Origin: Candidatus Zixiibacteriota bacterium
GTDB lineage: Bacteria; Zixibacteria; MSB-5A5; GN15; FEB-12
Length of the DNA: 64,000 nucleotides
Assembly (NCBI GenBank): GCA_034003725.1
Contig: JAVEYB010000001.1
Location: 394,641-458,640 of the forward strand
Direction: 5' to 3'
Shown here: positions 1 to 64,000 of the stretch, one piece after another
Position numbering within the stretch: position 1 is the first letter of the stretch
Layout: every line of letters starts with the position of its first letter
The notes under the pieces: generated by a model
What the model was told of the DNA's origin: nothing
The model's input: the letters and a program-made list of their open reading frames with translations, nothing else
Database searches by the model: none
Program-made: the position numbers and the translations under genes

Positions 1-146
1 TCTTGGCGACACGCCGCAGGCGTGTCAGTCCCGTGCCATCCGGATCGACTTCTTGGCGACACGCCGCAGGCGTGTCAGTCCCGTGCCATCCGGATCGACT
101 TCTTGGCGACACGCCGCAGGCGTGTCATTCCCGTGAAAACGGGAAT
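1..146. repeat. Tandem palindromic intergenic repeat cluster
   Basis: Two identical 50 bp units (1-50, 51-100) are followed by a third, partial unit from 101. Each unit contains a perfect hairpin: GACACGCC, a 3 nt loop GCA, then GGCGTGTC (8-26, 58-76, 108-126). The third unit runs into a second hairpin, ATTCCCGT-GAAA-ACGGGAAT (127-146). The second hairpin resembles the widespread 'ATTCCCG..CGGGAAT' intergenic repeats seen in many bacteria. The cluster continues beyond the left edge, so its full copy number is unknown. It is probably a REP/MITE-like non-coding repeat; no transposase is adjacent. Confidence 0.85.
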
Positions 147-581
147 CTATCTTCCACACCTGGCGCCACTTCTGTAACCGCTACGATGCTCATAGACTCG
201 TCTGATAGGGTCGGATGTGACTAAGATGTACAAGGTGCCATATGGTCTGCGGGCGAAAATGCAGACGTGGCAGAAGCAAGTGTTCATTTTGCAGAGTCAA
301 TCAATGGATCTCCGCCTTCGCGGGTATCCATTGATTGGTAGGTCAGCTCCGTTTGCACATCCACCGGCCTGACTATCTATGCAAACCTCCCCCGCAAACG
401 GTGCTGACACTACCATGCACCGCTCGTGCGTGGTATACGTCCTCGTGCGCCTCGCCACCAACCTCCCCACCCCCCTCCACTTTCCCTACAACTCCGCAGG
501 TAAAAACTTTTCCTCCCCCTATATAAAGAGCCCCTTCAAACCAAAACGTCACACAGTGGCGTTCCATAGGAGGAAACCATT
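147..581. other. Non-coding stretch upstream of the STGP protein gene
   Basis: No convincing gene is seen. The + strand is strongly pyrimidine-rich between about 378 and 550. Overlapping open frames in this part are low-complexity Pro/Ser/Thr frames without a ribosome site and look like artefacts of composition. An AT-rich element (TATATAAAG at about 520-528) could serve as a -10 region for the next gene, but no matching -35 was found. A clear ribosome site, AGGAGG, lies at about 569-574. Confidence 0.5.
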
Positions 582-1175
582 ATGCCGCTATCCAAACAGA
601 CTATTGCCAACCGCAAAAACGCCCAGAAGTCCACCGGACCCATCACCGACCAGGGCAAAGCCATGGTCGCACAAAACGCCGTCACCCACGGCCTCCACTC
701 CACCCGCATCGTTATCGAATCTCCCCACTACTCCGAAGACCCCAAAGAGTACCAGACCCTGCTCGCCTCCCTCATCTGGGAACTTGAACCCGATGGCGTT
801 TTCGAACACCACCTCGTCCACAAAATCGCCAACGCCATGTGGCGGTACAGACGCGTCATCCGCGCTGAAACCGGCTCGCTTGAATCCAACCTCTCCCGTC
901 TGGACAGCCGGGACTTCGCCCGCCTTGCCGACCGCCCTGACCTCGATTCTGAACAGGGCCGCGAAACATACCGCGCCGAGCTGGCCCGCCGTCGCACGAA
1001 CTTCATCAACTCCAGCCAGCTCCCCGCCGACTCAGAGTCCGTCAGGCTCCTCCGGTACGAACTCCGTCTCGATCGCCAACTCACTCGTGCCCATCGGCTT
1101 CTGAACCAGATTCAATACCGTCGCCGACGGCAGCAAGCTGTCGAGGAAAGAGAACGGAAAGAAAAGAAAGGCTAG
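582..1175 (+). CDS. Small uncharacterised protein with N-terminal 'STGP' motif
   Basis: A 197-residue soluble, charged, mostly helical protein. The start is set by AGGAGG about 7 nt upstream. The N-terminus has a 'NAQKSTGP' segment followed by 'GKAMVAQNAVTHGLHS'. This arrangement recurs in a large family of uncharacterised bacterial proteins found in many copies in Planctomycetes, Acidobacteria and related genomes (recognised by eye, not searched). The C-terminus is very rich in Arg, Lys and Glu, which suggests nucleic-acid contact, but no catalytic motif is seen. It follows palindromic repeats and a long non-coding stretch, a setting typical of accessory genes. Its C-heavy third codon positions and frequent AAA/GAA differ from the GC-rich housekeeping genes to the right. 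Function unknown. Confidence 0.7.
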   Translation: MPLSKQTIANRKNAQKSTGPITDQGKAMVAQNAVTHGLHSTRIVIESPHYSEDPKEYQTLLASLIWELEPDGVFEHHLVHKIANAMWRYRRVIRAETGSLESNLSRLDSRDFARLADRPDLDSEQGRETYRAELARRRTNFINSSQLPADSESVRLLRYELRLDRQLTRAHRLLNQIQYRRRRQQAVEERERKEKKG

Positions 1176-1280
1176 GGAACCCCTAAAATGACAAAACAAA
1201 GCCATTTCCCCGTAACTGCAATGCGATCATGCTTGTACAATGACTTTTTTGATTATGCGCCAAAACGACAAACTGCCTTG

Positions 1281-3662
1281 TCACCAGTCCATCTGCCAGC
1301 GGATGCCTACCGACGGCAGGATGCCGAGCCAGTGCAGTTCGGATCGATGAAGGAAAAGCTCGGTGCGGTCCTCGCTCAGGGTGATGTCATACTCATACGT
1401 ACGCACATTCTCGCGATCGTACAGGTTGATCACCTCGACAAAGAAAGCCAGCCGTCCGTGCGCGGTATTGACGTAGCGGTTGACCCTGAGGTCGAGCCGG
1501 TGGTAGGCGGGATACCGTTCGCCGTTGATCTCGTCGTTGACCCAGTAATAATAGACGCCGGCCCGCTCGATCCGACCGTCCGTATACGGCAGACCGGAGT
1601 GGAAATGCCACGCCAGATTTATCTGCCAGGCCGGGCTCGGCCGGTAGGCGCAGTCGACATACAGGGTGTGTCGATGGTCGAACGAACCCGGCACATCATC
1701 GTCGACCACTGTCCGGCCGCCGTCGACATCGTAGCTTTCCACGCGCTCGGTCACCCATGCCAGCGCGTACGACGCCCACCAGGAGAACGTGCCGCCGGGA
1801 TCGCGTTTGAGATACAGTTCAACCCCCCGGGAGACTCCGCGCTCCCGATTGATCCGCACGCGGTCGAGGTACGCCTCGGGAAAGAGCTGCAGCGGATAGA
1901 GCCAGTTACGGTACTCGGGCTTCAGGTTGGACAGCCGCTTGTAGTAGGCCTCCAGACGCACGTCGACGCCGAACGCGGACTGTTGTTCGATCCCGACCAC
2001 GACATGCTCCGCCAGCTGCGCCGGGTAGAAGCGATCGTCGCCGTCGGCGATATCCAGTTCGTACTGCCGCTGAGGCTGGTAATACTTTCCCCAGGCGGCT
2101 CGGATGCTGGTGTTGGCGGCGACAGCGGCGGCGAGTCCGAGTCGCGGGCTGACCAGCCGGTCGCCGGAGTACGAGACCTGATCGTAGCGCGCGCCGGCCT
2201 CGATCGTGACCGGCTCCGTCGGCTGAACGCGGCTGCTGAGCCACGCGCCCACCGCATGGCCGGCGCGGGCATGATCGAGCGTGATCTCATCCTCGCGGTA
2301 GTCGTAGCCGCCGAAGGGGCTGGTGTAGCGGTTGCGCTGCAGCGACCAGTAGTCGTATGTGCTTCGCTCGCGGCGGAGATCGACCCCGCCGGTAAACAGG
2401 ATGCGTTTTGACACGCCCCAGTCGAGCCGCTGCTGCAGGCCGGCGAAATCGAAATCGCGGACGTCGTCGACGAAAAACTGATTGGCCCGGGAACTCTCCG
2501 TGTAGCCCGAGCCTCGGCGGGTGTGGTCCACCGAACCGATCGAGCCGATGGTCTCGGCTGTCACGTTTGAGGACACGCGCGAGTGCAGCCGCCACCAGGC
2601 GTAGGCGCCGTCATACTCGTTGAAGGCGATATCGCCGTCCTGATCATAGTCGAGTCGGTCGCCGGCCTTGAGGAAGTGAACGGACAAGAGGTGATTGGCG
2701 CCGGACTGCCACGACACCTTGCCGAGTATGTCGTAATAGCGCGGATCCACGCCGCGGTACTCCTCGGTGAGGCCGGTGACGGCTTCGAGATAGCCTCGTC
2801 TCACGGATACGAGCCAGGCGCCGCGGTGAGTTGCGAACGTTCCTTCGGAGAGCGCCCGGATGGCGCCGAGGCTCAGTCCGGCGGCGAGCCGTCCGCGGCC
2901 CGGAGGCGGCGTGCGTGTCCGCATGTTGAACACGCCGGACATGCGGTTGCCGTACTCGGCCGAGAAGCCGCCCGTCATGAGATCCACCCCGTCGATCGCC
3001 GCCACGTCGATCACACTGAGCGCGCCGCCGCCGACCTCCTTCAGGTGAAACGGTTCGTACAGCTCGAGTCCGTCGAGCCGGACCAGCACCTGATCGTGCT
3101 CGCCGCCGCGCACGGTGAACCGGGCCGAGTAATCGGTGGAGGCGATCCCGGGCAGGCGCGCCACGGCCCGGTACACGTCCTCGGTGAGCTGCGGGATCGT
3201 TTCGATATCCTGCCGACTGAGCGTCTGTCGCACCGCGGTGTGGCTTTCCATGATGGTGAACCGCCCGGGAGATACGGTAATGTCTTTCAGCGGGATGGCC
3301 GCCGGGAGCAGGGCGAAGTCCATGCTGACGACGGTGTGTCGGCGGTCGAGTTCGGCGCGGGCCGATTCGGTCTCGTAACCGACGTGCGTGACTTCGATAT
3401 CGTACGATCCTGCGCGCAGATCGGAAAACGAGAAGAACCCGGTCGAATCCGTCTTGACGGCGCGGGTGGTGCCGGTGATCCGGACGCTCGCGCCCGGGAG
3501 TGCGGCGCGGGAGTCGGTCGCAACGACTCTCCCCTGCACTGCGCCGGAGTACGAATCGCGGGCGGCGCTGACGGCGGCGGTTGCAGTCAGTGAGCAGCCG
3601 AGCAGCCACGACAATGCGATGGCGCCGGCAGCGTAGTGCTTTGGTATTCGGTTTGCGTTCAT
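1281..3662 (-). CDS. TonB-dependent outer-membrane receptor with N-terminal CarboxypepD-reg domain
   Basis: A 793-residue outer-membrane receptor that would import a substrate using TonB energy. A signal peptide (about 1-30) precedes a carboxypeptidase-regulatory-like beta-sandwich (about 43-125, 'GRVVATDSRAALPGASVRI'). A plug domain follows (about 135-245, with 'DGLELYEPFHLKEVGGGALS'), then a 22-strand-type beta-barrel to the C-terminus. The last residues (GIRWQMDW) end in an aromatic residue, as usual for outer-membrane barrels. The added N-terminal domain is typical of SusC-like and other FCB-group receptors. No SusD partner is adjacent, so the ligand cannot be named. It is divergent from the MFS exporter gene, with a 222 bp shared control region that contains an inverted repeat. 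Confidence 0.88.
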   Translation of the reverse strand: MNANRIPKHYAAGAIALSWLLGCSLTATAAVSAARDSYSGAVQGRVVATDSRAALPGASVRITGTTRAVKTDSTGFFSFSDLRAGSYDIEVTHVGYETESARAELDRRHTVVSMDFALLPAAIPLKDITVSPGRFTIMESHTAVRQTLSRQDIETIPQLTEDVYRAVARLPGIASTDYSARFTVRGGEHDQVLVRLDGLELYEPFHLKEVGGGALSVIDVAAIDGVDLMTGGFSAEYGNRMSGVFNMRTRTPPPGRGRLAAGLSLGAIRALSEGTFATHRGAWLVSVRRGYLEAVTGLTEEYRGVDPRYYDILGKVSWQSGANHLLSVHFLKAGDRLDYDQDGDIAFNEYDGAYAWWRLHSRVSSNVTAETIGSIGSVDHTRRGSGYTESSRANQFFVDDVRDFDFAGLQQRLDWGVSKRILFTGGVDLRRERSTYDYWSLQRNRYTSPFGGYDYREDEITLDHARAGHAVGAWLSSRVQPTEPVTIEAGARYDQVSYSGDRLVSPRLGLAAAVAANTSIRAAWGKYYQPQRQYELDIADGDDRFYPAQLAEHVVVGIEQQSAFGVDVRLEAYYKRLSNLKPEYRNWLYPLQLFPEAYLDRVRINRERGVSRGVELYLKRDPGGTFSWWASYALAWVTERVESYDVDGGRTVVDDDVPGSFDHRHTLYVDCAYRPSPAWQINLAWHFHSGLPYTDGRIERAGVYYYWVNDEINGERYPAYHRLDLRVNRYVNTAHGRLAFFVEVINLYDRENVRTYEYDITLSEDRTELFLHRSELHWLGILPSVGIRWQMDW

Positions 3663-3708
3663 AGGCGCGAGTCACCCGTAGTTAATAAACGCAGGAACAG
3701 CTCAATCC

Positions 3709-3738
3709 TCCATGCTTTTCTTCACCCTGAAGCATGGA
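3709..3738. promoter_or_regulatory. Inverted repeat between the TonB receptor and MFS genes
   Basis: Perfect 9 bp arms, TCCATGCTT (3709-3717) and AAGCATGGA (3730-3738), are separated by 12 nt. It lies 47-76 bp upstream of the receptor start codon, in the divergent promoter region. It could be a repressor/activator site or a leader hairpin of the receptor mRNA. It lacks a T-tract on either side, so it is not a typical terminator. Confidence 0.45.
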
Positions 3739-3884
3739 TGAGTCGACTGCGGCAGGATGGATGTCCGAATGCGCTCAGGCGAATACGGTGGGGCGCGGAC
3801 ACTCTGCTACGACTCGGGGACGGCGGAGCCGTTTTACGTCAGATTCTCCATGATTTCCGCGAGTGTTTTGTCTACTTTGGAGGG

Positions 3885-5084
3885 ATGGACGAGTCGCGCG
3901 ATTCAGGACGACCCCGCTCGGCGTCTTCCCAGCCGGTGCTCAACCGCAATCTGCTGATCATATTCGGGATTACACTCATGGCGGTGCTCGGCGTTTCGAG
4001 CGTTACGCCGGCCTTCCCGCGCATGGCCGAAGAGCTGGGGGTATCGGTCCAGTCGATCACGCTGCTGATTACGGTATTCACGCTGCCCGGTATCGTGCTG
4101 ACGCCGATATTCGGCGTGCTGGCCGACCGGTACGGTCGCAAGCGCATCATCGTGCCGTCGCTGCTGGTATTCGCCCTGGCCGGGGGATCGTGCAGCCTCG
4201 TTCGCGAGTTCGAGTGGCTGCTGGTGTTCCGGTTTCTGCAGGGTGTGGGGGGAGCATCGATCATGTCGCTGAATACGACCGTGATCGGCGATCTGTATAC
4301 GGGCGACGATCGGCGCACGGCGATGGGCTACAATTCGAGCGTCCTGTCGATCGGCACCGCGAGCTACCCGCTGATCGGCGGCGCGCTGGCGAGTTTCGCG
4401 TGGTATTACCCGTTTCTGCTGCCGCTGGCCGCGATTCCGGTCGCGTTCGTGGTTCTCTTCCTGCTGAACAATCCGGAACCGCGCAGCCGCGAATCTCTTC
4501 GCAGCTACTTCGGCAATATCCGCAAAGCGATGAGTCGCCGTATTGCGGGTATCTATCTGGGCAGTTTCATCAGCTTCTTCCTGCTCTATGGAAGTTACCT
4601 GGCGTTTTTTCCGTTTTTGATCAGGAGCAGGTTCGATGGAACGCCGATGACGATCGGGTTGGTGATGTCGAGCATGTCGATCACCACTGCCATGACATCC
4701 TCGCAGCTCGGTCGGTTGAGCCGGAAGTACCGTCCGGCCGTGCTGCTGACGGTGGGATCGGTGATGTATACGGTAGCGCTGGTATCGATGCCGTTGATTC
4801 CGCGTGTCGAGTTGCTCGTGATCCCGGCGATGATGTTCGGTTTCGGCCAGGGTATGAATCTCCCCAATCTGCAGGCGCAACTGGCGACTCTCGCGCCGAT
4901 GGAGTACAGGGCGGCGTTCATGTCGGCAAACGCGATGGTCCTGAGAACCGGGCAGACCCTTGGACCGCTTGCACTGGGGGCTGTGTTTTCAGTCGGGGGG
5001 CTTTCGTCGGTATTTTTCGCGGGTGCGGTGTGCGCACTCATTCTGCTGCTGGTGGTCTGGGGATTGATCGCGGATCGCGGGTGA
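3885..5084 (+). CDS. MFS family exporter (DHA1/multidrug-like)
   Basis: A 399-residue major facilitator protein with about 12 hydrophobic segments, probably a proton-driven drug or metabolite exporter in the inner membrane. The first helix begins near 'NLLIIFGITLMAVLG'. The loop 2-3 signature is clear ('GVLADRYGRKRI', close to the family GxxxDRxGRR), and 'FLQGVGGASI' is typical of DHA1 transporters. A longer frame is open upstream, but its extra 83 residues are not membrane-like. ATG 3885 gives the usual family length, although its purine-rich GGAGGG directly abuts the codon. The gene ends 7 bp from the convergent hemY gene. Substrate unknown. Confidence 0.82.
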   Translation: MDESRDSGRPRSASSQPVLNRNLLIIFGITLMAVLGVSSVTPAFPRMAEELGVSVQSITLLITVFTLPGIVLTPIFGVLADRYGRKRIIVPSLLVFALAGGSCSLVREFEWLLVFRFLQGVGGASIMSLNTTVIGDLYTGDDRRTAMGYNSSVLSIGTASYPLIGGALASFAWYYPFLLPLAAIPVAFVVLFLLNNPEPRSRESLRSYFGNIRKAMSRRIAGIYLGSFISFFLLYGSYLAFFPFLIRSRFDGTPMTIGLVMSSMSITTAMTSSQLGRLSRKYRPAVLLTVGSVMYTVALVSMPLIPRVELLVIPAMMFGFGQGMNLPNLQAQLATLAPMEYRAAFMSANAMVLRTGQTLGPLALGAVFSVGGLSSVFFAGAVCALILLLVVWGLIADRG

Positions 5085-5091
5085 CGCGCGG

Positions 5092-6489
5092 TCAGCTCGA
5101 CACGCGCGCTGAGTCGGCCAGTATCGCCTCCACGACCCGATGCGACTGCCTGACGCAGTCGTTCAGCCCGATTCCGTAATAGGCGTTGCCGGTCACGTAC
5201 AGATTGCCCGCCCACTTCAGTTCAGCCTCGAGCTGCTTCACGATCTCGGCATGGCCGATCCGGTACTGGGGAATGCCGTGGCTCCATCGGTAGATCCTAA
5301 GCAGTTCCGGTTCACCCGTCAGGCCGAGCAGGCTGTCCATGTCACGACATACCCGGTCCACCAGAGCCGAGTCGGACAGGTTGACCGACCCGTGGTCGCC
5401 GTCGCCGCCGACCATAGTGCGAAACTGTACTTTGCCTTCCGGGGCGCGACGGGCAAAGATGGATGACGTCCAGATGGAGCCGAGAATGGTCAGGCCTTCG
5501 CGGCGCGGCACGAGAAAACCGAAGCCGTCGAGCGACCGCCTCACATTTCGTTTGTCGTATCCGAGGCAGACGACAGTAATGGGAGCGTAGGGGATTGCGC
5601 TCAGCGCCGTGGCCAGTCCCGGCGACAACGGCGCAACGACAGGAGATGCAGCGAAGGAGGGCAGCGCCAGGATCACGAACCGAGCGGTTATCGGCTCCGA
5701 GTTTCGGAGGCGCAGTCGATAGAGGCCATCCTCTTTTTCGATTCTCTCAACCGGGCTTCCGGTCCTCACGAAGTCTCGATAGAGTTCGCCAAATCGCTCG
5801 ATAATGCCGTAAAGGCCGCCGTGGAAAGACGTCAGCCAGCCTCCCGGTCCGGCCGGACCGCCGGACTTTTTGCCCTTCGCGCGGGCGAGTCTTTTCCTGG
5901 CGATCATGGCTTTGACGAGCGAACCGTACTCAGACTCCATCTCGTGCATGACGGGAAAGCAGGATTTGAGCGAGAGGCGTTCCGCGACGCCGCCGTAGAC
6001 CCCCGAGACCATCGGTTGAACCAGATAGTCTGCGGCTTCTTTGCCGATTCGTCGTTCCGCGAAGGAGTAGACGGATTCGTCACTTTTGTCCGCCGGTCCC
6101 GGTGCGAACGGTTCCATCAGGACACGCAGTCGGCCCTTGATACTGAGTATGTCCGACGCAAGGAATTTGGGAGGCGACATCGGGACGGGACGCAGTCTGC
6201 CGCCGCGCGCTATGAAGCGGTTGCTGACATTGTTGTTGGCGCGCTCGATGCGGTCGCGCAGTCCGAGTTCATCGCAGAGCGCGAGGGTTAGCGGTTCACG
6301 ATCGAGAAATCCGTTTGGTCCCCAGTCAAAAGAGTAGCCCTCGGCGATGTCGGTACCGATGGTTCCTCCGAGGCGTGTATCGGACTCGAGCAGCACCACG
6401 GTCCACTCGGGTCTGCGGCGCCTGAGATAGTGGAGTGCGGCGAGCCCGCTAATGCCGCCGCCGACGATTGCGACATCAACGGCGGGCAC
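5092..6489 (-). CDS. hemY: Protoporphyrinogen oxidase (FAD-dependent, HemY type)
   Basis: Oxidises protoporphyrinogen IX to protoporphyrin IX, the step before iron insertion, using FAD and normally O2. The N-terminus has the dinucleotide-binding motif 'VAIVGGGISGLAALHYL' with the acidic residue at the end of the second strand ('VVLLESDTRLGG'). The C-terminal second FAD segment 'GNLYVTGNAYYGIGLNDCV' matches the family. A longer frame starts at 6546, but GTG 6489 puts Val-Pro-Ala directly before the FAD fold and gives 465 residues, the usual length. It overlaps the end of hemH by 14 bp and is the last gene of the haem operon. Confidence 0.9.
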   Translation of the reverse strand: MPAVDVAIVGGGISGLAALHYLRRRRPEWTVVLLESDTRLGGTIGTDIAEGYSFDWGPNGFLDREPLTLALCDELGLRDRIERANNNVSNRFIARGGRLRPVPMSPPKFLASDILSIKGRLRVLMEPFAPGPADKSDESVYSFAERRIGKEAADYLVQPMVSGVYGGVAERLSLKSCFPVMHEMESEYGSLVKAMIARKRLARAKGKKSGGPAGPGGWLTSFHGGLYGIIERFGELYRDFVRTGSPVERIEKEDGLYRLRLRNSEPITARFVILALPSFAASPVVAPLSPGLATALSAIPYAPITVVCLGYDKRNVRRSLDGFGFLVPRREGLTILGSIWTSSIFARRAPEGKVQFRTMVGGDGDHGSVNLSDSALVDRVCRDMDSLLGLTGEPELLRIYRWSHGIPQYRIGHAEIVKQLEAELKWAGNLYVTGNAYYGIGLNDCVRQSHRVVEAILADSARVSS

Positions 6490-7429
6490 GATCGTCCATC
6501 CGTTCCAAGACCAGGCCGGCAAGCGCCTCGGCGAACCGCCGGTCATCGTTGAACATTTCCATGCGGCGGAGTCTTCCCTGTGCCGGCTCGCCGATCAGGT
6601 GGGGCAGTTCGATGTCGAGCTCGTACAGCGTCTCGATGTGGTCGCAGACAAACGCGACCGGCACGACAAACAGTCCCCCCTGCCGCTCCTGCAACAAGCG
6701 CCGACATTCATCGACGGTGTCCGGGCCGACCCACTCCACGGGGCCGGTACGGCTCTGAAAGGCGACGTGGTGTTCCCGGTCGCCGGCCGCGAGCCGGGCG
6801 GTCTCATAGATCTGGTTCACGTACGGATCACCGTCGTCGACGAATTTTTTCGGCAGTGAGTGCGCCGAGAAGAGAAGCGTCTCCCCCGGTTCAATGCCGG
6901 CGTCGATATAGTCGCGCAGCAACCGGATATAGGCCTGATGGTCGTGGAAATCCTTTATGAATTCAGCGGTGACATCGGGGTAACGCTTCAGTGACTTCGC
7001 AGCCGTGGCAAACGATGATCCAGTCGTGGCGATGCTGTACTGGGGATACATGGGAAGGAAGATCATTTTGCGAAAGCCCGCGGCGTACGCCTCATGAATC
7101 GCCCGGTCGATTTTCGGATGGAAGTAGCGCATTCCGACGAAGCTCCGGAATCCCGGATGGTCGGACGCCATGATCCGTTCAATCCGATCAGCCTGTGCAC
7201 GCGTCCACTTCAACAGCGGTGAACCGCCGCCAATCAACTCGTAGTGAGACCGCACCTTACCGCATCGCAGCGCCGAGATCATCGCCGCAAACGGTTTCTG
7301 CAGGAGGACACCGCCGGGGAGCCGAATCAGCGTACGGTCGGAGAAAATGTTGTACAGATACTCGCGAACGTCGCTGAGTACATTCGGTCCACCCATACCC
7401 AGAAGTATGACGCAGGTTTCGGTCTTCAC
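6476..7429 (-). CDS. hemH: Ferrochelatase
   Basis: Inserts Fe2+ into the tetrapyrrole ring in the last step of haem synthesis. The protein begins 'CVILLGMGGPNVLSDVREYL', the standard ferrochelatase opening (LLxxGGP). The catalytic region 'LLFSAHSLPKKFVDDGDPY' carries the invariant metal-site His of the SAHSLP motif, and 'QSRTGPVEWVGPDT' matches the FQSR-G-WL-P motif, with V in place of the usual L. GTG 7429 is chosen because it gives 317 residues, starts at the family boundary and lies 10 bp after the hemN stop. An upstream ATG at 7501 would add 24 Pro-rich residues inside hemN. Together with HemY this indicates the protoporphyrin-dependent branch. Confidence 0.9.
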   Translation of the reverse strand: MKTETCVILLGMGGPNVLSDVREYLYNIFSDRTLIRLPGGVLLQKPFAAMISALRCGKVRSHYELIGGGSPLLKWTRAQADRIERIMASDHPGFRSFVGMRYFHPKIDRAIHEAYAAGFRKMIFLPMYPQYSIATTGSSFATAAKSLKRYPDVTAEFIKDFHDHQAYIRLLRDYIDAGIEPGETLLFSAHSLPKKFVDDGDPYVNQIYETARLAAGDREHHVAFQSRTGPVEWVGPDTVDECRRLLQERQGGLFVVPVAFVCDHIETLYELDIELPHLIGEPAQGRLRRMEMFNDDRRFAEALAGLVLERMDDRARR

Positions 7430-7439
7430 ATCGAACCTT

Positions 7440-8837
7440 TCAAATGGTCCGGGAGAAGGTGGCGGGTTTCCCTTTGCCGTTGTCGCCGAGGTACGCGTCA
7501 AATGTCATCGCGATGTTGCGGACAAACGTGCGGCCGACCGGCGTGATAGCCAGTCCGGAATCCGTTTTCACGAGGAAGTCATCGCGGAAGAACTCTTTCA
7601 GGTGTCGGCATTCATCGATAAATGCGCTTTGAAAGTCCACGCCAAACCGACGCCGGAAATCATCAAAGGGGAGGAAGAAGTTGCACATGAGCGACGAGAT
7701 AACATACTGCCGCACGAGATCGTCGCTGGAGAGGCGCATCCCGCGGTACACGGCCAGGCCGTGCTGCTGAATCGTCTTGCGGTAACTGTCCAGACCGGAC
7801 TCGTTCTGGAAGAAGGAGTGGTCGATATAGCCGATGGAGGACATGCCGAATCCAATCATGTCCGGCGCCGCCTGCACCGTATATCCCATGAAGTTGCGGT
7901 GCAATCTGCCGTCCTGCTGGGCGATCGACAACTCATCGTCGGGCAGCGCGAAGTGATCCATACCGATTTGCCGGTAACCTGCCGCGGTCAGCATCTCCAC
8001 CGCCAGGGCGAAAAGCCGGTATTTCTCTTCGGTCGTCGGCAGGTCCTCCGGCCGGATTTTCGCCTGGTTCGATTTCACCGAAGGCAGATAGGCGAATGAG
8101 TAGACGGCCAGTCGGTCGGGTCGCATGGCGATCACCTTGTGCAGCGTGTCGCGGAAGCGCCCCGTTGTCTGAAACGGCAGGCCATAGATCAGATCGAAAT
8201 TGATGCCACGGAAGTCAAGGTGCCGGCATTCCTCGAGCATCTTTGCGACGACCGGCTCCGGTTGTATGCGCCCGATGGCCTGCTGCACGACCGGATCGAG
8301 GTCCTGTACGCCCAGGGAGACGCGATTGAACCCACGGCGGGCCAGATACCGCAGCTGGTCTGATGTCGTTACGCGCGGGTCAAGTTCAATAGAGCGTTCG
8401 GCGTCATCAGCGAAGGAGAAGCGGCGGTCCAGCGACTGCATGATTCGTTCGATTCCATCGTCGCCGATAAACGTGGGTGTACCGCCGCCGAAATGGAGTT
8501 GGCTGACCCGTGATCGGTCTCCGAGATGGAGGGCAACCGCGTCAACTTCGCGCTCAAGCGCATCGATATACGAGTCGATGCTGTCGTGGTTCCGTGTAAT
8601 GCACGTATTACAGCCGCAGTAGAAGCAGCGCGAACGGCAGAACGGTATGTGGCAGTAGACCGCCAGCGGGGAATCATTATGTGTGGCTGCGGTGCGAAGC
8701 GCATTGACATAATCGTCGGAGCCCACCTCACCCGTCCAGACGGGGGCCGTGGGATAGCTGGTATAGCGCGGACCGGGGCAATCGTATTTCCGGAGCAATT
8801 CAATGGGTACGGACGTCGCTGTCGAGGTCATTGTCAT
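7440..8837 (-). CDS. hemN: Oxygen-independent coproporphyrinogen III oxidase (radical SAM)
   Basis: Decarboxylates coproporphyrinogen III to protoporphyrinogen IX anaerobically using S-adenosylmethionine radicals. The iron-sulfur motif CxxxCxxC appears as 'PFCRSRCFYCGCN', including the extra Cys of true HemN enzymes. 'LHFGGGTPTFI' is the SAM-binding glycine motif. The N-terminal segment 'LLRKYDCPGPRYTSYPTA' and the length of 465 residues favour real HemN over the shorter HemW haem chaperone, which lacks that N-terminal region. The start codon overlaps the hemE stop in an ATGA arrangement. Confidence 0.93.
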   Translation of the reverse strand: MTMTSTATSVPIELLRKYDCPGPRYTSYPTAPVWTGEVGSDDYVNALRTAATHNDSPLAVYCHIPFCRSRCFYCGCNTCITRNHDSIDSYIDALEREVDAVALHLGDRSRVSQLHFGGGTPTFIGDDGIERIMQSLDRRFSFADDAERSIELDPRVTTSDQLRYLARRGFNRVSLGVQDLDPVVQQAIGRIQPEPVVAKMLEECRHLDFRGINFDLIYGLPFQTTGRFRDTLHKVIAMRPDRLAVYSFAYLPSVKSNQAKIRPEDLPTTEEKYRLFALAVEMLTAAGYRQIGMDHFALPDDELSIAQQDGRLHRNFMGYTVQAAPDMIGFGMSSIGYIDHSFFQNESGLDSYRKTIQQHGLAVYRGMRLSSDDLVRQYVISSLMCNFFLPFDDFRRRFGVDFQSAFIDECRHLKEFFRDDFLVKTDSGLAITPVGRTFVRNIAMTFDAYLGDNGKGKPATFSRTI

Positions 8838-9859
8838 CGGCGGAAACTCCGGACGGTTTCGATCATAGCATGCACCGACTCGATCGGCGTCTCCGGCTCG
8901 ATGCCGTGACCGAGGTTGAAAATGAAGCGGCGATGGTCGCCGACACTGTCGAGGACTTTACGGGTTTCGCGCCGGACAACGTCGGGGGTATCGAACAACA
9001 CGGTGGGGTCGAGATTGCCCTGAATGCTTCTGGTCGAAAGCTGTTTCGCAAGGGCACCGATATCGACCCGGTAGTCTACTCCGACCACTTCGCATTCAAC
9101 GCCGTCGAGCAGGTCCGCGTAAGGAGCGACGTTGTTGACAAACAGGATGCGCGGCGTTTTCAGGTCGCGAAGGCTGCTGAAAATCCTGTTAAGCGGCTCG
9201 ACCGACCAGCGCCGGTAATCGCTGCGTGAGAGCACTCCTCCCCAGCTGTCGAAGATCTGGACGGCATCGGCGCCCGCCTCGATCTGCGCCCGCAGGTACT
9301 GCGCGCTGACGCTCACCAGTTTGTCGAAGAGCCGTTGTGCGGCCGCGGGAAACTCGTGCAAAAATCGCTTGGCGCGGCTGAAACTTTTCGAGCCGGCGCC
9401 TTCGACCATGTAGGAGGCCAGAGTGAAGGGGGACCCGATAAACCCAATGAGCGGCTTCGACGGCAACATCCGCTTGATCATCGCGACGCCTTCGAGCGCA
9501 AACGCCAGCTCCGTTCGGGGGTCCGGTTCGCGCAACAGGTCAACATCGCGCTCGGATTGGATCGGGTTGTGCAACACCGGCCCGCCCTCGGGGAAGTCAA
9601 TCTTCATCCCCATCGGTTCGAGCATGGTCAGGATATCGGAAAAAAGAATCGCGGCGTCGAGATCAAACCGGTCGATCGGCTGCCTGACGACCTCGGCAAT
9701 CAGTTCCGGGGACCGGCACAACTGCTGGAATGAGACTTTTTCGCGGATTGCCCGGTACTCGGGCAGGTACCGTCCGGCCTGCCGCATGATCCAGATCGGA
9801 ATCGGTCCATCGTTGTCGCCGCGACAGGCAGCCAGAAAGGGGCTCGAGGTCAGGCCCAT
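8834..9859 (-). CDS. hemE: Uroporphyrinogen decarboxylase
   Basis: Removes four carboxylates from uroporphyrinogen III to make coproporphyrinogen III. The N-terminal signature 'WIMRQAGRYLPEYR' holds the conserved arginines that bind the substrate. 'AAILFSDILTMLEPMGM' contains the catalytic Asp, and 'FIFNLGHGIEPETPIESV' is the C-terminal signature. The length of 341 residues is standard. It starts 10 bp inside the end of hemL and stops inside the hemN start, so translation is coupled on both sides. Confidence 0.95.
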   Translation of the reverse strand: MGLTSSPFLAACRGDNDGPIPIWIMRQAGRYLPEYRAIREKVSFQQLCRSPELIAEVVRQPIDRFDLDAAILFSDILTMLEPMGMKIDFPEGGPVLHNPIQSERDVDLLREPDPRTELAFALEGVAMIKRMLPSKPLIGFIGSPFTLASYMVEGAGSKSFSRAKRFLHEFPAAAQRLFDKLVSVSAQYLRAQIEAGADAVQIFDSWGGVLSRSDYRRWSVEPLNRIFSSLRDLKTPRILFVNNVAPYADLLDGVECEVVGVDYRVDIGALAKQLSTRSIQGNLDPTVLFDTPDVVRRETRKVLDSVGDHRRFIFNLGHGIEPETPIESVHAMIETVRSFRR

Positions 9860-11145
9860 ACGTGCGCCTCGGCAGTGATGGCGTCGACAAGCCGGTCGGC
9901 TGCCTGTTGAAGCATGTCGTCCGTGTGGGCGGAAGACAGGAAACAGACTTCGTACCCTGACGGCGGCAGGTAGATTCCGTGATCGAGGATAGACTCGTGC
10001 ATGCGATTATAGTGCGAGATGCCGTCGCTGCTGATCGCGGCCGCGGAACGGGGCAGCTCGCGTTGAAAGACGATCCAGAATACCGAGGCTACGCCTGCAA
10101 TCGTGACGGTGCGGCTGGAAAGTCGCGCGATCATGCCGGCGACAAACTTTCGATTACGTTCTTCGAGCTGGGCGTGAATCCGACCGTCGGCGAGCTTTCG
10201 CAGGGTCGTCAACCCGGCCACCATGGCGACCGGATTGCCGGACAGGGTTCCGGCCTGATAGACCGGACCGAGCGGAGAGAGTTTGTTCATAATGTCGGCG
10301 CGGCCGCCGAAGGCGCCGACGGGCATGCCACCGCCGATGATTTTGCCGTAGGTGAGGAGGTCCGGTTGAATTCCGTAGTAGGCGGCGGCTCCTCCCATGC
10401 CGACCCGGAAGCCGGTGATCACTTCATCAAGTATGAGCAGCGCGCCGTGCTTCTCGGTCAGGGCACGGAGCAGGCGGATGTATTCGTGGCGTTGAATCAG
10501 CAGGCCGTTGTTGGCGGGAATGCCTTCGATGATGACGGCTGCAAGCCGGTCGCCGTGCTGTTTGAAGAAAGCCTCGAGCGCCTCTTCGTCGTCAAGCGGC
10601 AAGACCGCGGTTTCCGACGTGAGCGCACGGGGAACTCCTGCGGATGACGGTTGGCCGAACGTCGCGAGGCCGGAGCCGGCGCTGACGAGCAGATGATCGC
10701 TGTGCCCGTGGTAGCAGCCTTCAAACTTGAGAATGAGGTCACGGCCGGTGAATCCCCGCGCGACACGGACAGCGGACATGACGGCTTCGGTGCCGGATGA
10801 CACGAAGCGAATGCTCTCCACGGCGTCGACCTGCTCGACGATGAACGACGCGAGGTTGTATTCGTGTTCGGTGGAGGCGCCGAACGTCATGCCGCGATCG
10901 ATCTGCGCCTTGACGGCGGCGACGACGTCCGGATCGCCGTGTCCGAGAATGAGCGGTCCCCACGAGCAACAGAAATCGATATAGCGATTACCGTCGACAT
11001 CGATCAGCCACGCCTTTTCGCCCCGGTCGATAAACCGCGGCGTGCCACCCACGGATTTAAATGCGCGGACAGGCGAATGCACACCGCCGGGCGTCACCGC
11101 ACCGGCTTTCAGCATCAATTCGCGAGATTTGTCTGTCTTTGCCAT
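9850..11145 (-). CDS. hemL: Glutamate-1-semialdehyde 2,1-aminomutase
   Basis: Converts glutamate-1-semialdehyde to 5-aminolevulinate, the second step of the C5 route begun by HemA. It is a PLP-dependent class III aminotransferase fold. The catalytic Lys is in 'YGKIIGGGMPVGAFGG', the PLP-contacting Asp in 'LLILDEVITGFRVG', and 'GGVHSPVRAF' near the N-terminus is diagnostic of the mutase rather than a transaminase. ATG 11145 gives 431 residues, the family length. ATG 11172 is also possible, and an upstream frame to 11238 runs into hemC. The SD for 11145 (GGCAGGG) is close to the codon. Confidence 0.93.
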   Translation of the reverse strand: MAKTDKSRELMLKAGAVTPGGVHSPVRAFKSVGGTPRFIDRGEKAWLIDVDGNRYIDFCCSWGPLILGHGDPDVVAAVKAQIDRGMTFGASTEHEYNLASFIVEQVDAVESIRFVSSGTEAVMSAVRVARGFTGRDLILKFEGCYHGHSDHLLVSAGSGLATFGQPSSAGVPRALTSETAVLPLDDEEALEAFFKQHGDRLAAVIIEGIPANNGLLIQRHEYIRLLRALTEKHGALLILDEVITGFRVGMGGAAAYYGIQPDLLTYGKIIGGGMPVGAFGGRADIMNKLSPLGPVYQAGTLSGNPVAMVAGLTTLRKLADGRIHAQLEERNRKFVAGMIARLSSRTVTIAGVASVFWIVFQRELPRSAAAISSDGISHYNRMHESILDHGIYLPPSGYEVCFLSSAHTDDMLQQAADRLVDAITAEAHVWA

Positions 11146-11194
11146 ACCCTGCCGTTTATTGCTATAGCTCATGCCCGACAGCCCGGGATGGCCG

Positions 11195-12121
11195 TCAGGC
11201 ACACCTTGCATCGGGCGCTCTGAGATTGTTGAACACACGGTCGACTACCCGATCGATATCGTTGCCGACTGCTTCCGTTGTCTCTACTCTTGTCCAGCGA
11301 CCGGCGCTGAGAGATCCAAGGACGGCCTTCAGCCGGTACTGATTCCGGTCGACTTCCGAATAGACACCGAGCGGCAAGGAGCAGCCTGCGTCGAATCTGG
11401 CGAGCAGACCGCGTTCGAGCGCGGCGGAAGCCGCATCGTCGTCCGAGTTGAGACGCGCGACGGTTTCCCGAGTCGGCGTATCGTCCGTTCTGACCTGCAT
11501 GCCGAGTATTCCCTGGGCCGGCGCCGGGAGGAACTGCTCCGGGTCCAGCGGAACCACCATCAGATCATCCAATGCCAGCCGAAGCCGTGTTACGCCGGCG
11601 GCGGCAATGACGATGGCATCGTATCGACCTTCGCGCAGGCGGCTGATCCGGGTGGGGACGTTGCCACGGAGATCGCGAATCTGCAGGGTCGGATCGTGCC
11701 AGGTTATCTGGCAAGCGCGCCGGGCGGAGCTTGTGCCGATCACGGCGCCGGTGCGTACCCCGAGCAGGCCGATACCGGTGTACGCATCGGGTCGTACCAA
11801 CAGCATGTCGCCCCGGTCGGCCCTGAAGCCAACCGCGCCCAGCATTAACCCGTCGGGTTGTGTCGTCATGAGGTCCTTGAGTGAATGGACGGCCAGGTCG
11901 ATTTCGCAGCCGAGCAGCGCCTCTTCAAGTTCTCTGGTAAAGAAACCTTTGCCTTCCATCTTGTCAAATGGGATGCTGTCGATTCTGTCCCCGCTGGTGC
12001 GGATGACTTTGATCGCGATATCGCAGCCGTGCTCTCGCACGAGGTGGTCACGGACAAACCGCGCCTGCCAGAGGGCGAGATCCGAACCGCGCGTACCTAT
12101 GGTAAGGCGCAGCCGACTCAT
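11195..12121 (-). CDS. hemC: Hydroxymethylbilane synthase (porphobilinogen deaminase)
   Basis: Polymerises four porphobilinogens into hydroxymethylbilane. The N-terminal 'IGTRGSDLALWQA' motif is universal in the family. Asp of 'EIDLAVHSLKDL' is the catalytic acid, the Arg-rich stretch 'GTSSARRACQI' binds the growing chain, and Cys247 in 'FDAGCSLPLG' is the expected anchor of the dipyrromethane cofactor. Length is 308 residues. It overlaps hemA by an ATGA. There is no HemD extension at the C-terminus. Confidence 0.95.
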   Translation of the reverse strand: MSRLRLTIGTRGSDLALWQARFVRDHLVREHGCDIAIKVIRTSGDRIDSIPFDKMEGKGFFTRELEEALLGCEIDLAVHSLKDLMTTQPDGLMLGAVGFRADRGDMLLVRPDAYTGIGLLGVRTGAVIGTSSARRACQITWHDPTLQIRDLRGNVPTRISRLREGRYDAIVIAAAGVTRLRLALDDLMVVPLDPEQFLPAPAQGILGMQVRTDDTPTRETVARLNSDDDAASAALERGLLARFDAGCSLPLGVYSEVDRNQYRLKAVLGSLSAGRWTRVETTEAVGNDIDRVVDRVFNNLRAPDARCA

Positions 12122-13389
12122 CCGACCGCCTTGCTGTTCTCCGCGGGCAGGGATTCAAAGCTCAGGTCGGTGCGAAGCGTGACGAGTCGGTCGGAAAGCG
12201 CTTTGACGGGTTGAAACGCGGATTGACCGATCAGCCGCTTCACCAGTCGCTCGACCGCGTCGCGTTCATCGGCGGAGAGCGATGTCAGCCGGCTGGCGAA
12301 CAGGTTATCGAGCGCCTGCTCGGCCAGTTCGAGCGTCTCGTGATACGACTTGTGGAAGATCGGTTTGAGCGACACCTCGATGCGTTCGGACAGGTAACGG
12401 GTGACGGCATCTTTGACGATCTCGTTGGCCTTTCCGGCCTCGATGAATTTTTTGCGAAGGTTGCCGTGGGCGGCCGATTTGAGGCGGGGAATGTCGATAA
12501 CGGTGAGCTTCGGATGGACGCTGCATTCGGGAGCAAAATCGCGCGGGACGGCAAGGTCGATGCAGAGTACGGTGTTGGGAGACAGGGAGAGCCGATCGGC
12601 GAAAGATCGGTCGAACACCGGATCGGACGACGCCGTCGCCGAGATGATGGCATCGACCGCTATCGGGCGTTCCACGAATGCTGCGAGGGGCATCGCCCGG
12701 CCACCGAATTGACTCGCAAGGAGATCGGCCTTTTCAGCGGTACGGTTCACGAAGAGCAGCTCGACGGAAGGCCACTGCGCGATCTGTTTCGCCAGTTTTG
12801 AGGTCATGACTCCCGACCCGACGAGGGCGACCACCGCCCGCTCGCGTCCCGCGAGACAGGCATAGAGTCGCTCAGCAGCCAGCGAGGCCATCGAGAGCGC
12901 CCCTGATCCAAGGTCGGTGTTCCGTTTGACCTGGCGGGCGACCAGTAGCGCTTCCTGCGCCAGGCTGTCGAGTATCGGCCCGCACATGCCGGCAGAGCGG
13001 GCATCGTGCCACGACTGCCTGAACTGGCCGGTTATCTGTGTTTCACCGACCACGAGCGACTCAAGTGACGCTACGGTGCGGAAGAGGTGGGTGATGGCTT
13101 CACGACCGGTGAAGGAATAGAAGTCGTTCGGGAAGAAGGAGATCGAACGTTTGCCGCGGAAGAAATAGTCAATCAGCCGGTGAAGGACATGGTTTTCGGA
13201 CTCGCCGGTATCGGTCGCGTAGATGAACTCGACGCGGTTGCACGTGGCGAGATATATGAGTTCCGACAGACCGAGTGCGTGTTTCAAGCGCGCGAGATCG
13301 GCCTCGCGAGTGTCCCGGCCAAGGGTCAACTGTTCCAACAAAGGCAGGTTCTGCTGCCAGATCGAAGTGCCGATGATCCCGAACGTCAT
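12118..13389 (-). CDS. hemA: Glutamyl-tRNA reductase
   Basis: Reduces glutamyl-tRNA to glutamate-1-semialdehyde with NADPH, the committed and usually regulated step of C5-type tetrapyrrole synthesis. The nucleophile Cys50 lies in 'LATCNRVEFIY', the same numbering as in well-studied enzymes. 'VVGETQITGQFRQS' is the second family signature, and 'VALVGSGVMTSKLAKQI' is the NADPH-binding segment. The C-terminal helices for dimerisation are present (423 residues in all). It is first in the haem operon. An SD (GGAGGAACAGG) precedes the ATG. The 218 bp upstream hold a CRP/FNR-type palindrome. Confidence 0.95.
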   Translation of the reverse strand: MTFGIIGTSIWQQNLPLLEQLTLGRDTREADLARLKHALGLSELIYLATCNRVEFIYATDTGESENHVLHRLIDYFFRGKRSISFFPNDFYSFTGREAITHLFRTVASLESLVVGETQITGQFRQSWHDARSAGMCGPILDSLAQEALLVARQVKRNTDLGSGALSMASLAAERLYACLAGRERAVVALVGSGVMTSKLAKQIAQWPSVELLFVNRTAEKADLLASQFGGRAMPLAAFVERPIAVDAIISATASSDPVFDRSFADRLSLSPNTVLCIDLAVPRDFAPECSVHPKLTVIDIPRLKSAAHGNLRKKFIEAGKANEIVKDAVTRYLSERIEVSLKPIFHKSYHETLELAEQALDNLFASRLTSLSADERDAVERLVKRLIGQSAFQPVKALSDRLVTLRTDLSFESLPAENSKAVG

Positions 13390-13462
13390 GTTTGACCTGT
13401 TCCTCCGCAGGTGGTTGTCCGTTCAACTTGTCGGTGAGTATCGGCAGAAATACCGGACTAAT

Positions 13463-13498
13463 TGTCACGGGAATGTCACGCTTGTGAAAAATGTAACA
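13463..13498 (-). promoter_or_regulatory. Candidate operator cluster upstream of the haem operon
   Basis: Two elements lie 75-110 bp upstream of hemA. On the + strand, TGTCACG occurs twice in direct orientation (13463-13469 and 13474-13480), 11 bp apart, about one helical turn. Next to them is TGTGA-N6-TAACA (13483-13498), flanked by T on the left and A on the right. It matches the CRP/FNR-family consensus TGTGA-N6-TCACA at 9 of 10 positions. No good -35/-10 pair was recognised, so the position relative to a promoter is unknown. Confidence 0.4.
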
Positions 13499-13607
13499 AA
13501 AAATTGGTCGAAATAGTCTACGCTGGAGTATGGTTTTTCGTTGTGAGGCGAGCCGCAGGGACGAGTTACAATGGATGGCGAGGCCTATCTGGTCCCGTGA
13601 GAGTGAC

Positions 13608-15263
13608 TTACTGGGCGACGGGCGCCGGGTGCAGGGGGAAGCGCAGCCGGAAGGTTGTTCCCTGTCCCGGTTCGCTGTCGATTTCGACGTCGGCACCGTG
13701 GTTCTGAATAATCCGCGCGCACGTGACCAGTCCGTAGCCATGCCCTCCGGGCTTGGTGGTCAAATGTGTTTTGAACAACCGTTCTTTGATGTCGGGAGCG
13801 ATGCCCACGCCGTTGTCAGAGACGGTCAAGAGAACACAGTCGCCGTCGCGAGCGGTTCGGATCGTGATTTCGCCGTTGTCACGGCCGGTTTCGCGGATGG
13901 CGTCGGCGGCGTTGTTGGCGAAATTGAGCAGCAGTTGCGCGATTTGATCGGTATCCAACTCGAACGTCGGGAGGTCATGATCCGGGTGGACCTGCACGGC
14001 GATTCGCGAGAACCGTTTTTGAATCGAGACAAAGGAGAGGACGTCGGCGACAACGGCATTGAGGTCGGCCTCGGCCTTTTTCGTGTCGAGGCGGGTGTAG
14101 TCCATGAGTCCGGAGGTGAAGCGCTCCATTTTGGCGACGTGGGATTTGAGTTTTTCCAGGGCGGTTTCGACCTTTTCGGTTTTGCCCTTCGCGAGGTTCA
14201 TCTGTGATATCTCGACACCGCCGAGAATCAGCCCGAGGAAGTTGTTCAGTTCGTGGGAGATCGACGAGGCCATCACGCCCTTGTCGGCGAACTTCTCGAG
14301 GTTGAACATGCGCTGGTCGGTTTCTTTCTGCCTGGTGATGTCTTCCAGCGTAATCAACATATCAGCGGACTCCTCGCGGTTCATCATGGTGGCACTCACG
14401 GCGAAAATCCGTTCGGATGAGCCGACGGAAGCCACCAGCGACTCGCTCACCCGACCGCGGCGCATGGTCCGGGCCCGGTCGATCCGCCTGGCCCACCCCG
14501 GGAAGGCACTCTCGCAGAAGATTTCGCGAAGCGACAATCCTTCGTCGGTCTGCAGCGCGGCAAGCATCGGGTTGACACTGCGGAGAATCTGTCGGCCTGA
14601 GTCGTTTACCTTCACGAGCATATTGTCGACGTTGAAGACGAAGACACCCTGCTTGACGTTGTCGAGGATTTCGAGATACCAGGCATTCAGGCGGGCGATT
14701 TCAAGGAAGAGATACGAACTGGCCAGCATCGGCGAAATCGTCCCGGCCAGCATGGACAGCAGCTTCACCTCGGCGGGTTCAAACGGCCGTCCGGAGACTT
14801 TGGCACCCAGTCCGAGAATACCGGCAAGACTGTCGCCATGATATAAGGGGGCAATGACTGCGACACCGACGCGCGTCAGCGTTTCGTGCAGCCGTTCCGG
14901 GACTCTGTCCGAAGACCTCATGTCCGCGACCAGGCACGAACCCGGCCCGTCTTCGATATAGTCGACCAGTTGTGCGACATTGCCGAGAGTCGCCAGTTCC
15001 CGGCTGCCTTTGAACCTGCCGATACCGCAGAAGAAGGGGCTGTCCACCTGAGCGCGGGGATTGCCGACGAGGGCGAAGGCGCTGGTGACGGAGAACTGGC
15101 CCGACGTCGTCAGCAACAGGACTTCAACAAGGTGGGCGAAGTCCGGGCGCGTGGCGAACTGGCGGGTCATTTTCACAAGTGCATCGAGCGCCAGAATCTG
15201 TTTGTCCACCAACTGGTTTCGAGCGGCGGCGCCGGTGGGAATGTATTCGGAGTTCACGGTCAT
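13608..15263 (-). CDS. GAF-PAS sensor histidine kinase
   Basis: A 551-residue cytoplasmic sensor kinase with no transmembrane segment seen. A GAF-like domain covers about 20-190, a PAS-like domain about 195-312 ('LDNVKQGVFVFNVDNMLVKV'), then HisKA with the phosphoacceptor His337 in 'SSISHELNNFLG'. The HATPase domain shows the N box ('NFANNAADAI'), G1 ('DNGVGIAPDIKERLF') and G2 ('GGHGYGLVTCARI'). It ends the six-gene unit, 19 bp after the lone STAS gene. There is no receiver or response regulator in the window, so its partner is encoded elsewhere or it acts on the partner-switching proteins (inference). Confidence 0.88.
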   Translation of the reverse strand: MTVNSEYIPTGAAARNQLVDKQILALDALVKMTRQFATRPDFAHLVEVLLLTTSGQFSVTSAFALVGNPRAQVDSPFFCGIGRFKGSRELATLGNVAQLVDYIEDGPGSCLVADMRSSDRVPERLHETLTRVGVAVIAPLYHGDSLAGILGLGAKVSGRPFEPAEVKLLSMLAGTISPMLASSYLFLEIARLNAWYLEILDNVKQGVFVFNVDNMLVKVNDSGRQILRSVNPMLAALQTDEGLSLREIFCESAFPGWARRIDRARTMRRGRVSESLVASVGSSERIFAVSATMMNREESADMLITLEDITRQKETDQRMFNLEKFADKGVMASSISHELNNFLGLILGGVEISQMNLAKGKTEKVETALEKLKSHVAKMERFTSGLMDYTRLDTKKAEADLNAVVADVLSFVSIQKRFSRIAVQVHPDHDLPTFELDTDQIAQLLLNFANNAADAIRETGRDNGEITIRTARDGDCVLLTVSDNGVGIAPDIKERLFKTHLTTKPGGHGYGLVTCARIIQNHGADVEIDSEPGQGTTFRLRFPLHPAPVAQ

Positions 15264-15282
15264 AAGCCGGATATCCCTGTTG

Positions 15283-15630
15283 TTACTTCGCTGCCAGCGC
15301 CTGCTCGCGTGTCGGTCGGATAGTCAGAAACTCGGCCAGGTCGAGGACGCTGAAGACGTGCAGTATGTTCGGAGAGACGTGGCACAGGACAATATCTCCT
15401 CCGGCCTCCCGCGATGCCTCCACCGTACCCAGAATGGAACCGACTCCGGCGGACGACAAGAACTGCAGGGCCTGCATATCGATGATGATATTTTTGAACC
15501 CTCGATCTTGAGCCGAAAGTATAGCATCTACCATCTCGTGCGCGTTGTTGTTGTCAAGGGTTGCGCCGGTGGTGATGACGATCGTGTCGTCGCGGATGAT
15601 CTCTTCACGAAGCGATTTTGACGAAGCCAT
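15283..15630 (-). CDS. STAS-domain protein (anti-sigma factor antagonist type)
   Basis: A single STAS domain of about 115 residues, the type that binds an anti-sigma kinase when unphosphorylated. The segment 'NIIIDMQALQFLSSAGVGSI' is the core strand-loop-helix. Ser59 and Ser60 in 'SSAG' sit where the kinase usually phosphorylates antagonists. ATG 15630 is favoured because it forms a TGATG stop-start overlap with the upstream STAS-HATPase gene; an ATG four codons earlier is possible. It is probably the substrate of the kinase domain encoded just before it, and of the phosphatase two genes upstream. Confidence 0.85.
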   Translation of the reverse strand: MASSKSLREEIIRDDTIVITTGATLDNNNAHEMVDAILSAQDRGFKNIIIDMQALQFLSSAGVGSILGTVEASREAGGDIVLCHVSPNILHVFSVLDLAEFLTIRPTREQALAAK

Positions 15631-16397
15631 CAGACACCCCACCGCTTTTCGACTATCAGCACATTCACGCAGCCATCGCGACGTTCATAGCGCACGGAGT
15701 CAGCGAGTCGATGAAACATCGTTATTCCGAAGCCGTGCGTTCGCCGCGCGTTCGCCGCCTCGCGCATGTTATGGGCGTGTTTGTGTGCCGTCGGATCGAA
15801 TTCCAGCCCCATGTCGGCAAACGTCAGCGTCATCGTGCCGTTTCGGGACGACGCGGAGAAGGCAACGGGGCTGTTTTCATCCAGGCCGCTGTGCGCACAT
15901 ATATTGGTCGCGATTTCGTAGAAGATCGTCCGGAGTTCCAGCTCTTTGAGTTCGGGCAGCGCCAGCCGCCCGAGGTATCCCAAGAATGCACTCAGGAAGG
16001 TCTCGATACCTTCCTCGCAGGCGGCGAAGAGGTTGACCATGGTCTCGGCGCCGGCACAGTCAGGTGGCTGCACGATTGCCGTCAGGGCAAGCCGTTCCTG
16101 ATCCTCGTCGCGCTTGAAATACTCGTAGAGGTCGAGCGTTTTCAACACCCGCACCAGAAACTGCGACATCGACACGAGCCGAATGGTCACGCCCGATGCG
16201 GCGCATTGCTCGTGTGCCTGCCACAGCATGGCGATATCTTTCGACGTCACGTGGATCAGCGACGCGCAATCGATGATGATTTCCGAGGGGGCGTCGCGGA
16301 GGGCGGAATCGAGCCTTCCCTGAAACGCCTCCACGTTGCGGCGCGACAGTTCATCGGGTAGTTTAATGGTGACGATGTTTTTCGCGTCAGTCAGCAC
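15630..16397 (-). CDS. STAS-HATPase fusion (anti-sigma kinase-like)
   Basis: A 255-residue two-domain protein. Residues about 1-100 form a STAS domain ('SEIIIDCASLIHVTSKDIAM'). Residues about 115-250 form a SpoIIAB/RsbW-like GHKL ATPase with N box 'EIATNICAH', G1 'FADMGLEFDP' and G2 'HGFGITMFHRLADSVRYERR', all looking functional. In the STAS part the usual D-S-S-G or S-S-A-G segment reads V-T-S-K-D, so the standard phosphoacceptor is altered. Kinase and antagonist are normally separate proteins, so the fusion is unusual. GTG start. It overlaps the phosphatase gene by 11 bp. Confidence 0.85.
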   Translation of the reverse strand: MLTDAKNIVTIKLPDELSRRNVEAFQGRLDSALRDAPSEIIIDCASLIHVTSKDIAMLWQAHEQCAASGVTIRLVSMSQFLVRVLKTLDLYEYFKRDEDQERLALTAIVQPPDCAGAETMVNLFAACEEGIETFLSAFLGYLGRLALPELKELELRTIFYEIATNICAHSGLDENSPVAFSASSRNGTMTLTFADMGLEFDPTAHKHAHNMREAANARRTHGFGITMFHRLADSVRYERRDGCVNVLIVEKRWGV

Positions 16398-17985
16398 GGG
16401 TCAGGACCTCTGTCTGCTTATGTATTGTATCGGTCGAAACACCGCCCCACTTCATGGCGAGCAGCGTGATATCGTCGTATTGGGGCGCTGCACCGACAAA
16501 CTGCTGGTGGCGTCGGAGTACCTGGCCGGCGAAATCGTGCGGCTGATGATGCCGCAGTTCGCTGATCAACGCCGTGAACCGTTCCATGCCGAACTCTTCG
16601 CGGGACTCGTTCTGTGCCTCGTTTATGCCATCGGTGTACTGGATAATCCAGTCGCCGGACTCGAGGGTCAGCTCCGACAATTCGATACGTTTTTCAAACT
16701 GATCGGGGGGCATCATCCCGAGCGGGTAGCCTTTGGTTTTGAAGAGGCGAATCCTTCCGCTGGCGGTGTTCATCACGATCAGCGGGTTGTGGCCGGCAGA
16801 GGCGAATTGAAAACGACCGGACCGGCTGTCGAGCAGCCCAAAGAACATCGTGACAAACATACCCCGCTTGATGTTCGAACCAAGCTCGCGATTGACTTCG
16901 CTGAGCACCTGATCCGGTCGATGGACACCGCGGGTTATTTTGCGGACCATGTCGCGAGTCAGCAACATGACCAGCATACCGGGGAGCGATTTCCCGGATA
17001 CGTCGGCCACCAGCAGTCCGAGCCGATGGTCATCGAATTCGATAAAATCGTAGTAGTCGCCGCCGACCTCGCGGGCGCTTCGGTAGGCGCCGCAGAATTC
17101 AAACCGGGAGTGTTTGGGGTACTCCTGCGGGAGGATATTGTTCTGGATCTCGCGGGCGATTTCCATTTCACGGGCGATACGATCCTGCTCGATCAGTTCT
17201 TTCTGGGCGCGATTGAGGCGGTCGCCCATGACGCGCAGCGTTTCGGCGAGATAGCCAAACTCGTTTCGGGCGCGAAGCGGGATATCGAGCACGATGTTAT
17301 CGAAATCTATTCGTTTCAGGCTATCCGTGATCGACCGGACCGGGCGCAGCTTCCGGTGCAGGGTCCACAGGGTGATCGGAATTCCCGCCAGCATCATCAC
17401 GACGGTAATCGAGGCTACCGCGACGATCGACCTCCGCCGCGCCTGCGTGATCTGGCCGGCCGACGACGCCACGGCCAGGGTACCGACCACAATGTCGTTC
17501 TCGAGGATGGGTATGGCGATGCGGACGGTATCGCCGCTGATTCGGGACTGTTCGCCCGGCCGGAGATCGGCGAACTGGACGCCTGCGGGAATCGGCTCCA
17601 GCCGGTCCTGTGCCACGACACGGGCGATATCGGTGTGGGCAAGAAACTGCCCGTCGTTGCCGGCGATCCCCGCCCAGAAGATATCGGGGTTATCCGTTGA
17701 CAGCCGCTTGCAGATGTTGTTGAGCATGAGAGCGTCGGGACCGTTGGCGGCGAGGATGCTTTTCCCTGCCGTCCGCGAATACGACCGCGCCTGTACCAGC
17801 AGTTTTTCGGCGACCGTTCTGGTGACGGTGTCGACATACTGGTCAGTGATGATATAGCCGGTCGTGGTCATGAGGACGAGAATCACGCCGCAGATATAGA
17901 GGGCGAACTCCCAGAGGATCGATCGCCGGAACTGCGATTCCTCAGGCCATCCGTCGGCAAGCGACCGTTTTTCGTCAGTCGTCAT
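16387..17985 (-). CDS. Membrane-bound SpoIIE/RsbU-type PP2C phosphatase
   Basis: A 532-residue signal-receiving serine phosphatase. TM1 (about 22-47) and TM2 (about 194-215) enclose an extracytoplasmic sensor of about 145 residues. A HAMP-like linker (about 215-265) and a coiled coil containing 'EIAREIQNNILP' follow, the linker usual in RsbU-like enzymes. The PP2C domain shows metal-binding Asp310 in 'REVGGDYYDF', Asp328 in 'LLVADVSGKSLPGM', 'IIQYTDGINEAQN' and the final 'YDDITLLAMK'. It would dephosphorylate a STAS antagonist in response to an envelope signal. It overlaps the PorV-TPR gene upstream by 11 bp and the STAS-HATPase gene downstream by 11 bp. Confidence 0.9.
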   Translation of the reverse strand: MTTDEKRSLADGWPEESQFRRSILWEFALYICGVILVLMTTTGYIITDQYVDTVTRTVAEKLLVQARSYSRTAGKSILAANGPDALMLNNICKRLSTDNPDIFWAGIAGNDGQFLAHTDIARVVAQDRLEPIPAGVQFADLRPGEQSRISGDTVRIAIPILENDIVVGTLAVASSAGQITQARRRSIVAVASITVVMMLAGIPITLWTLHRKLRPVRSITDSLKRIDFDNIVLDIPLRARNEFGYLAETLRVMGDRLNRAQKELIEQDRIAREMEIAREIQNNILPQEYPKHSRFEFCGAYRSAREVGGDYYDFIEFDDHRLGLLVADVSGKSLPGMLVMLLTRDMVRKITRGVHRPDQVLSEVNRELGSNIKRGMFVTMFFGLLDSRSGRFQFASAGHNPLIVMNTASGRIRLFKTKGYPLGMMPPDQFEKRIELSELTLESGDWIIQYTDGINEAQNESREEFGMERFTALISELRHHQPHDFAGQVLRRHQQFVGAAPQYDDITLLAMKWGGVSTDTIHKQTEVLTRAD

Positions 17986-19993
17986 AGGACAATTCTTCGA
18001 GTTTCCTGATCTCGTTTTCAGTCCGTTCGATATACCCGGCTATTTCTTTGTTATCGGGCGCCAGGGCGGCTGCCTTTCGCCAAATCGCAACTGCTTCGCG
18101 CAGTTGGTTTTTGCCATAGCGTTCCACGCCGACAAACTTGTACGCGTTAACGAGGTAGTCGCGGACAGACTGGTAACCGGGCGCCAGCCGATCGACGGTT
18201 TCCCATTGGGCGATGGCGGATTCGAGGTCACCCTGCTGGAAGGCCTGCTGAGCGGACCGATAGGCGGCCTCGACCTCACGAAGGATTTCGGCGCTGAGCG
18301 GCGCGGCCGCCGCCGGGGCGGTGGGCGTCGCGGGGCGCTGGCCTGCTCTCTTCATCTCCCGATCGATGCGGCTCTTGAGGTCCAGACACCACTGGTGACC
18401 CGGGAACAGTTCGATCGCGGACTCGAGCGCGTTGAGCGCGATGGAATATTCTCCGCGGCCGAAGGCGGTTGTTGCGGTCTCGCGGTAGCGTTCGAACTCG
18501 ACCCGTCGCTGAGCACGCCTGACGGCCTCATGGGACTCCGAATACTGATCTAGCAGCCGCACCACGGCGACCGCCTGGTCCACCTGACCGTAACTGAGCA
18601 GTGAGTCGACGGTCCAGAGACGCTGGCGGATCAACTCATCCTGGGCGGCCGACCGCGAGATGGCGTCGTTGGCCTGTCGGAGGAGGCTCTGCGCCTGCTC
18701 GGAGGCAGGTACTTCGGTCAAGGCGCGGCCGGCGAAATATCGCGCGGCCAGATAATCCATGGCCGCCAGTTCCATTTGCGCCGAGTCCAGGTACTGACTG
18801 TAGCGCACCGCCCGGCGCGATTCGTCAAGTTTCTCACGCGCTTCGGTCGCGAACCGGATGATGTCGGTGGTATCCACCTGGCTGGTCACCGCCATGAAGC
18901 GGGCGCGGTCGAACAGATCAGCGGCGTCTTCGAGCATCCCCGATTCGAGGGCCACCCGGCCCTGTTCGACCAGAGCTATGACTGCCTCGCGGTTGCGACC
19001 AACCAGACGCTCGTTCATAAGGGAATTAAACTCGGCCTCGCGGCGTTCGCGGCGGTCGTTTCGCCGTTCGGTCATGGTGCGTCCGAACGACGTGGTCAGC
19101 GTGAACATGTGCAATTCACCCATGTCGCGATCCACCAGCGCGTAGTCGAAGCGGATCAGGCGATAGGTGAGACCGATACCGAACGAAAGGCGGCTGTCGC
19201 GCACGCCCGAACGGAGATGCAGGAGGTCGGCGAGACTGTATTCGATGCCGAGCGCAAACGCGGCTTCGACCCGGTCGACCTTGCTCAAGGTCGCCGATAT
19301 AGTCAGTTCGTGGTCCCAGAACGATCCCGGGCTGAGGGCGGCCGCGACACCGACGTCGATGGTGAACGGGTAGCGGGTGGTCACCTCCGCGAGGTCCATG
19401 GCGGGCCTGACCACATTGCGCCCGCTGATCACCGCACTGACATGATGCAGCCATGCGAGCGGTGATTCGAAACGTCGGCCGAGGGCCAGACTGACGCCGG
19501 GCGATGTGGTGGCGCTGTACGAGTCAATGGAGTGGTGTTCCATACTCAGCGTCGCGCCGACATCGTACCCCGACAGCATTCTGCCGTAGGCCACAAAGAA
19601 CCCCAGACGGGTGTCGTCGAAATCACCGAGATAGGCATTCGCCGCGTCTCTTTTCTCGATGCCGTCGATGCCAAGGCGAAAAACACCGATGCCGAGCGTA
19701 CCAAAGTCCAGCGTCGGGACAACCGCGCCCAGATACTGGTAGGCGACATCGCTCTCGTACAACTGCGAGTGAAAGCCGGCGACGCTGTACTGCTCGGCAC
19801 GGCTCAGACGTGACGGATTCCAGAACGGGGCTGTCGCAAAGTCGGAGAGGGCGATCGCCGATCCACCGAGAGCCAGATCGCGCGCACCGGCGCCGAACCC
19901 GAAGGGGGATTCGGTCCCGGCGTCATCGGACGCATATGCCGGCGTACCGACGGCAAGTCCGACCAGCAGCAGGTATGCACACATCGGTCTCAT
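17975..19993 (-). CDS. PorV-like outer-membrane barrel fused to a TPR-like helical domain
   Basis: A 672-residue exported protein. A signal peptide (about 1-21) is followed by 'GFGAGARDLALGGSAIALSD' and 'APFWNPSRLSRAEQYSV', the opening typical of the PorV/PorQ (UPF0164) outer-membrane family. The beta-barrel runs to about 310. After a very basic/acidic linker ('TERRNDRRERREAEFNSL'), residues about 330-670 are helical with TPR-like repeats. PorV proteins take part in type IX-type secretion and attachment of surface proteins. Here the gene overlaps the giant surface protein gene by an ATGA, which supports a dedicated export or anchoring partner. The TPR extension is not part of ordinary PorV and may contact periplasmic partners. 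Confidence 0.8.
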   Translation of the reverse strand: MRPMCAYLLLVGLAVGTPAYASDDAGTESPFGFGAGARDLALGGSAIALSDFATAPFWNPSRLSRAEQYSVAGFHSQLYESDVAYQYLGAVVPTLDFGTLGIGVFRLGIDGIEKRDAANAYLGDFDDTRLGFFVAYGRMLSGYDVGATLSMEHHSIDSYSATTSPGVSLALGRRFESPLAWLHHVSAVISGRNVVRPAMDLAEVTTRYPFTIDVGVAAALSPGSFWDHELTISATLSKVDRVEAAFALGIEYSLADLLHLRSGVRDSRLSFGIGLTYRLIRFDYALVDRDMGELHMFTLTTSFGRTMTERRNDRRERREAEFNSLMNERLVGRNREAVIALVEQGRVALESGMLEDAADLFDRARFMAVTSQVDTTDIIRFATEAREKLDESRRAVRYSQYLDSAQMELAAMDYLAARYFAGRALTEVPASEQAQSLLRQANDAISRSAAQDELIRQRLWTVDSLLSYGQVDQAVAVVRLLDQYSESHEAVRRAQRRVEFERYRETATTAFGRGEYSIALNALESAIELFPGHQWCLDLKSRIDREMKRAGQRPATPTAPAAAAPLSAEILREVEAAYRSAQQAFQQGDLESAIAQWETVDRLAPGYQSVRDYLVNAYKFVGVERYGKNQLREAVAIWRKAAALAPDNKEIAGYIERTENEIRKLEELSYDD

Positions 19994-22900
19994 CGCAGTA
20001 TCGCCACCTTTCGACGGACCGATTCCGTGCCGCCCGATACGTAGCGGGCCGTTATGCGGCAGAAGTATGTTCCGGGAACGACGTCGAGCCCGGCGTCGTT
20101 GCGACCGTCCCAGCGATCCTGTGAATACGCGCCGGCGACGCGGTAGTCATCCCTTGTTATATCGAGAACCTTGGCGCCCGTGATGGTGAACAATTCGATG
20201 TCGACATAGGCGGCCTCGGGGAGGACGAAGCCGATTGTTGTTTCCTCGCCGGACGCCGCATTAAAGGGATTGGGATAGTTCGTAAAGGATTCTTCGAGCC
20301 CACCGGCGGTCACGGAAATCTCGGCGCCAAGCAACGGATAGGCTGCTTGCACCAGCAGCGGGTAGATGGTGGTCGCGAGATTCTGATCGGCCAGCGAGAC
20401 GGCGTTGGAATCAGCAAGCTGGACGGCGAAGTTGCCCAGCGGGGCATCGGGGCGAATATCACCCAACAGCACGATGTCCACATCGGCACCCTGTGCGATC
20501 GTATACCCGCCGGGGACAGCAAGCATGAGCGAGTCGCCGCTGAGAATCGAGTCAGTGGCGACACGGTCGCCGTCTATATTCAGATGCACCGCGTTCAGCA
20601 ATTCGACGGCGGGCACTTCGTGAAAGCCGGCGCCATCGCGCGACATCAACCGCCCACAGACCGCGTGCAGCAACAGGTCTCCCTGGGGGGTCGAGCCGTC
20701 GTAGGTGAGTGTCGCCGTGTACAACGGGACCTGGACCTGCCCTCTCGGAACCAGCCTGGCCGTTCCGGTCTGGGTCGCGAGAACAGGTCGCCCGGCTGGC
20801 TGCAGGATTCGAATTGCGGGAGACACATAAGGAATAGACTCGCCACAGCCGGGGGACACGACCACACCCGTGTGGCTGCTGGTGTCGCTGACATCATGCA
20901 GGATCACGTCGGCTTCGTCGTGCAACCGGATGACCAGATGTTCGACCGGCGTGTCGCTCTCGATATCGGCGATCAGCGCCACCTGCAGGCTGTCGCCGGG
21001 ATTGATCGTCACTGCGCCATCGGGGAAGGCGAACAGCGTGTAATCGCCTGACTGCTGGAACGTGGGCATGTATGCGACGGTACCGGGAAGCGTTGACAAT
21101 CCGACGCGATCGAACAGACTGGCGGGATCAAGCGGTGTGTCGAGCGAGTCAGTAATGCGAACGGTCACCCCGGTCAACTGCTGCGGCGAGTACATGTCCC
21201 CCGCGGCGTAGTGAATGGTCAATCCCAGAAGTGCAATCGAGTCGCTGCCAGCGATCACCGAGCCGTAGGCCGCCGGTGTCAGGCAGGCCTGCGGCGCGAC
21301 AGCAGCCTGGCGGAACGACGCGAGGCTCGACAGAATCGGGAAGCCGGAAACGGCGGTCGCCAGCGGCGCATCATCGGACACCGCCGTGAGCGGGGCACCG
21401 GAGCTGAGGTCCCGGACCACAAACCGCGTGCTGTCGCTGATGTGCATGGCGAAATCAATGGCGGGCGCGTCGGCGGCGGCATCGATCACCAATCGAATCG
21501 AATCAAGCTCTCCGGGGCTTACGGTCACGGGCGACACCAGTATGACGGACACGACGGCACTGTCGAGCGCCAGGCCGCTCGCTTCGCCGATGACCGTTTG
21601 ATTGCGGACGATGCTCAGTCGCGTACAGATTTCGGACGCGGGAATCTCCTGGAGCGTTTCATCGACAAACGACACCGTCAGCGCGGTCAACTGTATCTGT
21701 GAACTGGACAGGGCCCCGGGATGGCGCAGATGCACTTGCAGCAATGCGACCCCGTCCTGACCGAAATTGACAGTGGCGGGGGCAAGCGAGCGGTACGACA
21801 CCGCCATCTGCTCCGACGGCTCGTCGATCCGACATGAAGCGGTGCTGATGGGGAAAGTCAGCGTCGGTGACAGTGTCACCGGCAGCTCGGTATTGTGATC
21901 GGCGACCGGCACGGAGGACGGGCTGTCGAGGCGAAGCGCGAAGTCATGGGCGGTGGCGGAATCGCTGATATCCACGAGCAGTGAGAGCAGTCTCGAGTCT
22001 CCCGGCACAACTACGATAGGCTGGGTGAAGGTGAATGTGACAGCGGACTGCGCGGGTACGACTTCAATCGCCGAAAGCGTCGTGTACCCACTAGACAGCA
22101 CCATGCGCGAGAAAGCATCGGAGGCGTCCTGCGGCTGTCCTGATGCGTCGGTGACGGAGATCGTGAGACCGGCGAGCTCCACGGCGGCGGTCGTATCACT
22201 GGAATCCGGGTGCGTTATTTCAATACTCAGCGGGAAGACGTTGGTCTGCCCCTTTGTCACCGCGGTGGGAGTCGAGTTAATGAAGTGCAGTGGTACATCG
22301 TATGCCGGCGCCTGCAGTGCAGTTTCGGCTGTCCGAACGACCGCGGAAGAATCCGGGATGGTCGGCTCGTACGCACTCAGTTCCCATGAAGCGGCGCCGG
22401 GCGCCTGTGCCGTATAGAAGAATGTGAAGGTTACCTGCTCGTCGATCCCGAGCGGTACCGGTCCCGAAAATGCGCTGTCCAGAGCGGCGGGCCCATTGAC
22501 GGTGCAAATGCCGAAGACGCTGTCCATCGGCAGGTTCAACACGTTGGTGACCGTGGTAGCGATAGCGATCGTCTGCCCCACGGAGTACGAGGAATTGACC
22601 GGGACGTTGCTGATTCGCAAACCGGAGGTCGACACCACAAAGGTGTTGTCGGTAATCAGCGCCTCGTCACGCGGGCCGTCGTTGGCCGACTCGTACGTGC
22701 ACCCGTTGACCGGCACGGACAACTTCAGGGCGGCTCCGGGTGTCGCCGTCAGCGAGACATCACACAGGACAAAGAGCACCGGGGCGGGAGCGCTGACCGG
22801 CAGATCGATCGAGCCGAGGCTCCATGACCCACTGCTTCCAACCAGCGTACCGAGCAGGGAATCACCGGCCTGCCAGGCGCTGTCCGCATTCGTGTCGAGC

Positions 22901-25900
22901 CACAGCGTCAGGCGGTCGAAGTCGGTATCGGCGGCCGATTGCAGGTTTTCTACGACGAGAGATTCCAGAACATCCGGCTGGTCGCCGTTTACTGCGGGTG
23001 TCATCGCAAACACCGGCACGAGCGTATCACCGGGCCGAAGTGAACGAGCCTCAATCAGGGGCGCGTGATACTGCGCCCGTACGGAGCCATCAACCGTTCG
23101 GAATCCTCCGCTTTGCAGCGGAAAGTCACCGTTAATAGTGACCGGCACCGCAAAGGCAAGATCGGCGGTGTTGTCGACCGACACGGCCAGGCTGTCGCCA
23201 TCAATGGCGTTCAGCGGCACGTCCGCGATCGCAAAGAAATAGGACAACGATTCCGGCGGCAACGGTATGTCGATACCGGTCAGGTCAAGCGCACCGCTCT
23301 TGAATGAGCCGGTGGACACCAGCGTGTCGCCGTCGAAAATACGGTTCCGGTTATTGTCGAAGTAGAGCCGCACCTGCCCGAGTTCGGAATCGGCAAAGTC
23401 CTGATCCGACCAGCTGACCGTGCGATTGCTCAGGCTGACCGATCGCAGGGTCTGCGCCCTTCCGACGTAGCCGTTGTACAACGCCAGGGTGAGCAGGGAG
23501 ACGGCATTCTGTCCCGGCGCGACGACCGATCCGGGATCGGGCAGGGCGATCGCCGTGACGCGATTGGATTGGAAGATGAGGTGCGTGTGTGGGTTGGCAA
23601 TTCCCTCGTCGTCCGGTCCTACCGTACCCGAGATATAGCCGATCAGCCCGTGCGGAATCTCCAGATCGAGCGTGCCACCCTCGCGGTTGTCGGCAGCAAC
23701 GCTCACGGTAATGTAGAACCGCGTCGTGGGCGTCAGCAGCGGATACAACCCGGCGGACAGCGCCCAGGAAAGCCCATCGAAAGTGAACTGTCCGACCAAA
23801 ACGCTTGCTGCGGAAAACGTGCCGGAACCGTTGTCGGCCCACAGTTTCATATTATCGAGCGCAACTATTTCGTCAACGGTGCCTCGGTTTATGACGCGCA
23901 CCTGATAGAGAGCGTCGGTATCATAGCCGTTGCGCGGCAGTTCGAAATCGAGGACCATTTGGTCGACCTGGCCCCCGAAGAGGCTGCGGCCTGCAAGCGT
24001 GTTGACAATGACGGCCGCGGCCGGGAACGCGTTAACGGTAAAGGTCTTGCTGTTCGTAATGGGGAACGTCCCGGCAACTGCCACGCCCGGTGTGCACCAG
24101 ATGTGTCCACCGTCCTCGAACATGAATCCAATGGTGTTGCCGTTTTTGGCATTTCGAAGACTGATGGCGGCGCTCAGGGCGACGGTCAACGCGCCGCCGT
24201 TGCCCGCAATTGTCAGGCCCCCGGTGGCGAATTTGACGACGCCGTTGGTGAGGGTGGCGGTCGCCACGAGTGAGTCAAGCACGCTGCTGTTGTCGGCCGA
24301 TCTCGTGATGAAGAGGAAGACACTGTCGATCTGGCTGTCAAGCTGATCCTGTGTGGCGCCGTCGTGATCGACGGCAGCGAGCGCAAACTCCACGCTGTCG
24401 ACGACAACGGCGCTGGAATACGTGTTGGTTATGCGTGCGGCCAGCATCGCGTCGCTTTCTTGTCCGGGAATCAGCTCACCGCCGGCGACCGGTATTGCGA
24501 TCACGGAGAGGGCCTCGAATGTGGTGATGGCGAAGGTGTCGATCGCCGCCGTGGGGAGATCAACCGGTCCGTCGTTGCCGGAGACAACCTGAATGCCGTT
24601 GACCGGGACATACGGAATCAGTGTCGCTCCATTGGTCGGGAAGGCGGCCACCGACGCACCAACATAGAACCGCGTGTTGGGGTCTACCAGCGGCACGTTC
24701 AAGCCGGTGACCGTCCACCGGTCTCCGGTGAAGTACATCCGGCCGACGTAGTGCTCGCTTGCCGCTTCGTCCCACGTCGCGTTTACCTCTTCGAGGAAGA
24801 GCGACAGGGAGTCAAAATCGTTCGGTCCGGACGTTCCGAGCGAAGCGAGGCTGAACATTTGCAGGGTATCCGCCTGATAGCCGTTTCGCGGAATGTCTAC
24901 GGTCATGACGTGATAGATGTCAGCCGACGGTTCCAGACTGTCGATGCTCGTCGGCGAGAAGCGCAGTTGAGCCGCTACCAGACCATCGACAATCGATACG
25001 CCCAGCGAATTCAGGGAGTCCGGGCCGGCCGGGACCGTCGCATCGGCGGTCGTTATGTCCACCCGGCTGCAGTACAAATCCAACGAATCGGAGTCGCGGG
25101 AGAACAGATTCACTGCGCCGCCGACCAGCAGTACGATCTGAGAGTCCGACGGTATCACGAGTGGAGCGAAAGCAAACGACGCCGGGGTGCTGCTGTACGC
25201 CGCCCAATCCAACAGGCTGTCGGCGGGAGTCAGGAGCGAATCACTGTCCGAATCCAGATAGACTGCGACCGAATCGATATTGGTCAGCCGCTCGGCAGCG
25301 GAACCCGGACCCCGGGTGGCATCGCGGACCATCAGTCCGGTAATCGCTCTGTCGTCGGCGAAGTAGTTGTGAAATGACAGCGACAGTAGCGGCGCACGTA
25401 TCTCCCCCGGTCTGACGTAGGAACTGCCCAGTGCTATGGCCGAAACCACGATTTCGTCGACGTCGACGAAGTCGCTGGTGTCGGCAACTCCGGCGAGGCT
25501 GCTGACGGCGGCCACCTTCCCCTTTCCGGCCGAGGTTGCGACGAACAGACCGGAATCGTTGATTGTTCCCACGCGGCCGAGCGCACGCCAGTCGATGGAA
25601 CCGACATCGGTTGCATTCGAATCAGCATCGTAACCGGTAATGGTGAATTGCACGGTATCGCCGATGCGCACGGCGATGCTTGGCGGTGCGATTTCGAGTC
25701 GCTGCAGTCCGCCGGGAACCACTTCCAGAGACGCGGTCGTATCGGTCGGACCGAGATCGGATTCGGCGACGGCACGGGCGGTGCCGACGACCGATGCGGT
25801 GAATAATCCCGAAGCGTCAATCTGGCCGACGGGTCCGGTCAGGGAATACGAGATTGTCCCCGGGTCGCGCAGGTTGCCGTACACATCAAATCCTTCAACC

Positions 25901-28900
25901 GTGTATTGCAGTGTGGAATCTGCGGAAACCAGCGCGGAATCGGGGCTGAGTTCGATGGATGCAAGTGCACCGGGTATCACCTGAATGACGCCCGACGTAT
26001 CCGAGATTCCGAGGACGACCGTCTCGCAGAGGGGATCGTGATCGGTACCCCGGTCGTAGTGCTGCTGGATCTGGAACGTCGTGAGAGCACGATCGAAAAT
26101 CGCCACCTCGTCTATCCGGCCGTCGAAGTAACGGCTTCCCGACGTCCAGCCGATGGTGTAGGGTTGTGTGCCTCCGCCGAGTACGGAGACCTGCGCCGGA
26201 TCTGAGTCAATCAGTTGTCCATTTATGTAAAGCGCGACGGTCGAGCCGTCGAACGTCGCCGCTACGTGAGTCCACGTGAGTGCGGAGATGGAATTGGACA
26301 ATGAGTTCGGAGCAAAGCTATGAACGTCGCTGCCGTCGGTTGTCGTAAAGCGAATCCCGTTGGAGAGTGCGTCAATTTCAAGAGCGAACGCGCTGCTGCG
26401 CCCGACAATCCCCCGATCGCGAAGAAGGGCGATGTTATCGGGGCGGATCCACGCCATAACGGTCAAGGCCGCAGTCAGACCATCGGCGCTTGGAGCCGTC
26501 AGATACTCTCCGGGAGTATCGCCGTCGAAGTCCAGCGACATGCCCACGAGGCCCGCGATCGAGGCGGGACAGTCAACGCAGGTCGCGTCGTCGCCTTCGT
26601 CGATATCCGGGTAGGGCGGCCCGGTTGTCTTGTTGAGCGGCCAGTAGTGGACGAGATCGGTCGGGCAAATGGGTGTGCCCTCGCCGCCGCTCGAAGCTAC
26701 AATGTATCCGCTGCCGACGGTGGTAGGGCTGAACACGCCGACGGCATCCATGTTTCCGATGCCGTCAAGAACCGTCCATTGCGGCACGATTTGTGGATCG
26801 GAGACGTTGCCGTCGGCGTCGCGAGATACGGCGCTGAAATCGATGCTGCTGTCAACCGAAACGGTAGCAGTATACGGCGAGACATCAAGCTGTGTGGGGA
26901 GGCCGGCAGCGACGGTCAGCAACCCGGACGTATCCGCAATCGCGGCGCTATAGGTGGCGACGACGGCATCGCTTCCGGGCGTGGTCAGCGTCAGCGACGA
27001 AGAGGTGCCGCTGACGGGTGTCAGCGAACCGATCACCCCGCCGCCGGACCACGACCACGTCACGACGATATCGCCCAGCAGGACATCGGCGATGTCGTAA
27101 CCCCGACAGTACACTGTCATCCCGTCGTTGTCCGTAGTGGCAATTGTGTTGCCGACCGGGGTGCCGTCGAGCCACTCCACGTGTACGTGATGCAGCGCGC
27201 CATCGGAGATCACACGCACTGAGGCCGTGTCCGCAAGACCGCTGTAGGTGGCGGTGACCCGGTAGTTGGGCGGCGAGACGTCTGTTCCGGCGAGGTAGAG
27301 GCCAAGTGAGCTTATGCTGCCGGTGGGATCATCGGTTGCCCAAACGACCGAATCGGTGAGATCATGTACGAAGTAGCCGCCGGCGTCGTAGCCGGCAGCA
27401 GTGAACTGGATGGAATCAAGGATTTCGATGACCGCGCTGTCCGGCTCGATCGCGATTGAGGAGATCGGGGCGGGCAATACGGTGATGGTCACGAGTTCAG
27501 TGTCACTGAGGTCCCCGTCGGCCGCCATGACGGTGATGTCGTATGTACCTTCCTGAGTGTAGCTCGGGGTAAACGAAAACGTCCCGGTGCCATCGCCGTC
27601 GTCGGTAAACGATGCACCGACCGGGGCGGACTGAAGGATCAGTTCAGGTGTTTCACCATCGGGATCGGCCGCGGAGATTTCCAGGTTCAGCGTCTGCCCT
27701 TCTTCAACCGACTGAGCGCCGATGGGGGTCAGGACCGGGGGCCTGTTCGTGTTTTCGACATCAACTTCCAACTCAGCGGTGTCGGACAGCTCACCGTCGG
27801 AGGCGATGATCAGGATCTCGTATTCGCCGGCCTGAGTGAAATCGGGGGTGAACTCAAGCAAACCCGTACGGTCACCGTGGTCCGAGAAGGTGGCGTTGTC
27901 CGGCAGATCCTCCGCTGTCAGGACGAGGACGTCGTTTTCCGGATCGGCGGCAGTAACGTCGATCGTGAGTAACTGGTTTTCGTAGACGGACGTGTCGGGC
28001 AGCTCGGCGACCACGGGCGCCTCATTGGGCTGGTTGTACTCAAATGCACCCAGATCCGGCGCCGAACCCTTGTAGGGAAATCCGAGATCAAGTCCGGCGT
28101 TGATAGCGGGTGACCCGCTTTGAAGCGTAAAGTCGCCGGCAGCCGTATCGACAAAGAGCGGATCGACGACAACGCCTCCGGCAGAATCCACAACGCCCCC
28201 GGTGTAGTTTCCTTCCGTATTCGACCAGGTCAGATTGAAGGCAGCGGTATTCTCGACCTTGGCGCTTATACCACCGAGGTTCTTTACTGCGATATTGTTG
28301 ATGATCCTGCCGTCTGCGATGTTGGAGTGGAGGGAAATGCCGTAACCGGTGCAGCCAAACACGGTGTTGTTATATATTCGCGGCGAAGTACCCAGTGCAA
28401 TAAATCGAATGCCTGCACTTCCCGTATGGGTAACCAGGTTGCCGAACAGCGTATTGCCGCTCCCGTCGACGAGGATGCCCTCAGTCTGCACGTGATGGAA
28501 ATAGCAGTCCCGGATGAGATTCGAGCTGCCATCGACGAGCACGGCCGTGGCGTCGTAGTTGGTCACCTGAACGCTCCGCAAGACTATGTAGCTTGCGGTG
28601 ATCTGAAGTCCGATAAAGGCGTGGTTACTGCCATTGATAATTGCAGATCCGAGCTCGCTTCCCAGGTAGGTAATCGGACTGGCGAGAGTGCCGGATGTCG
28701 AGAGAGTCATGGTCGCAGTCGGGTAGTATGTGCCGGGGAGCATGAAGACGGTGTCGCCGGGGACGAGAATCCCCATGCGGTCGCCGCGGTCGAGACTGAG
28801 CCACGCGCCCCCTACAGTCAGGCCGTCGGAAGCGTCACTCCCTGATGGCGAGACGTAATATGTCGTGGCGTACCCTCCCCCAGCCACGAGTAATGCGGCG

Positions 28901-28926
28901 GCTAGCGCGAAAACGGCTCTCAGCAT
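19990..28926 (-). CDS. Giant secreted multidomain surface protein (beta-helix, Ig, LamG, tandem modules, C-terminal sorting-type domain)
   Basis: 2978 residues. Signal peptide about 1-20. Right-handed beta-helix about 22-298. Two cadherin/He_PIG-like domains at about 301-390 and 395-485 ('TAADPENDVLVLTAEDLPDN'). Big_2-like domains occupy about 488-1180, with a concanavalin A/LamG domain (about 755-957) inserted into one of them. Then come six modules of about 156 residues (nt about 25450-22620) and four modules of about 168 residues (nt about 22270-20320). The C-terminus, 'SFTNYPNPFNAASGEETTI' to the end, is a FlgD-Ig/secretion-tail type domain that ends in Arg. It is probably exported and displayed with the help of the overlapping PorV-TPR gene. 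Likely roles are adhesion or matrix binding (inference). GAGGG SD before ATG 28926. Confidence 0.85.
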   Translation of the reverse strand: MLRAVFALAAALLVAGGGYATTYYVSPSGSDASDGLTVGGAWLSLDRGDRMGILVPGDTVFMLPGTYYPTATMTLSTSGTLASPITYLGSELGSAIINGSNHAFIGLQITASYIVLRSVQVTNYDATAVLVDGSSNLIRDCYFHHVQTEGILVDGSGNTLFGNLVTHTGSAGIRFIALGTSPRIYNNTVFGCTGYGISLHSNIADGRIINNIAVKNLGGISAKVENTAAFNLTWSNTEGNYTGGVVDSAGGVVVDPLFVDTAAGDFTLQSGSPAINAGLDLGFPYKGSAPDLGAFEYNQPNEAPVVAELPDTSVYENQLLTIDVTAADPENDVLVLTAEDLPDNATFSDHGDRTGLLEFTPDFTQAGEYEILIIASDGELSDTAELEVDVENTNRPPVLTPIGAQSVEEGQTLNLEISAADPDGETPELILQSAPVGASFTDDGDGTGTFSFTPSYTQEGTYDITVMAADGDLSDTELVTITVLPAPISSIAIEPDSAVIEILDSIQFTAAGYDAGGYFVHDLTDSVVWATDDPTGSISSLGLYLAGTDVSPPNYRVTATYSGLADTASVRVISDGALHHVHVEWLDGTPVGNTIATTDNDGMTVYCRGYDIADVLLGDIVVTWSWSGGGVIGSLTPVSGTSSSLTLTTPGSDAVVATYSAAIADTSGLLTVAAGLPTQLDVSPYTATVSVDSSIDFSAVSRDADGNVSDPQIVPQWTVLDGIGNMDAVGVFSPTTVGSGYIVASSGGEGTPICPTDLVHYWPLNKTTGPPYPDIDEGDDATCVDCPASIAGLVGMSLDFDGDTPGEYLTAPSADGLTAALTVMAWIRPDNIALLRDRGIVGRSSAFALEIDALSNGIRFTTTDGSDVHSFAPNSLSNSISALTWTHVAATFDGSTVALYINGQLIDSDPAQVSVLGGGTQPYTIGWTSGSRYFDGRIDEVAIFDRALTTFQIQQHYDRGTDHDPLCETVVLGISDTSGVIQVIPGALASIELSPDSALVSADSTLQYTVEGFDVYGNLRDPGTISYSLTGPVGQIDASGLFTASVVGTARAVAESDLGPTDTTASLEVVPGGLQRLEIAPPSIAVRIGDTVQFTITGYDADSNATDVGSIDWRALGRVGTINDSGLFVATSAGKGKVAAVSSLAGVADTSDFVDVDEIVVSAIALGSSYVRPGEIRAPLLSLSFHNYFADDRAITGLMVRDATRGPGSAAERLTNIDSVAVYLDSDSDSLLTPADSLLDWAAYSSTPASFAFAPLVIPSDSQIVLLVGGAVNLFSRDSDSLDLYCSRVDITTADATVPAGPDSLNSLGVSIVDGLVAAQLRFSPTSIDSLEPSADIYHVMTVDIPRNGYQADTLQMFSLASLGTSGPNDFDSLSLFLEEVNATWDEAASEHYVGRMYFTGDRWTVTGLNVPLVDPNTRFYVGASVAAFPTNGATLIPYVPVNGIQVVSGNDGPVDLPTAAIDTFAITTFEALSVIAIPVAGGELIPGQESDAMLAARITNTYSSAVVVDSVEFALAAVDHDGATQDQLDSQIDSVFLFITRSADNSSVLDSLVATATLTNGVVKFATGGLTIAGNGGALTVALSAAISLRNAKNGNTIGFMFEDGGHIWCTPGVAVAGTFPITNSKTFTVNAFPAAAVIVNTLAGRSLFGGQVDQMVLDFELPRNGYDTDALYQVRVINRGTVDEIVALDNMKLWADNGSGTFSAASVLVGQFTFDGLSWALSAGLYPLLTPTTRFYITVSVAADNREGGTLDLEIPHGLIGYISGTVGPDDEGIANPHTHLIFQSNRVTAIALPDPGSVVAPGQNAVSLLTLALYNGYVGRAQTLRSVSLSNRTVSWSDQDFADSELGQVRLYFDNNRNRIFDGDTLVSTGSFKSGALDLTGIDIPLPPESLSYFFAIADVPLNAIDGDSLAVSVDNTADLAFAVPVTINGDFPLQSGGFRTVDGSVRAQYHAPLIEARSLRPGDTLVPVFAMTPAVNGDQPDVLESLVVENLQSAADTDFDRLTLWLDTNADSAWQAGDSLLGTLVGSSGSWSLGSIDLPVSAPAPVLFVLCDVSLTATPGAALKLSVPVNGCTYESANDGPRDEALITDNTFVVSTSGLRISNVPVNSSYSVGQTIAIATTVTNVLNLPMDSVFGICTVNGPAALDSAFSGPVPLGIDEQVTFTFFYTAQAPGAASWELSAYEPTIPDSSAVVRTAETALQAPAYDVPLHFINSTPTAVTKGQTNVFPLSIEITHPDSSDTTAAVELAGLTISVTDASGQPQDASDAFSRMVLSSGYTTLSAIEVVPAQSAVTFTFTQPIVVVPGDSRLLSLLVDISDSATAHDFALRLDSPSSVPVADHNTELPVTLSPTLTFPISTASCRIDEPSEQMAVSYRSLAPATVNFGQDGVALLQVHLRHPGALSSSQIQLTALTVSFVDETLQEIPASEICTRLSIVRNQTVIGEASGLALDSAVVSVILVSPVTVSPGELDSIRLVIDAAADAPAIDFAMHISDSTRFVVRDLSSGAPLTAVSDDAPLATAVSGFPILSSLASFRQAAVAPQACLTPAAYGSVIAGSDSIALLGLTIHYAAGDMYSPQQLTGVTVRITDSLDTPLDPASLFDRVGLSTLPGTVAYMPTFQQSGDYTLFAFPDGAVTINPGDSLQVALIADIESDTPVEHLVIRLHDEADVILHDVSDTSSHTGVVVSPGCGESIPYVSPAIRILQPAGRPVLATQTGTARLVPRGQVQVPLYTATLTYDGSTPQGDLLLHAVCGRLMSRDGAGFHEVPAVELLNAVHLNIDGDRVATDSILSGDSLMLAVPGGYTIAQGADVDIVLLGDIRPDAPLGNFAVQLADSNAVSLADQNLATTIYPLLVQAAYPLLGAEISVTAGGLEESFTNYPNPFNAASGEETTIGFVLPEAAYVDIELFTITGAKVLDITRDDYRVAGAYSQDRWDGRNDAGLDVVPGTYFCRITARYVSGGTESVRRKVAILR

Positions 28927-29154
28927 CGTCCCTCTGAGACATTCTGGTTTCCCTTAATGATCGGCAGAGGAGCCTTAACTCTTCACGTGGCAAGAGGATT
29001 CGGCTGTCGCGAAGACTCGGAATTGAGGGTGACGGGCTGTCAGTTTTTGTCATATGTCGGAGAAACGGGTTGTGCGGAGAGAGAGAAGGTGTTTGTTGGA
29101 AAGACGTTGTATTACAATGCGATACGTCTGAACAGGACTCGCTTGATCAGGGGG

Positions 29155-30219
29155 CTAAATGGTACCCTGAACCCTCATTTCGACGCCAACTGCCAGCAAG
29201 ACGGACAGCACGAAAGAAAGGACATAAAACGCGATGATTCCAAACGTGGAGCCGGCACCGGCGGGCTGCTGCACGGTACGGTGCCACAAGTCCCGGACCT
29301 GGGCTGCTACGACACCTGGGTTCTGGGCATGCGGACCGAGGTGTTCGGCAAGGCGCGGAATAACCGCTTCAAGGAATGGTCGGGGAATGCGGAAATCGGA
29401 AGAGGTGGTCGGCAAGTTGGGGAGTTTTCGAAGATCGCGCGCAAGAACTCCTTTACGGTAGACCGCCGGCACGGTCACCAGTACCCACGCCGCCAACAGC
29501 GCGAGCAGCACAGATTTCATCGAAAAGGCCATCACGCCCAGTGCGAGCCCGGCAACCACTTTGAAAGTGACTTCCAGCAAGTGGTTCCGGGTGAACAGGA
29601 CGGCCTCGAGGACTCTCCCGCCATCGAGCGGATAAAACGGGAGAAGGTTGAAGGCGTTGACGAAGAGAAAGACGCGTGCGGCGGTAAGCGTAACGGGATC
29701 GGCTCCGGCGAAATAGAGCCGCGCCAGCAGCACGCCGATAACGATACCCGGCAGCGGGCCGGCCAACGATACAAACGCGCGGCGCAGCGGGCCGGGGTTG
29801 TGATGTTCGCCGGAGGCGGCGCCGCCGAAAAGCGGTACAAAAAAGATGCGGACATCGCGGTACCCGACGGCTTTCATGGCGAGCAGATGACCGAGTTCGT
29901 GAACGAATATCACAATAACGATCGTGAACAGGAATCCCCACTGCGACTGCATCAGACCGAGGGTGACGAAGAGAAACAGGGAAATGAGCAGGAAAGAGAG
30001 ATTGCGCCAGGGTTTTTTTGATTCGCCGTAAGAGAGGATTTCATCGACACGATCGATGTCGACCGCGCCACCGACGGGTTCGGCGTTTCGGGTAGTCTCG
30101 GTTTCCGGCGTTGAGTCCGGCACCGTATTCATGGCGCCGCATAAACGGCAATGCACGAGTGCGCCGGCACCGGCGTCTGTACTGATAGTCTTACCACAGG
30201 CGGAACATGGAAAATGCAT
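29155..30219 (-). CDS. Site-2-type M50 membrane metalloprotease with N-terminal zinc ribbon
   Basis: A 354-residue membrane protease. The N-terminus has a CxxC...CxxC zinc ribbon ('CSACGKTI' and 'CRLCGAMN'). About six hydrophobic segments follow. The catalytic HExxH motif is 'FVHELGHLLAMKA', and the third zinc ligand is the Asp of 'NLLPFYPLDGGRVLE'. Members cut substrates within the membrane, often in envelope signalling, or serve housekeeping roles. It lies 228 bp upstream of, and on the same strand as, the giant surface protein gene, and is divergent from the OPT transporter. A functional link to the surface operon is possible but unproven. Confidence 0.85.
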   Translation of the reverse strand: MHFPCSACGKTISTDAGAGALVHCRLCGAMNTVPDSTPETETTRNAEPVGGAVDIDRVDEILSYGESKKPWRNLSFLLISLFLFVTLGLMQSQWGFLFTIVIVIFVHELGHLLAMKAVGYRDVRIFFVPLFGGAASGEHHNPGPLRRAFVSLAGPLPGIVIGVLLARLYFAGADPVTLTAARVFLFVNAFNLLPFYPLDGGRVLEAVLFTRNHLLEVTFKVVAGLALGVMAFSMKSVLLALLAAWVLVTVPAVYRKGVLARDLRKLPNLPTTSSDFRIPRPFLEAVIPRLAEHLGPHAQNPGVVAAQVRDLWHRTVQQPAGAGSTFGIIAFYVLSFVLSVLLAVGVEMRVQGTI

Positions 30220-30424
30220 GACCCTAAAAGACCCCCTTCACTGACAACAAGATAGAGACCGGTGGCGGCGAAGGCAAGCACGAGCTTTGTCGGCGGCGAG
30301 CTGGAATGAATCCACTGACTCGTCCTCACCGAAGTGAATTCACTAGTTGCAAAATCAGGCAATCTTTCGGAACTTGGCCTATTATTCACGGAAGCGTTCC
30401 TCAATCCAATAGGAGCAGAGCACT

Positions 30425-32725
30425 ATGAAACCGGAAAGGCACTTCACTCCTTACGTCTCTCCTCAGGCGAGCATGGCCGAGATGACGATCAAGGGGCTGA
30501 TCCTCGGCTCGATCCTGGGTATCGCATTCGCGGCATCGTCAGTGTACCTGGGACTCAAAGTGGGTTTAACGGTGTCGGCCTCGATTCCTATCGCCGTGCT
30601 GTCGATTACGATTCTGCGCGCCTTAGGGAAAGCCACCATTCTCGAGAACAACATGGTGCAGACGGTGGGGTCAGCCGGCGAATCCATTGCCGCCGGGGTA
30701 GTCTTTACGCTTCCGTCTCTGCTTTTGATGGGTCAGGATCTGGAGTTTGCGCGCATTCTGCTGGTCGCACTGCTCGGCGGAACGCTTGGGGTCCTGATGA
30801 TGATTCCGCTCCGGCAGGGCTTGATCGTTCAGGAACACGGCAAGCTGACGTATCCTGAGGGAACGGCATGCGCCGAAGTGCTCATAGCGGGGGACAAAGG
30901 CGGAACATCGGCCAAAACCGTCTTCACCGGCGCGGGTGTCGGGTTTGCTTTCGGCTTTCTCAACCTGATTACCCGCCTGTGGAAAGAGACATCGGACTGG
31001 TCGCTGAGTTTTTTCAAAGGCGCGTCGATATCCGCCGAGGTCGCCCCGACCATGCTTGGAGTCGGCTATATCATCGGTATTCGCACAGCGGCCAATATGA
31101 TGGCAGGCGGCGCGCTGGCGTTTATCGTGATTATTCCGCTGATAAAGGCGTTCGGGGAGCAGCTGGGCAGCCCGATGTTTCCTGAGACGGAGGCGCTTAT
31201 CAAGGACATGAGCCCCGGCGCAATACGTAACGCGTACGTGCTCTATATCGGCGCCGGGGCGGTCGCCACGGGCGGTATTATCAGTTTGATTCGTTCCATT
31301 CCGTCAATCATCGGCGCGTTCAAACGGGGCATGGCATCGCTGGCCGCGACTCGACGCAACCAGCAGCCGGTGGTCGCTCGCACCGAGCGTGATATTTCCC
31401 TGGTCTACGTGATCGGCGGCTGTATCGCCCTGATTCTCTCCATCTGGCTGGCACCGATTCTCGATATAAACTTCACATCGGCCGTGCTGATCATCCTTTT
31501 CGGGTTCTTCTTTGTGACCGTGTCGAGCCGCATCACCGGTGAGATAGGATCATCGTCGAATCCCATTTCGGGGATGACGGTCGCCACGTTGCTGGTGACC
31601 TGCCTGCTCTTTCTCGCGGTCGGCTGGACCGGGACAAGCTATCGGGTGATGGCGTTGACCACGGCGGCGCTCGTTTGCGTGGCGGCTTCGAACGGCGGCA
31701 CCATTTCACAGGATCTCAAAACGGGATTTCTCGTGGGCGCTACACCATCGAGGCAGCAGCTCGGTATCCTGGTGGGTGTGATCACGAGCGCGATCGTGAT
31801 CGGGTGGACGTTGTTGTCGTTGAATCAGGCGATGACTACCTACTCGGCGCGCAACTACCCGGATTACACTGCAGAGGTTCCGGCGAATGCGCCTGAAGTC
31901 GAATACGACGGCGCTGTCTATCGCCAGATTTCGATTCCGGAGAAGACCGGCTCGGTGCCGACCGGACGGTACCTGGTGAACGACGACGGTAAGATCGTGT
32001 ATCTCATCGATCCGGGCGTCTGCGGGACCGACCTGTTCCGTCTCAGCCGCGTTTCGGGCGAGCCGTATGCCGGGTACAACGCCGGGGTGCTTCCTGAGTC
32101 CACGCCCACCATGTTGACGGTGGACGGTCCGCAGCGTGTACTCCAGCTCGAGAACGAGCTGAACGGCATAGCGCCGGGGCGCTACCTCGTCGATTCCACC
32201 GGTGCGATCACGCACCGACTGTCGACCGTGACCAAGTACGACGCGCCCAAGGCGCGATTGTTCAGCCTGATTATAGACGGTATATTGACGCACAAGCTGC
32301 CGTGGGCGCTGGTTTTGATCGGCATATCACTGGCGCTGATCATGGAACTGGTCGGCGTGTCATCGCTGCCGTTCGCGGTCGGTCTGTACCTGCCGATCTC
32401 GACTTCGACACCTATCTTTGTCGGCGGCATTATCCGCAAGCTGGTGGATCGGCGGCGCAAAGACAACGGTGGTACGGAGGCCGAGTTTTCGCCGGGAGTG
32501 CTGCTGGCCAGCGGTCTGATCGCGGGCGGCGCAATTGCCGGACTGACGCAGGCCATTTTCTATATCATGGATTGGAACGCGGCGTTTGACAAGTCTCACT
32601 GGATGGGATCGCTCGCCGAGAACAACCTGTGGGCACTTGTGCCGTTCAGCGGGCTGGCGATGTTTGTTTACTGGGTGGCGACTCGGAAGAACAACAAGAA
32701 GGACACGGCTGCCGGCACCAAGTAA
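30425..32725 (+). CDS. OPT-family oligopeptide/metal-chelate transporter
   Basis: A 766-residue polytopic membrane transporter of the oligopeptide transporter (OPT) family, which import peptides or metal chelates with protons. Early signatures 'MTIKGLILGSILGIAFAASS' and 'YLGLKVGLTVSASIPIAVLS' fit the bacterial branch. 'TYPEGTACAEVL' is the family 'PEG-AC-E' motif. Hydrophilic residues about 470-610 interrupt the membrane part and hold two similar units ('GRYLVNDDGKIVYLID' and 'GRYLVDSTGAITHRLS'). AGGAGC ribosome site before ATG 30425. It stands alone between a divergent protease and a convergent DinB-like gene. Confidence 0.9.
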   Translation: MKPERHFTPYVSPQASMAEMTIKGLILGSILGIAFAASSVYLGLKVGLTVSASIPIAVLSITILRALGKATILENNMVQTVGSAGESIAAGVVFTLPSLLLMGQDLEFARILLVALLGGTLGVLMMIPLRQGLIVQEHGKLTYPEGTACAEVLIAGDKGGTSAKTVFTGAGVGFAFGFLNLITRLWKETSDWSLSFFKGASISAEVAPTMLGVGYIIGIRTAANMMAGGALAFIVIIPLIKAFGEQLGSPMFPETEALIKDMSPGAIRNAYVLYIGAGAVATGGIISLIRSIPSIIGAFKRGMASLAATRRNQQPVVARTERDISLVYVIGGCIALILSIWLAPILDINFTSAVLIILFGFFFVTVSSRITGEIGSSSNPISGMTVATLLVTCLLFLAVGWTGTSYRVMALTTAALVCVAASNGGTISQDLKTGFLVGATPSRQQLGILVGVITSAIVIGWTLLSLNQAMTTYSARNYPDYTAEVPANAPEVEYDGAVYRQISIPEKTGSVPTGRYLVNDDGKIVYLIDPGVCGTDLFRLSRVSGEPYAGYNAGVLPESTPTMLTVDGPQRVLQLENELNGIAPGRYLVDSTGAITHRLSTVTKYDAPKARLFSLIIDGILTHKLPWALVLIGISLALIMELVGVSSLPFAVGLYLPISTSTPIFVGGIIRKLVDRRRKDNGGTEAEFSPGVLLASGLIAGGAIAGLTQAIFYIMDWNAAFDKSHWMGSLAENNLWALVPFSGLAMFVYWVATRKNNKKDTAAGTK

Positions 32726-32799
32726 GCACAGCAAGTACGACAGGCTGCCGGAGGCAGAGTAAGTCGACTTCGGGAACTCAGGCGCCGAGCGCCGGTGTG

Positions 32800-33327
32800 T
32801 CACTTTTTCCGGGCGTGGTACATCCGTTTCAGCAATTGAATCTGCCCCGCATGATAGATGTCGTGGTACGCCGCGCCGATTACCCGGTACTCCGTTTTGG
32901 CCCAGGTTTTGTGGTCAATCGACGGGTCCGAATTCGCAACCACTTCGCGCAGTTTGTCATGGTATTCTTTCAGGAGCGCGAGATCGCTTTTCCAGGCGGC
33001 ATCGGAGATCCGGTCGGGGCGGGCGAACCAGTCCCCCCACGTTTTTTCCGCGCTGTAGGGGAACGCGCCGCGCTTCTCGCCGGTGATCCGTCGCCAGAGG
33101 ACATATTTGTAGTAGGCGACATGGACGACAATCTCCCAGATATTGTGTCGTCCGGCGCCGGGGCGCCAGGCCGCCTGTTCGGCGGAGACACGCATGAGCG
33201 ACCCTCGGAAGTTGGTTCCGTGCCAGGCTTTTCGGTTGAACGCCTGATCGACCATGGAGAGCAACAGCCCGACGACCTGCCCTGATGAGACGGCCGCCGA
33301 CTTGTCACGTCGTGTGGATTGCGCCAT
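32800..33327 (-). CDS. DinB/YfiT-like metal-dependent family protein
   Basis: A 175-residue four-helix-bundle protein of the DinB superfamily. Three metal ligands are visible: His in 'IVVHVAYYKYVLW', and the pair in the C-terminal 'YHDIYHAGQIQLLKR' (HxxxH). 'WRPGAGRHNIWEIVVH' matches the family's W-P....SIWE..H pattern. Members include thiol transferases (bacillithiol, mycothiol), but the substrate cannot be read. ATG 33327 is chosen over the upstream frame because of AGAGGA 8 nt before it. Confidence 0.8.
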   Translation of the reverse strand: MAQSTRRDKSAAVSSGQVVGLLLSMVDQAFNRKAWHGTNFRGSLMRVSAEQAAWRPGAGRHNIWEIVVHVAYYKYVLWRRITGEKRGAFPYSAEKTWGDWFARPDRISDAAWKSDLALLKEYHDKLREVVANSDPSIDHKTWAKTEYRVIGAAYHDIYHAGQIQLLKRMYHARKK

Positions 33328-33465
33328 ATGATATCCTCTCGATTGGAGCACTGCGTTGGGACACCGCGCTCGCACCACGCGGCACAGGACAATATGGGTC
33401 CCGACCCGGTCTTCGGGTATCACATTCTTTTATCCGCCGTGTCCGATAGGCCGCACAGACTATGA

Positions 33466-35205
33466 CTATAGGTCCGGTGATGCAGCGCTGTCGGTATTCC
33501 CTGCCTCGCGTCGTACGGTAGGCACAAACGGGACGGGCCGTGAGACGGCCGGTAATCCGAGATGCCTGCGCGCGACGTTCAGAGAGTCGTCGATATTTCC
33601 CAGAATATTGTCGCTGCCAATTTCATCCCAGAGTCCGCTTCGCTGCAGCGCAAACAGCGGCTGCGCGTGCACGCCCGACAGAATCAGCACGGCGCCGTCG
33701 CGACGGCACTGCTGGTGAAACGTCCGCAGGACGTGAAGGCCGGTGGCGTCGATGGCCGGCACGTCGCGCAGGCGGAGGATCACGACCGGGACGGGCTTTT
33801 CGATGCGGCGGATGATCTCCTGGAAGCGCTCGGCCGCGCCGAAGAAGAACGGGCCCTGGATCTCGAATACTTCAACTCCGGGCGGAACGTCGCGGGTCTC
33901 TATCGAGTTCGGGTCGGCTGACTCGTCCTCATCGCCCCGTAACTCCCTCGTGATGATTCCGACATTGGAAACTTCACTCATCCGCCGGATGAACAGCAAA
34001 GCCGCCAAAACGATTCCGACTTCGACGGCAACGGTGAGGTCGACCAGTATCGTGAGCGCAAACGTTGACAGCAGCACCATGACGTCGCTGCGCGGGGCCC
34101 GCAGCAGGCTGCGGAAATGCTCGATTTCGCTCATGTTGTAGCTCACCAGGACGAGGATACCGGCGAGCGCGGCCAACGGTATTCCGGCCGCCAGCGGCGC
34201 GGCCAGGAAAAGCAGCGCGGCCAGCGTGATCGCATGGATGATGCCGGCAACCGGGGTACGGGCACCGCTTTTGACGTTGGTGGCGGTCCGTGCGATGGCT
34301 CCGGTGGCGGGGATTCCACCGAGAAACGCCGCTCCGATGTTGGCGACACCCTGTGCCACCAGTTCCACGTTCGGTTTGTGTTTGCTGCCGATCATACCAT
34401 CGGCGACGGTCGCCGACAGCAACGATTCGATGGCGGCCAGTATCCCGACGGTAAACGCCGCCGGCACCAGCGCCTGGATCTGGGTAAAGGAGAGGGGCAC
34501 CAACGAGGGACTCGGCAGGGCACGCGGCAATTCGCCGAAGCGCCCTCCAATGGTTTCCACGTCGAGTTTGAAGAGGGCGACGGCCGCAGTTGCGACGACC
34601 ATGGCGATTAGCATGGACGGGAGCCGTGGAGCCATCCGTCGCACCAGCACGATGACGGCAATGGTGCCGATACCAACGGCGGCCGTGGCGGGGTCGATCG
34701 TCCTGAAGTAGACGAGGTATTCGACCCATTTGTCAACAAATTCGACCGGCACTTCCTCCATGCGGAGTCCGAGGAGGTCCTTGATCTGAGTCGAGAAAAT
34801 CACTACGGCGATACCGGAGGTGAAGCCGGTCACGACCGGAAGCGGGATGAATTTAATCAGGGCGCCCATGCGCGCCAGTCCGAGCGCAATCAGAAGGCCC
34901 CCGGCCAGCAGCATCGACCAGACGAGGCCTACGTAACCGTGAGTGGAGGCTATCCCCGCCACGATGACAATAAATGCGCCGGTCGGCCCACCGATCTGCA
35001 CTTTCGATCCGCCCAACGCCGAGATGAGGAAACCGGCGACAATCGCGGTGAACAGCCCGCGTTCCGGAGGAAGGCCGCTGGCGATCGCAAAGGCCATGGC
35101 CAGCGGCAGGGCGACGAACCCGACCGTGACGCCGGCAAACACGTCGTGCATGAAGTGAGCCTTGTCGTAAGACTTAAGCGAATGGACGATTTCCGGTCTA
35201 AACAT
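33466..35205 (-). CDS. SulP-family anion transporter with C-terminal STAS domain
   Basis: A 579-residue inner-membrane transporter of the SulP family (sulfate, bicarbonate or other anions). The N-terminal 'DVFAGVTVGFVALPLAMAFA' is the family signature, and 'GGPTGAFIVIVAGI' and 'IGAAFLGGIPATGAIARTA' match conserved transport helices. There are about 10-12 hydrophobic segments. A STAS domain occupies about 440-560 ('VVILRLRDVPAIDATGLHVL'). SD ACGGAG before ATG 35205. Substrate not readable from sequence. Confidence 0.9.
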   Translation of the reverse strand: MFRPEIVHSLKSYDKAHFMHDVFAGVTVGFVALPLAMAFAIASGLPPERGLFTAIVAGFLISALGGSKVQIGGPTGAFIVIVAGIASTHGYVGLVWSMLLAGGLLIALGLARMGALIKFIPLPVVTGFTSGIAVVIFSTQIKDLLGLRMEEVPVEFVDKWVEYLVYFRTIDPATAAVGIGTIAVIVLVRRMAPRLPSMLIAMVVATAAVALFKLDVETIGGRFGELPRALPSPSLVPLSFTQIQALVPAAFTVGILAAIESLLSATVADGMIGSKHKPNVELVAQGVANIGAAFLGGIPATGAIARTATNVKSGARTPVAGIIHAITLAALLFLAAPLAAGIPLAALAGILVLVSYNMSEIEHFRSLLRAPRSDVMVLLSTFALTILVDLTVAVEVGIVLAALLFIRRMSEVSNVGIITRELRGDEDESADPNSIETRDVPPGVEVFEIQGPFFFGAAERFQEIIRRIEKPVPVVILRLRDVPAIDATGLHVLRTFHQQCRRDGAVLILSGVHAQPLFALQRSGLWDEIGSDNILGNIDDSLNVARRHLGLPAVSRPVPFVPTVRREAGNTDSAASPDL

Positions 35206-35470
35206 ACTCCGTCTTTCACTCGGGTGACGTCCCGGCGCATCTCATGTGCCGCCGGGGCAGGATTGGACTATCTGGCCCCACGATATCCGATTTGCGAACG
35301 AGCCGGGGAATATAGTGGAGCCGCCCGAGATTCGGCAAGAGGATATTTGACGAGTTGCGATGCAGTTTGTGCGGGCACCAAACCCCCGGCGGTGCGCGTC
35401 ATACCCGCCCTATATCCAGCGTCCGCTTGGCTGCCGGGTCGACAGCCGAGCCGCCGGGGAACGATTGCCG

Positions 35471-36217
35471 TCACTTGGCCCGATGGGCGAGCGCTGCCTT
35501 GACTGAGTCAACTCGGGGATCGGTGTAGGGGTTGGCATACTGAAGGAACAATTCAAGGTAGCGGAGTTCGCCGTCGCTGTCGCCGGTCTTGACACACAAC
35601 TGCGCCAGGCTGTGGTAAATCTCGGCGGCGGTCGGGTCGATTGTCAGTGCGGTATTGTAGTCAATGAGCGCCTCATCGAATCGACCCAGGATCTTGTAGA
35701 TCTCTCCTCGGTTGTTGAAATGGTACGGATTGCTCGGATCGCGTTCGATCAACGCGTTCATGACGACCAGCGCGCTGTCCATTTCATTGAGCCGGAACAG
35801 CGCGTGCGCCAGTTCGCCCAAGGCGGGCAGAAAGGTCGGCTCACTGAGAAACGCTCTCTCAAAGTCGTTTGCGGCATCTTCCCACTGTTTCCTCTCTGCC
35901 AGGATACGACCCCGATTGTACCGCGCGGGAAAGAATCCCGGGTCGCGTTCTATAGCCCGAGAATAGTCCAGAAAAGCCGAATCAACTTCTCCCAGTTCGT
36001 TGTAGCAGACGCCGCGGTTGAAGTAGGCGTTTGGATAGGTCGGCGCCTCGCGAATCGCCTGGTCGTACAGAACAAGCGCTCTGCGGCAATCTCCGGACCG
36101 ACCGAGCTCATTGGCCTGAGTAACCAGGAGGTTGGGATCGCCGTTCGCGGCTCTTCCGCCAATCTGGACAACCGCAAGTATGAGCACCAGTTTGCAGAGT
36201 CGATGGACCTGGATCAT
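35471..36217 (-). CDS. Exported tetratricopeptide-repeat protein
   Basis: 248 residues with an N-terminal signal peptide (about 1-25, 'LCKLVLILAVVQIGGRAANG') followed by about five to six TPR units, for example 'AYFNRGVCYNELGEVDSAFL' and 'YHFNNRGEIYKILGRFDEAL'. It should be a periplasmic or envelope scaffold. It is clearly related to the second TPR gene 0.5 kb upstream on the same strand ('NRGVCYNELG...DSAFLDYSRAI' compared with 'ARADCYRELG...DSALIDYRSAI'), suggesting a local duplication. Strong SD (GGGAGGATTC) before ATG 36217. Confidence 0.85.
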   Translation of the reverse strand: MIQVHRLCKLVLILAVVQIGGRAANGDPNLLVTQANELGRSGDCRRALVLYDQAIREAPTYPNAYFNRGVCYNELGEVDSAFLDYSRAIERDPGFFPARYNRGRILAERKQWEDAANDFERAFLSEPTFLPALGELAHALFRLNEMDSALVVMNALIERDPSNPYHFNNRGEIYKILGRFDEALIDYNTALTIDPTAAEIYHSLAQLCVKTGDSDGELRYLELFLQYANPYTDPRVDSVKAALAHRAK

Positions 36218-36377
36218 GAATCCTCCCGTTTCGCGCGGCTTGCGCCGCTGTTGCGATTTCCCATGTACTCATTTGTCGGCGCGGTCAGGGAAATGGTGTA
36301 GGTGGAATCCGATGAAGTGAAATGAGCAAGCGGCGGGAGAAGTTACGTACGAACCAAGGACCAAGACACCGCCGGTC

Positions 36378-36626
36378 CTATCCGACGCAGGTCCAGGAGC
36401 CGTTGACCTTCCGGAAGCCGTGGTCGAGGAGTATGTCCTCGGGGATGTCGAGGCCGATATCGAGCATTTCCTCGAATACTTCCCGGTCGCTGCGCGAGCC
36501 GTACTTCTCGTCGAAGTCGCTGTAATCGACGTCGCAGGTGAAGTATTCGTAATACAGCGGCGTGCCGTCGGCTGTGCGGCGGATATTCCCGTTTTCGTCG
36601 CGAAGGCATTCGTTTTCGTCGGGCAT
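36378..36626 (-). CDS. Small acidic uncharacterised protein
   Basis: 82 residues, soluble, rich in Asp and Glu ('DVDYSDFDEKYGSRSDREVF'), with three Cys and a C-terminal 'HGFRKVNGSWTCVG'. No signal peptide or membrane segment. It is supported as a gene by a very strong ribosome site, AAAGGAGG, 6 nt before ATG 36626, and by its place between two related TPR genes on the same strand. No family is recognised. Confidence 0.65.
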   Translation of the reverse strand: MPDENECLRDENGNIRRTADGTPLYYEYFTCDVDYSDFDEKYGSRSDREVFEEMLDIGLDIPEDILLDHGFRKVNGSWTCVG

Positions 36627-36680
36627 AGCTGCCTCCTTTGCGTGTGATTGGTGTTGAAATTGATAGAAACTGATATTTGT

Positions 36681-37547
36681 TCAGTTGGCGCGAAGCGAGT
36701 CCGAGTCATCGGACCAGTTGTCGAGCACCGCGCGGATGGAATCCAGCCCGGCAATACTATCGCACGCCAGGCTTTCGGAACACTGTACCGTCATTTCCAG
36801 GGCCGCCCGCTCCCTGGCTCTGTCGCCGATGGTATGATATATTCGTGCCCGGGCATGATGCACCCAGGCGAACCAGATGTCACTGACCTCATTACCCTTC
36901 ACGGTCAGATCGTGTAACCCGGCTTCCACGTCGTCCAGATCGGCCAGTGCTTCATCGGTCCGCCGCATGTCCATCAGCACCACCGCCCGGTTAAAGTGGT
37001 AGCCGGGGAAATTGGGATTTCGCGTCACTAGCAACGTGGCCACCGACAGGGCGCTGTCGAACGATTTCATCAGATAGAGGGAGCGCGTGAGCCGCTCCAG
37101 TGGCGCCACCTTGGTGGTATCGATAGTATAGGCTTTGCTGTAGGCCCCCACCGCTGACGGGTACTCCTGCCGCAGCTCGTGAACGATCCCGCAGCCCAGG
37201 TAGGCCCAGCTGCTGGTAGAGTCATAGCGAATCGCCGAACGGTAGTCTATCAGGGCCGAGTCGTAGATTCCCAGTTCACGATAACAATCGGCCCGGGCAT
37301 TGTAGGCGTCGGCATATTCAGGGTTTTCCCGAAGCGCTTTGTTGTACATCTCCATCGCGTTGCGACATTTGCCCTGCCACCGATACCCAGCGCCCTGACT
37401 GAGGAAGTACTCCGGCCGGCTGATACAGGACAGCGAACTCAGCAACGGCAGGAGCAAGAACAACAGCAAGAGAAGTACAGGCTGAATCCGCACACGAGTG
37501 ACCGTATGGAGGCAATTGCGGGTCGAGTCGACTTTCAACTGGAACAT
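36681..37547 (-). CDS. Envelope TPR protein, possibly lipoprotein
   Basis: 288 residues. The N-terminus 'RIQPVLLLLLFLLLPLLSSL' is an export signal followed by Ser-Cys, an imperfect lipobox. About six TPR units follow ('NARADCYRELGIYDSALIDY' and similar). The frame stays open upstream to 37796, but that part reads through the tRNA-Leu gene and must be excluded. ATG 37547 has an excellent SD (GGGAGG) and precedes the signal sequence. It is paralogous to the TPR gene at 35471-36217 and lies just downstream of tRNA-Leu on the same strand. Confidence 0.8.
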   Translation of the reverse strand: MFQLKVDSTRNCLHTVTRVRIQPVLLLLLFLLLPLLSSLSCISRPEYFLSQGAGYRWQGKCRNAMEMYNKALRENPEYADAYNARADCYRELGIYDSALIDYRSAIRYDSTSSWAYLGCGIVHELRQEYPSAVGAYSKAYTIDTTKVAPLERLTRSLYLMKSFDSALSVATLLVTRNPNFPGYHFNRAVVLMDMRRTDEALADLDDVEAGLHDLTVKGNEVSDIWFAWVHHARARIYHTIGDRARERAALEMTVQCSESLACDSIAGLDSIRAVLDNWSDDSDSLRAN

Positions 37548-37661
37548 AAGAAACCTCCCGCCTATGGGCCCGATACGTTCCCCACAGCAATCAAGGAACG
37601 AAATTGGGAGGGAAATGTCAACGAATCGACAGGACGCGGCGGGAAATCGGGCATAAAAAAA

Positions 37662-37745
37662 TGCCGAAGGTGGGATTTGAACCCACACGCCCGTACAGGC
37701 ACTGCGCCCTGAACACAGCGTGTCTACCAGTTTCACCACTTCGGC
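37662..37745 (-). tRNA. tRNA-Leu (CAG)
   Basis: An 84 nt class II tRNA. The acceptor stem pairs GCCGAAG (5', ending at 37745) with CTTCGGC, with discriminator A. The anticodon stem CTGTG/CGCAG encloses the loop TTCAGGG, so the anticodon is CAG. A variable arm (TGCCTGTACGGGCG region) and the T-arm GTGGG-TTCAAAT-CCCAC are clear. CCA is not encoded. Complementary A/T runs flank the acceptor stem and a T-run follows the 3' end, which could end transcription. Confidence 0.95.
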
Positions 37746-37794
37746 ATTTTCAGATCTGAGTCTGCAGCCCGGTTTCCCGGCCCGCAGGGAGACC

Positions 37795-37822
37795 AATATA
37801 CGGGCTCATTGGGAAAAGGCAA
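37795..37822 (-). promoter_or_regulatory. Probable sigma-70 promoter of tRNA-Leu
   Basis: Reading the minus strand, TTGCCT (37822-37817) is followed after 16 nt by TATATT (37800-37795). The implied start would be about 40 nt upstream of the mature tRNA 5' end. The -35 overlaps a 7 bp inverted repeat, CTCATTG/CAATGAG (37805-37811, 37820-37826). Confidence 0.5.
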
Positions 37823-38435
37823 TGAGATTTTTCCCCGCCATCCCGCATGATGCCGCGTCGTCCGGATCGGGAGATCTCGTACCCGGAGATACAGTCGACG
37901 CGGCGCTCGCTGCGGGCGACGCCCCCATCCGGTAAGGAGTTACCGACGCGTATGTGGGTTTAATAATCTATGATCATATTTTCGTATCGATTGGAGTCGG
38001 TCAGTGGTCGGGTCCGGCTTGTGCATATTTTCCCAAAATCGTCCATTTTCGTTGCTATATGAAACAGGCCAACCGGTTAAACGCTTGACATTTACGAGGC
38101 GATCCGTATTTTAAAATTGTTGGCTTGGCGAAAAAGTCGCTGCCGGAGAGTCAGTCTCAGGAGCACACTCGGTCCGATCAGACGTTTACCGCATTGATGC
38201 CGTGATTAAAGCTCGAACCACCTGCATACCGCTCACAGCAGCGCTCGCGTGGCGCGTGGTGTTTGGAGTTCGCGCCTGATGCGGCTGTGGGTCCGTTTCG
38301 ATCGTCGCCTGTCTGCCCGGATTGCTCTCCCCGTTACATATACCACATACTTCAGCCGCGGATCCCGCATACTGTCTATAGACGATACGAAGAATAGAGA
38401 TAAAACCTGAAACCCGTGAAACATGTAAGGTGCGT
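37823..38435. other. Long intergenic region before the secreted protease
   Basis: About 610 bp with no gene that has a ribosome site or family resemblance. It contains a candidate promoter at 38085-38112 reading right. The remaining 320 nt to the protease start would be an untranslated leader. No known riboswitch was recognised in it. Confidence 0.5.
38085..38112 (+). promoter_or_regulatory. Probable sigma-70 promoter of the dockerin-protease gene
   Basis: A perfect TTGACA (38085-38090), 16 nt spacer, then TATTTT (38107-38112) within an AT-rich patch. It lies about 320 bp upstream of ATG 38436 and is the only good sigma-70 match seen in this intergenic region. Confidence 0.5.
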
Positions 38436-41400
38436 ATGAAAATCCGGAGCGCTATTGGAATGTTGCTGGCCTGCCTGCTCGCCACCGGGGCAGTGTACGG
38501 CCAGGTCAGCCATGGGGGCGAACCTGTCAGTTTCTCGAGCGCGGTCAAGTCGTCGATCGACTCCCGTCTGATGCCCTCGATAAACGTCGACGAACTAATC
38601 GCCGAGGATGCTGCCGAACCCAAGGATGTGCCGCAGCGGTTCGGCTGGCCACATGAAGTCGACTATACGCTGTCCAATTCCGGAACCTGGGACACCCTGC
38701 CGAACGGCGATCGCCTGTGGCGGCTGCGGGTGGCCTCGCCGGGCGCCTATTCGATCAACATTCTGTACGAACGGTTCGATATCCCCAACGGGGCGCGGCT
38801 GTTTTTGTACAATGCGGATAAGTCGCACGTGATCGGATCGTTCACGTTCGAGAACATGCAGCCGGACGGCCGTTTTGCGACGCAGCCGGTCATGGGCGAC
38901 CAGGTCGTAATCGAGTATTACGAGCCGTTTTTGGTGCGCGGCAAGGGCGACATCCAGATATCATATGTCGTTCACGCGTACCGCGACCTGTTCAATAGGC
39001 ACAAAGACAAGGGCTTCGGCGATTCCGGCTCGTGCAACAACAACGTGCACTGCCCGGAAGCGGCCGACTGGCAGGACCAGGTGCGCTCTGTGGCCATGAT
39101 CATCAACCAGAACGGCAGCCGCTGGTGCTCGGGCTCGATGGTGAACAACGTACGACAGGACCTCACGCCGTACTTCCTCACCGCGAACCACTGTCTCACC
39201 GGCGTAGAGTCGCAGTGGGTCTTCGTCTTCAATTACGAAAGCCCCAGCTGCTCCAACATCGACGGTCCGCTCAGCCAGACGATCACCGGCGGTACGGTAC
39301 TCGGCAACAGTTCGACGTCCGATTACGGGCTGATCGAATTGTCGACCGATGTACCCGAGGTATACAACGTGTGGTACAACGGGTGGTCGGCCGTTGATGT
39401 GCCGGCGACTTCGGCTGTCGGCATCCATCACCCGGCCGGTGACATCAAAAAAATATCCTGGGAAAACGACCCGCTGGCTTCCACCGCGTATCTCGGCGCT
39501 CCCGGCTCCGGCGACACCCACTGGCGGGTGTTTGACTGGGACGACGGCACCACCGAGGGCGGCTCCTCCGGCTCGCCGCTCTATGACCAGAACCATCGCG
39601 TGGTCGGCCAGTTGCACGGCGGCTATGCCGCCTGCGGCAACGATGATGAGGACTGGTACGGCAAGTTCTCCCGCTCCTGGAGTCTCGGCCTGAGCGCCAT
39701 TCTCGACCCCGACAACACGGGCACGCTGACGCTGGACGGCCGCAACGCCACCGGCGTGTCGATCACGCACGAACCGTTGATGGACACGCAGGACACGGTA
39801 AACGCGTACGAGGTGCTGTGCACTATCACGGCCACCGCAGAGCCGCTCGACATGAGTTCTTTGTACCTGCACTACGATGTCGGATCCGGATACGTTCTCG
39901 AGGCGCTCACCGCCACGGGAGGCGCCGATGAATATCATGCATTCATTCCGGCCCAGTCGCCGGGCACGGTCATCGACTATTTCCTCACGGCCGCTGATAC
40001 CACCGGTGAGGCCGACACCGCCGGCGTATACACATTCCGGGTCGCCGACTACGGTGTCAGTCTTGCCCCTGCGGTCGTGACGGGCACGGGCGCGGTAGAC
40101 GACTCGGTCTGGTACGGCCTGAAGATCAAAAACACCGGCATTTTCAGTGACGATTACACGCTGTCGGTCAGTGGTAATTCGTGGACGACGGTTATCTATG
40201 ACGAGACCGGCACGACACCTCTTTCGTCAACCGGAACGATGGTGTCAAATGATTCGATGATGTTGCAGGTCGCGGTGATCGTTCCGTCGTCATTCTTCGG
40301 CGATATCGATACGGCTGTCGTCATGGCGACATCGACCGCCGGTCCGGTAAACGCGTCGTCGATGGCGATCACGACCTCGGCGGGCGAACCTCTTGCGCTG
40401 CCGTTTTTCGACGCGTTCCCGGCACCGACTGTCGATATCGGCAAGTGGGTCGTGGTCAGCAACGTGACGGCTACCAGCGGCTCGATCAACCCGCCATCGG
40501 CGCCGTATGCCGCCAATTTCAACGGCAGTCCGACCGGCCGCGACACGTTGATGTCGCAGGCCATCGACCTGAGCGGCGCTACCGACATAGCACTGGTGTA
40601 CCACTACCAGCAGACCGGAAACGGTGAGTCTCCGGACGCGGGCGACGATCTTTTTGTCGAGTACATGAACTCGTCGGCCAACTGGGTGCTTGTCAATCAG
40701 CACCTGGGATCAGGCCCCGACATGAACACATATGAGGAGGTCACGTATTTCCTCCCGCCCGATGCTTATCACTCCGGATTCCGGATTCGGTTCCGTAATA
40801 CGGCGACATCGGGCGCATTCGACGACTGGTTCGTTGACAATGTTTCGGTTGACGTCAATTTCCCGCCTGAGATCGACGTGACGCCGACCAGTATCAGCGA
40901 GAATCTCCCCCAGGGCGACACCTCGACGCAGATGCTGTATATCAACAACATAGGTCTGGGCGGCTTGAACTTCACGGCAGAGATTCAGGCGGCGTTCAAG
41001 CGCAACGAGACTTTCGAGCGGCTGCAGGCCATGGGCATGGTGCAGCCGGCGTATCCGACTTCGTATCCCGACGAGCAATTCGCGGTCGAAGTCGGCAAGG
41101 GGATGTTCGATCCGAGGGTCGGATACGACGTTACCAAGGATGCGGGCGGACCGGACGCGTTCGGCTATCTGTGGATTGACTCGGACGAACCGGGCGGTCC
41201 GACGTTCACATGGAACAGCATCGCCGGCACGGGATTCGACATTGTCGGTCCGATGATCGATGACACGGCGATCGGCCCGATCGAACTCGGATTTGGTTTC
41301 CCGTATTATGGGAACACGTACAGCCAGATCTGGGTCGGTTCCAACGGCATCATCGGATTCAGTGCCACCGACATGCGCTCCCTGAGCAACGTGGCCATTC

Positions 41401-42158
41401 CGACCGGAGGCACGCCGAATAACATGATCGCCTGGATGTGGGATGATCTCAATCCGAAGGATCCCAACAATCCCGGCGCTCACGTCTATATAGACACGAC
41501 CGGCAACCGGTGTGTTATTCAGTTCACGAATTATCCTGAGTACTCGGCTGGGGTCGGCGACGTGATCAACGCCCAGGTGATTCTCGAGTCCGACGGGACG
41601 ATCACGATCAATTACCTGTCGGTGGCGCCGGGATTCGATCTCACCTCGAGCACGGTCGGGATCGAAAACGACGCCGGCAACGACGGTCTGCAGGTGGTGT
41701 TCAACAGCGGTTCGTACGTGCACGATTCGCTCACGGTCGTCTTCTACTCTCCCTATCAGTGGCTGACCATGGATCACCAGAGCGGGATTTTGGCAGGCGG
41801 CGGTTCCGACAGCCTGAAGTTGTCGTTCCGAACTGAAGGGCTGGAGGACGGCGTATACGACGCCAACGTCATTGTAAACAGCAATGACCCCATGAATGGG
41901 CAGATCATCGTCCCGGTGCAATTGACTGTCAGCTCGGGTCCGCAGTACATATGCGGCGACATCAATAACGACAGTACCGGACCGGATTTGTCCGACTTGA
42001 TTTATCTGGTCAACTATCTGTTCACCGCCGGTCCGCCACCTGCGGTGATGGAGTCGGCGAATGTCAACGGAGCCGGCGGGAACGAGCCTGATCTGTCCGA
42101 CATCATTTATCTCGTGAACTTCCTGTTCATGGGTGGCCCGGCGCCGGCCTGTCCGTAA
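38436..42158 (+). CDS. Secreted trypsin-like (lysyl-endopeptidase-type) protease with C-terminal dockerin module
   Basis: 1240 residues from ATG 38436 (AAGG upstream; a GTG two codons earlier is possible). Signal peptide about 1-24. The S1 protease domain (about 205-430) shows the triad His252 ('FLTANHCLTG'), Asp296 ('SDYGLIELS') and Ser378 ('EGGSSGSPLYDQ'). The Cys pattern and the 'GSSGSP' active site resemble Lysobacter-type lysyl endopeptidases. Beta-sandwich domains fill the middle, including a MAM/choice-of-anchor-like part ('LPFFDAFPAPTVDIGKW'). The last about 65 residues are two dockerin-like calcium repeats ('DLSDLIYLVNYLF' and 'DLSDIIYLVNFLF'). Probably an extracellular protein-degrading enzyme that binds a surface partner. 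Confidence 0.88.
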   Translation: MKIRSAIGMLLACLLATGAVYGQVSHGGEPVSFSSAVKSSIDSRLMPSINVDELIAEDAAEPKDVPQRFGWPHEVDYTLSNSGTWDTLPNGDRLWRLRVASPGAYSINILYERFDIPNGARLFLYNADKSHVIGSFTFENMQPDGRFATQPVMGDQVVIEYYEPFLVRGKGDIQISYVVHAYRDLFNRHKDKGFGDSGSCNNNVHCPEAADWQDQVRSVAMIINQNGSRWCSGSMVNNVRQDLTPYFLTANHCLTGVESQWVFVFNYESPSCSNIDGPLSQTITGGTVLGNSSTSDYGLIELSTDVPEVYNVWYNGWSAVDVPATSAVGIHHPAGDIKKISWENDPLASTAYLGAPGSGDTHWRVFDWDDGTTEGGSSGSPLYDQNHRVVGQLHGGYAACGNDDEDWYGKFSRSWSLGLSAILDPDNTGTLTLDGRNATGVSITHEPLMDTQDTVNAYEVLCTITATAEPLDMSSLYLHYDVGSGYVLEALTATGGADEYHAFIPAQSPGTVIDYFLTAADTTGEADTAGVYTFRVADYGVSLAPAVVTGTGAVDDSVWYGLKIKNTGIFSDDYTLSVSGNSWTTVIYDETGTTPLSSTGTMVSNDSMMLQVAVIVPSSFFGDIDTAVVMATSTAGPVNASSMAITTSAGEPLALPFFDAFPAPTVDIGKWVVVSNVTATSGSINPPSAPYAANFNGSPTGRDTLMSQAIDLSGATDIALVYHYQQTGNGESPDAGDDLFVEYMNSSANWVLVNQHLGSGPDMNTYEEVTYFLPPDAYHSGFRIRFRNTATSGAFDDWFVDNVSVDVNFPPEIDVTPTSISENLPQGDTSTQMLYINNIGLGGLNFTAEIQAAFKRNETFERLQAMGMVQPAYPTSYPDEQFAVEVGKGMFDPRVGYDVTKDAGGPDAFGYLWIDSDEPGGPTFTWNSIAGTGFDIVGPMIDDTAIGPIELGFGFPYYGNTYSQIWVGSNGIIGFSATDMRSLSNVAIPTGGTPNNMIAWMWDDLNPKDPNNPGAHVYIDTTGNRCVIQFTNYPEYSAGVGDVINAQVILESDGTITINYLSVAPGFDLTSSTVGIENDAGNDGLQVVFNSGSYVHDSLTVVFYSPYQWLTMDHQSGILAGGGSDSLKLSFRTEGLEDGVYDANVIVNSNDPMNGQIIVPVQLTVSSGPQYICGDINNDSTGPDLSDLIYLVNYLFTAGPPPAVMESANVNGAGGNEPDLSDIIYLVNFLFMGGPAPACP

Positions 42159-42182
42159 CAGAGCCGAATTGACGCGAATATT

Positions 42183-42213
42183 CGGAGGGGTGGTTGGAAA
42201 AACCGCCCCTCCG
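42183..42213 (+). terminator. Hairpin after the secreted protease gene
   Basis: An 11 bp stem CGGAGGGGTGG (42183-42193) / CCGCCCCTCCG (42203-42213) with one G-U pair and a 9 nt loop. An AT-rich tract follows instead of a pure T-run, so it is a weak or bifunctional terminator 25 bp after the stop codon. Confidence 0.6.
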
Positions 42214-42267
42214 ATATATATTTAAGGATGTCTACGGCTCTCACCCGATAAGGAAAGGACAGACATT

Positions 42268-44823
42268 GTGACGCACCGACTCGCGGCACCAGTCCTACTC
42301 GCCCTGCTGGTGCTGGTTTGCAGTATCGGAGCCTCCGCCGCTCCGTCAGAGGAATACTACCTCCAACTCACGTTCGACTCCCGCAAAGACCTGTCCGTAT
42401 TGACGAAGCTGGTATCGATCGACAATGTGGTCGGCGACACCGTTTTTGCGTATGCCAACGACCGACAGCTGGCCTCGCTGGAAGCATCGGGGTATGCTTT
42501 CACGGTACTGCCTCATCCCTCGTCTCAGGCCCAGGTGGTCATGTCCTCGGAGAAGGACATCGAAGACTGGGACGCGTACCCGACCTACCCGGCGTATGTG
42601 GCGATGATGGAGGATTTTGTTGCCAACTACCCCTCCCTGTGCGTGCTCGACACGATCGGGACGACCGTACAGGGGCGACTATTGCTGGTCCTCAAGATTT
42701 CCGACAACCCATCCGTCAACGAGGCCGAACCTGAAGTCTTGTACACGTCTTCCATGCATGGCGACGAGACAACCGCCTATGTTCTCACGCTTCGCTTGGC
42801 GGACTCGCTCCTTTCCACCTACGGCGTGGATCCGGTCATGACCGCCCTCGTGGACAATTTGGAGATATTCATCAACCCGCTCGCCAATCCCGACGGCACG
42901 TACTACGGCGGCGACAACACGTTGAGCGGGGCTCGCCGATACAACGCCAACGGTGTCGATCTCAACCGGAATTTCCCGGACCCCGAGGACGGCCAGCACC
43001 CCGACGGCAACTCCTGGCAGCCGGAAACGATTGCCTGGATGGACTGGGCGGCCGACCACAACTGCGTGCTCTCCGCCAACTTCCACGGCGGCGCAGAAGT
43101 GTTCAACTACCCCTGGGATACCTGGTCGACACGGCATGCCGACGACGCGTGGTGGCAGTTTGTCGGTCACGAGTACTGCGATACCGCCCAGACCTACTCT
43201 CCCCCGGGCTATCTCGACGGGTTCAATGACGGCATCACCAACGGCTCCGACTGGTACGAGGTAGCCGGTGGCCGCCAGGACTATTTCGGTTACTTCCACG
43301 GCGGCCGCGAAGTCACCATGGAGATTTCCGACACCAAGCTTCTCTCCGCCTCACTGCTGCCTGCATGGTGGGGATACAATCGGCGCTCGCTCGTCAATTA
43401 TCTCGAGCAGGCCTACTATGGCATCCGCGGCACGGTGACGGATGCGATAACCAGCGATCCGCTTGCGGCGACGATCCGTGTCCTCGGGCATGACATTGAC
43501 AACTCGGAAGTGTTCACGGATCCGTTGCACGGCGATTACTATCGTATGATCAAAGGCGGTACGTACACGCTCGAGTTCAGTTCGCCGGGCTACTTCTCCG
43601 ACACGGTAACGGGAGTGACGGTCGCGGACTACGCATCAGTCGTCCTGAACGTGCAGCTGACCCCGTTGCCTAACGAGCCGGTGATCACGTTCTCGTCGCA
43701 GAACGCGGGCCTGGTATCCAGTGGTGAGACGGCTGCGTTCAAGATTGCCTTGACCAACCTGGGGGCAGGCAACGCTACCGGCGTGCAAGCGGTGCTGTCG
43801 TGCGACGACACGTTGATCACCGTAACCACCGCAAGCGCGGCGTACCCGAACCTTACCGCACTCGGCGGAACGCAGTTTTCGCTGACGGATTACGTTATCG
43901 AGATCGATCCGGGGACTCCCCCGGAATACGAAGCGGCGTTTAACCTCGAAGTCACGGCCGACGGCAGCTATGCCAACTGCCTGTCGTTTTCGATGATGAT
44001 CAACGCGTCGGTAGAGGACTTCGAGTCCGGCGACTTCTCGACTTTTGCGTGGACGTTCGACGGCACCGCGCCGTGGACGATCACTACCACGGAAACCCAT
44101 TCGGGAGTCTATGCGGCGCGATCCGGTGTAATCACCCATAACCAGACCACCGGGATGGCGGTGACGATCAACAACCTCGTCGCCGACACGATTTCGTTCT
44201 GGTACAAGGTTTCGTCGGAGAGCGGCTGGGACTTCCTGCGGTTCTATATCGACGGAGCCGAACAGCAACGCTGGTCAGGTTCGGTGGACTGGACCCGCGC
44301 ATCGTATCCGACGACGGCAGGGACGCACACGTTTCGGTGGGCCTACACAAAAGACGGCAGCCAGTCCACCGGCTCCGATGCGGCGTGGGTCGACTTCATT
44401 GAGTGGCCGTCGTCCAATAACGACAAGGACGGTGACGGGTACACCGACGCGGTCGATAACTGTCCTGATGATTTCAATCCCGAACAGGCTGATGACGACA
44501 CCGACGGTCACGGCAATCTCTGCGATAACTGCCTGTCGGTGTTCAACCCGGATCAGAAGGACGACAACGAGAACGGCATCGGCGACGCCTGCGAATGCTG
44601 TCAGGGAAGCACGGGCAACGCCAACAATGACGCGTCCGACGCGGTCGACCTGTCCGATTTGATCTATCTCGTCAACTACCTGTTCCTTGGTGGTCCGGCG
44701 CCGGTGTGTGTCGAAGAGGCCAATACAAACGGCGATGTCGGCGGCAGTGTCGATCTGTCGGATTTGATCCACCTTGTGAACTTCCTGTTCCTCGGCGGCC
44801 AGAGCCCGGCTCTCTGCTTGTAG
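42268..44823 (+). CDS. Secreted M14 zinc carboxypeptidase with TSP3 repeats and dockerin module
   Basis: 851 residues; GTG start with AAGGAAAGGA upstream. Signal peptide about 1-24. The M14 domain (about 105-395) shows the zinc ligands His and Glu in 'SSMHGDETTAYVL', the substrate Arg in 'ANGVDLNRNFPD', the third zinc ligand His in 'SANFHGGAEVFNYPW' and the catalytic Glu in 'GGREVTMEISDTK'. A CarboxypepD-reg-like domain follows (about 397-475), then Ig-like and MAM-like beta-sandwiches. Next are thrombospondin type 3 calcium repeats (about 714-780, 'DKDGDGYTDAVDNCPDDFNP') and a C-terminal dockerin-like pair ('DLSDLIYLVNYLFLGGPAP'). It follows a protease with the same C-terminal module; the two probably act together on extracellular protein. 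Confidence 0.9.
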   Translation: MTHRLAAPVLLALLVLVCSIGASAAPSEEYYLQLTFDSRKDLSVLTKLVSIDNVVGDTVFAYANDRQLASLEASGYAFTVLPHPSSQAQVVMSSEKDIEDWDAYPTYPAYVAMMEDFVANYPSLCVLDTIGTTVQGRLLLVLKISDNPSVNEAEPEVLYTSSMHGDETTAYVLTLRLADSLLSTYGVDPVMTALVDNLEIFINPLANPDGTYYGGDNTLSGARRYNANGVDLNRNFPDPEDGQHPDGNSWQPETIAWMDWAADHNCVLSANFHGGAEVFNYPWDTWSTRHADDAWWQFVGHEYCDTAQTYSPPGYLDGFNDGITNGSDWYEVAGGRQDYFGYFHGGREVTMEISDTKLLSASLLPAWWGYNRRSLVNYLEQAYYGIRGTVTDAITSDPLAATIRVLGHDIDNSEVFTDPLHGDYYRMIKGGTYTLEFSSPGYFSDTVTGVTVADYASVVLNVQLTPLPNEPVITFSSQNAGLVSSGETAAFKIALTNLGAGNATGVQAVLSCDDTLITVTTASAAYPNLTALGGTQFSLTDYVIEIDPGTPPEYEAAFNLEVTADGSYANCLSFSMMINASVEDFESGDFSTFAWTFDGTAPWTITTTETHSGVYAARSGVITHNQTTGMAVTINNLVADTISFWYKVSSESGWDFLRFYIDGAEQQRWSGSVDWTRASYPTTAGTHTFRWAYTKDGSQSTGSDAAWVDFIEWPSSNNDKDGDGYTDAVDNCPDDFNPEQADDDTDGHGNLCDNCLSVFNPDQKDDNENGIGDACECCQGSTGNANNDASDAVDLSDLIYLVNYLFLGGPAPVCVEEANTNGDVGGSVDLSDLIHLVNFLFLGGQSPALCL

Positions 44824-44847
44824 CGATTTCGCGCATAGCGATAAGGG

Positions 44848-44876
44848 CCCCCGGCCGAGTGGCCGGGGGTTTTTTT
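44848..44876 (+). terminator. Strong rho-independent terminator
   Basis: A perfect 9 bp GC stem, CCCCCGGCC (44848-44856) and GGCCGGGGG (44861-44869), loop GAGT, followed directly by seven T residues. It ends the peptidase transcription unit 25 bp after the M14 stop. Confidence 0.93.
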
Positions 44877-44928
44877 AATCGTCGCGTTTCGCCTTTGACA
44901 TTGAACTGACGGAGCGGTTATTTCGAGC

Positions 44929-46317
44929 ATGGTCTATTTCTGGGTGACCCTCGCGTATCTGGTTTTGCTCATCGTGGTTGGTGCGTGGCGGTCGACGATT
45001 GTCCGCACACAGGATGATTTCATGGTGGCCGGACGTCGCCTGAGCGCGCGCGTACTGGTGGGGACGCTTCTTGCCACGTGGATCGGTTCCGGCTCGATTA
45101 TCGCGGGCGCGGGGCTCGCGTATGAAAAGGGACTGGCCGCGCTCTGGTTCGATCTCGGGGTGTGGATCGCCATCGTGGTGCTGTACCTGATCGCCGGTCG
45201 CGTGCGTCGATTCGCACAGTACACGGTTCCGGATATCCTCGAAACACGCTACAACCGCTTCGCGCGACTGATAGCGACGGTGGTCACCATTATCGCCTAC
45301 ACGGCAATCGTCTCGTACCAGTTTCGGGCGGGGGGGATGGTGTTGAATCTGGTCGCCGGCATCCCGGTTGACACGGGCATATTGATCACGGCCGCGTTTG
45401 TAATCGGATATACGGTCCTCGCAGGGATGATTTCGGTAGCGTACACCGATGTCGTGAACGGTATTGTCATGCTGCTCGGGCTGACCGTAGCGTTGCCCTT
45501 CATGCTGGATACGGTCGGCGGATGGGACAGCCTGCGTGCAGCGCTGCCGGCATCGCACTTCGCGCCGCTCGGAAACATGACGATATTGGAGGCGTTGGGT
45601 TACACGCTGCCCACCATGCTGCTGCTGCTCGGCGAATCGGGCATGTACCAACGATTTTTTTCGGCGCAGGATGAACGAGCGGCACGCCGCTCCGTGGTTG
45701 GCTGGATTCTTGGAACCATATTCCTCGAGACTCTGATTGTCGTGCTGGGTGTCGTGGGTCACGGACTGTATGGGGACATCGATCCCGAGATGGTAATCCT
45801 TCACTCCGTCAAAAATGCGCTGCCGGTGGCGATCGGGTGCCTTGCTTTGGCCGCGATCGTGGCGGCTATCATATCGACAGCCGACTCGTTTCTGCTCGTG
45901 CCGGCCACCAATTTCGTACGGGATATCTACCAGAGATTTGTCAACCCTGGTATCTCGCAGACGAATATCGTTCGGCTCGCGCGCGTCGCGGTTGTAATGC
46001 TGGGAGTCGTCGCTTTCCTGCAACTCCGATTTTTCGAGACGGTACTCGAGATGGCCCTGTATGCGTACACCATGTACGGTGTGGCGATAACGCCGGCGCT
46101 GCTCGCGTCATTCTTCTGGAAACGCGCCACTGCGGCGGGTGGCGTGAGTTCCATGCTCGGCGGCATGACGGTCACGCTCATCTGGGAGTCGGCCGGTCAG
46201 CCTTTTGGCCTACCGACCGTATACCCTGCGTTATTAGTATCTCTCTCGCTGCTGATTTTTATCAGCCTGCTTGGAGCCCCTCCGCCACGCGCGCACTGGC
46301 AACCGTTTTTCGACTGA
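44929..46317 (+). CDS. Sodium:solute symporter (SSS family)
   Basis: A 462-residue inner-membrane protein with about 12-13 hydrophobic segments. 'FMVAGRRLSARVLVGTLLAT' followed by 'WIGSGSIIAGAGLAYEKGL' is the family's N-terminal signature. 'RFAQYTVPDILETRYNRFAR' matches the conserved cytoplasmic loop, and 'AAIVAAIISTADSFLLVPAT' carries the Na+-site Ser/Thr residues. SSS carriers take up sugars, amino acids or organic acids with Na+. The substrate is not readable. A compatible-solute role would fit the adjacent trehalose genes but is only inference. Confidence 0.88.
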   Translation: MVYFWVTLAYLVLLIVVGAWRSTIVRTQDDFMVAGRRLSARVLVGTLLATWIGSGSIIAGAGLAYEKGLAALWFDLGVWIAIVVLYLIAGRVRRFAQYTVPDILETRYNRFARLIATVVTIIAYTAIVSYQFRAGGMVLNLVAGIPVDTGILITAAFVIGYTVLAGMISVAYTDVVNGIVMLLGLTVALPFMLDTVGGWDSLRAALPASHFAPLGNMTILEALGYTLPTMLLLLGESGMYQRFFSAQDERAARRSVVGWILGTIFLETLIVVLGVVGHGLYGDIDPEMVILHSVKNALPVAIGCLALAAIVAAIISTADSFLLVPATNFVRDIYQRFVNPGISQTNIVRLARVAVVMLGVVAFLQLRFFETVLEMALYAYTMYGVAITPALLASFFWKRATAAGGVSSMLGGMTVTLIWESAGQPFGLPTVYPALLVSLSLLIFISLLGAPPPRAHWQPFFD

Positions 46318-46412
46318 TACGCGCCCGCGCGTCTTTCCTCCTGATAGCTCAGAGTCAACAAAACTGAACCATAGCATGGTCACGGCGTTATAAAATATAA
46401 CCCGGTTAAGAA

Positions 46413-47099
46413 ATGCATATATCGTCCGAACCCATGAATATGCCCTTTGCGCTCAAAGACTGTACGCTGATCACGAGGATGGCGGGCATACCGACGGCGA
46501 TGAACCTGCGGGAGTTGCAGGAACGGATCCGGGTTTCTCCGGAAGAGTGCCTGTTTCATCACTTCTGCGAGACTGTCATACGCCCGACATTTGATGATCC
46601 CGAATTCCATAACGACGTCGCGGTCTGGGCGCGACGACAGCTTCGCGACCGCGTACTGGCCGAGCGTCTTGGTATTATCAACCCCTACAAGCTCAACAGC
46701 CTCCAGGAGATTCGCGAGGTCGTTCTCGACGTGATAGAAGAACGCCTATCCGAGGTACACCACATTCCGTGGGCGCCGCCGGGACAGGATTTCCAGTTCA
46801 TGCAGGCGGTGACGGTGGTGTTTGACACGGGCATCCAACTTCAGACGCCGGAAGATCTGTGCGCCCAGCTCCCGCACATGTCACACAGCTCCATTTACTA
46901 CCATTTCGTGGAGGCCCGCCGTCGTGGCGTCGAGAAGCTCGACGATTTCACACTCTGGCTCAACGGATTTTCGGATGGCGTGTCGCCGATCGTCGATGCC
47001 CTCTCAAATGTCGAGTTCTATTTCGTGGCGCTATGGGAACTCCAGAAGCGCTTGATTCGCGCCGTGGAAGCCGCGCTCCCGGAGTGCGCCCATGAATAG
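46413..47099 (+). CDS. DUF5752-family protein of the trehalose cluster
   Basis: 228 residues, soluble and helical. 'SPEECLFHHFCETVIRPTFD' and 'MSHSSIYYHFVEARRR' are the recognisable segments of a family of unknown function that is often found next to TreT-like glycosyltransferases. Here it overlaps the glycosyltransferase gene by 8 bp (its TAG lies within the first codons of the next gene), so the two are translationally coupled. A role in controlling or stabilising the trehalose enzyme is inference. An AT-rich element (TATAAAATATAA, 46389-46400) just upstream may be the -10. No clear SD; an in-frame ATG at 46434 is an alternative start. Confidence 0.75.
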   Translation: MHISSEPMNMPFALKDCTLITRMAGIPTAMNLRELQERIRVSPEECLFHHFCETVIRPTFDDPEFHNDVAVWARRQLRDRVLAERLGIINPYKLNSLQEIREVVLDVIEERLSEVHHIPWAPPGQDFQFMQAVTVVFDTGIQLQTPEDLCAQLPHMSHSSIYYHFVEARRRGVEKLDDFTLWLNGFSDGVSPIVDALSNVEFYFVALWELQKRLIRAVEAALPECAHE

Positions 47100-48330
47100 G
47101 ACGCTGCACGACTATGAGGCGGTGGTCGGTCCGGACGCCATTTCGCAGCTGCGGCAGGCAGCGCGCGACCTGCGCGGGGCGACCGTCGTGCACGTCAACT
47201 CGACACGGGAAGGTGGCGGCGTCGCCGAGATCCTCTCCTGGCTGATTCCGCTCATGGTCGACCTGGGGCTCGATGCCCGGTGGGAGGTGATCGAAGGACA
47301 CGGGGAGTTCTTCCAGGTTACGAAGGCGTTTCATAACGGCTTGCAGGGAAACGAAGTCCTGCTGACACGACGTCAGACGGACGTGTATGAAGAGACGGTC
47401 GCCGCGAATGCCGACCGCCTCCGCGCACACCTTCGCGACGCCGATTTCGTTTTCATTCACGATCCACAGCCAGCGCGGCTGCTGGCCCTGTGTCCCGAAC
47501 GCACCGGGAAATGGATCTGGCGGTGCCATATCGATGTGAGTCATCCCAATCGCAAGGTGTGGAATTACATTCGCTCGCTGGTACGCGGCTACGACGCGTC
47601 GATTTTTTCGATGCCGCAATTCGCACAACGGCTGGAGCACCCGAAGTTCATAATCGCGCCGAGCATTGACCCCCTGTCGGATAAAAACGTCGACCTTTCG
47701 GCGCGCGAGATCAAAGCGGCGCTCGATCGACACCAGATCGACCCGGAACGACCGATTCTGACGCAGGTATCGCGATTCGACCGGTTCAAAGACCCGATCG
47801 GCGTCATTCGCGCCTTTACGCTCTTGAACGGCACAATCGACGCTCAACTGGTGCTGGCCGGCGGTGGAGCCACCGATGACCCGGAGGGCGCCGCCGTGCT
47901 GGAGGAGGTTCGTGCGGCTGCGGATGGCAACCGTCTGATTCACATTCTCGAGTTACCCCCCGACGCCCACAGGACCATCAATGCGTTGCAGCGCGCATCG
48001 TCAATCGTCATTCAGAAATCCCTCCAGGAAGGGTTCGGGCTCACGGTTACGGAGGCGATGTGGAAGAGCAAGCCGGTGATCGGCGGGAACGTCGGCGGCA
48101 TTCGCCTGCAGGTTCACAACCACCATACCGGGTTTTTGGTGGATACGCCGGAGGGCACCGCGCTGCGAATCCGCGAACTGATGAGCCGACCCGACCGAAT
48201 GGAGTTGATCGGCCGCACGGCGCACAAGTTCGTTCGCGAGAACTTCCTGCTCAACCGGCATCTGCGCGAATATCTCACGTTGATGCTGGGACTGCGTCGA
48301 GGACTTGCCAATCACCTCATGACCGGTTAA
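47092..48330 (+). CDS. treT: TreT-like trehalose-synthesising glycosyltransferase (GT4)
   Basis: A 412-residue GT-B glycosyltransferase. The opening 'VVHVNSTREGGGVAEILSWL' is typical of trehalose glycosyltransferring synthase, which joins NDP-glucose and glucose. 'RWEVIEGHGEFFQVTKAFHN' is a second marker of this group. The GT4 EX7E motif is 'QEGFGLTVTEAM'. The family also contains trehalose phosphorylases with similar sequence, so the exact reaction is less certain than the trehalose link. It lies between DUF5752 and otsB. Confidence 0.78.
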   Translation: MNRTLHDYEAVVGPDAISQLRQAARDLRGATVVHVNSTREGGGVAEILSWLIPLMVDLGLDARWEVIEGHGEFFQVTKAFHNGLQGNEVLLTRRQTDVYEETVAANADRLRAHLRDADFVFIHDPQPARLLALCPERTGKWIWRCHIDVSHPNRKVWNYIRSLVRGYDASIFSMPQFAQRLEHPKFIIAPSIDPLSDKNVDLSAREIKAALDRHQIDPERPILTQVSRFDRFKDPIGVIRAFTLLNGTIDAQLVLAGGGATDDPEGAAVLEEVRAAADGNRLIHILELPPDAHRTINALQRASSIVIQKSLQEGFGLTVTEAMWKSKPVIGGNVGGIRLQVHNHHTGFLVDTPEGTALRIRELMSRPDRMELIGRTAHKFVRENFLLNRHLREYLTLMLGLRRGLANHLMTG

Positions 48331-48339
48331 AATGGGGGT

Positions 48340-49128
48340 ATGCGGGTACTCTCGGCTGACTACGACAGGGACGCATACTTCGCAACGCTTGCCGACAGCG
48401 TGCGCAGCGTGCTGATGCTCGATTACGACGGTACGCTGGCTCCTTTCAAGCTCGAGCGCACCGCTGCGAGGCCTTATTCCGGCGTTCGGGAACGGCTCGC
48501 ACGCCTTGTGGCGTCGAAGTCAACGCGGCTCGTGATCGTATCCGGGCGGTGGACGAAGGACCTGGTGCCCCTGCTGGGGCTCGAGCGGCTTCCGGAAATC
48601 TGGGGAAGCCACGGAGCCGAGCGCATCAGCGCCGACGGCCGTTATTCCATCACACCGCTTCCCGAAGAAGTTGTCGCGGGTCTTGTGGCCGCCGAGGAAT
48701 GGCTGCGTGCCGAGGGGCTCGAACGATACTGCGAGCGCAAACCCAACAGTGTTGCGTTTCACTGGCGGGGGTTGTCGCAGATCCGTCGCGAAGACGTCAG
48801 GATGCGCGTGTTGACGCGCTTTACGCGTATTGCACGGACACGCGCGCTTGAATTGCTCGAGTTCGACGGCGGGCTGGAGATAAAATACGCCGAGATCTCG
48901 AAAGCGCGGGCGGTGCGGAGCATTCTCGAAGAAGTCCCTTCGGCGACGCCGATCGCCTATCTCGGAGATGACATGACTGATGAGCACGCGTTTCGTGCGC
49001 TTGCGGGCCATGGACTTCGTGTGCTGGTGCGGCCCACGTATCGCGACACGGCCGCTGATTTGTGGATTCGACCGCCCTCCGAGTTGCTGCAGTTTCTCGA
49101 CGATTGGCTCTCAGCCACTGACAGGTAG
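48340..49128 (+). CDS. otsB: Trehalose-6-phosphate phosphatase
   Basis: A 262-residue HAD-family phosphatase that releases trehalose from trehalose-6-phosphate. Motif I is 'LMLDYDGTLAPF' with nucleophile Asp and acid/base Asp. 'VSGRWTKDLVPLL' is motif II, and 'YLGDDMTDEHAFRAL' holds the Mg2+ aspartates. 'EIWGSHGAERIS' is the OtsB-specific G-HG-E segment. It starts 9 bp after the TreT-like gene and 0.12 kb before otsA. Confidence 0.92.
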   Translation: MRVLSADYDRDAYFATLADSVRSVLMLDYDGTLAPFKLERTAARPYSGVRERLARLVASKSTRLVIVSGRWTKDLVPLLGLERLPEIWGSHGAERISADGRYSITPLPEEVVAGLVAAEEWLRAEGLERYCERKPNSVAFHWRGLSQIRREDVRMRVLTRFTRIARTRALELLEFDGGLEIKYAEISKARAVRSILEEVPSATPIAYLGDDMTDEHAFRALAGHGLRVLVRPTYRDTAADLWIRPPSELLQFLDDWLSATDR

Positions 49129-49251
49129 ACCGCCGGTATTCGTTTCAGGCGGCTTTTTGGTTGCCCCCCAGTCTGACGCGATGTACCTTGCAATAGACAT
49201 CTAAACGCCGCACCTTCGCCGCACTGCAATCACCACGAGTCGGGAGTGATC

Positions 49252-50721
49252 ATGGATCTATCACAGCGACAGCTCGTCATTGTGTCCAACCGCCTGCCGG
49301 TTGCCATATACCGGGATGAGGCCGGGGAGTGGCACGTCAAATCCAGCCCCGGAGGACTCGTCACCGCTTTAGACCCGATCATGCGGCAATCGCGGGGCGT
49401 CTGGATCGGCTGGCCGGGCTGCAGCAGCGAGGCGCCCGCGGAACAGCTGCTTTTGTCGCATTCCGAGCAGCAACAATACCGGCTCATTCCCGTTCCGGTA
49501 ACGGAGAAGGAGATTGCGAAGTACTACCGAGGATTTTCCAACCGCACTATCTGGCCGCTGTTTCACGATCTGCTGGGCTATTTCTCCTTCGATCACGATA
49601 ACCTGCGCGTCTATCACGACGTGAACCGGCGTTTCGCCGAAATCACCGCGGCATCGGCCGAGCAGGGCGCGTTCTTATGGATTCATGACTACCAGTTGCT
49701 GTATGTCGGAAAGTATCTTCGACAGCTCGGCGTGACCCATCCCCTGAATTTCTTTCTGCATATTCCGTTTCCGTCAGTCGACCTGTTTCGCCGCCTGCCG
49801 ACAAACCGCGATTTGCTTCAGGCCATGCTGCAATACGACCATATCGGTTTCCAGACGCCGGCCGACCGCCGCAACTTCATTACGTGCGTCAAGTGGCTCA
49901 TACCCGAGGCCAAGCGGATCGTGCACAAGCGGCAGTCGGTGATCAAGTTCGACGGACGGGAGACGCTTCTGGGGTATTACCCGATTTCCATCGACTTTCG
50001 CGAGTTCAACGATCTCGCAAAAACGCGCGAAGTTTCGGATGCGGTGTGGTACCTTCGAGAGAATCTCAAGGCCCGCGCGATCGTGCTCGGCCTGGACCGT
50101 CTCGACTACACCAAGGGCATCCCCGAACGATTCCTCGCGTTCGAACGCATGCTCGAGAAGTACCCGGACACGGTGGGAGAATTGTCGTTGATGCAAATCG
50201 TGGTGCCGTCGCGGCTCAATGTCCCCGATTACCAGGAACTGAAGAGTCATCTCGACGGACTGGCCGGTCGAATCAACGCTCGCTTTTCACGGCAGGGGTG
50301 GACTCCGATCCATTATCAGTTCCGCGAGCTGGACCGCGTGCAGTTAGTCGGCCACTACCAGGCGAGCGACATTGCGCTCATCACGCCACTTCGCGACGGC
50401 ATGAACCTAGTGGCCAAGGAGTATTGCGCGAGCAACATTCACAACAACGGCGTTTTGATCCTGTCTGAATTTGCCGGGGCGGCGCCGCAACTGTTCAGGG
50501 GCGCCATCATGGTGAATCCGTTTGATCTGGAAGGCACGGCCGACGCCATCTATGCGGCATTTCTCATGCCGAAAGAGGAGCGTGAACGTCGTATGCGTGT
50601 ACTTCGATCCGAGGTGAAACGCCACGACGTGCATCACTGGGTTGAATGGTTTCTGGGAAGCAGGTCATCCCCCCGGCAGATGCAGGATGCGGTTCCGGCT
50701 CATCCGGCCGAGTCGGCGTAG
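49252..50721 (+). CDS. otsA: Trehalose-6-phosphate synthase
   Basis: A 489-residue GT20 enzyme that joins UDP-glucose (or ADP-glucose) and glucose-6-phosphate. Diagnostic segments are 'VIVSNRLPVAIY', 'WIHDYQLLYVGKYL', 'GLDRLDYTKGIPERFLAFE' with the phosphate-binding Arg and Lys, and 'TPLRDGMNLVAKEYCA' with the donor-binding Asp and Glu. GGGAG upstream fits ATG 49252 better than the GTG two codons earlier. Its stop abuts the convergent SGNH gene with no spacing. Confidence 0.95.
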   Translation: MDLSQRQLVIVSNRLPVAIYRDEAGEWHVKSSPGGLVTALDPIMRQSRGVWIGWPGCSSEAPAEQLLLSHSEQQQYRLIPVPVTEKEIAKYYRGFSNRTIWPLFHDLLGYFSFDHDNLRVYHDVNRRFAEITAASAEQGAFLWIHDYQLLYVGKYLRQLGVTHPLNFFLHIPFPSVDLFRRLPTNRDLLQAMLQYDHIGFQTPADRRNFITCVKWLIPEAKRIVHKRQSVIKFDGRETLLGYYPISIDFREFNDLAKTREVSDAVWYLRENLKARAIVLGLDRLDYTKGIPERFLAFERMLEKYPDTVGELSLMQIVVPSRLNVPDYQELKSHLDGLAGRINARFSRQGWTPIHYQFRELDRVQLVGHYQASDIALITPLRDGMNLVAKEYCASNIHNNGVLILSEFAGAAPQLFRGAIMVNPFDLEGTADAIYAAFLMPKEERERRMRVLRSEVKRHDVHHWVEWFLGSRSSPRQMQDAVPAHPAESA

Positions 50722-52233
50722 TCAATCCGCGTTCGGTTTTGTTAAATCGGCGGTGATTTCGTCGGCCAGCGCGTCAGCAATCAGCTGGTGTCCCCGCGCA
50801 ACCGGGTGGCAATGGTCTACGAAGAGCGTCTCCCCTCCTCCTCTTGAGAACAATGCCGGCAAGTCTATTCGCGTGACCTGCTTCTCGTCGGCTACCAGTC
50901 GGATCCATTTGGTGTACTCCCGTTTGATTCTCAGCGAGAAGTAGTCAGCCTGCAGCGCGGAATCGAGCCAGGCGTACGCCAACAATGAGTCAGTAATGAC
51001 GGTTGCCAGCGAATCCGGTCCCAGCGACAGCGTGACGATTCCCGTGTTAAACAATATTGGAGAGCCGGCCGCCAGAATATCGACCGCGGCGTTGCCGCCA
51101 AATTCTTCCATGTAGATAGTGCGGGCGCGCTTGAGACAAACCAGCGCCGAGTCAAACGCCCCCTGCGTCCAGAACTGCACACCGAGATTATTCCAACCGA
51201 CCGCATCTGAGGAATCGCGATCCGGCGACAGGTCGAGGAGGACCTCGAGACTGCCGCGTTCGCGCGTGTCGACGGCTGCCGAGGAATATACCGCGCGGGT
51301 GATGCGATCGGCGTCTCCGTACAGAAGCTGAAAGCGGGCCGGGCTGAGGCAATACTGTACGTCACGCTGGAGGATTTCTCTCATTCGTGCGGGCAACAAC
51401 ACCTCGCCCGATTTATCCGTTACGTGTCTGAAGATTTTGAATTGAAGTCCCGCGGGCCACAGGAGCGGAACGGGTGGTTCGCAGATGTACAGCCGAGCCC
51501 GCAGTGTTTCGCAGAGGTCGGCGATAGCGCGGAGGTTGTGTGCATATCGTTCAGGGGGTACCCGCACTACGAGGGAATTACCGGGCTGGTCCTCCGTTCG
51601 CGTGGGCGCAAGGAGCGCTCGCAGCACCCGATACATGGCGAGGTGCGACAGCGCGCGACGGAGACCAACCAGGCGCTGCGCCTCGAGCAACTGTTGATCG
51701 CCGTACGGGCCCGATACTGACGCGTCGTTGTTTCCGCAGTACAGGACAACGGCATCGGGCTGCAACTTCCTGCCGTGGATCTCCAGAAAGCGGCGGACTT
51801 GTTCCGACGTATAGCCGGAGACGGCAGCGTTGATGAGTTGCACCTCCCGGCCGGTCCGCTGCACCAGTTCCTGCTCGAGTAGCGTGGCGAACGTTTGCCG
51901 GTACGACGGCAAACCGAGTCCGACAGGTGACGAATCGCCGAGGACAACGACACGAACTGCGCCCGGAGCTTTCGGGCGCAGTTCGTCACCGATGAGATGA
52001 TCATTGTTGGTGCGGATGAGCGGGTTGTCCAGACCGGCACGAAAACGCCAGAGGAGATCAGGGTCCGGTTCATGCCAGTCGAACAGCTCTGAAAAGAACG
52101 TGGCCTGCCAGCCGTGTGGGGCTTCGCGGCCCGGCGCCCCGCCGAGCGCCAGTTCGAACAGCCGGGCGCCGCCCTCGAGCAGGGCAAGCCCTGCCACGAG
52201 AGCACACAACGAGAATAGCGCTTTCCGGATCAT
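50722..52233 (-). CDS. Membrane-anchored SGNH/GDSL hydrolase-like protein
   Basis: 503 residues with an N-terminal hydrophobic anchor or signal (about 3-20). SGNH blocks are in order: I 'RVVVLGDSSPVGLGLPSY' (Ser nucleophile), II 'NAAVSGYTSEQV' (Gly), III 'VVLYCGNNDASVSG' (Asn), V 'LFVDHCHPVARGHQLIADAL' (Asp and His). An insertion of about 200 residues with TPR-like helical character ('AVGWNNLGVQFWTQGAFDSA') lies between blocks III and V. Possibly a deacetylase or esterase acting on envelope glycans; the substrate is unknown. Confidence 0.8.
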   Translation of the reverse strand: MIRKALFSLCALVAGLALLEGGARLFELALGGAPGREAPHGWQATFFSELFDWHEPDPDLLWRFRAGLDNPLIRTNNDHLIGDELRPKAPGAVRVVVLGDSSPVGLGLPSYRQTFATLLEQELVQRTGREVQLINAAVSGYTSEQVRRFLEIHGRKLQPDAVVLYCGNNDASVSGPYGDQQLLEAQRLVGLRRALSHLAMYRVLRALLAPTRTEDQPGNSLVVRVPPERYAHNLRAIADLCETLRARLYICEPPVPLLWPAGLQFKIFRHVTDKSGEVLLPARMREILQRDVQYCLSPARFQLLYGDADRITRAVYSSAAVDTRERGSLEVLLDLSPDRDSSDAVGWNNLGVQFWTQGAFDSALVCLKRARTIYMEEFGGNAAVDILAAGSPILFNTGIVTLSLGPDSLATVITDSLLAYAWLDSALQADYFSLRIKREYTKWIRLVADEKQVTRIDLPALFSRGGGETLFVDHCHPVARGHQLIADALADEITADLTKPNAD

Positions 52234-52293
52234 ATCTCGGCGTCCGTGTTCCGCAAAAGCCTGCTTCGGTCAGCGATACGGGCGGGCGTTACC

Positions 52294-53298
52294 TTATGGA
52301 GTCACGCCGCCCGGAACCCCCGGCATTTCCTGCTTAACCAGATTAGCGGGAATCTCGAACCGGGTCGAGTCCAGCGATTCGGAACGGATCGAGGTTACCT
52401 CGGAGTCCATCGCGAGAATCCTGAAGTGTCCAATCGGAGCGGGCAAACCGGTCGCCATGGCATACATCCGTGCGAGACCCACGACAACCGAGACCATATC
52501 CTGCCGGGCAAGGCTGTCGGCGGTCGGGGCGGTCGGATCGACGGCCGTTGACGCTTCGAGGACGAGCGAAGTCTGGATCGGCACACCATCGAGCTGATTC
52601 AGCTCGTCCGACAGATCGGTGAACGCGTGCCCCAGTTGTCCGACAAACGACATGAGGATGTTCACGAGCCAGTTGGGGTCGACACCAAGCGCATCGACGA
52701 CCGCCCGCGTTTCCCTGACGATGAACTCCGCCTGCGGGAAGTCCGACGAGTACCAGATATCCGCCCTCAGGAGTACCGAGTCGGTAGCGAGCTGATCGCT
52801 GATTCCGGTAATGATCATTTCCATCCTCTGACAGGGAAAGCCGTTGATCGTTTTTTGCTCGACGCTGTCGTTGACGGTCAACTCCCAGTGCGAGTTGTCG
52901 AACAGCTTTATGCCGGGGGTTGCGCCTGCCGACGTATCGAGTTCGGCAAACTGCTGACGCATCCGTTCAAAATTGCCGCGAATCATCGCGAGGGGCATTT
53001 CAACATACGAGGTGTCGTCGCCCGGCGGCAACAGCCACATTACGCCCTTATCGAGCCGAAGGACCGTTCTGTTTTCCTGTGTGACGCTGGTGTCCGCGGT
53101 TACGGTCGGACTGGACATTCGGACGGTGGTGAGGACAGCCTGTTTGTTCGGTCGAAGGTACTGGGTCTGTGTGACGTTCCCACTGAAAATGCCGGACACT
53201 TCGATGGTGGCTTTCTGGTCGACCACGACATCGGTTTCAGAACTGCCGCACGACATCACCAGCGCCGCCGCGGCAACAACGAGAAACCGTTTTATCAT
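52294..53298 (-). CDS. Uncharacterised lipoprotein
   Basis: 334 residues. The signal ends in a plausible lipobox ('AALVMSC', Cys17), so it is probably lipid-anchored in the envelope. The rest looks like a beta-rich periplasmic domain ('VMWLLPPGDDTSYVEMPL', 'INGFPCQRMEMIITG') reminiscent of LolA/DUF4412-like lipoproteins, but no family is assigned. SD AAGGAG before ATG 53298. It lies between the methyltransferase and SGNH genes on the same strand. Confidence 0.7.
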   Translation of the reverse strand: MIKRFLVVAAAALVMSCGSSETDVVVDQKATIEVSGIFSGNVTQTQYLRPNKQAVLTTVRMSSPTVTADTSVTQENRTVLRLDKGVMWLLPPGDDTSYVEMPLAMIRGNFERMRQQFAELDTSAGATPGIKLFDNSHWELTVNDSVEQKTINGFPCQRMEMIITGISDQLATDSVLLRADIWYSSDFPQAEFIVRETRAVVDALGVDPNWLVNILMSFVGQLGHAFTDLSDELNQLDGVPIQTSLVLEASTAVDPTAPTADSLARQDMVSVVVGLARMYAMATGLPAPIGHFRILAMDSEVTSIRSESLDSTRFEIPANLVKQEMPGVPGGVTP

Positions 53299-53371
53299 TC
53301 ATGAACTCCTTGGTTTGGGCAAACATAGGCTGCCGCCCGATCGGATTCAAGACATTTGTCCGAAACGTTTT

Positions 53372-54115
53372 TCATTCCGGTTTCTGAGCAACCACCATGA
53401 TTTCCATTTCATCGAGGTGCGGGCGCTGTCGGCGCCAGTTACCTGCGGTACCGCCCCACAGATGCAGTTCGCAGAATCCGGTCTGGCGAAGCATGATGAT
53501 GAGTTCGGACGGCACGAAAGCTCGCTCGCGGCCGACCAGACCCGGACGTCCTCCCGGCTCGGCCGCCACCATGTTCTGCTCGGTCAGGCTGATGGGATCG
53601 AACGTGCCCTTGTCGATGTCGGCTTCGGCGTACTGCCTGATGGTTCTGCAGCCGTTGAGCACGGTGAGTACGATTCGTGCCCCGGGCTGCAAAACGCGAT
53701 TGATACAATGGAGGATGCGCATTCCCTGATCGTAGGGATCGTGTTCTGCGCCGAGCAGACCAAACGCTCCCTCGCACAGACAGATGGCGCCGTCGAACCT
53801 TCTGCCGGACATAAAGCTCGTGGCATCGGCCTGCACCCACTCTACCGTGACACCTGCCCGGCGGGCCGCCTCCCGCGCCTGGGCGAGCATACCGGACGAG
53901 ATGTCGATGCCGGTAACGTCGTATCCGCGACGCGCCAATTCGATCGCGTGGCGCCCGACTCCGCAACCCACATCCAGCAGCGGCGCACCGTCGCACACCC
54001 GCAGTTCGTCGAGCACGAAATCAATTTCAGGGCCGGTGTTTGCCGTAAACTCGTTTTGCAGATAATAGGGAGCGTGCCGGTCGAAAAACGCTGCCCATGA
54101 GTTGTCTTCGTTCAT
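53372..54115 (-). CDS. Class I SAM-dependent methyltransferase
   Basis: 247 residues. Motif I is 'LLDVGCGVGRHAIELARRG', with motif post-I Asp in 'VTGIDISSGMLAQAREAA'. 'VEWVQADATSF' and 'GAICLCEGAFGLL' continue the Rossmann fold. The C-terminal part may select the substrate; not identifiable. ATG 54115 is preferred over 54205 because of GAGGGAG 7 nt upstream. It starts 20 bp after sixA and is probably in the same transcript. Confidence 0.82.
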   Translation of the reverse strand: MNEDNSWAAFFDRHAPYYLQNEFTANTGPEIDFVLDELRVCDGAPLLDVGCGVGRHAIELARRGYDVTGIDISSGMLAQAREAARRAGVTVEWVQADATSFMSGRRFDGAICLCEGAFGLLGAEHDPYDQGMRILHCINRVLQPGARIVLTVLNGCRTIRQYAEADIDKGTFDPISLTEQNMVAAEPGGRPGLVGRERAFVPSELIIMLRQTGFCELHLWGGTAGNWRRQRPHLDEMEIMVVAQKPE

Positions 54116-54135
54116 ACGGGTACTCCCTCGTGTTG

Positions 54136-54603
54136 TCAGCTCACCAGTTCCGGGGTGATCGCCCAGAGTAGAGACCATCCTTCTCGCCCGCGTCGCTCGA
54201 GGCACACTATCCCGCTGTGCGCAAACTGCACGACGGGGCGGTCAGGATCGCCCGTCAGAAGCAGGGCCGCCAGGCGGGCCAGGTGAGGCAGATGCCCTAC
54301 CAGCATAATGTCCGAATCCTGCGTTCGGAGTTTGCCGCGCCAGGTCGAGGGGTCGTCCATCGGCGACATATCGTCGGCTTCTTCCACCAGCGACTCGGCA
54401 TGCCAGCGTTCCGCTACGAGATCAGCGGTCTGTCGTGATCGGGTCTTGCCGCTGTGGTAGACGCGTGACAGGGATGGTTTACCGGTGACAAAGAGATGGT
54501 GCGCGATCACGCTGGTTTCTTCGATCCCCTGTTCCGTCAGGGAACGTTCCGGATCGGTATCTTTTGACCGCGCCTGCCCGTGCTGCATCAGATACAGTCT
54601 CAT
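54136..54603 (-). CDS. sixA: SixA-type phosphohistidine phosphatase
   Basis: A 155-residue histidine phosphatase. 'MRLYLMQHGQARSKDTDPER' carries the nucleophile His of the RHG-like motif (here QHG, as in SixA) and 'SGKTRSRQTADLV' the second phosphate-binding Arg. 'MLVGHLPHLARLAALLL' holds the second catalytic His. SixA dephosphorylates His-phosphotransfer proteins or PTS components. The in-frame extension to 54732 has no support, whereas ATG 54603 follows a very strong GAGGAGGAG site. Confidence 0.82.
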   Translation of the reverse strand: MRLYLMQHGQARSKDTDPERSLTEQGIEETSVIAHHLFVTGKPSLSRVYHSGKTRSRQTADLVAERWHAESLVEEADDMSPMDDPSTWRGKLRTQDSDIMLVGHLPHLARLAALLLTGDPDRPVVQFAHSGIVCLERRGREGWSLLWAITPELVS

Positions 54604-54739
54604 ACCACTCCTCCTCGGCCCCACGAAACATGTCACGATGCGGACCGGGCATACGACTTGCCCGGTCCTCCCCATCTGTGGACGCCAGTGCGGCCGACAG
54701 CGCAAGTAACAGCAAAGCACCGCGTATAGCAACTCGTAG

Positions 54740-54772
54740 AAAAAGAAAGGCCGTCCGACGGTACGGACGGCC
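54740..54772 (-). terminator. Rho-independent terminator of rpoD
   Basis: Read leftward: a perfect 8 bp stem GGCCGTCC (54772-54765) / GGACGGCC (54756-54749) with an 8 nt loop, then TTTCTTTTT (54748-54740). It lies 25 bp after the rpoD stop. Confidence 0.92.
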
Positions 54773-54797
54773 CGGCACGGTCCTTTTCGGGAAGAGC

Positions 54798-55652
54798 CTA
54801 GTTGAGGTAGGCCCGAAGCGATTTGCTGCGCGATGCGTGTCGGAGGCGGCGAATCGCCTTCTCTTTGATCTGGCGCACACGCTCGCGGGTCAGCGAAAAG
54901 CGGGCGCCGATCTCCTCGAGCGTGAGGGCCTTTTCGTGATTCAGCCCGAAATACAGGTTGATCACTTCGGCCTCGCGCGGGGTGAGCGTATCCAGCGCTT
55001 TTTCGATTTCCACGCGCAGCGACTGGCTCAGGAGGGCTTCATCGGGCGACGGCTGGAATTCGTCCTCCAGCACATCGATCAACGAGTTGTCCTCCGAAAC
55101 CGAAAACGGCGCGTCCAGCGAAAGGTGCGAGTTGGATATCTTGAGCGTGTCGGCAACTTCGCCTTCCGATAGCTCCAGCTCCTTGGCGATTTCCTCGGGC
55201 GAGGGTTCTCGCCCAAGTCCCTGTTCCAGGCGGCTGGAAATCTTGCCGATTTTGTGGAGCGTCCCCACTCGATTGAGGGGGAGCCTGACAATGCGGCTCT
55301 GCTCGGCCAGCGCCTGCAGAATCGCCTGTCGAATCCACCAGACCGCGTAACTGATAAACTTGAAACCGCGGGTTTCGTCGAACCGCTTCGCCGCCTTAAT
55401 GAGACCGATATTGCCCTCATTGATCAGGTCAGCCAGCGACAAACCCTGATTCTGATACTGCTTGGCCACCGACACTACGAACCGCAGATTGGCCTTCGTG
55501 AGTTTCTCCAGGGCCTTTTTATCGCCCTGCTTTATGCGACGAGCCAACCGCACTTCTTCGTCGGCGGTAATGAGAGGTGTTTCCCCGATCTCGCGAAGGT
55601 ACAGATCGAGTGACCGATCTTCATCGCGATACTTGAGGGATTGCTTAGCCAC
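54798..55652 (-). CDS. rpoD: Primary-type sigma-70 factor (RpoD/SigA, short form)
   Basis: 284 residues. Region 1.2 is '[20 protein letters not shown]', regions 2.1-2.4 include '[19 protein letters not shown]' and '[19 protein letters not shown]', region 3 '[13 protein letters not shown]', and region 4.2 '[19 protein letters not shown]'. Region 1.1 and the long non-conserved insert of proteobacterial RpoD are absent, as in the Bacteroidota primary sigma. It directs housekeeping transcription and should read the TTGACA/TATAAT-like promoters noted here. The start is GTG 55652 with AGAAGGAG about 13 nt upstream, longer than ideal. It follows htrA by 107 bp. Confidence 0.9.
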
Positions 55653-55759
55653 GGTTGTTGTCCAACTCCTTCTGTAACAGTGGTTCCGCGGGCCGGCGCC
55701 GCCGCCCGATCGAGGCGATCGGCCCTGCCTTCTTCCTCACCTGATTGCGTTTATCCTAC

Positions 55760-57265
55760 CTACGGACGGATAACTTTGCGCGCTATCGAGCCGTCAGGCT
55801 CCTGTACGATTAACGGTATGTGGGTACGGGAACGTTCCAGCTGACCCGCCTGTTCCCGGATTTCGGCCAGCGTCGATACCGGCTCATTATTTACCTGCAG
55901 GATGATCGTGCCCTCGGTGATCGAGGCCCGATCAGCTGCCGTTCCGGGAAACACCCGGATGACATACAACCCCTCCACATGCTGAATCCCGATATCGCGG
56001 GCCATCTGCGGAGTAAAAGACACGAGCGCCATCCCCAGCCACTCCGTCGTGGGAACGTCCTGCTGAGGAGTCGGCGATGTTTGAATGGATGCCAGGAACT
56101 GGTCTCGATCGACGACGGTGGTGCGAAGCCGGCGCGACTCCCCGTCGCGCATGACATCGATCGGTACCGACTGCCCGGCCCTCACGGTGGATACCAGCAC
56201 GGAAAACTGGTTGGTATTGATCACTTCCTTATCATTAAACTTGACGACCACGTCACCTTCGCGGATACCGGCAACTTCGGCAGGTGAATTCGCGAAGACG
56301 GAGTCGATCCGGACGCCGTGCACGGCCTGCAGTCCCTGACGCTTGGCCTCACGCTCGGTCAGATCCGACAACCAGACGCCCAGCCAGCCGCGGGTTGCCC
56401 GGCCGCTTGCAATAAGATCCGGCACGATTGCCCGAGCGAGATTGATCGGGATTGCAAATCCGATCCCGACTGAGGACCCCGTCGGCGACGAAATGGCCGC
56501 ATTGACACCGATACACTCGCCGCGAAGGTTCAGCAGCGGCCCGCCGGAGTTGCCGGGATTGATCGACGCATCGGTCTGGATATAATTCTGGTATCGCGGC
56601 GTATCCGCGCCGAACCGGAGGTTGGTGCGTCCCTTGGCGGATATGACGCCGACCGTGACGGTCCGGTCGAGTCCCTGTTGGGGGAACGGATTGCCGATCG
56701 CAATCGCCCAGTCACCCACTTTCAAGTCCTCGGAATCTCCGAACGGAATAGCCGTGACGCCTTCCTCCGGCTCCACTTTCAGTACAGCGAGATCGGTTTC
56801 GCGGTCGGTACCGACGACGGTCGCGTCGTACTCGTAGCCGGTCGACGTTCGCACGACAACTTCCACCGCGTCCTCGATGACATGATTGTTGGTCAGGATA
56901 TAGCCGTCATCGCGAAAGAAAAACCCCGAACCGGACGAGGCCCCGTATCCACGGCCGTGGAAGTACCAGGGGACGTCATTGTCACGGGTGCGGGCCGAAA
57001 TATTGACCACGGCGTCCTGCACGCGTTCGACGACGGCGACGAACGGTGATTCCATCTGACCGTCCCGTTCGACCACCGGGTACGCGCCGGTTTGCCCGAT
57101 ATTGAGCGGCACATCGGCCACGGTACGTGGCGTCAAATCGATCTGGGAGGCCAGAATCACGCCGAACACGACACACGCGACCGCGACCGCGCCGATCGAC
57201 AGCGCCTGTTTTCGGGTGGTGCGGCGGGATTGGTGCGGATGTGAAGAAAAGGGGTGCTCGCCCAA
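55760..57265 (-). CDS. HtrA/DegP-family periplasmic serine protease
   Basis: 501 residues. An N-terminal membrane anchor (about 20-42, 'ALSIGAVAVACVVFGVILAS') places the protease outside the cytoplasm. Triad: His in 'ILTNNHVIEDA', Asp in 'GTDRETDLAVLKV', Ser in 'INPGNSGGPLLNL'. Two PDZ domains follow (about 285-380 and 395-490, with 'RVFPGTAADRASI'). The enzyme degrades or refolds damaged envelope proteins. The start is TTG 57265 preceded by GGAGGAG. An excellent promoter with a palindromic spacer lies upstream. rpoD follows on the same strand. Confidence 0.92.
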   Translation of the reverse strand: MGEHPFSSHPHQSRRTTRKQALSIGAVAVACVVFGVILASQIDLTPRTVADVPLNIGQTGAYPVVERDGQMESPFVAVVERVQDAVVNISARTRDNDVPWYFHGRGYGASSGSGFFFRDDGYILTNNHVIEDAVEVVVRTSTGYEYDATVVGTDRETDLAVLKVEPEEGVTAIPFGDSEDLKVGDWAIAIGNPFPQQGLDRTVTVGVISAKGRTNLRFGADTPRYQNYIQTDASINPGNSGGPLLNLRGECIGVNAAISSPTGSSVGIGFAIPINLARAIVPDLIASGRATRGWLGVWLSDLTEREAKRQGLQAVHGVRIDSVFANSPAEVAGIREGDVVVKFNDKEVINTNQFSVLVSTVRAGQSVPIDVMRDGESRRLRTTVVDRDQFLASIQTSPTPQQDVPTTEWLGMALVSFTPQMARDIGIQHVEGLYVIRVFPGTAADRASITEGTIILQVNNEPVSTLAEIREQAGQLERSRTHIPLIVQEPDGSIARKVIRP

Positions 57266-57293
57266 TGAACTCCTCCGACAGACTTAGCTTTGT

Positions 57294-57322
57294 AATATAC
57301 CGGCCGACATTCGGCCTGTCAA
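57294..57322 (-). promoter_or_regulatory. htrA promoter with palindromic operator in the spacer
   Basis: Read leftward: consensus TTGACA (57322-57317), exactly 17 nt, then TATATT (57299-57294), only one mismatch from TATAAT. The start point falls about 20 bp before the TTG codon. The spacer contains a perfect inverted repeat GGCCGA-ATG-TCGGCC (57316-57302), a good place for a repressor, or for a MerR-type regulator that distorts the spacer. Confidence 0.82.
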
Positions 57323-57549
57323 CTGCAAATACCACGCAAGTTCGTGTTTTTTATAACGATACCGGTCGGGAATCGATTCACTATTTTTGACCGTTTTTAC
57401 CTTATTTTTCACCCCGGCACGGCGGCACTCCATATCTCAGACGTTATACGTCTGTGCCCGGTGGATTGCGACCGGTCATTCTCGATTCTGCGGGCACGGA
57501 AGCGGTCGTATTGACTTTTGCCCGGCCCGTGTCTACTTTCTATCTTACC

Positions 57550-58206
57550 ATGAATTCTCCGCTTACGGATGTGGATCAACTACTGGGAGCCGGGCGGCGA
57601 CTCGATGCCAGGGGCTTCATCGCAGGCAACGATGGAAATCTGTCTATTCGGCGCGCCGACGGGACTATCCTGATCACCGCTTCTGGGCTGCCGAAAGGCC
57701 TGCTCACCCCGGACGATATCGTGCTGGTCGATCCCGAGGGCAACCGGCTGTCGGGTGCGGGGCGGGCGTCATCAGAGTCGGCAATGCACCTGTTCGTCTA
57801 CCGGATGCGGCCCGAATGCCGGGCTTGCGTTCATTCTCATCCGCCGTACGCAACTGCAGCGGCTGTCGCGGGACGGGCGTTGCCGGAAGACGTTCTGCCG
57901 GAGGTGACGGTTTTTGTCGGCCCGATTGCCCTTACGGAGTATGCTCCTCCGGGTACCGAAGCCGTCCCCGGGTCCCTCGCGCCGTTTATTGCCAACCACG
58001 ATGCGTTTCTTTTGCGGAATCATGGCCTGTTGACGATCGGGCGCACGATGGACGAAGCGCTGAGCCGACACGAAACCGTTGAACAATTCGCGCGCATCTA
58101 CCACCTTGCAATGCAGGCCGGATCTGTCGGGCGAATCCCGGACAGCGACTTGGCGCGCCTGAGAGCGATGCGGCGGCAGCTCACCGAATCGTTACCGCCC
58201 CGATGA
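57550..58206 (+). CDS. Class II aldolase/adducin family protein
   Basis: 218 residues, a zinc-dependent aldolase fold (fuculose-phosphate aldolase type). 'FIAGNDGNLSIRRADG' is the phosphate-binding GN-GN-S segment. Glu in 'ASSESAMHLFVY' is the likely catalytic acid. Zinc ligands are the two His of 'CVHSHPPYATA' and the His of 'LLRNHGLLTIG'. The upstream extension to 57454 has no support; ATG 57550 gives the family length, although no clear SD is seen. It is the first gene of a run containing folB and folK, 13 bp before the PLP-fold gene. The substrate is unknown. Confidence 0.85.
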   Translation: MNSPLTDVDQLLGAGRRLDARGFIAGNDGNLSIRRADGTILITASGLPKGLLTPDDIVLVDPEGNRLSGAGRASSESAMHLFVYRMRPECRACVHSHPPYATAAAVAGRALPEDVLPEVTVFVGPIALTEYAPPGTEAVPGSLAPFIANHDAFLLRNHGLLTIGRTMDEALSRHETVEQFARIYHLAMQAGSVGRIPDSDLARLRAMRRQLTESLPPR

Positions 58207-58219
58207 GGAGATCAAGCCG

Positions 58220-59401
58220 ATGGTAATCACAAAAGTGCAATTGGAAAAAGCCAATCGGCTGTTTCAGATGCCTCCCGGACTTATGTCATTTGTCCGGTCA
58301 GAAGAGCGCAAGGGGCTGCTGAAACGCGACGACGTAATCGATCTGGCCGGCTTTTCGTGGCCGGCTGCCACGACCGACAGACCGTTGTCACCATCGGCAC
58401 TCCTGCCGGCGGGGCCGGAGCGACTGGCGGAGCTTCGCGACGAGCTGGCGGCCTGGCTCTCGGCGAGGTATGGATGCCGCGTGGTCGCCGACCGCGAGAT
58501 CTTCATCGGCGGTTCCATCACGTCGCTGGCAACAATGCTCGCGCTGGCGTTTCTCGACGGCGGCGATATCGCGTTTGTCCCGGAACTCGGTCTCCCCAGT
58601 TACCGCCAGGCGGTCACCAGCGCGGGAGCCGAGCCGGTGAGTTACACGATGTCGGCCAAAAGCGGTTGGATGCCCGACTTCGAACGGCTGGGCAGCCGGC
58701 TCGGGCGGGTGGCCCGTCTGGCCTTTGTCAATTCTCCTCATAATCCGACCGGCATGGAACTCTCCGAATCGGACATGGCGGGCCTTGTCTGGACCGCCAG
58801 TCGCGAGCATCTGTTGATAGTCAACGACGCCGCGTATCAATCGATCGCGGAACGTCCGCCGGTGTCGGTGCTCTCGGTTACCGGAGGTTCGCGGGTCGGA
58901 CTCGAACTCCACTCGTTCGCCTACTCGCTCGGTTTGCCGCGACTGCCGTTCGGTTTTGCAGTCGGCAACCGTGACGCAGTGAGTACGCTGAAGCAGGTCG
59001 CTCGACTTATCCCGGTTACGCTGCCGGCGGGGTATGTGGATGTGGCGATCGACGCCATCCGGACGTTTCCCAACCCGGCCCTGCGCGGCGTTCGGCAATT
59101 GCTCACACGGACGGCCGACCGGGCGTCGGCCCTTCTGGAGCTATTGGGACTGCAGGAATCCACGCGGCGAACCATTCCATTTTTATGGGCGAGGATTCCG
59201 TCGCGACGGGACGCCACCGCGTTCGCCCGCCAGCTGTTTCGCCGGCATCGCATCCTCGTCTGTCCGGGCACCGATTTCGGCGACGGCGGAGAAGGGTATC
59301 TTCGGTTCTCCCTGACGGTCGGGGATAAAGCGTATGAAGAGGCGATCGGCCGGATCAAGAAACGGCGCCTGCTGCGCACCGTCAGAAAGGAGGCGCAATG
59401 A
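58220..59401 (+). CDS. Aminotransferase-fold protein lacking the PLP lysine
   Basis: A 393-residue fold-type I aminotransferase-like protein. The class I/II landmarks are present: 'FIGGSITSLATMLALAFLDG', 'LAFVNSPHNPTGMELS' with the ring-binding Asn, 'LLIVNDAAYQSI' with the Asp that pairs with the pyridine N, and C-terminal 'GEGYLRFSLTV' with the carboxylate-binding Arg. But the catalytic segment, normally SFSK...G..(W)R.GY, reads 'HSFAYSLGLPRLPFGFAVG'. Tyr235 (codon TAC 58922-58924) stands in place of Lys, and the following phosphate-binding Arg is also lost. It may be a pseudoenzyme, or a PLP protein with other chemistry. Its stop overlaps the folB start (ATGA). Confidence 0.85.
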   Translation: MVITKVQLEKANRLFQMPPGLMSFVRSEERKGLLKRDDVIDLAGFSWPAATTDRPLSPSALLPAGPERLAELRDELAAWLSARYGCRVVADREIFIGGSITSLATMLALAFLDGGDIAFVPELGLPSYRQAVTSAGAEPVSYTMSAKSGWMPDFERLGSRLGRVARLAFVNSPHNPTGMELSESDMAGLVWTASREHLLIVNDAAYQSIAERPPVSVLSVTGGSRVGLELHSFAYSLGLPRLPFGFAVGNRDAVSTLKQVARLIPVTLPAGYVDVAIDAIRTFPNPALRGVRQLLTRTADRASALLELLGLQESTRRTIPFLWARIPSRRDATAFARQLFRRHRILVCPGTDFGDGGEGYLRFSLTVGDKAYEEAIGRIKKRRLLRTVRKEAQ

Positions 59402-59799
59402 GCGATGTGATTCGCATGGGAGGGCTGTCGTTTTACGGCTACCACGGCGTCACTGCTGCGGAAAAGGAGACAGGCCGCGTGTTTGAGATCGACTGCGAGA
59501 TGGAAGTCGACCTGGCCCAACCGGGGAAAACCGACCGCCTCAAAGATACGGTGGACTACTATCGTGTCTATCAGGTGATCAAGGAATCGGTTGAGGGGAC
59601 TGCATATTCGCTGCTCGAGGGTCTGGCCAACCGTATCGCGACAAATATCCTTGACATGTTTCCGGTCTACCGGGTAACTTTGAAAGTCCGAAAATTGCAC
59701 CCGCCAATCCCCGGGCAGGTGAAGTTTATCGAGGTTGAAGTCACCCGCCACCAGGGGGATACGGCCAAGTTGACCGACCCCGACCATCAGCCGACATAA
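59398..59799 (+). CDS. folB: Dihydroneopterin aldolase
   Basis: 133 residues. Cleaves dihydroneopterin to 6-hydroxymethyl-dihydropterin in folate synthesis. 'IRMGGLSFYGYHGVTAAEKE' is the family opening with the substrate-binding Glu, and 'DTVDYYRVYQVIKESVEGTA' plus 'SLLEGLANRIATNIL' carry the ring-binding Glu. 'VTLKVRKLHPPIPGQVKFI' includes the catalytic Lys. Slightly long at the C-terminus (usual length about 120). Coupled to the gene before it by a 4 bp overlap and 10 bp before folK. Confidence 0.93.
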   Translation: MSDVIRMGGLSFYGYHGVTAAEKETGRVFEIDCEMEVDLAQPGKTDRLKDTVDYYRVYQVIKESVEGTAYSLLEGLANRIATNILDMFPVYRVTLKVRKLHPPIPGQVKFIEVEVTRHQGDTAKLTDPDHQPT

Positions 59800-59809
59800 A
59801 GGAGTATCA

Positions 59810-60319
59810 ATGGCTGACACTGTCTATCTTCTGCTCGGCTCCAACCTGGGAAATCGCGAGCGGCACATGCAGGTGGCACTGGACAAACTGCAGAGTCTCG
59901 AAGGGCTGGAGGTCATCGCGACCTCGCCGGTGTATCTGTCCGACGCCGTGGGGATGCCCGACGGCAGTCCGTCGTTTCTCAACCAGGTGGTCAAATGTGA
60001 GTACCTGTATCCCCCTCACGAGTTGCTGCACAGTGTCGAGAAGATAGAAGCGGCCATGGGGCGGACGGACAAGGGGACGTATCAGTCGCGCATTATCGAT
60101 ATAGACATTTTGCTGTTTGGTGACCGGGTGTTGCAGCTCGATGACCTCACCGTTCCGCATCCGTCGCTTCTGGAACGCCCGTTTGCATTGATACCGCTTC
60201 TGGCGATTGACCCGGAACTTGTCGATCCCCGAACCGGCACTCCGCTCGAATCGTACGTCGACAGCCGGGACCGCGAGCGCGTGCTGCTGTATAAAGATCA
60301 TGTCGCACGTAACGTCTGA
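59810..60319 (+). CDS. folK: 6-hydroxymethyl-dihydropterin pyrophosphokinase
   Basis: 169 residues. Transfers pyrophosphate from ATP to hydroxymethyl-dihydropterin, after FolB. 'VYLLLGSNLGNRERHMQVAL' is the family start. 'GRTDKGTYQSRIIDIDILLF' contains the signature with the Mg2+-binding Asp pair (DIDIL), and 'LTVPHPSLLERPFALIPL' follows. SD AAAGGAG 6 nt upstream. The end overlaps the nucleoside kinase start by 20 bp. Confidence 0.95.
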   Translation: MADTVYLLLGSNLGNRERHMQVALDKLQSLEGLEVIATSPVYLSDAVGMPDGSPSFLNQVVKCEYLYPPHELLHSVEKIEAAMGRTDKGTYQSRIIDIDILLFGDRVLQLDDLTVPHPSLLERPFALIPLLAIDPELVDPRTGTPLESYVDSRDRERVLLYKDHVARNV

Positions 60320-60965
60320 GCCGAACTACATAGCGGTCGAGGGCGTAATCGGGGTCGGCAAGACCACGTTCGCCGAGATGCTCGCGCAGTGCCTCGATGC
60401 CGAGGTGGTCCGCGAAGAGGTGTTGGAGAACCCGTTTTTGACCGACTTCTATAAGAACCGCAAGCGACACGCTTTCTCCTGCCAGTTGTACTTTTTGATC
60501 TCGAGATTTCAGCAGCAGCAGCAGTTGATGGTGCGCGACTTGTTCGCGCAGCGTATAGTTGCCGACTATCTGTTCGCCAAGGACCAGATTTTCGCTTCCC
60601 TCAATCTTTCGGAGCGCGAACTGGCGCTGTACGACAAGATCGCTCCCGTGCTTGCGCAGAATATCCCGAGGCCCGATCTGGTCATTTACCTGCAGGCGTC
60701 TACTCCCACGCTGCAGGGCCGTATCCGAAAGCGCAACCTGCCGTTTGAACGGTCGATCGACAGCGAATACATCGAGAGCGTCAATAAGGCGTACGATTAT
60801 TTCTTCTTTCACTACACCGACACACCCCTGCTGGTGGTCAAAACCGACGACATCGACTTCGTCAACAATTCCCGCCAGTTCGACGACCTGATCGACCAGA
60901 TTCAGAAACCGATCACCGGAAAAATCTACTACGTTCCCTCGGGTGAACTCACGGAAAAACAATAG
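60300..60965 (+). CDS. Deoxynucleoside kinase (dNK family)
   Basis: 221 residues. The P-loop is 'YIAVEGVIGVGKTTFAEML', and 'IYLQASTPTLQGRIRKRNL' with 'PFERSIDSEYIESV' includes the R-x-R lid region of the deoxyadenosine/deoxyguanosine kinase family. It phosphorylates salvaged deoxynucleosides; the exact base preference cannot be read. ATG 60300 overlaps the folK end by 20 bp. The longer frame to 60207 is entirely inside folK and begins with unrelated residues. It is followed by panB after 3 bp. Confidence 0.88.
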   Translation: MSHVTSEPNYIAVEGVIGVGKTTFAEMLAQCLDAEVVREEVLENPFLTDFYKNRKRHAFSCQLYFLISRFQQQQQLMVRDLFAQRIVADYLFAKDQIFASLNLSERELALYDKIAPVLAQNIPRPDLVIYLQASTPTLQGRIRKRNLPFERSIDSEYIESVNKAYDYFFFHYTDTPLLVVKTDDIDFVNNSRQFDDLIDQIQKPITGKIYYVPSGELTEKQ

Positions 60966-60968
60966 GCC

Positions 60969-61790
60969 ATGTCATCAATCAAAAAGCGCGTCAAGACGAA
61001 CGTTCAGACGATCGTCGGTATGAAAGCCAAAGGCGAGCGTATTGCCGTACTGACGGCGTACGATTTTTTCACGGCGAAACTGCTCGACCAGGCCGGCATT
61101 GATATCATGCTGGTCGGCGACTCGGCCAGCAACGTGATTCACGGGCACGCGTCGACACTGCCGATCACCATGGACACCATGATTGCCCATACGGCTGCTG
61201 TTGCGCGCGGCACCGAGCGGGCGCTGGTGGTCGCCGATATGCCCTTTCTTTCTTTTCAGCCGTCGACGGAAACGGCGGTCTTCAATGCGGGACGATTTCT
61301 CAAGGAGGGCGGCGCCGAGGCGGTGAAAATCGAGGGAGGGCTGGAGATGGTCGCTACGATCACGCGTGTGATCGAGTGCGGCATTCCGGTGATGGGACAT
61401 ATCGGCCTGACGCCGCAGTCCATTCATCGCTTTGGCGGTCCCAAAGTGCAGGGGCGGGCCGAGCGGTCACGCGCTTACCTCATGGAGTCCGCACTGGCGC
61501 TCGAGGCCGCCGGCTGCTTTGCAGTCGTGTTGGAGTTGTTTGATACCAACGCCGCCTCGGAAATCACCAGCGCGCTCAAGACTGCGGCGACGATCGGGAT
61601 CGGCGCCGGGAAATACTGCGACGGGCAGGTACTGGTGATCAACGACATGCTCGGCCTTCGCGACGAATCGTTCAAACCGAAATTCCTTCGCGAGTATGTG
61701 GACCTGAAACCGATCATTTCCGATGCGGTCAAACGGTACATCGACGACGTGCGATCCGGCTCGTTTCCATCGGAAGACGAATCGTACTGA
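60969..61790 (+). CDS. panB: 3-methyl-2-oxobutanoate hydroxymethyltransferase
   Basis: 273 residues. Adds a hydroxymethyl group from 5,10-methylene-tetrahydrofolate to ketoisovalerate, the first pantothenate-specific step. 'IAVLTAYDFFTAKLLDQAGI' and 'IMLVGDSASNVIHGHASTLP' (Mg2+-binding Asp) are diagnostic. 'EAVKIEGGLEM' and 'VMGHIGLTPQSIHRFGG' carry the other metal and catalytic residues. Its need for a folate cofactor fits its place after folB and folK. No panC is seen in the window. Confidence 0.95.
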   Translation: MSSIKKRVKTNVQTIVGMKAKGERIAVLTAYDFFTAKLLDQAGIDIMLVGDSASNVIHGHASTLPITMDTMIAHTAAVARGTERALVVADMPFLSFQPSTETAVFNAGRFLKEGGAEAVKIEGGLEMVATITRVIECGIPVMGHIGLTPQSIHRFGGPKVQGRAERSRAYLMESALALEAAGCFAVVLELFDTNAASEITSALKTAATIGIGAGKYCDGQVLVINDMLGLRDESFKPKFLREYVDLKPIISDAVKRYIDDVRSGSFPSEDESY

Positions 61791-62021
61791 ACGGCGATAA
61801 TTCGTCCTCGCGTTCGGTTCATGTCCCGTTACCCCTTTTAGGTTGACACGCGCTGTCGTGCGGGTCAATATTGCCGGTACGGCAGTTTGACAGCAGCAGT
61901 GTGAACTGCAAAGATCATTCTGAGGGGCTATCCGGCGGTTGGGTGCACAACCGTAGCTCGTCCGGTTGGTTGGTGTCACGGAGAGTTCAGTTGTAGAATT
62001 GAACACAGGAAAGGACACTGT

Positions 62022-62846
62022 ATGCAGGAGTACCTTGACCTGATCAAAGACTGGGCGGCGATGTACGGACTGCGCGTACTCGGCGCCATCGCGATACTTA
62101 TAATCGGACGGCTGGTCGTGAGTATCCTGGCTGGATTGCTTCGCCGCGTACTTGACCGGGCGGGCACGGATCCGACCCTGTCGCGCTTCCTGATTGCGTT
62201 AAGCCGGATCGCGCTGCTCACGTTCGTGATTATCGCCGCACTCGGCACTCTCGGTGTGCATACGGCATCGTTCATCGCCGTAATCGGCGCTGCCGGGTTG
62301 GCCGTGGGGTTCGCTCTGCAGGGGTCACTGGGTAATTTCGCATCGGGTGTGATGTTAATCATATTCCGGCCGTTCAAAGTCGGTGATTATGTCGAGGCGG
62401 GCGGCACCGCGGGCTCCGTCGAAGAAGTGAACATCTTTCACACCGTGCTCCGATCGCCCGACAACCGCCAGATCATCGTACCCAACGGGAAGATAACCGG
62501 CGATACCATCACCAACTACTCGGCCATGGACACCCGCCGTGTCGACCTGGTGTTCGGCATAGGTTACGGCGATGACATCAAGAAGGCCAAGCAGATTCTC
62601 GAGAGGATTTGCAGGGAAGACAGCCGGGTGCTCGATGATCCCGCACCGACCATCGCCGTATCCGAACTGGCCGACAGCTCGGTCAACTTCGTTGTTCGTC
62701 CGTGGGTCAAAACCTCGGACTACTGGGCGGTGTATTTTGATCTTACGGAGCGGGTGAAACTCACATTCGACCGCGAAGGAGTTTCGATTCCGCTTCCGCA
62801 GCATGACGTGCACCTATATCGGCAGGGGATACCCGAAAAGGGATAG
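62022..62846 (+). CDS. mscS: Small-conductance mechanosensitive channel (MscS)
   Basis: A 274-residue channel that opens on membrane tension to release solutes on osmotic downshock. Three TM helices; the pore helix TM3 is 'AVIGAAGLAVGFALQGSLGN', with the usual Gly/Ala packing, followed by 'FASGVMLIIFRPFKVGDYVE'. The cytoplasmic vestibule contains 'PNGKITGDTITNYSAMDTRR'. SD AGGAAAGG upstream of ATG 62022. The 231 bp before it contain a TTGACA (61843-61848) but no convincing -10. The MscL gene follows. Confidence 0.93.
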   Translation: MQEYLDLIKDWAAMYGLRVLGAIAILIIGRLVVSILAGLLRRVLDRAGTDPTLSRFLIALSRIALLTFVIIAALGTLGVHTASFIAVIGAAGLAVGFALQGSLGNFASGVMLIIFRPFKVGDYVEAGGTAGSVEEVNIFHTVLRSPDNRQIIVPNGKITGDTITNYSAMDTRRVDLVFGIGYGDDIKKAKQILERICREDSRVLDDPAPTIAVSELADSSVNFVVRPWVKTSDYWAVYFDLTERVKLTFDREGVSIPLPQHDVHLYRQGIPEKG

Positions 62847-62959
62847 CAAAGGATGCGCTCGCCTTTCCGGTTGCGAATGCTGCAGGGCTGAGCACCGGGT
62901 GGGTCGCACGCACGTGTCCCGACATATAACCGCAGGTTTCTGGGAAAGGGAACTACGTT

Positions 62960-63421
62960 ATGGGGATGATGAAGGAGTTCAGGGAATTTGCCGTGAAGGG
63001 CAATGTCGTCGACATGGCCGTCGGCATCATCATCGGTGCGGCGTTCGGTACGATCGTCAAGTCGCTGGTCGACGACGTTCTGATGCCGCCGATCGGCTTG
63101 TTGCTCGGCAATGTTGATTTCTCCAACCTGTTTATCGTGTTGAAACAGGGCGCTACCGCGGGGCCATATCTTACGCTGGCCGACGCCAACGCGGCCGGAG
63201 CAGTTATTCTCAAGTATGGCACGTTTATCAACACGGTGATAAGCTTTTTGATCGTATCATTCTCGGTCTTTATTCTCATCAAGAACATCAACCGTCTCAA
63301 GCGTGAGAAGCCGGCGCCGGAGGCGGCGCCCACGACCAAGGAGTGTCCGTACTGCCTCTCGGTCATTCCGATCAAGGCCACGCGCTGCGCCCACTGCACG
63401 CAGGAGTTGCGGTCCGCCTGA
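62960..63421 (+). CDS. mscL: Large-conductance mechanosensitive channel with C-terminal zinc ribbon
   Basis: 153 residues. '[20 protein letters not shown]' and '[20 protein letters not shown]' form the family's N-terminal helix and TM1 pore. TM2 is '[20 protein letters not shown]'. After TM2 and a short linker the protein has '[20 protein letters not shown]', a CxxC-CxxC zinc ribbon in place of the plain C-terminal helix bundle. Such ribbons occur in some MscL proteins. It is the emergency release valve at high turgor, alongside MscS. Confidence 0.93.
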
Positions 63422-63459
63422 GAACTCGATCGCTCTGAGTGTGCGGTGCATGATGTGCG

Positions 63460-63517
63460 AAATCCCGGGCCACGCACGGCCCGGGATTTCCTGCTTGTGG
63501 CGCGCCCGTTTTTTTTG
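63460..63517 (+). terminator. Terminator-like hairpin after mscL
   Basis: A perfect 12 bp stem, AAATCCCGGGCC (63460-63471) and GGCCCGGGATTT (63478-63489), with a 6 nt loop. A run of eight T residues comes only about 20 nt later (63510-63517), so it is not a textbook U-tract, but termination here is likely. Confidence 0.75.
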
Positions 63518-63567
63518 CACTTTTCCGCAGGTACAATTCATAACCGTACGGGAGAGTGAGGACACCT

Positions 63568-64000
63568 ATGAAAAACGGAATTTGTCGAGCCATCGCCCTG
63601 GGTTGCCTGACAGCCGCGCTTCTGGCGCCGGCTCTGGCCGCCCAGGAAGTCGCGGATGATACGCTGTACATATGGAAGAAGAGTCTGGTCTGGGACCTGA
63701 CCGCAACGCAGACGTCGTACAACGACGCCTGGGTGGGCGGCGAAGTCGGATCGTTTTCGTGGCAGACCAATCTGAACGGCTCCGCGCAGCGGCAATTCTC
63801 CCCATCGTTCAACTTCAAGAGCACGCTCCGATCTTCATTCGGCATGACCAGCACGCAGGATGAAGAATCCGGCGACTGGAGCAAACCGAAGAAGTCGACC
63901 GACCTGATAGACTGGGAAAACGTCGGCAGCTTCACGCTCAACGGATTGGTCGATCCCTACGTCGCATTTCGTCTCGAATCACAGTTTTATGATGGCCGCT
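63568..64000 (+). CDS. DUF3078-like exported protein (5' part only)
   Basis: The frame opens at ATG 63568 after a GAGTGAGGA ribosome site and stays open to the window end (144 codons seen). A signal peptide covers about 1-24 ('ALGCLTAALLAPALAAQ'). Trp-rich segments such as 'TQTSYNDAWVGGEVGSFSWQ' and 'LNGSAQRQFSPSFNFKS' fit the beta-barrel-like DUF3078 outer-membrane family of FCB bacteria. The right end of the gene is missing. Confidence 0.7.
   Translation, partial: MKNGICRAIALGCLTAALLAPALAAQEVADDTLYIWKKSLVWDLTATQTSYNDAWVGGEVGSFSWQTNLNGSAQRQFSPSFNFKSTLRSSFGMTSTQDEESGDWSKPKKSTDLIDWENVGSFTLNGLVDPYVAFRLESQFYDGR

Follow-up and report, generated by a model that had tools for sequence, protein, structure and literature searches.

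Type IX secretion systems (T9SS) raise the question of how the cytoplasm senses events at the outer surface, and in Porphyromonas gingivalis the path has a gap between the secreted protein PorA and the kinase PorY. There, PorXY-SigP lies downstream of PorA, a T9SS cargo bound to PorV; no direct contact of PorA with PorY, the inner-membrane kinase, was found, and the authors of that work concluded that a further mediating factor is needed (PMC7712824). Partner switches without a linked sigma factor are known to control secretion, motility, and biofilms, as in BtrUVW, SypA/E, HmpUVW, RbaV, and SiaABCD (PMC8256260, PMC7647112), and the premise of a sequence-only reading of the DNA studied here, that such switches normally sit with sigma factors, was too strong in light of these examples. 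A search of one paper library returned no paper combining partner-switching, SpoIIE, STAS, and PorV. Here we describe an operon from Zixibacteria, a phylum without cultured members, in which the kinds of component are already known and their combination is new.

Results

The window, meaning the whole stretch of 64,000 nucleotides that was analysed, belongs to a Zixibacteria MAG. ORF calls bore out the six minus-strand genes of the sequence-only reading in their order, coordinates, lengths, and all five junctions, and Pfam and NCBIfam profile matches agreed with the domain make-up given for each protein (Table 1). From first to last, the genes meet at a 4-nt ATGA overlap, two 11-nt overlaps, a 1-nt TGATG overlap, and a 19-nt gap. 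Promoter- and terminator-like matches inside the six-gene region stayed at the level found in shuffled sequence and therefore give no argument for a boundary within it. Gene order and junctions predict that the six genes are transcribed as one operon.

Table 1. Features of the six-gene operon in the window (positions within gene 3 are residues)
Feature	Position	Strand	Length	Description
Gene 1	28926-19990	minus	2978 aa	Giant secreted surface protein
Gene 2	19993-17975	minus	672 aa	PorV-type barrel + TPR
Gene 3	17985-16387	minus	532 aa	Inner-membrane PP2C (SpoIIE) phosphatase
Gene 3 layout				TM ~21-47; periplasmic Cache/PAS-like sensor ~50-183; TM ~184-209; HAMP; coiled coil; SpoIIE 318-513
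Gene 4	16397-15630	minus	255 aa, GTG start	STAS-HATPase_c_2 fusion, RsbW/SpoIIAB-like serine kinase
Gene 5	15630-15283	minus	115 aa	Stand-alone STAS, anti-anti-sigma type
Gene 6	15263-13608	minus	551 aa	GAF-PAS histidine kinase

Conserved adjacency in related genomes had been proposed as the check on such a unit, and the operon clearly passed it. The six-gene block, with order and junctions retained, occurs in about 35 of 132 Zixibacteria genomes spread over six families. Adjacency held, from the first junction to the fifth, in 30/31, 33/33, 29/30, 28/28, and 26/28 testable cases, the second of these counts placing the PorV-TPR gene directly beside the sensor phosphatase gene at every testable locus. 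The flanks vary: 25 downstream genes fell into 23 families and 14 upstream genes into 13, and none of the block's outer neighbours was constant across the roughly 35 loci. Because order is kept while the flanking genes change, the block is a functional unit, and a chance neighbourhood is ruled out. Pairwise distances of the block genes correlate, with r = 0.88 between PorV-TPR and SpoIIE before any correction for the species tree. The hem genes downstream in the window were considered as part of the unit and rejected, their linkage being confined to the window's own genus (G001, G002). Our view of the distribution beyond Zixibacteria comes from a single contig scan with two short patterns, which returned 26 loci, under titles of Zixibacteria/GN15, the FCB group or simply a bacterium, and in one case Calditrichota.

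A second, diverged operon with the same plan is almost universal: a hand tally gave at least 41 of 61 genomes. In it, too, the PorV-TPR gene lies beside the sensor phosphatase gene. This paralogous operon runs on into genes for a GGDEF enzyme, an SLBB/Wza-like exporter, and an AAA_31/ParA-like ATPase; because it extends into GGDEF and polysaccharide-export genes, its content points to a putative role of the operon in attachment or biofilm control.

The N-terminal part of gene 1 (signal peptide, beta-helix, Ig/cadherin-like, and LamG regions) varies between species, and a conservation profile marks out a conserved stretch of ~1,700-1,900 aa, this long middle having no sequence match in Pfam or PDB. 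At the C-terminus, about residues 2880-2978, lies a T9SS type A-like sorting domain that matches TIGR04183 in 12/12 orthologues at E<=0.01, the window's own gene 1 scoring 21.5 bits, slightly below the 23-bit cut-off; PorU and T9SS-dependent M6 (M6i) models were likewise matched in 12/12. Judged by this sorting domain, gene 1 is a T9SS cargo. Across the genomes searched, SprA_N was present in 57/61, including the window genome (at C12:46298), and the search for it came up empty in one operon carrier (G043, 93% complete). C25 peptidases were found as a further T9SS marker, as were 47 Por_Secre_tail matches. The translocon was scored as present from two markers, SprA_N and C25 peptidases.

Gene 2 encodes an outer-membrane beta barrel (~25-305) followed by a helical TPR domain (~305-672) that is expected to lie in the periplasm. 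It matched the PorV_fam model NF033709 at E 1.1e-19 with 71 of 90 bits, under the cut-off, and scored 15 bits against a cut-off of 250 for the T9SS_OM_PorV equivalog NF033710. Its AlphaFold2 model (mean pLDDT 86) found its best Foldseek matches among T9SS translocon structures (chains 8gl6_F and 6h3i_F), at a sequence identity to PorV of only 16%. Family match and fold together place it among PorV/FadL-like barrels, and by its profile scores it is a diverged PorV relative, not PorV itself. The earlier assignment of gene 1 as cargo and gene 2 as its PorV-type partner thus stands, on a sorting domain in 12/12 orthologues and on the fold and family match of the barrel.

Genes 3 to 5 carry the parts of an Rsb-type switch, namely, a PP2C phosphatase, a STAS protein with a candidate phospho-acceptor serine, and an RsbW-like kinase, with no linked sigma factor in the block or in ten neighbouring proteins scanned and no target of the STAS protein visible within the operon. 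Gene 3 matched PF07228 (1.9e-44) and HAMP, its transmembrane segments being taken from hydropathy, and D310, D328, D452, D504, and D505 are invariant in 24 orthologues. The best VIA match of its model was SiaA-PP2C (Z 25.8), and its make-up of membrane PP2C, extracytoplasmic sensor, and HAMP is that of SiaA. Structure matches fell mostly on the phosphatase domain; the sensor region was modelled at pLDDT about 80, and the sole support for a TM-Cache-TM-HAMP arrangement came from a WalK model (residues 14-274, Z 16.6). Gene 4 matched PF01740 and PF13581, with STAS S52, N-box E161/N165, and G222/G224 invariant in 24 orthologues. Gene 5 matched PF01740 (1.2e-17) and TIGR00377 above cut-off, and its motif S60-A-G-V-G is invariant in 20 orthologues, Ser60 being the presumed phospho-acceptor. 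Catalytic and phospho-acceptor residues of the switch therefore show no change among these orthologues.

Gene 6 encodes a soluble, cytosolic kinase with GAF-HisKA-HATPase domains, an intact H-box (SHELNN) and N-box (NNAADAI), and no adjoining receiver. At three loci (L104, L108, L109) the slot is filled by a hybrid kinase with a receiver, and at two loci the kinase is lost or inverted; with two kinase types and two exceptions, gene 6 may therefore be less tightly bound to the operon than the other genes.

Discussion

We favor, at a probability of roughly 55%, a conserved Zixibacteria unit for producing, secreting, and controlling a single large surface protein, with the output of its switch passing at least partly through the histidine kinase. 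One conserved operon holds the cargo, the PorV partner, and a phosphatase circuit; therefore, the unit that displays the surface protein probably also signals about or controls the same protein. Gene 1 would be exported by Sec and then, by means of its C-terminal sorting domain, use the T9SS to pass the outer membrane; once at the surface it would be taken over by a PorV-like barrel of its own, gene 2, whose TPR domain would extend into the periplasm. A periplasmic signal would be received by gene 3 through its Cache-like sensor and HAMP domain, leading the phosphatase to dephosphorylate the gene 5 STAS protein, and perhaps also the STAS domain of gene 4, and the kinase part of gene 4 would rephosphorylate gene 5 (perhaps also its own STAS domain). 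The unphosphorylated STAS protein would then switch partner, with output at least partly via gene 6 or its phosphorelay and not via a linked sigma factor. The likeliest purpose would be to bring the production or attachment behaviour of an adhesin-like protein into line with conditions at the surface, comparable to the part that SiaABCD plays in aggregation. We infer the direction of signalling, the ligand, the target of STAS, contact of the TPR domain with the sensor, and the role of the histidine kinase as output, and control running from the switch to the surface protein is equally possible as sensing of its display.

If display is what is sensed, occupancy of gene 2 by the gene 1 sorting domain would be passed by the TPR domain to the gene 3 sensor, and the switch would report whether cargo has been displayed. 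The fusion of barrel and periplasmic TPR in one protein, its place next to the sensor phosphatase at all 33 testable loci and in the paralogous operon as well, and the precedent of PorA, PorV, and PorXY, in which some mediator must bridge surface and inner membrane (PMC7712824), speak for this reading, which we hold as less likely than not. However, Cache-type sensors mostly bind small molecules, and the contact itself is a putative one, involving a sensor of middling model quality that structure comparison barely covered. It is doubtful that the operon is a self-contained device reading the state of type IX secretion, in which PorV-TPR signals display of its own cargo to the periplasmic phosphatase sensor and a serine-phosphorylation switch carries the message to a cytoplasmic kinase.

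The families matched by genes 4 and 5 are those of anti-sigma factors and antagonists, and gene 4 could instead sequester a sigma factor encoded elsewhere, making the operon part of a surface-stress regulon together with its regulator. Yet neither the block nor its scanned neighbours hold a sigma gene, no outside neighbour of any kind is constant in about 35 loci, and it is a histidine kinase that takes the constant sixth place, leaving a classical anti-sigma switch unlikely. Since the functional links between the genes are all inferred, history might simply have brought secretion and signalling genes under a shared promoter, but retention of their adjacency in six families despite changing flanks, and repetition of the plan in a diverged paralogous operon, make such co-transcription without a functional link very improbable.

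Like PorA-PorV and PorXY-SigP, the favored unit would have a PorV-binding sorting-domain protein upstream of a cytoplasmic regulatory system, and PorA is also adhesin-like, with a FimH-like lectin domain (PMC7712824). The relay in P. gingivalis is a two-component system with an ECF sigma factor, whereas in Zixibacteria one operon combines a PP2C-STAS-HATPase switch with an orphan histidine kinase, and its PorV-like protein bears a TPR domain; PorX, PorY, and SigP were not found at the locus, where the kinase is of the GAF-PAS type, lacking a receiver, and no sigma factor is present. The T9SS PorV shuttle (PDB 8gl6, 6h3i; PMC8754138) resembles gene 2 in its barrel fold and as the operon neighbour of a T9SS cargo, but PorV is without the C-terminal TPR domain of gene 2, and the two share only 16% sequence identity.

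SiaABCD of Pseudomonas aeruginosa likewise has a two-TM HAMP PP2C phosphatase, the top structural match to gene 3; this is encoded beside a kinase and a partner protein that becomes phosphorylated, in one operon without a sigma factor, and the system controls aggregation and adhesins (PMC7647112, PMC8457831). Genes 4 and 5 belong to the HATPase_c_2 and STAS families (Pfam, NCBIfam) and not to those of the SiaB kinase and the SiaC target. SiaABCD also has no secreted protein or PorV, and its GGDEF enzyme contrasts with the histidine kinase of the window operon; no diguanylate cyclase is among the six genes, and a GGDEF gene is present in the paralogous operon, as in SiaABCD. Partner switches that serve secretion, biofilm polysaccharide, or motility, and whose output in several cases is not a linked sigma factor, are also known from BtrUVW (Bordetella), SypA/SypE (Vibrio fischeri), and HmpUVW (Nostoc) (PMC8256260), but these go with other secretion systems, without a T9SS cargo or PorV-type partner. 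If our reading is true, type IX secretion would join the processes linked to partner switching. A PorV-like barrel bearing a TPR domain, coupled to a sensor phosphatase phylum-wide and in two paralogous versions, would then be a concrete candidate, with a defined gene set, for the kind of mediator that the path from PorA to PorY requires.

Conservation of the operon

The six minus-strand ORFs of the block (28926 to 13608) match the sequence-only reading exactly in strand, lengths and junctions, the latter being, in order, a 4-nt ATGA overlap, two 11-nt overlaps, a 1-nt TGATG overlap and a 19-nt gap, with ATG at 15630 as the best start of the STAS gene (gene 5). An M50 peptidase gene lies 228 bp upstream, and hemA and other hem genes follow 218 bp downstream, in a 3.73-Mb metagenome-assembled genome that is 99.5% complete. 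Outside the window's genus, the haem-gene run does not adjoin the operon.

In 60 relatives, orthologues of the SpoIIE phosphatase (gene 3; 51-79% identity) and of PorV-TPR (gene 2; 42-69%) adjoin each other. Thirty-five loci were retrieved and gene-called, and the junction test was rerun with tblastn, independently of gene calls. The gene order of the window recurs, with nearly all testable junctions retained: 30/31 for genes 1-2, 33/33 for genes 2-3 (leaving out L076, a locus ending 68 bp past the gene), 29/30 for genes 3-4 (genome G076 is without the remaining genes), 28/28 for genes 4-5 and 26/28 for genes 5-6. The gene 1-2 exception, genome G057, looks frameshifted and holds pieces of both genes in order. 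Overlaps of 4 nt between genes 1 and 2 and of 11 to 17 nt between genes 2, 3 and 4 recur among loci. The flanks are not conserved, 25 downstream neighbours falling into 23 families and 14 upstream neighbours into 13. Pairwise distances correlate between genes (r 0.59-0.88, raw distances that still include the shared species tree), as expected for joint inheritance. That the block is a functional unit we regard as nearly certain.

Of 132 genomes from the phylum, about 35 have orthologues by PorV-TPR profile (families f1, f2, f4, f10, f15 and f19 in the tool's numbering). Genome G077 has two operon copies; the second is more diverged, with the kinase gene inverted after the STAS gene.

Coordinates of features in and around the operon and its relatives
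Feature	Location	Remark
Haem-biosynthesis run	window 5092-13389	directly downstream of block; hemA, hemC, hemL, hemE, hemN-like by Pfam; last two genes (5092-7501) named from position alone
Hybrid histidine kinase in gene 6 slot	L104:5857-7995; L108:10924-13416; L109:2074-5082	
Paralogous operon	L077-L089, e.g. L077:5179-16876	directly after putative rny-ymdB-folD; nearly universal in Zixibacteria
STAS with C-terminal extension	L078:5735-6433; L079:12931-13641; L080:5601-6299; L082:7253-7963	
Conserved gene 1 stretch	window 19990-25500	~1,700-1,900 residues, nearly gap-free across phylum; no Pfam family matched
Second operon copy	L177 (G077:C1:3466000-3485999)	

Surface protein and PorV-TPR

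Gene 1 encodes a signal peptide followed by beta-helix, Ig/cadherin-like and LamG domains. Its N-terminal parts differ between species, the LamG stretch being nearly absent outside the window's species, and residues ~1160-2978 align almost gap-free across orthologues. This layout suggests a variable outer part on a long conserved base, in the fashion of adhesins. The last ~100 residues match type A sorting models of type IX secretion (T9SS) in 12/12 orthologues, and we are confident that the protein is T9SS cargo. The window's genome has one SprA_N protein, five C25 peptidase regions and 47 Por_Secre_tail hits, and a T9SS is therefore very likely present. No SprA_N match was found in G043, a 93% complete genome with the operon, where the T9SS may be absent or unassembled.

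NCBIfam places gene 2 near PorV/PorQ, under the curated cut-off. Its AlphaFold2 model (20 orthologues, mean pLDDT 86) is a beta barrel up to residue ~305, with a helical TPR array making up the remainder; the two best Foldseek matches are the T9SS translocon chains 8gl6_F and 6h3i_F, which we take to be PorV. Outer-membrane barrels of this kind have both termini on the periplasmic side, so the modeled TPR part should lie in the periplasm. PorV is proposed to pick up cargo at the SprA/Sov translocon and hand it over to the attachment complex (PMC8754138).

Partner switch and histidine kinase

Gene 3 has two transmembrane segments with a sensor between them, followed by HAMP and PP2C domains. 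In structure comparison the PP2C domain comes closest to SiaA-PP2C (Z 25.8, rmsd 3.1, 241 aligned), and its metal-binding aspartates do not vary across 24 orthologues. In gene 4 a STAS domain (S52 invariant) is fused to an RsbW-type kinase domain whose N-box is intact, and S60 of the gene 5 STAS protein is invariant. Together, genes 3-5 make a complete and catalytically plausible partner switch, and its reading as a phosphorylation switch is well supported. No sigma factor is linked to these genes, either within the block or among ten neighbouring proteins that were scanned.

Gene 6 encodes a soluble histidine kinase of the GAF-PAS type whose H and N boxes are intact. Three loci instead carry a receiver-bearing hybrid histidine kinase there, and L173 a 712-aa kinase with an H-box of similar type, so the slot calls for a histidine kinase, though of varying kind, consistent with a role in output or parallel input.

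A paralogous operon

A second operon in the same genomes holds a fixed place after genes that we read from their sequences as pheT, zapB/zapA-like, rny, ymdB and folD. It encodes a sorting-domain protein 880-1475 aa in length, a PorV-TPR protein (21-36% identical to gene 2), a HATPase-HAMP-SpoIIE fusion and STAS, then a GGDEF enzyme, an SLBB/Poly_export (Wza-like) protein, a TPR protein and an AAA_31/ParA-like ATPase; these neighbors point to c-di-GMP and exopolysaccharide. By hand count, its PorV-TPR and SpoIIE genes lie within a few kb on one contig in at least 41 of 61 genomes. Within the window's genome, gene 3 has its closest relative in the phosphatase of this second operon; the association of surface protein, PorV-TPR and partner switch has therefore probably survived a duplication. 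The STAS protein bears a conserved C-terminal extension of ~100 aa in 4/13 loci, a separate small ORF elsewhere; it weakly resembles a helix-turn-helix (Pfam E 0.035-0.25 in 3/4, none above cut-off), and the extended protein could act directly on DNA.

Discussion

We give a probability of roughly 0.55 to the whole chain, in which one regulatory unit comprises a T9SS-displayed adhesin-like protein, its dedicated PorV-TPR protein and a SiaA-like partner switch. The switch may sense display of the surface protein, which we rate at well below even odds, or it may mainly control display, answering another periplasmic cue.

The operon has a switch that works like SiaABCD of Pseudomonas aeruginosa but is without the defining SiaC, SiaB and GGDEF. 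Like PorA-PorXY-SigP of Porphyromonas gingivalis, it ties T9SS cargo to cytoplasmic regulation, yet PorX, PorY and SigP are missing from the locus. Among the open-licence papers searched, none combines T9SS cargo, a PorV-type protein and a partner switch. We call the Zixibacteria operon a variation on these known arrangements in which the combination of parts is new.
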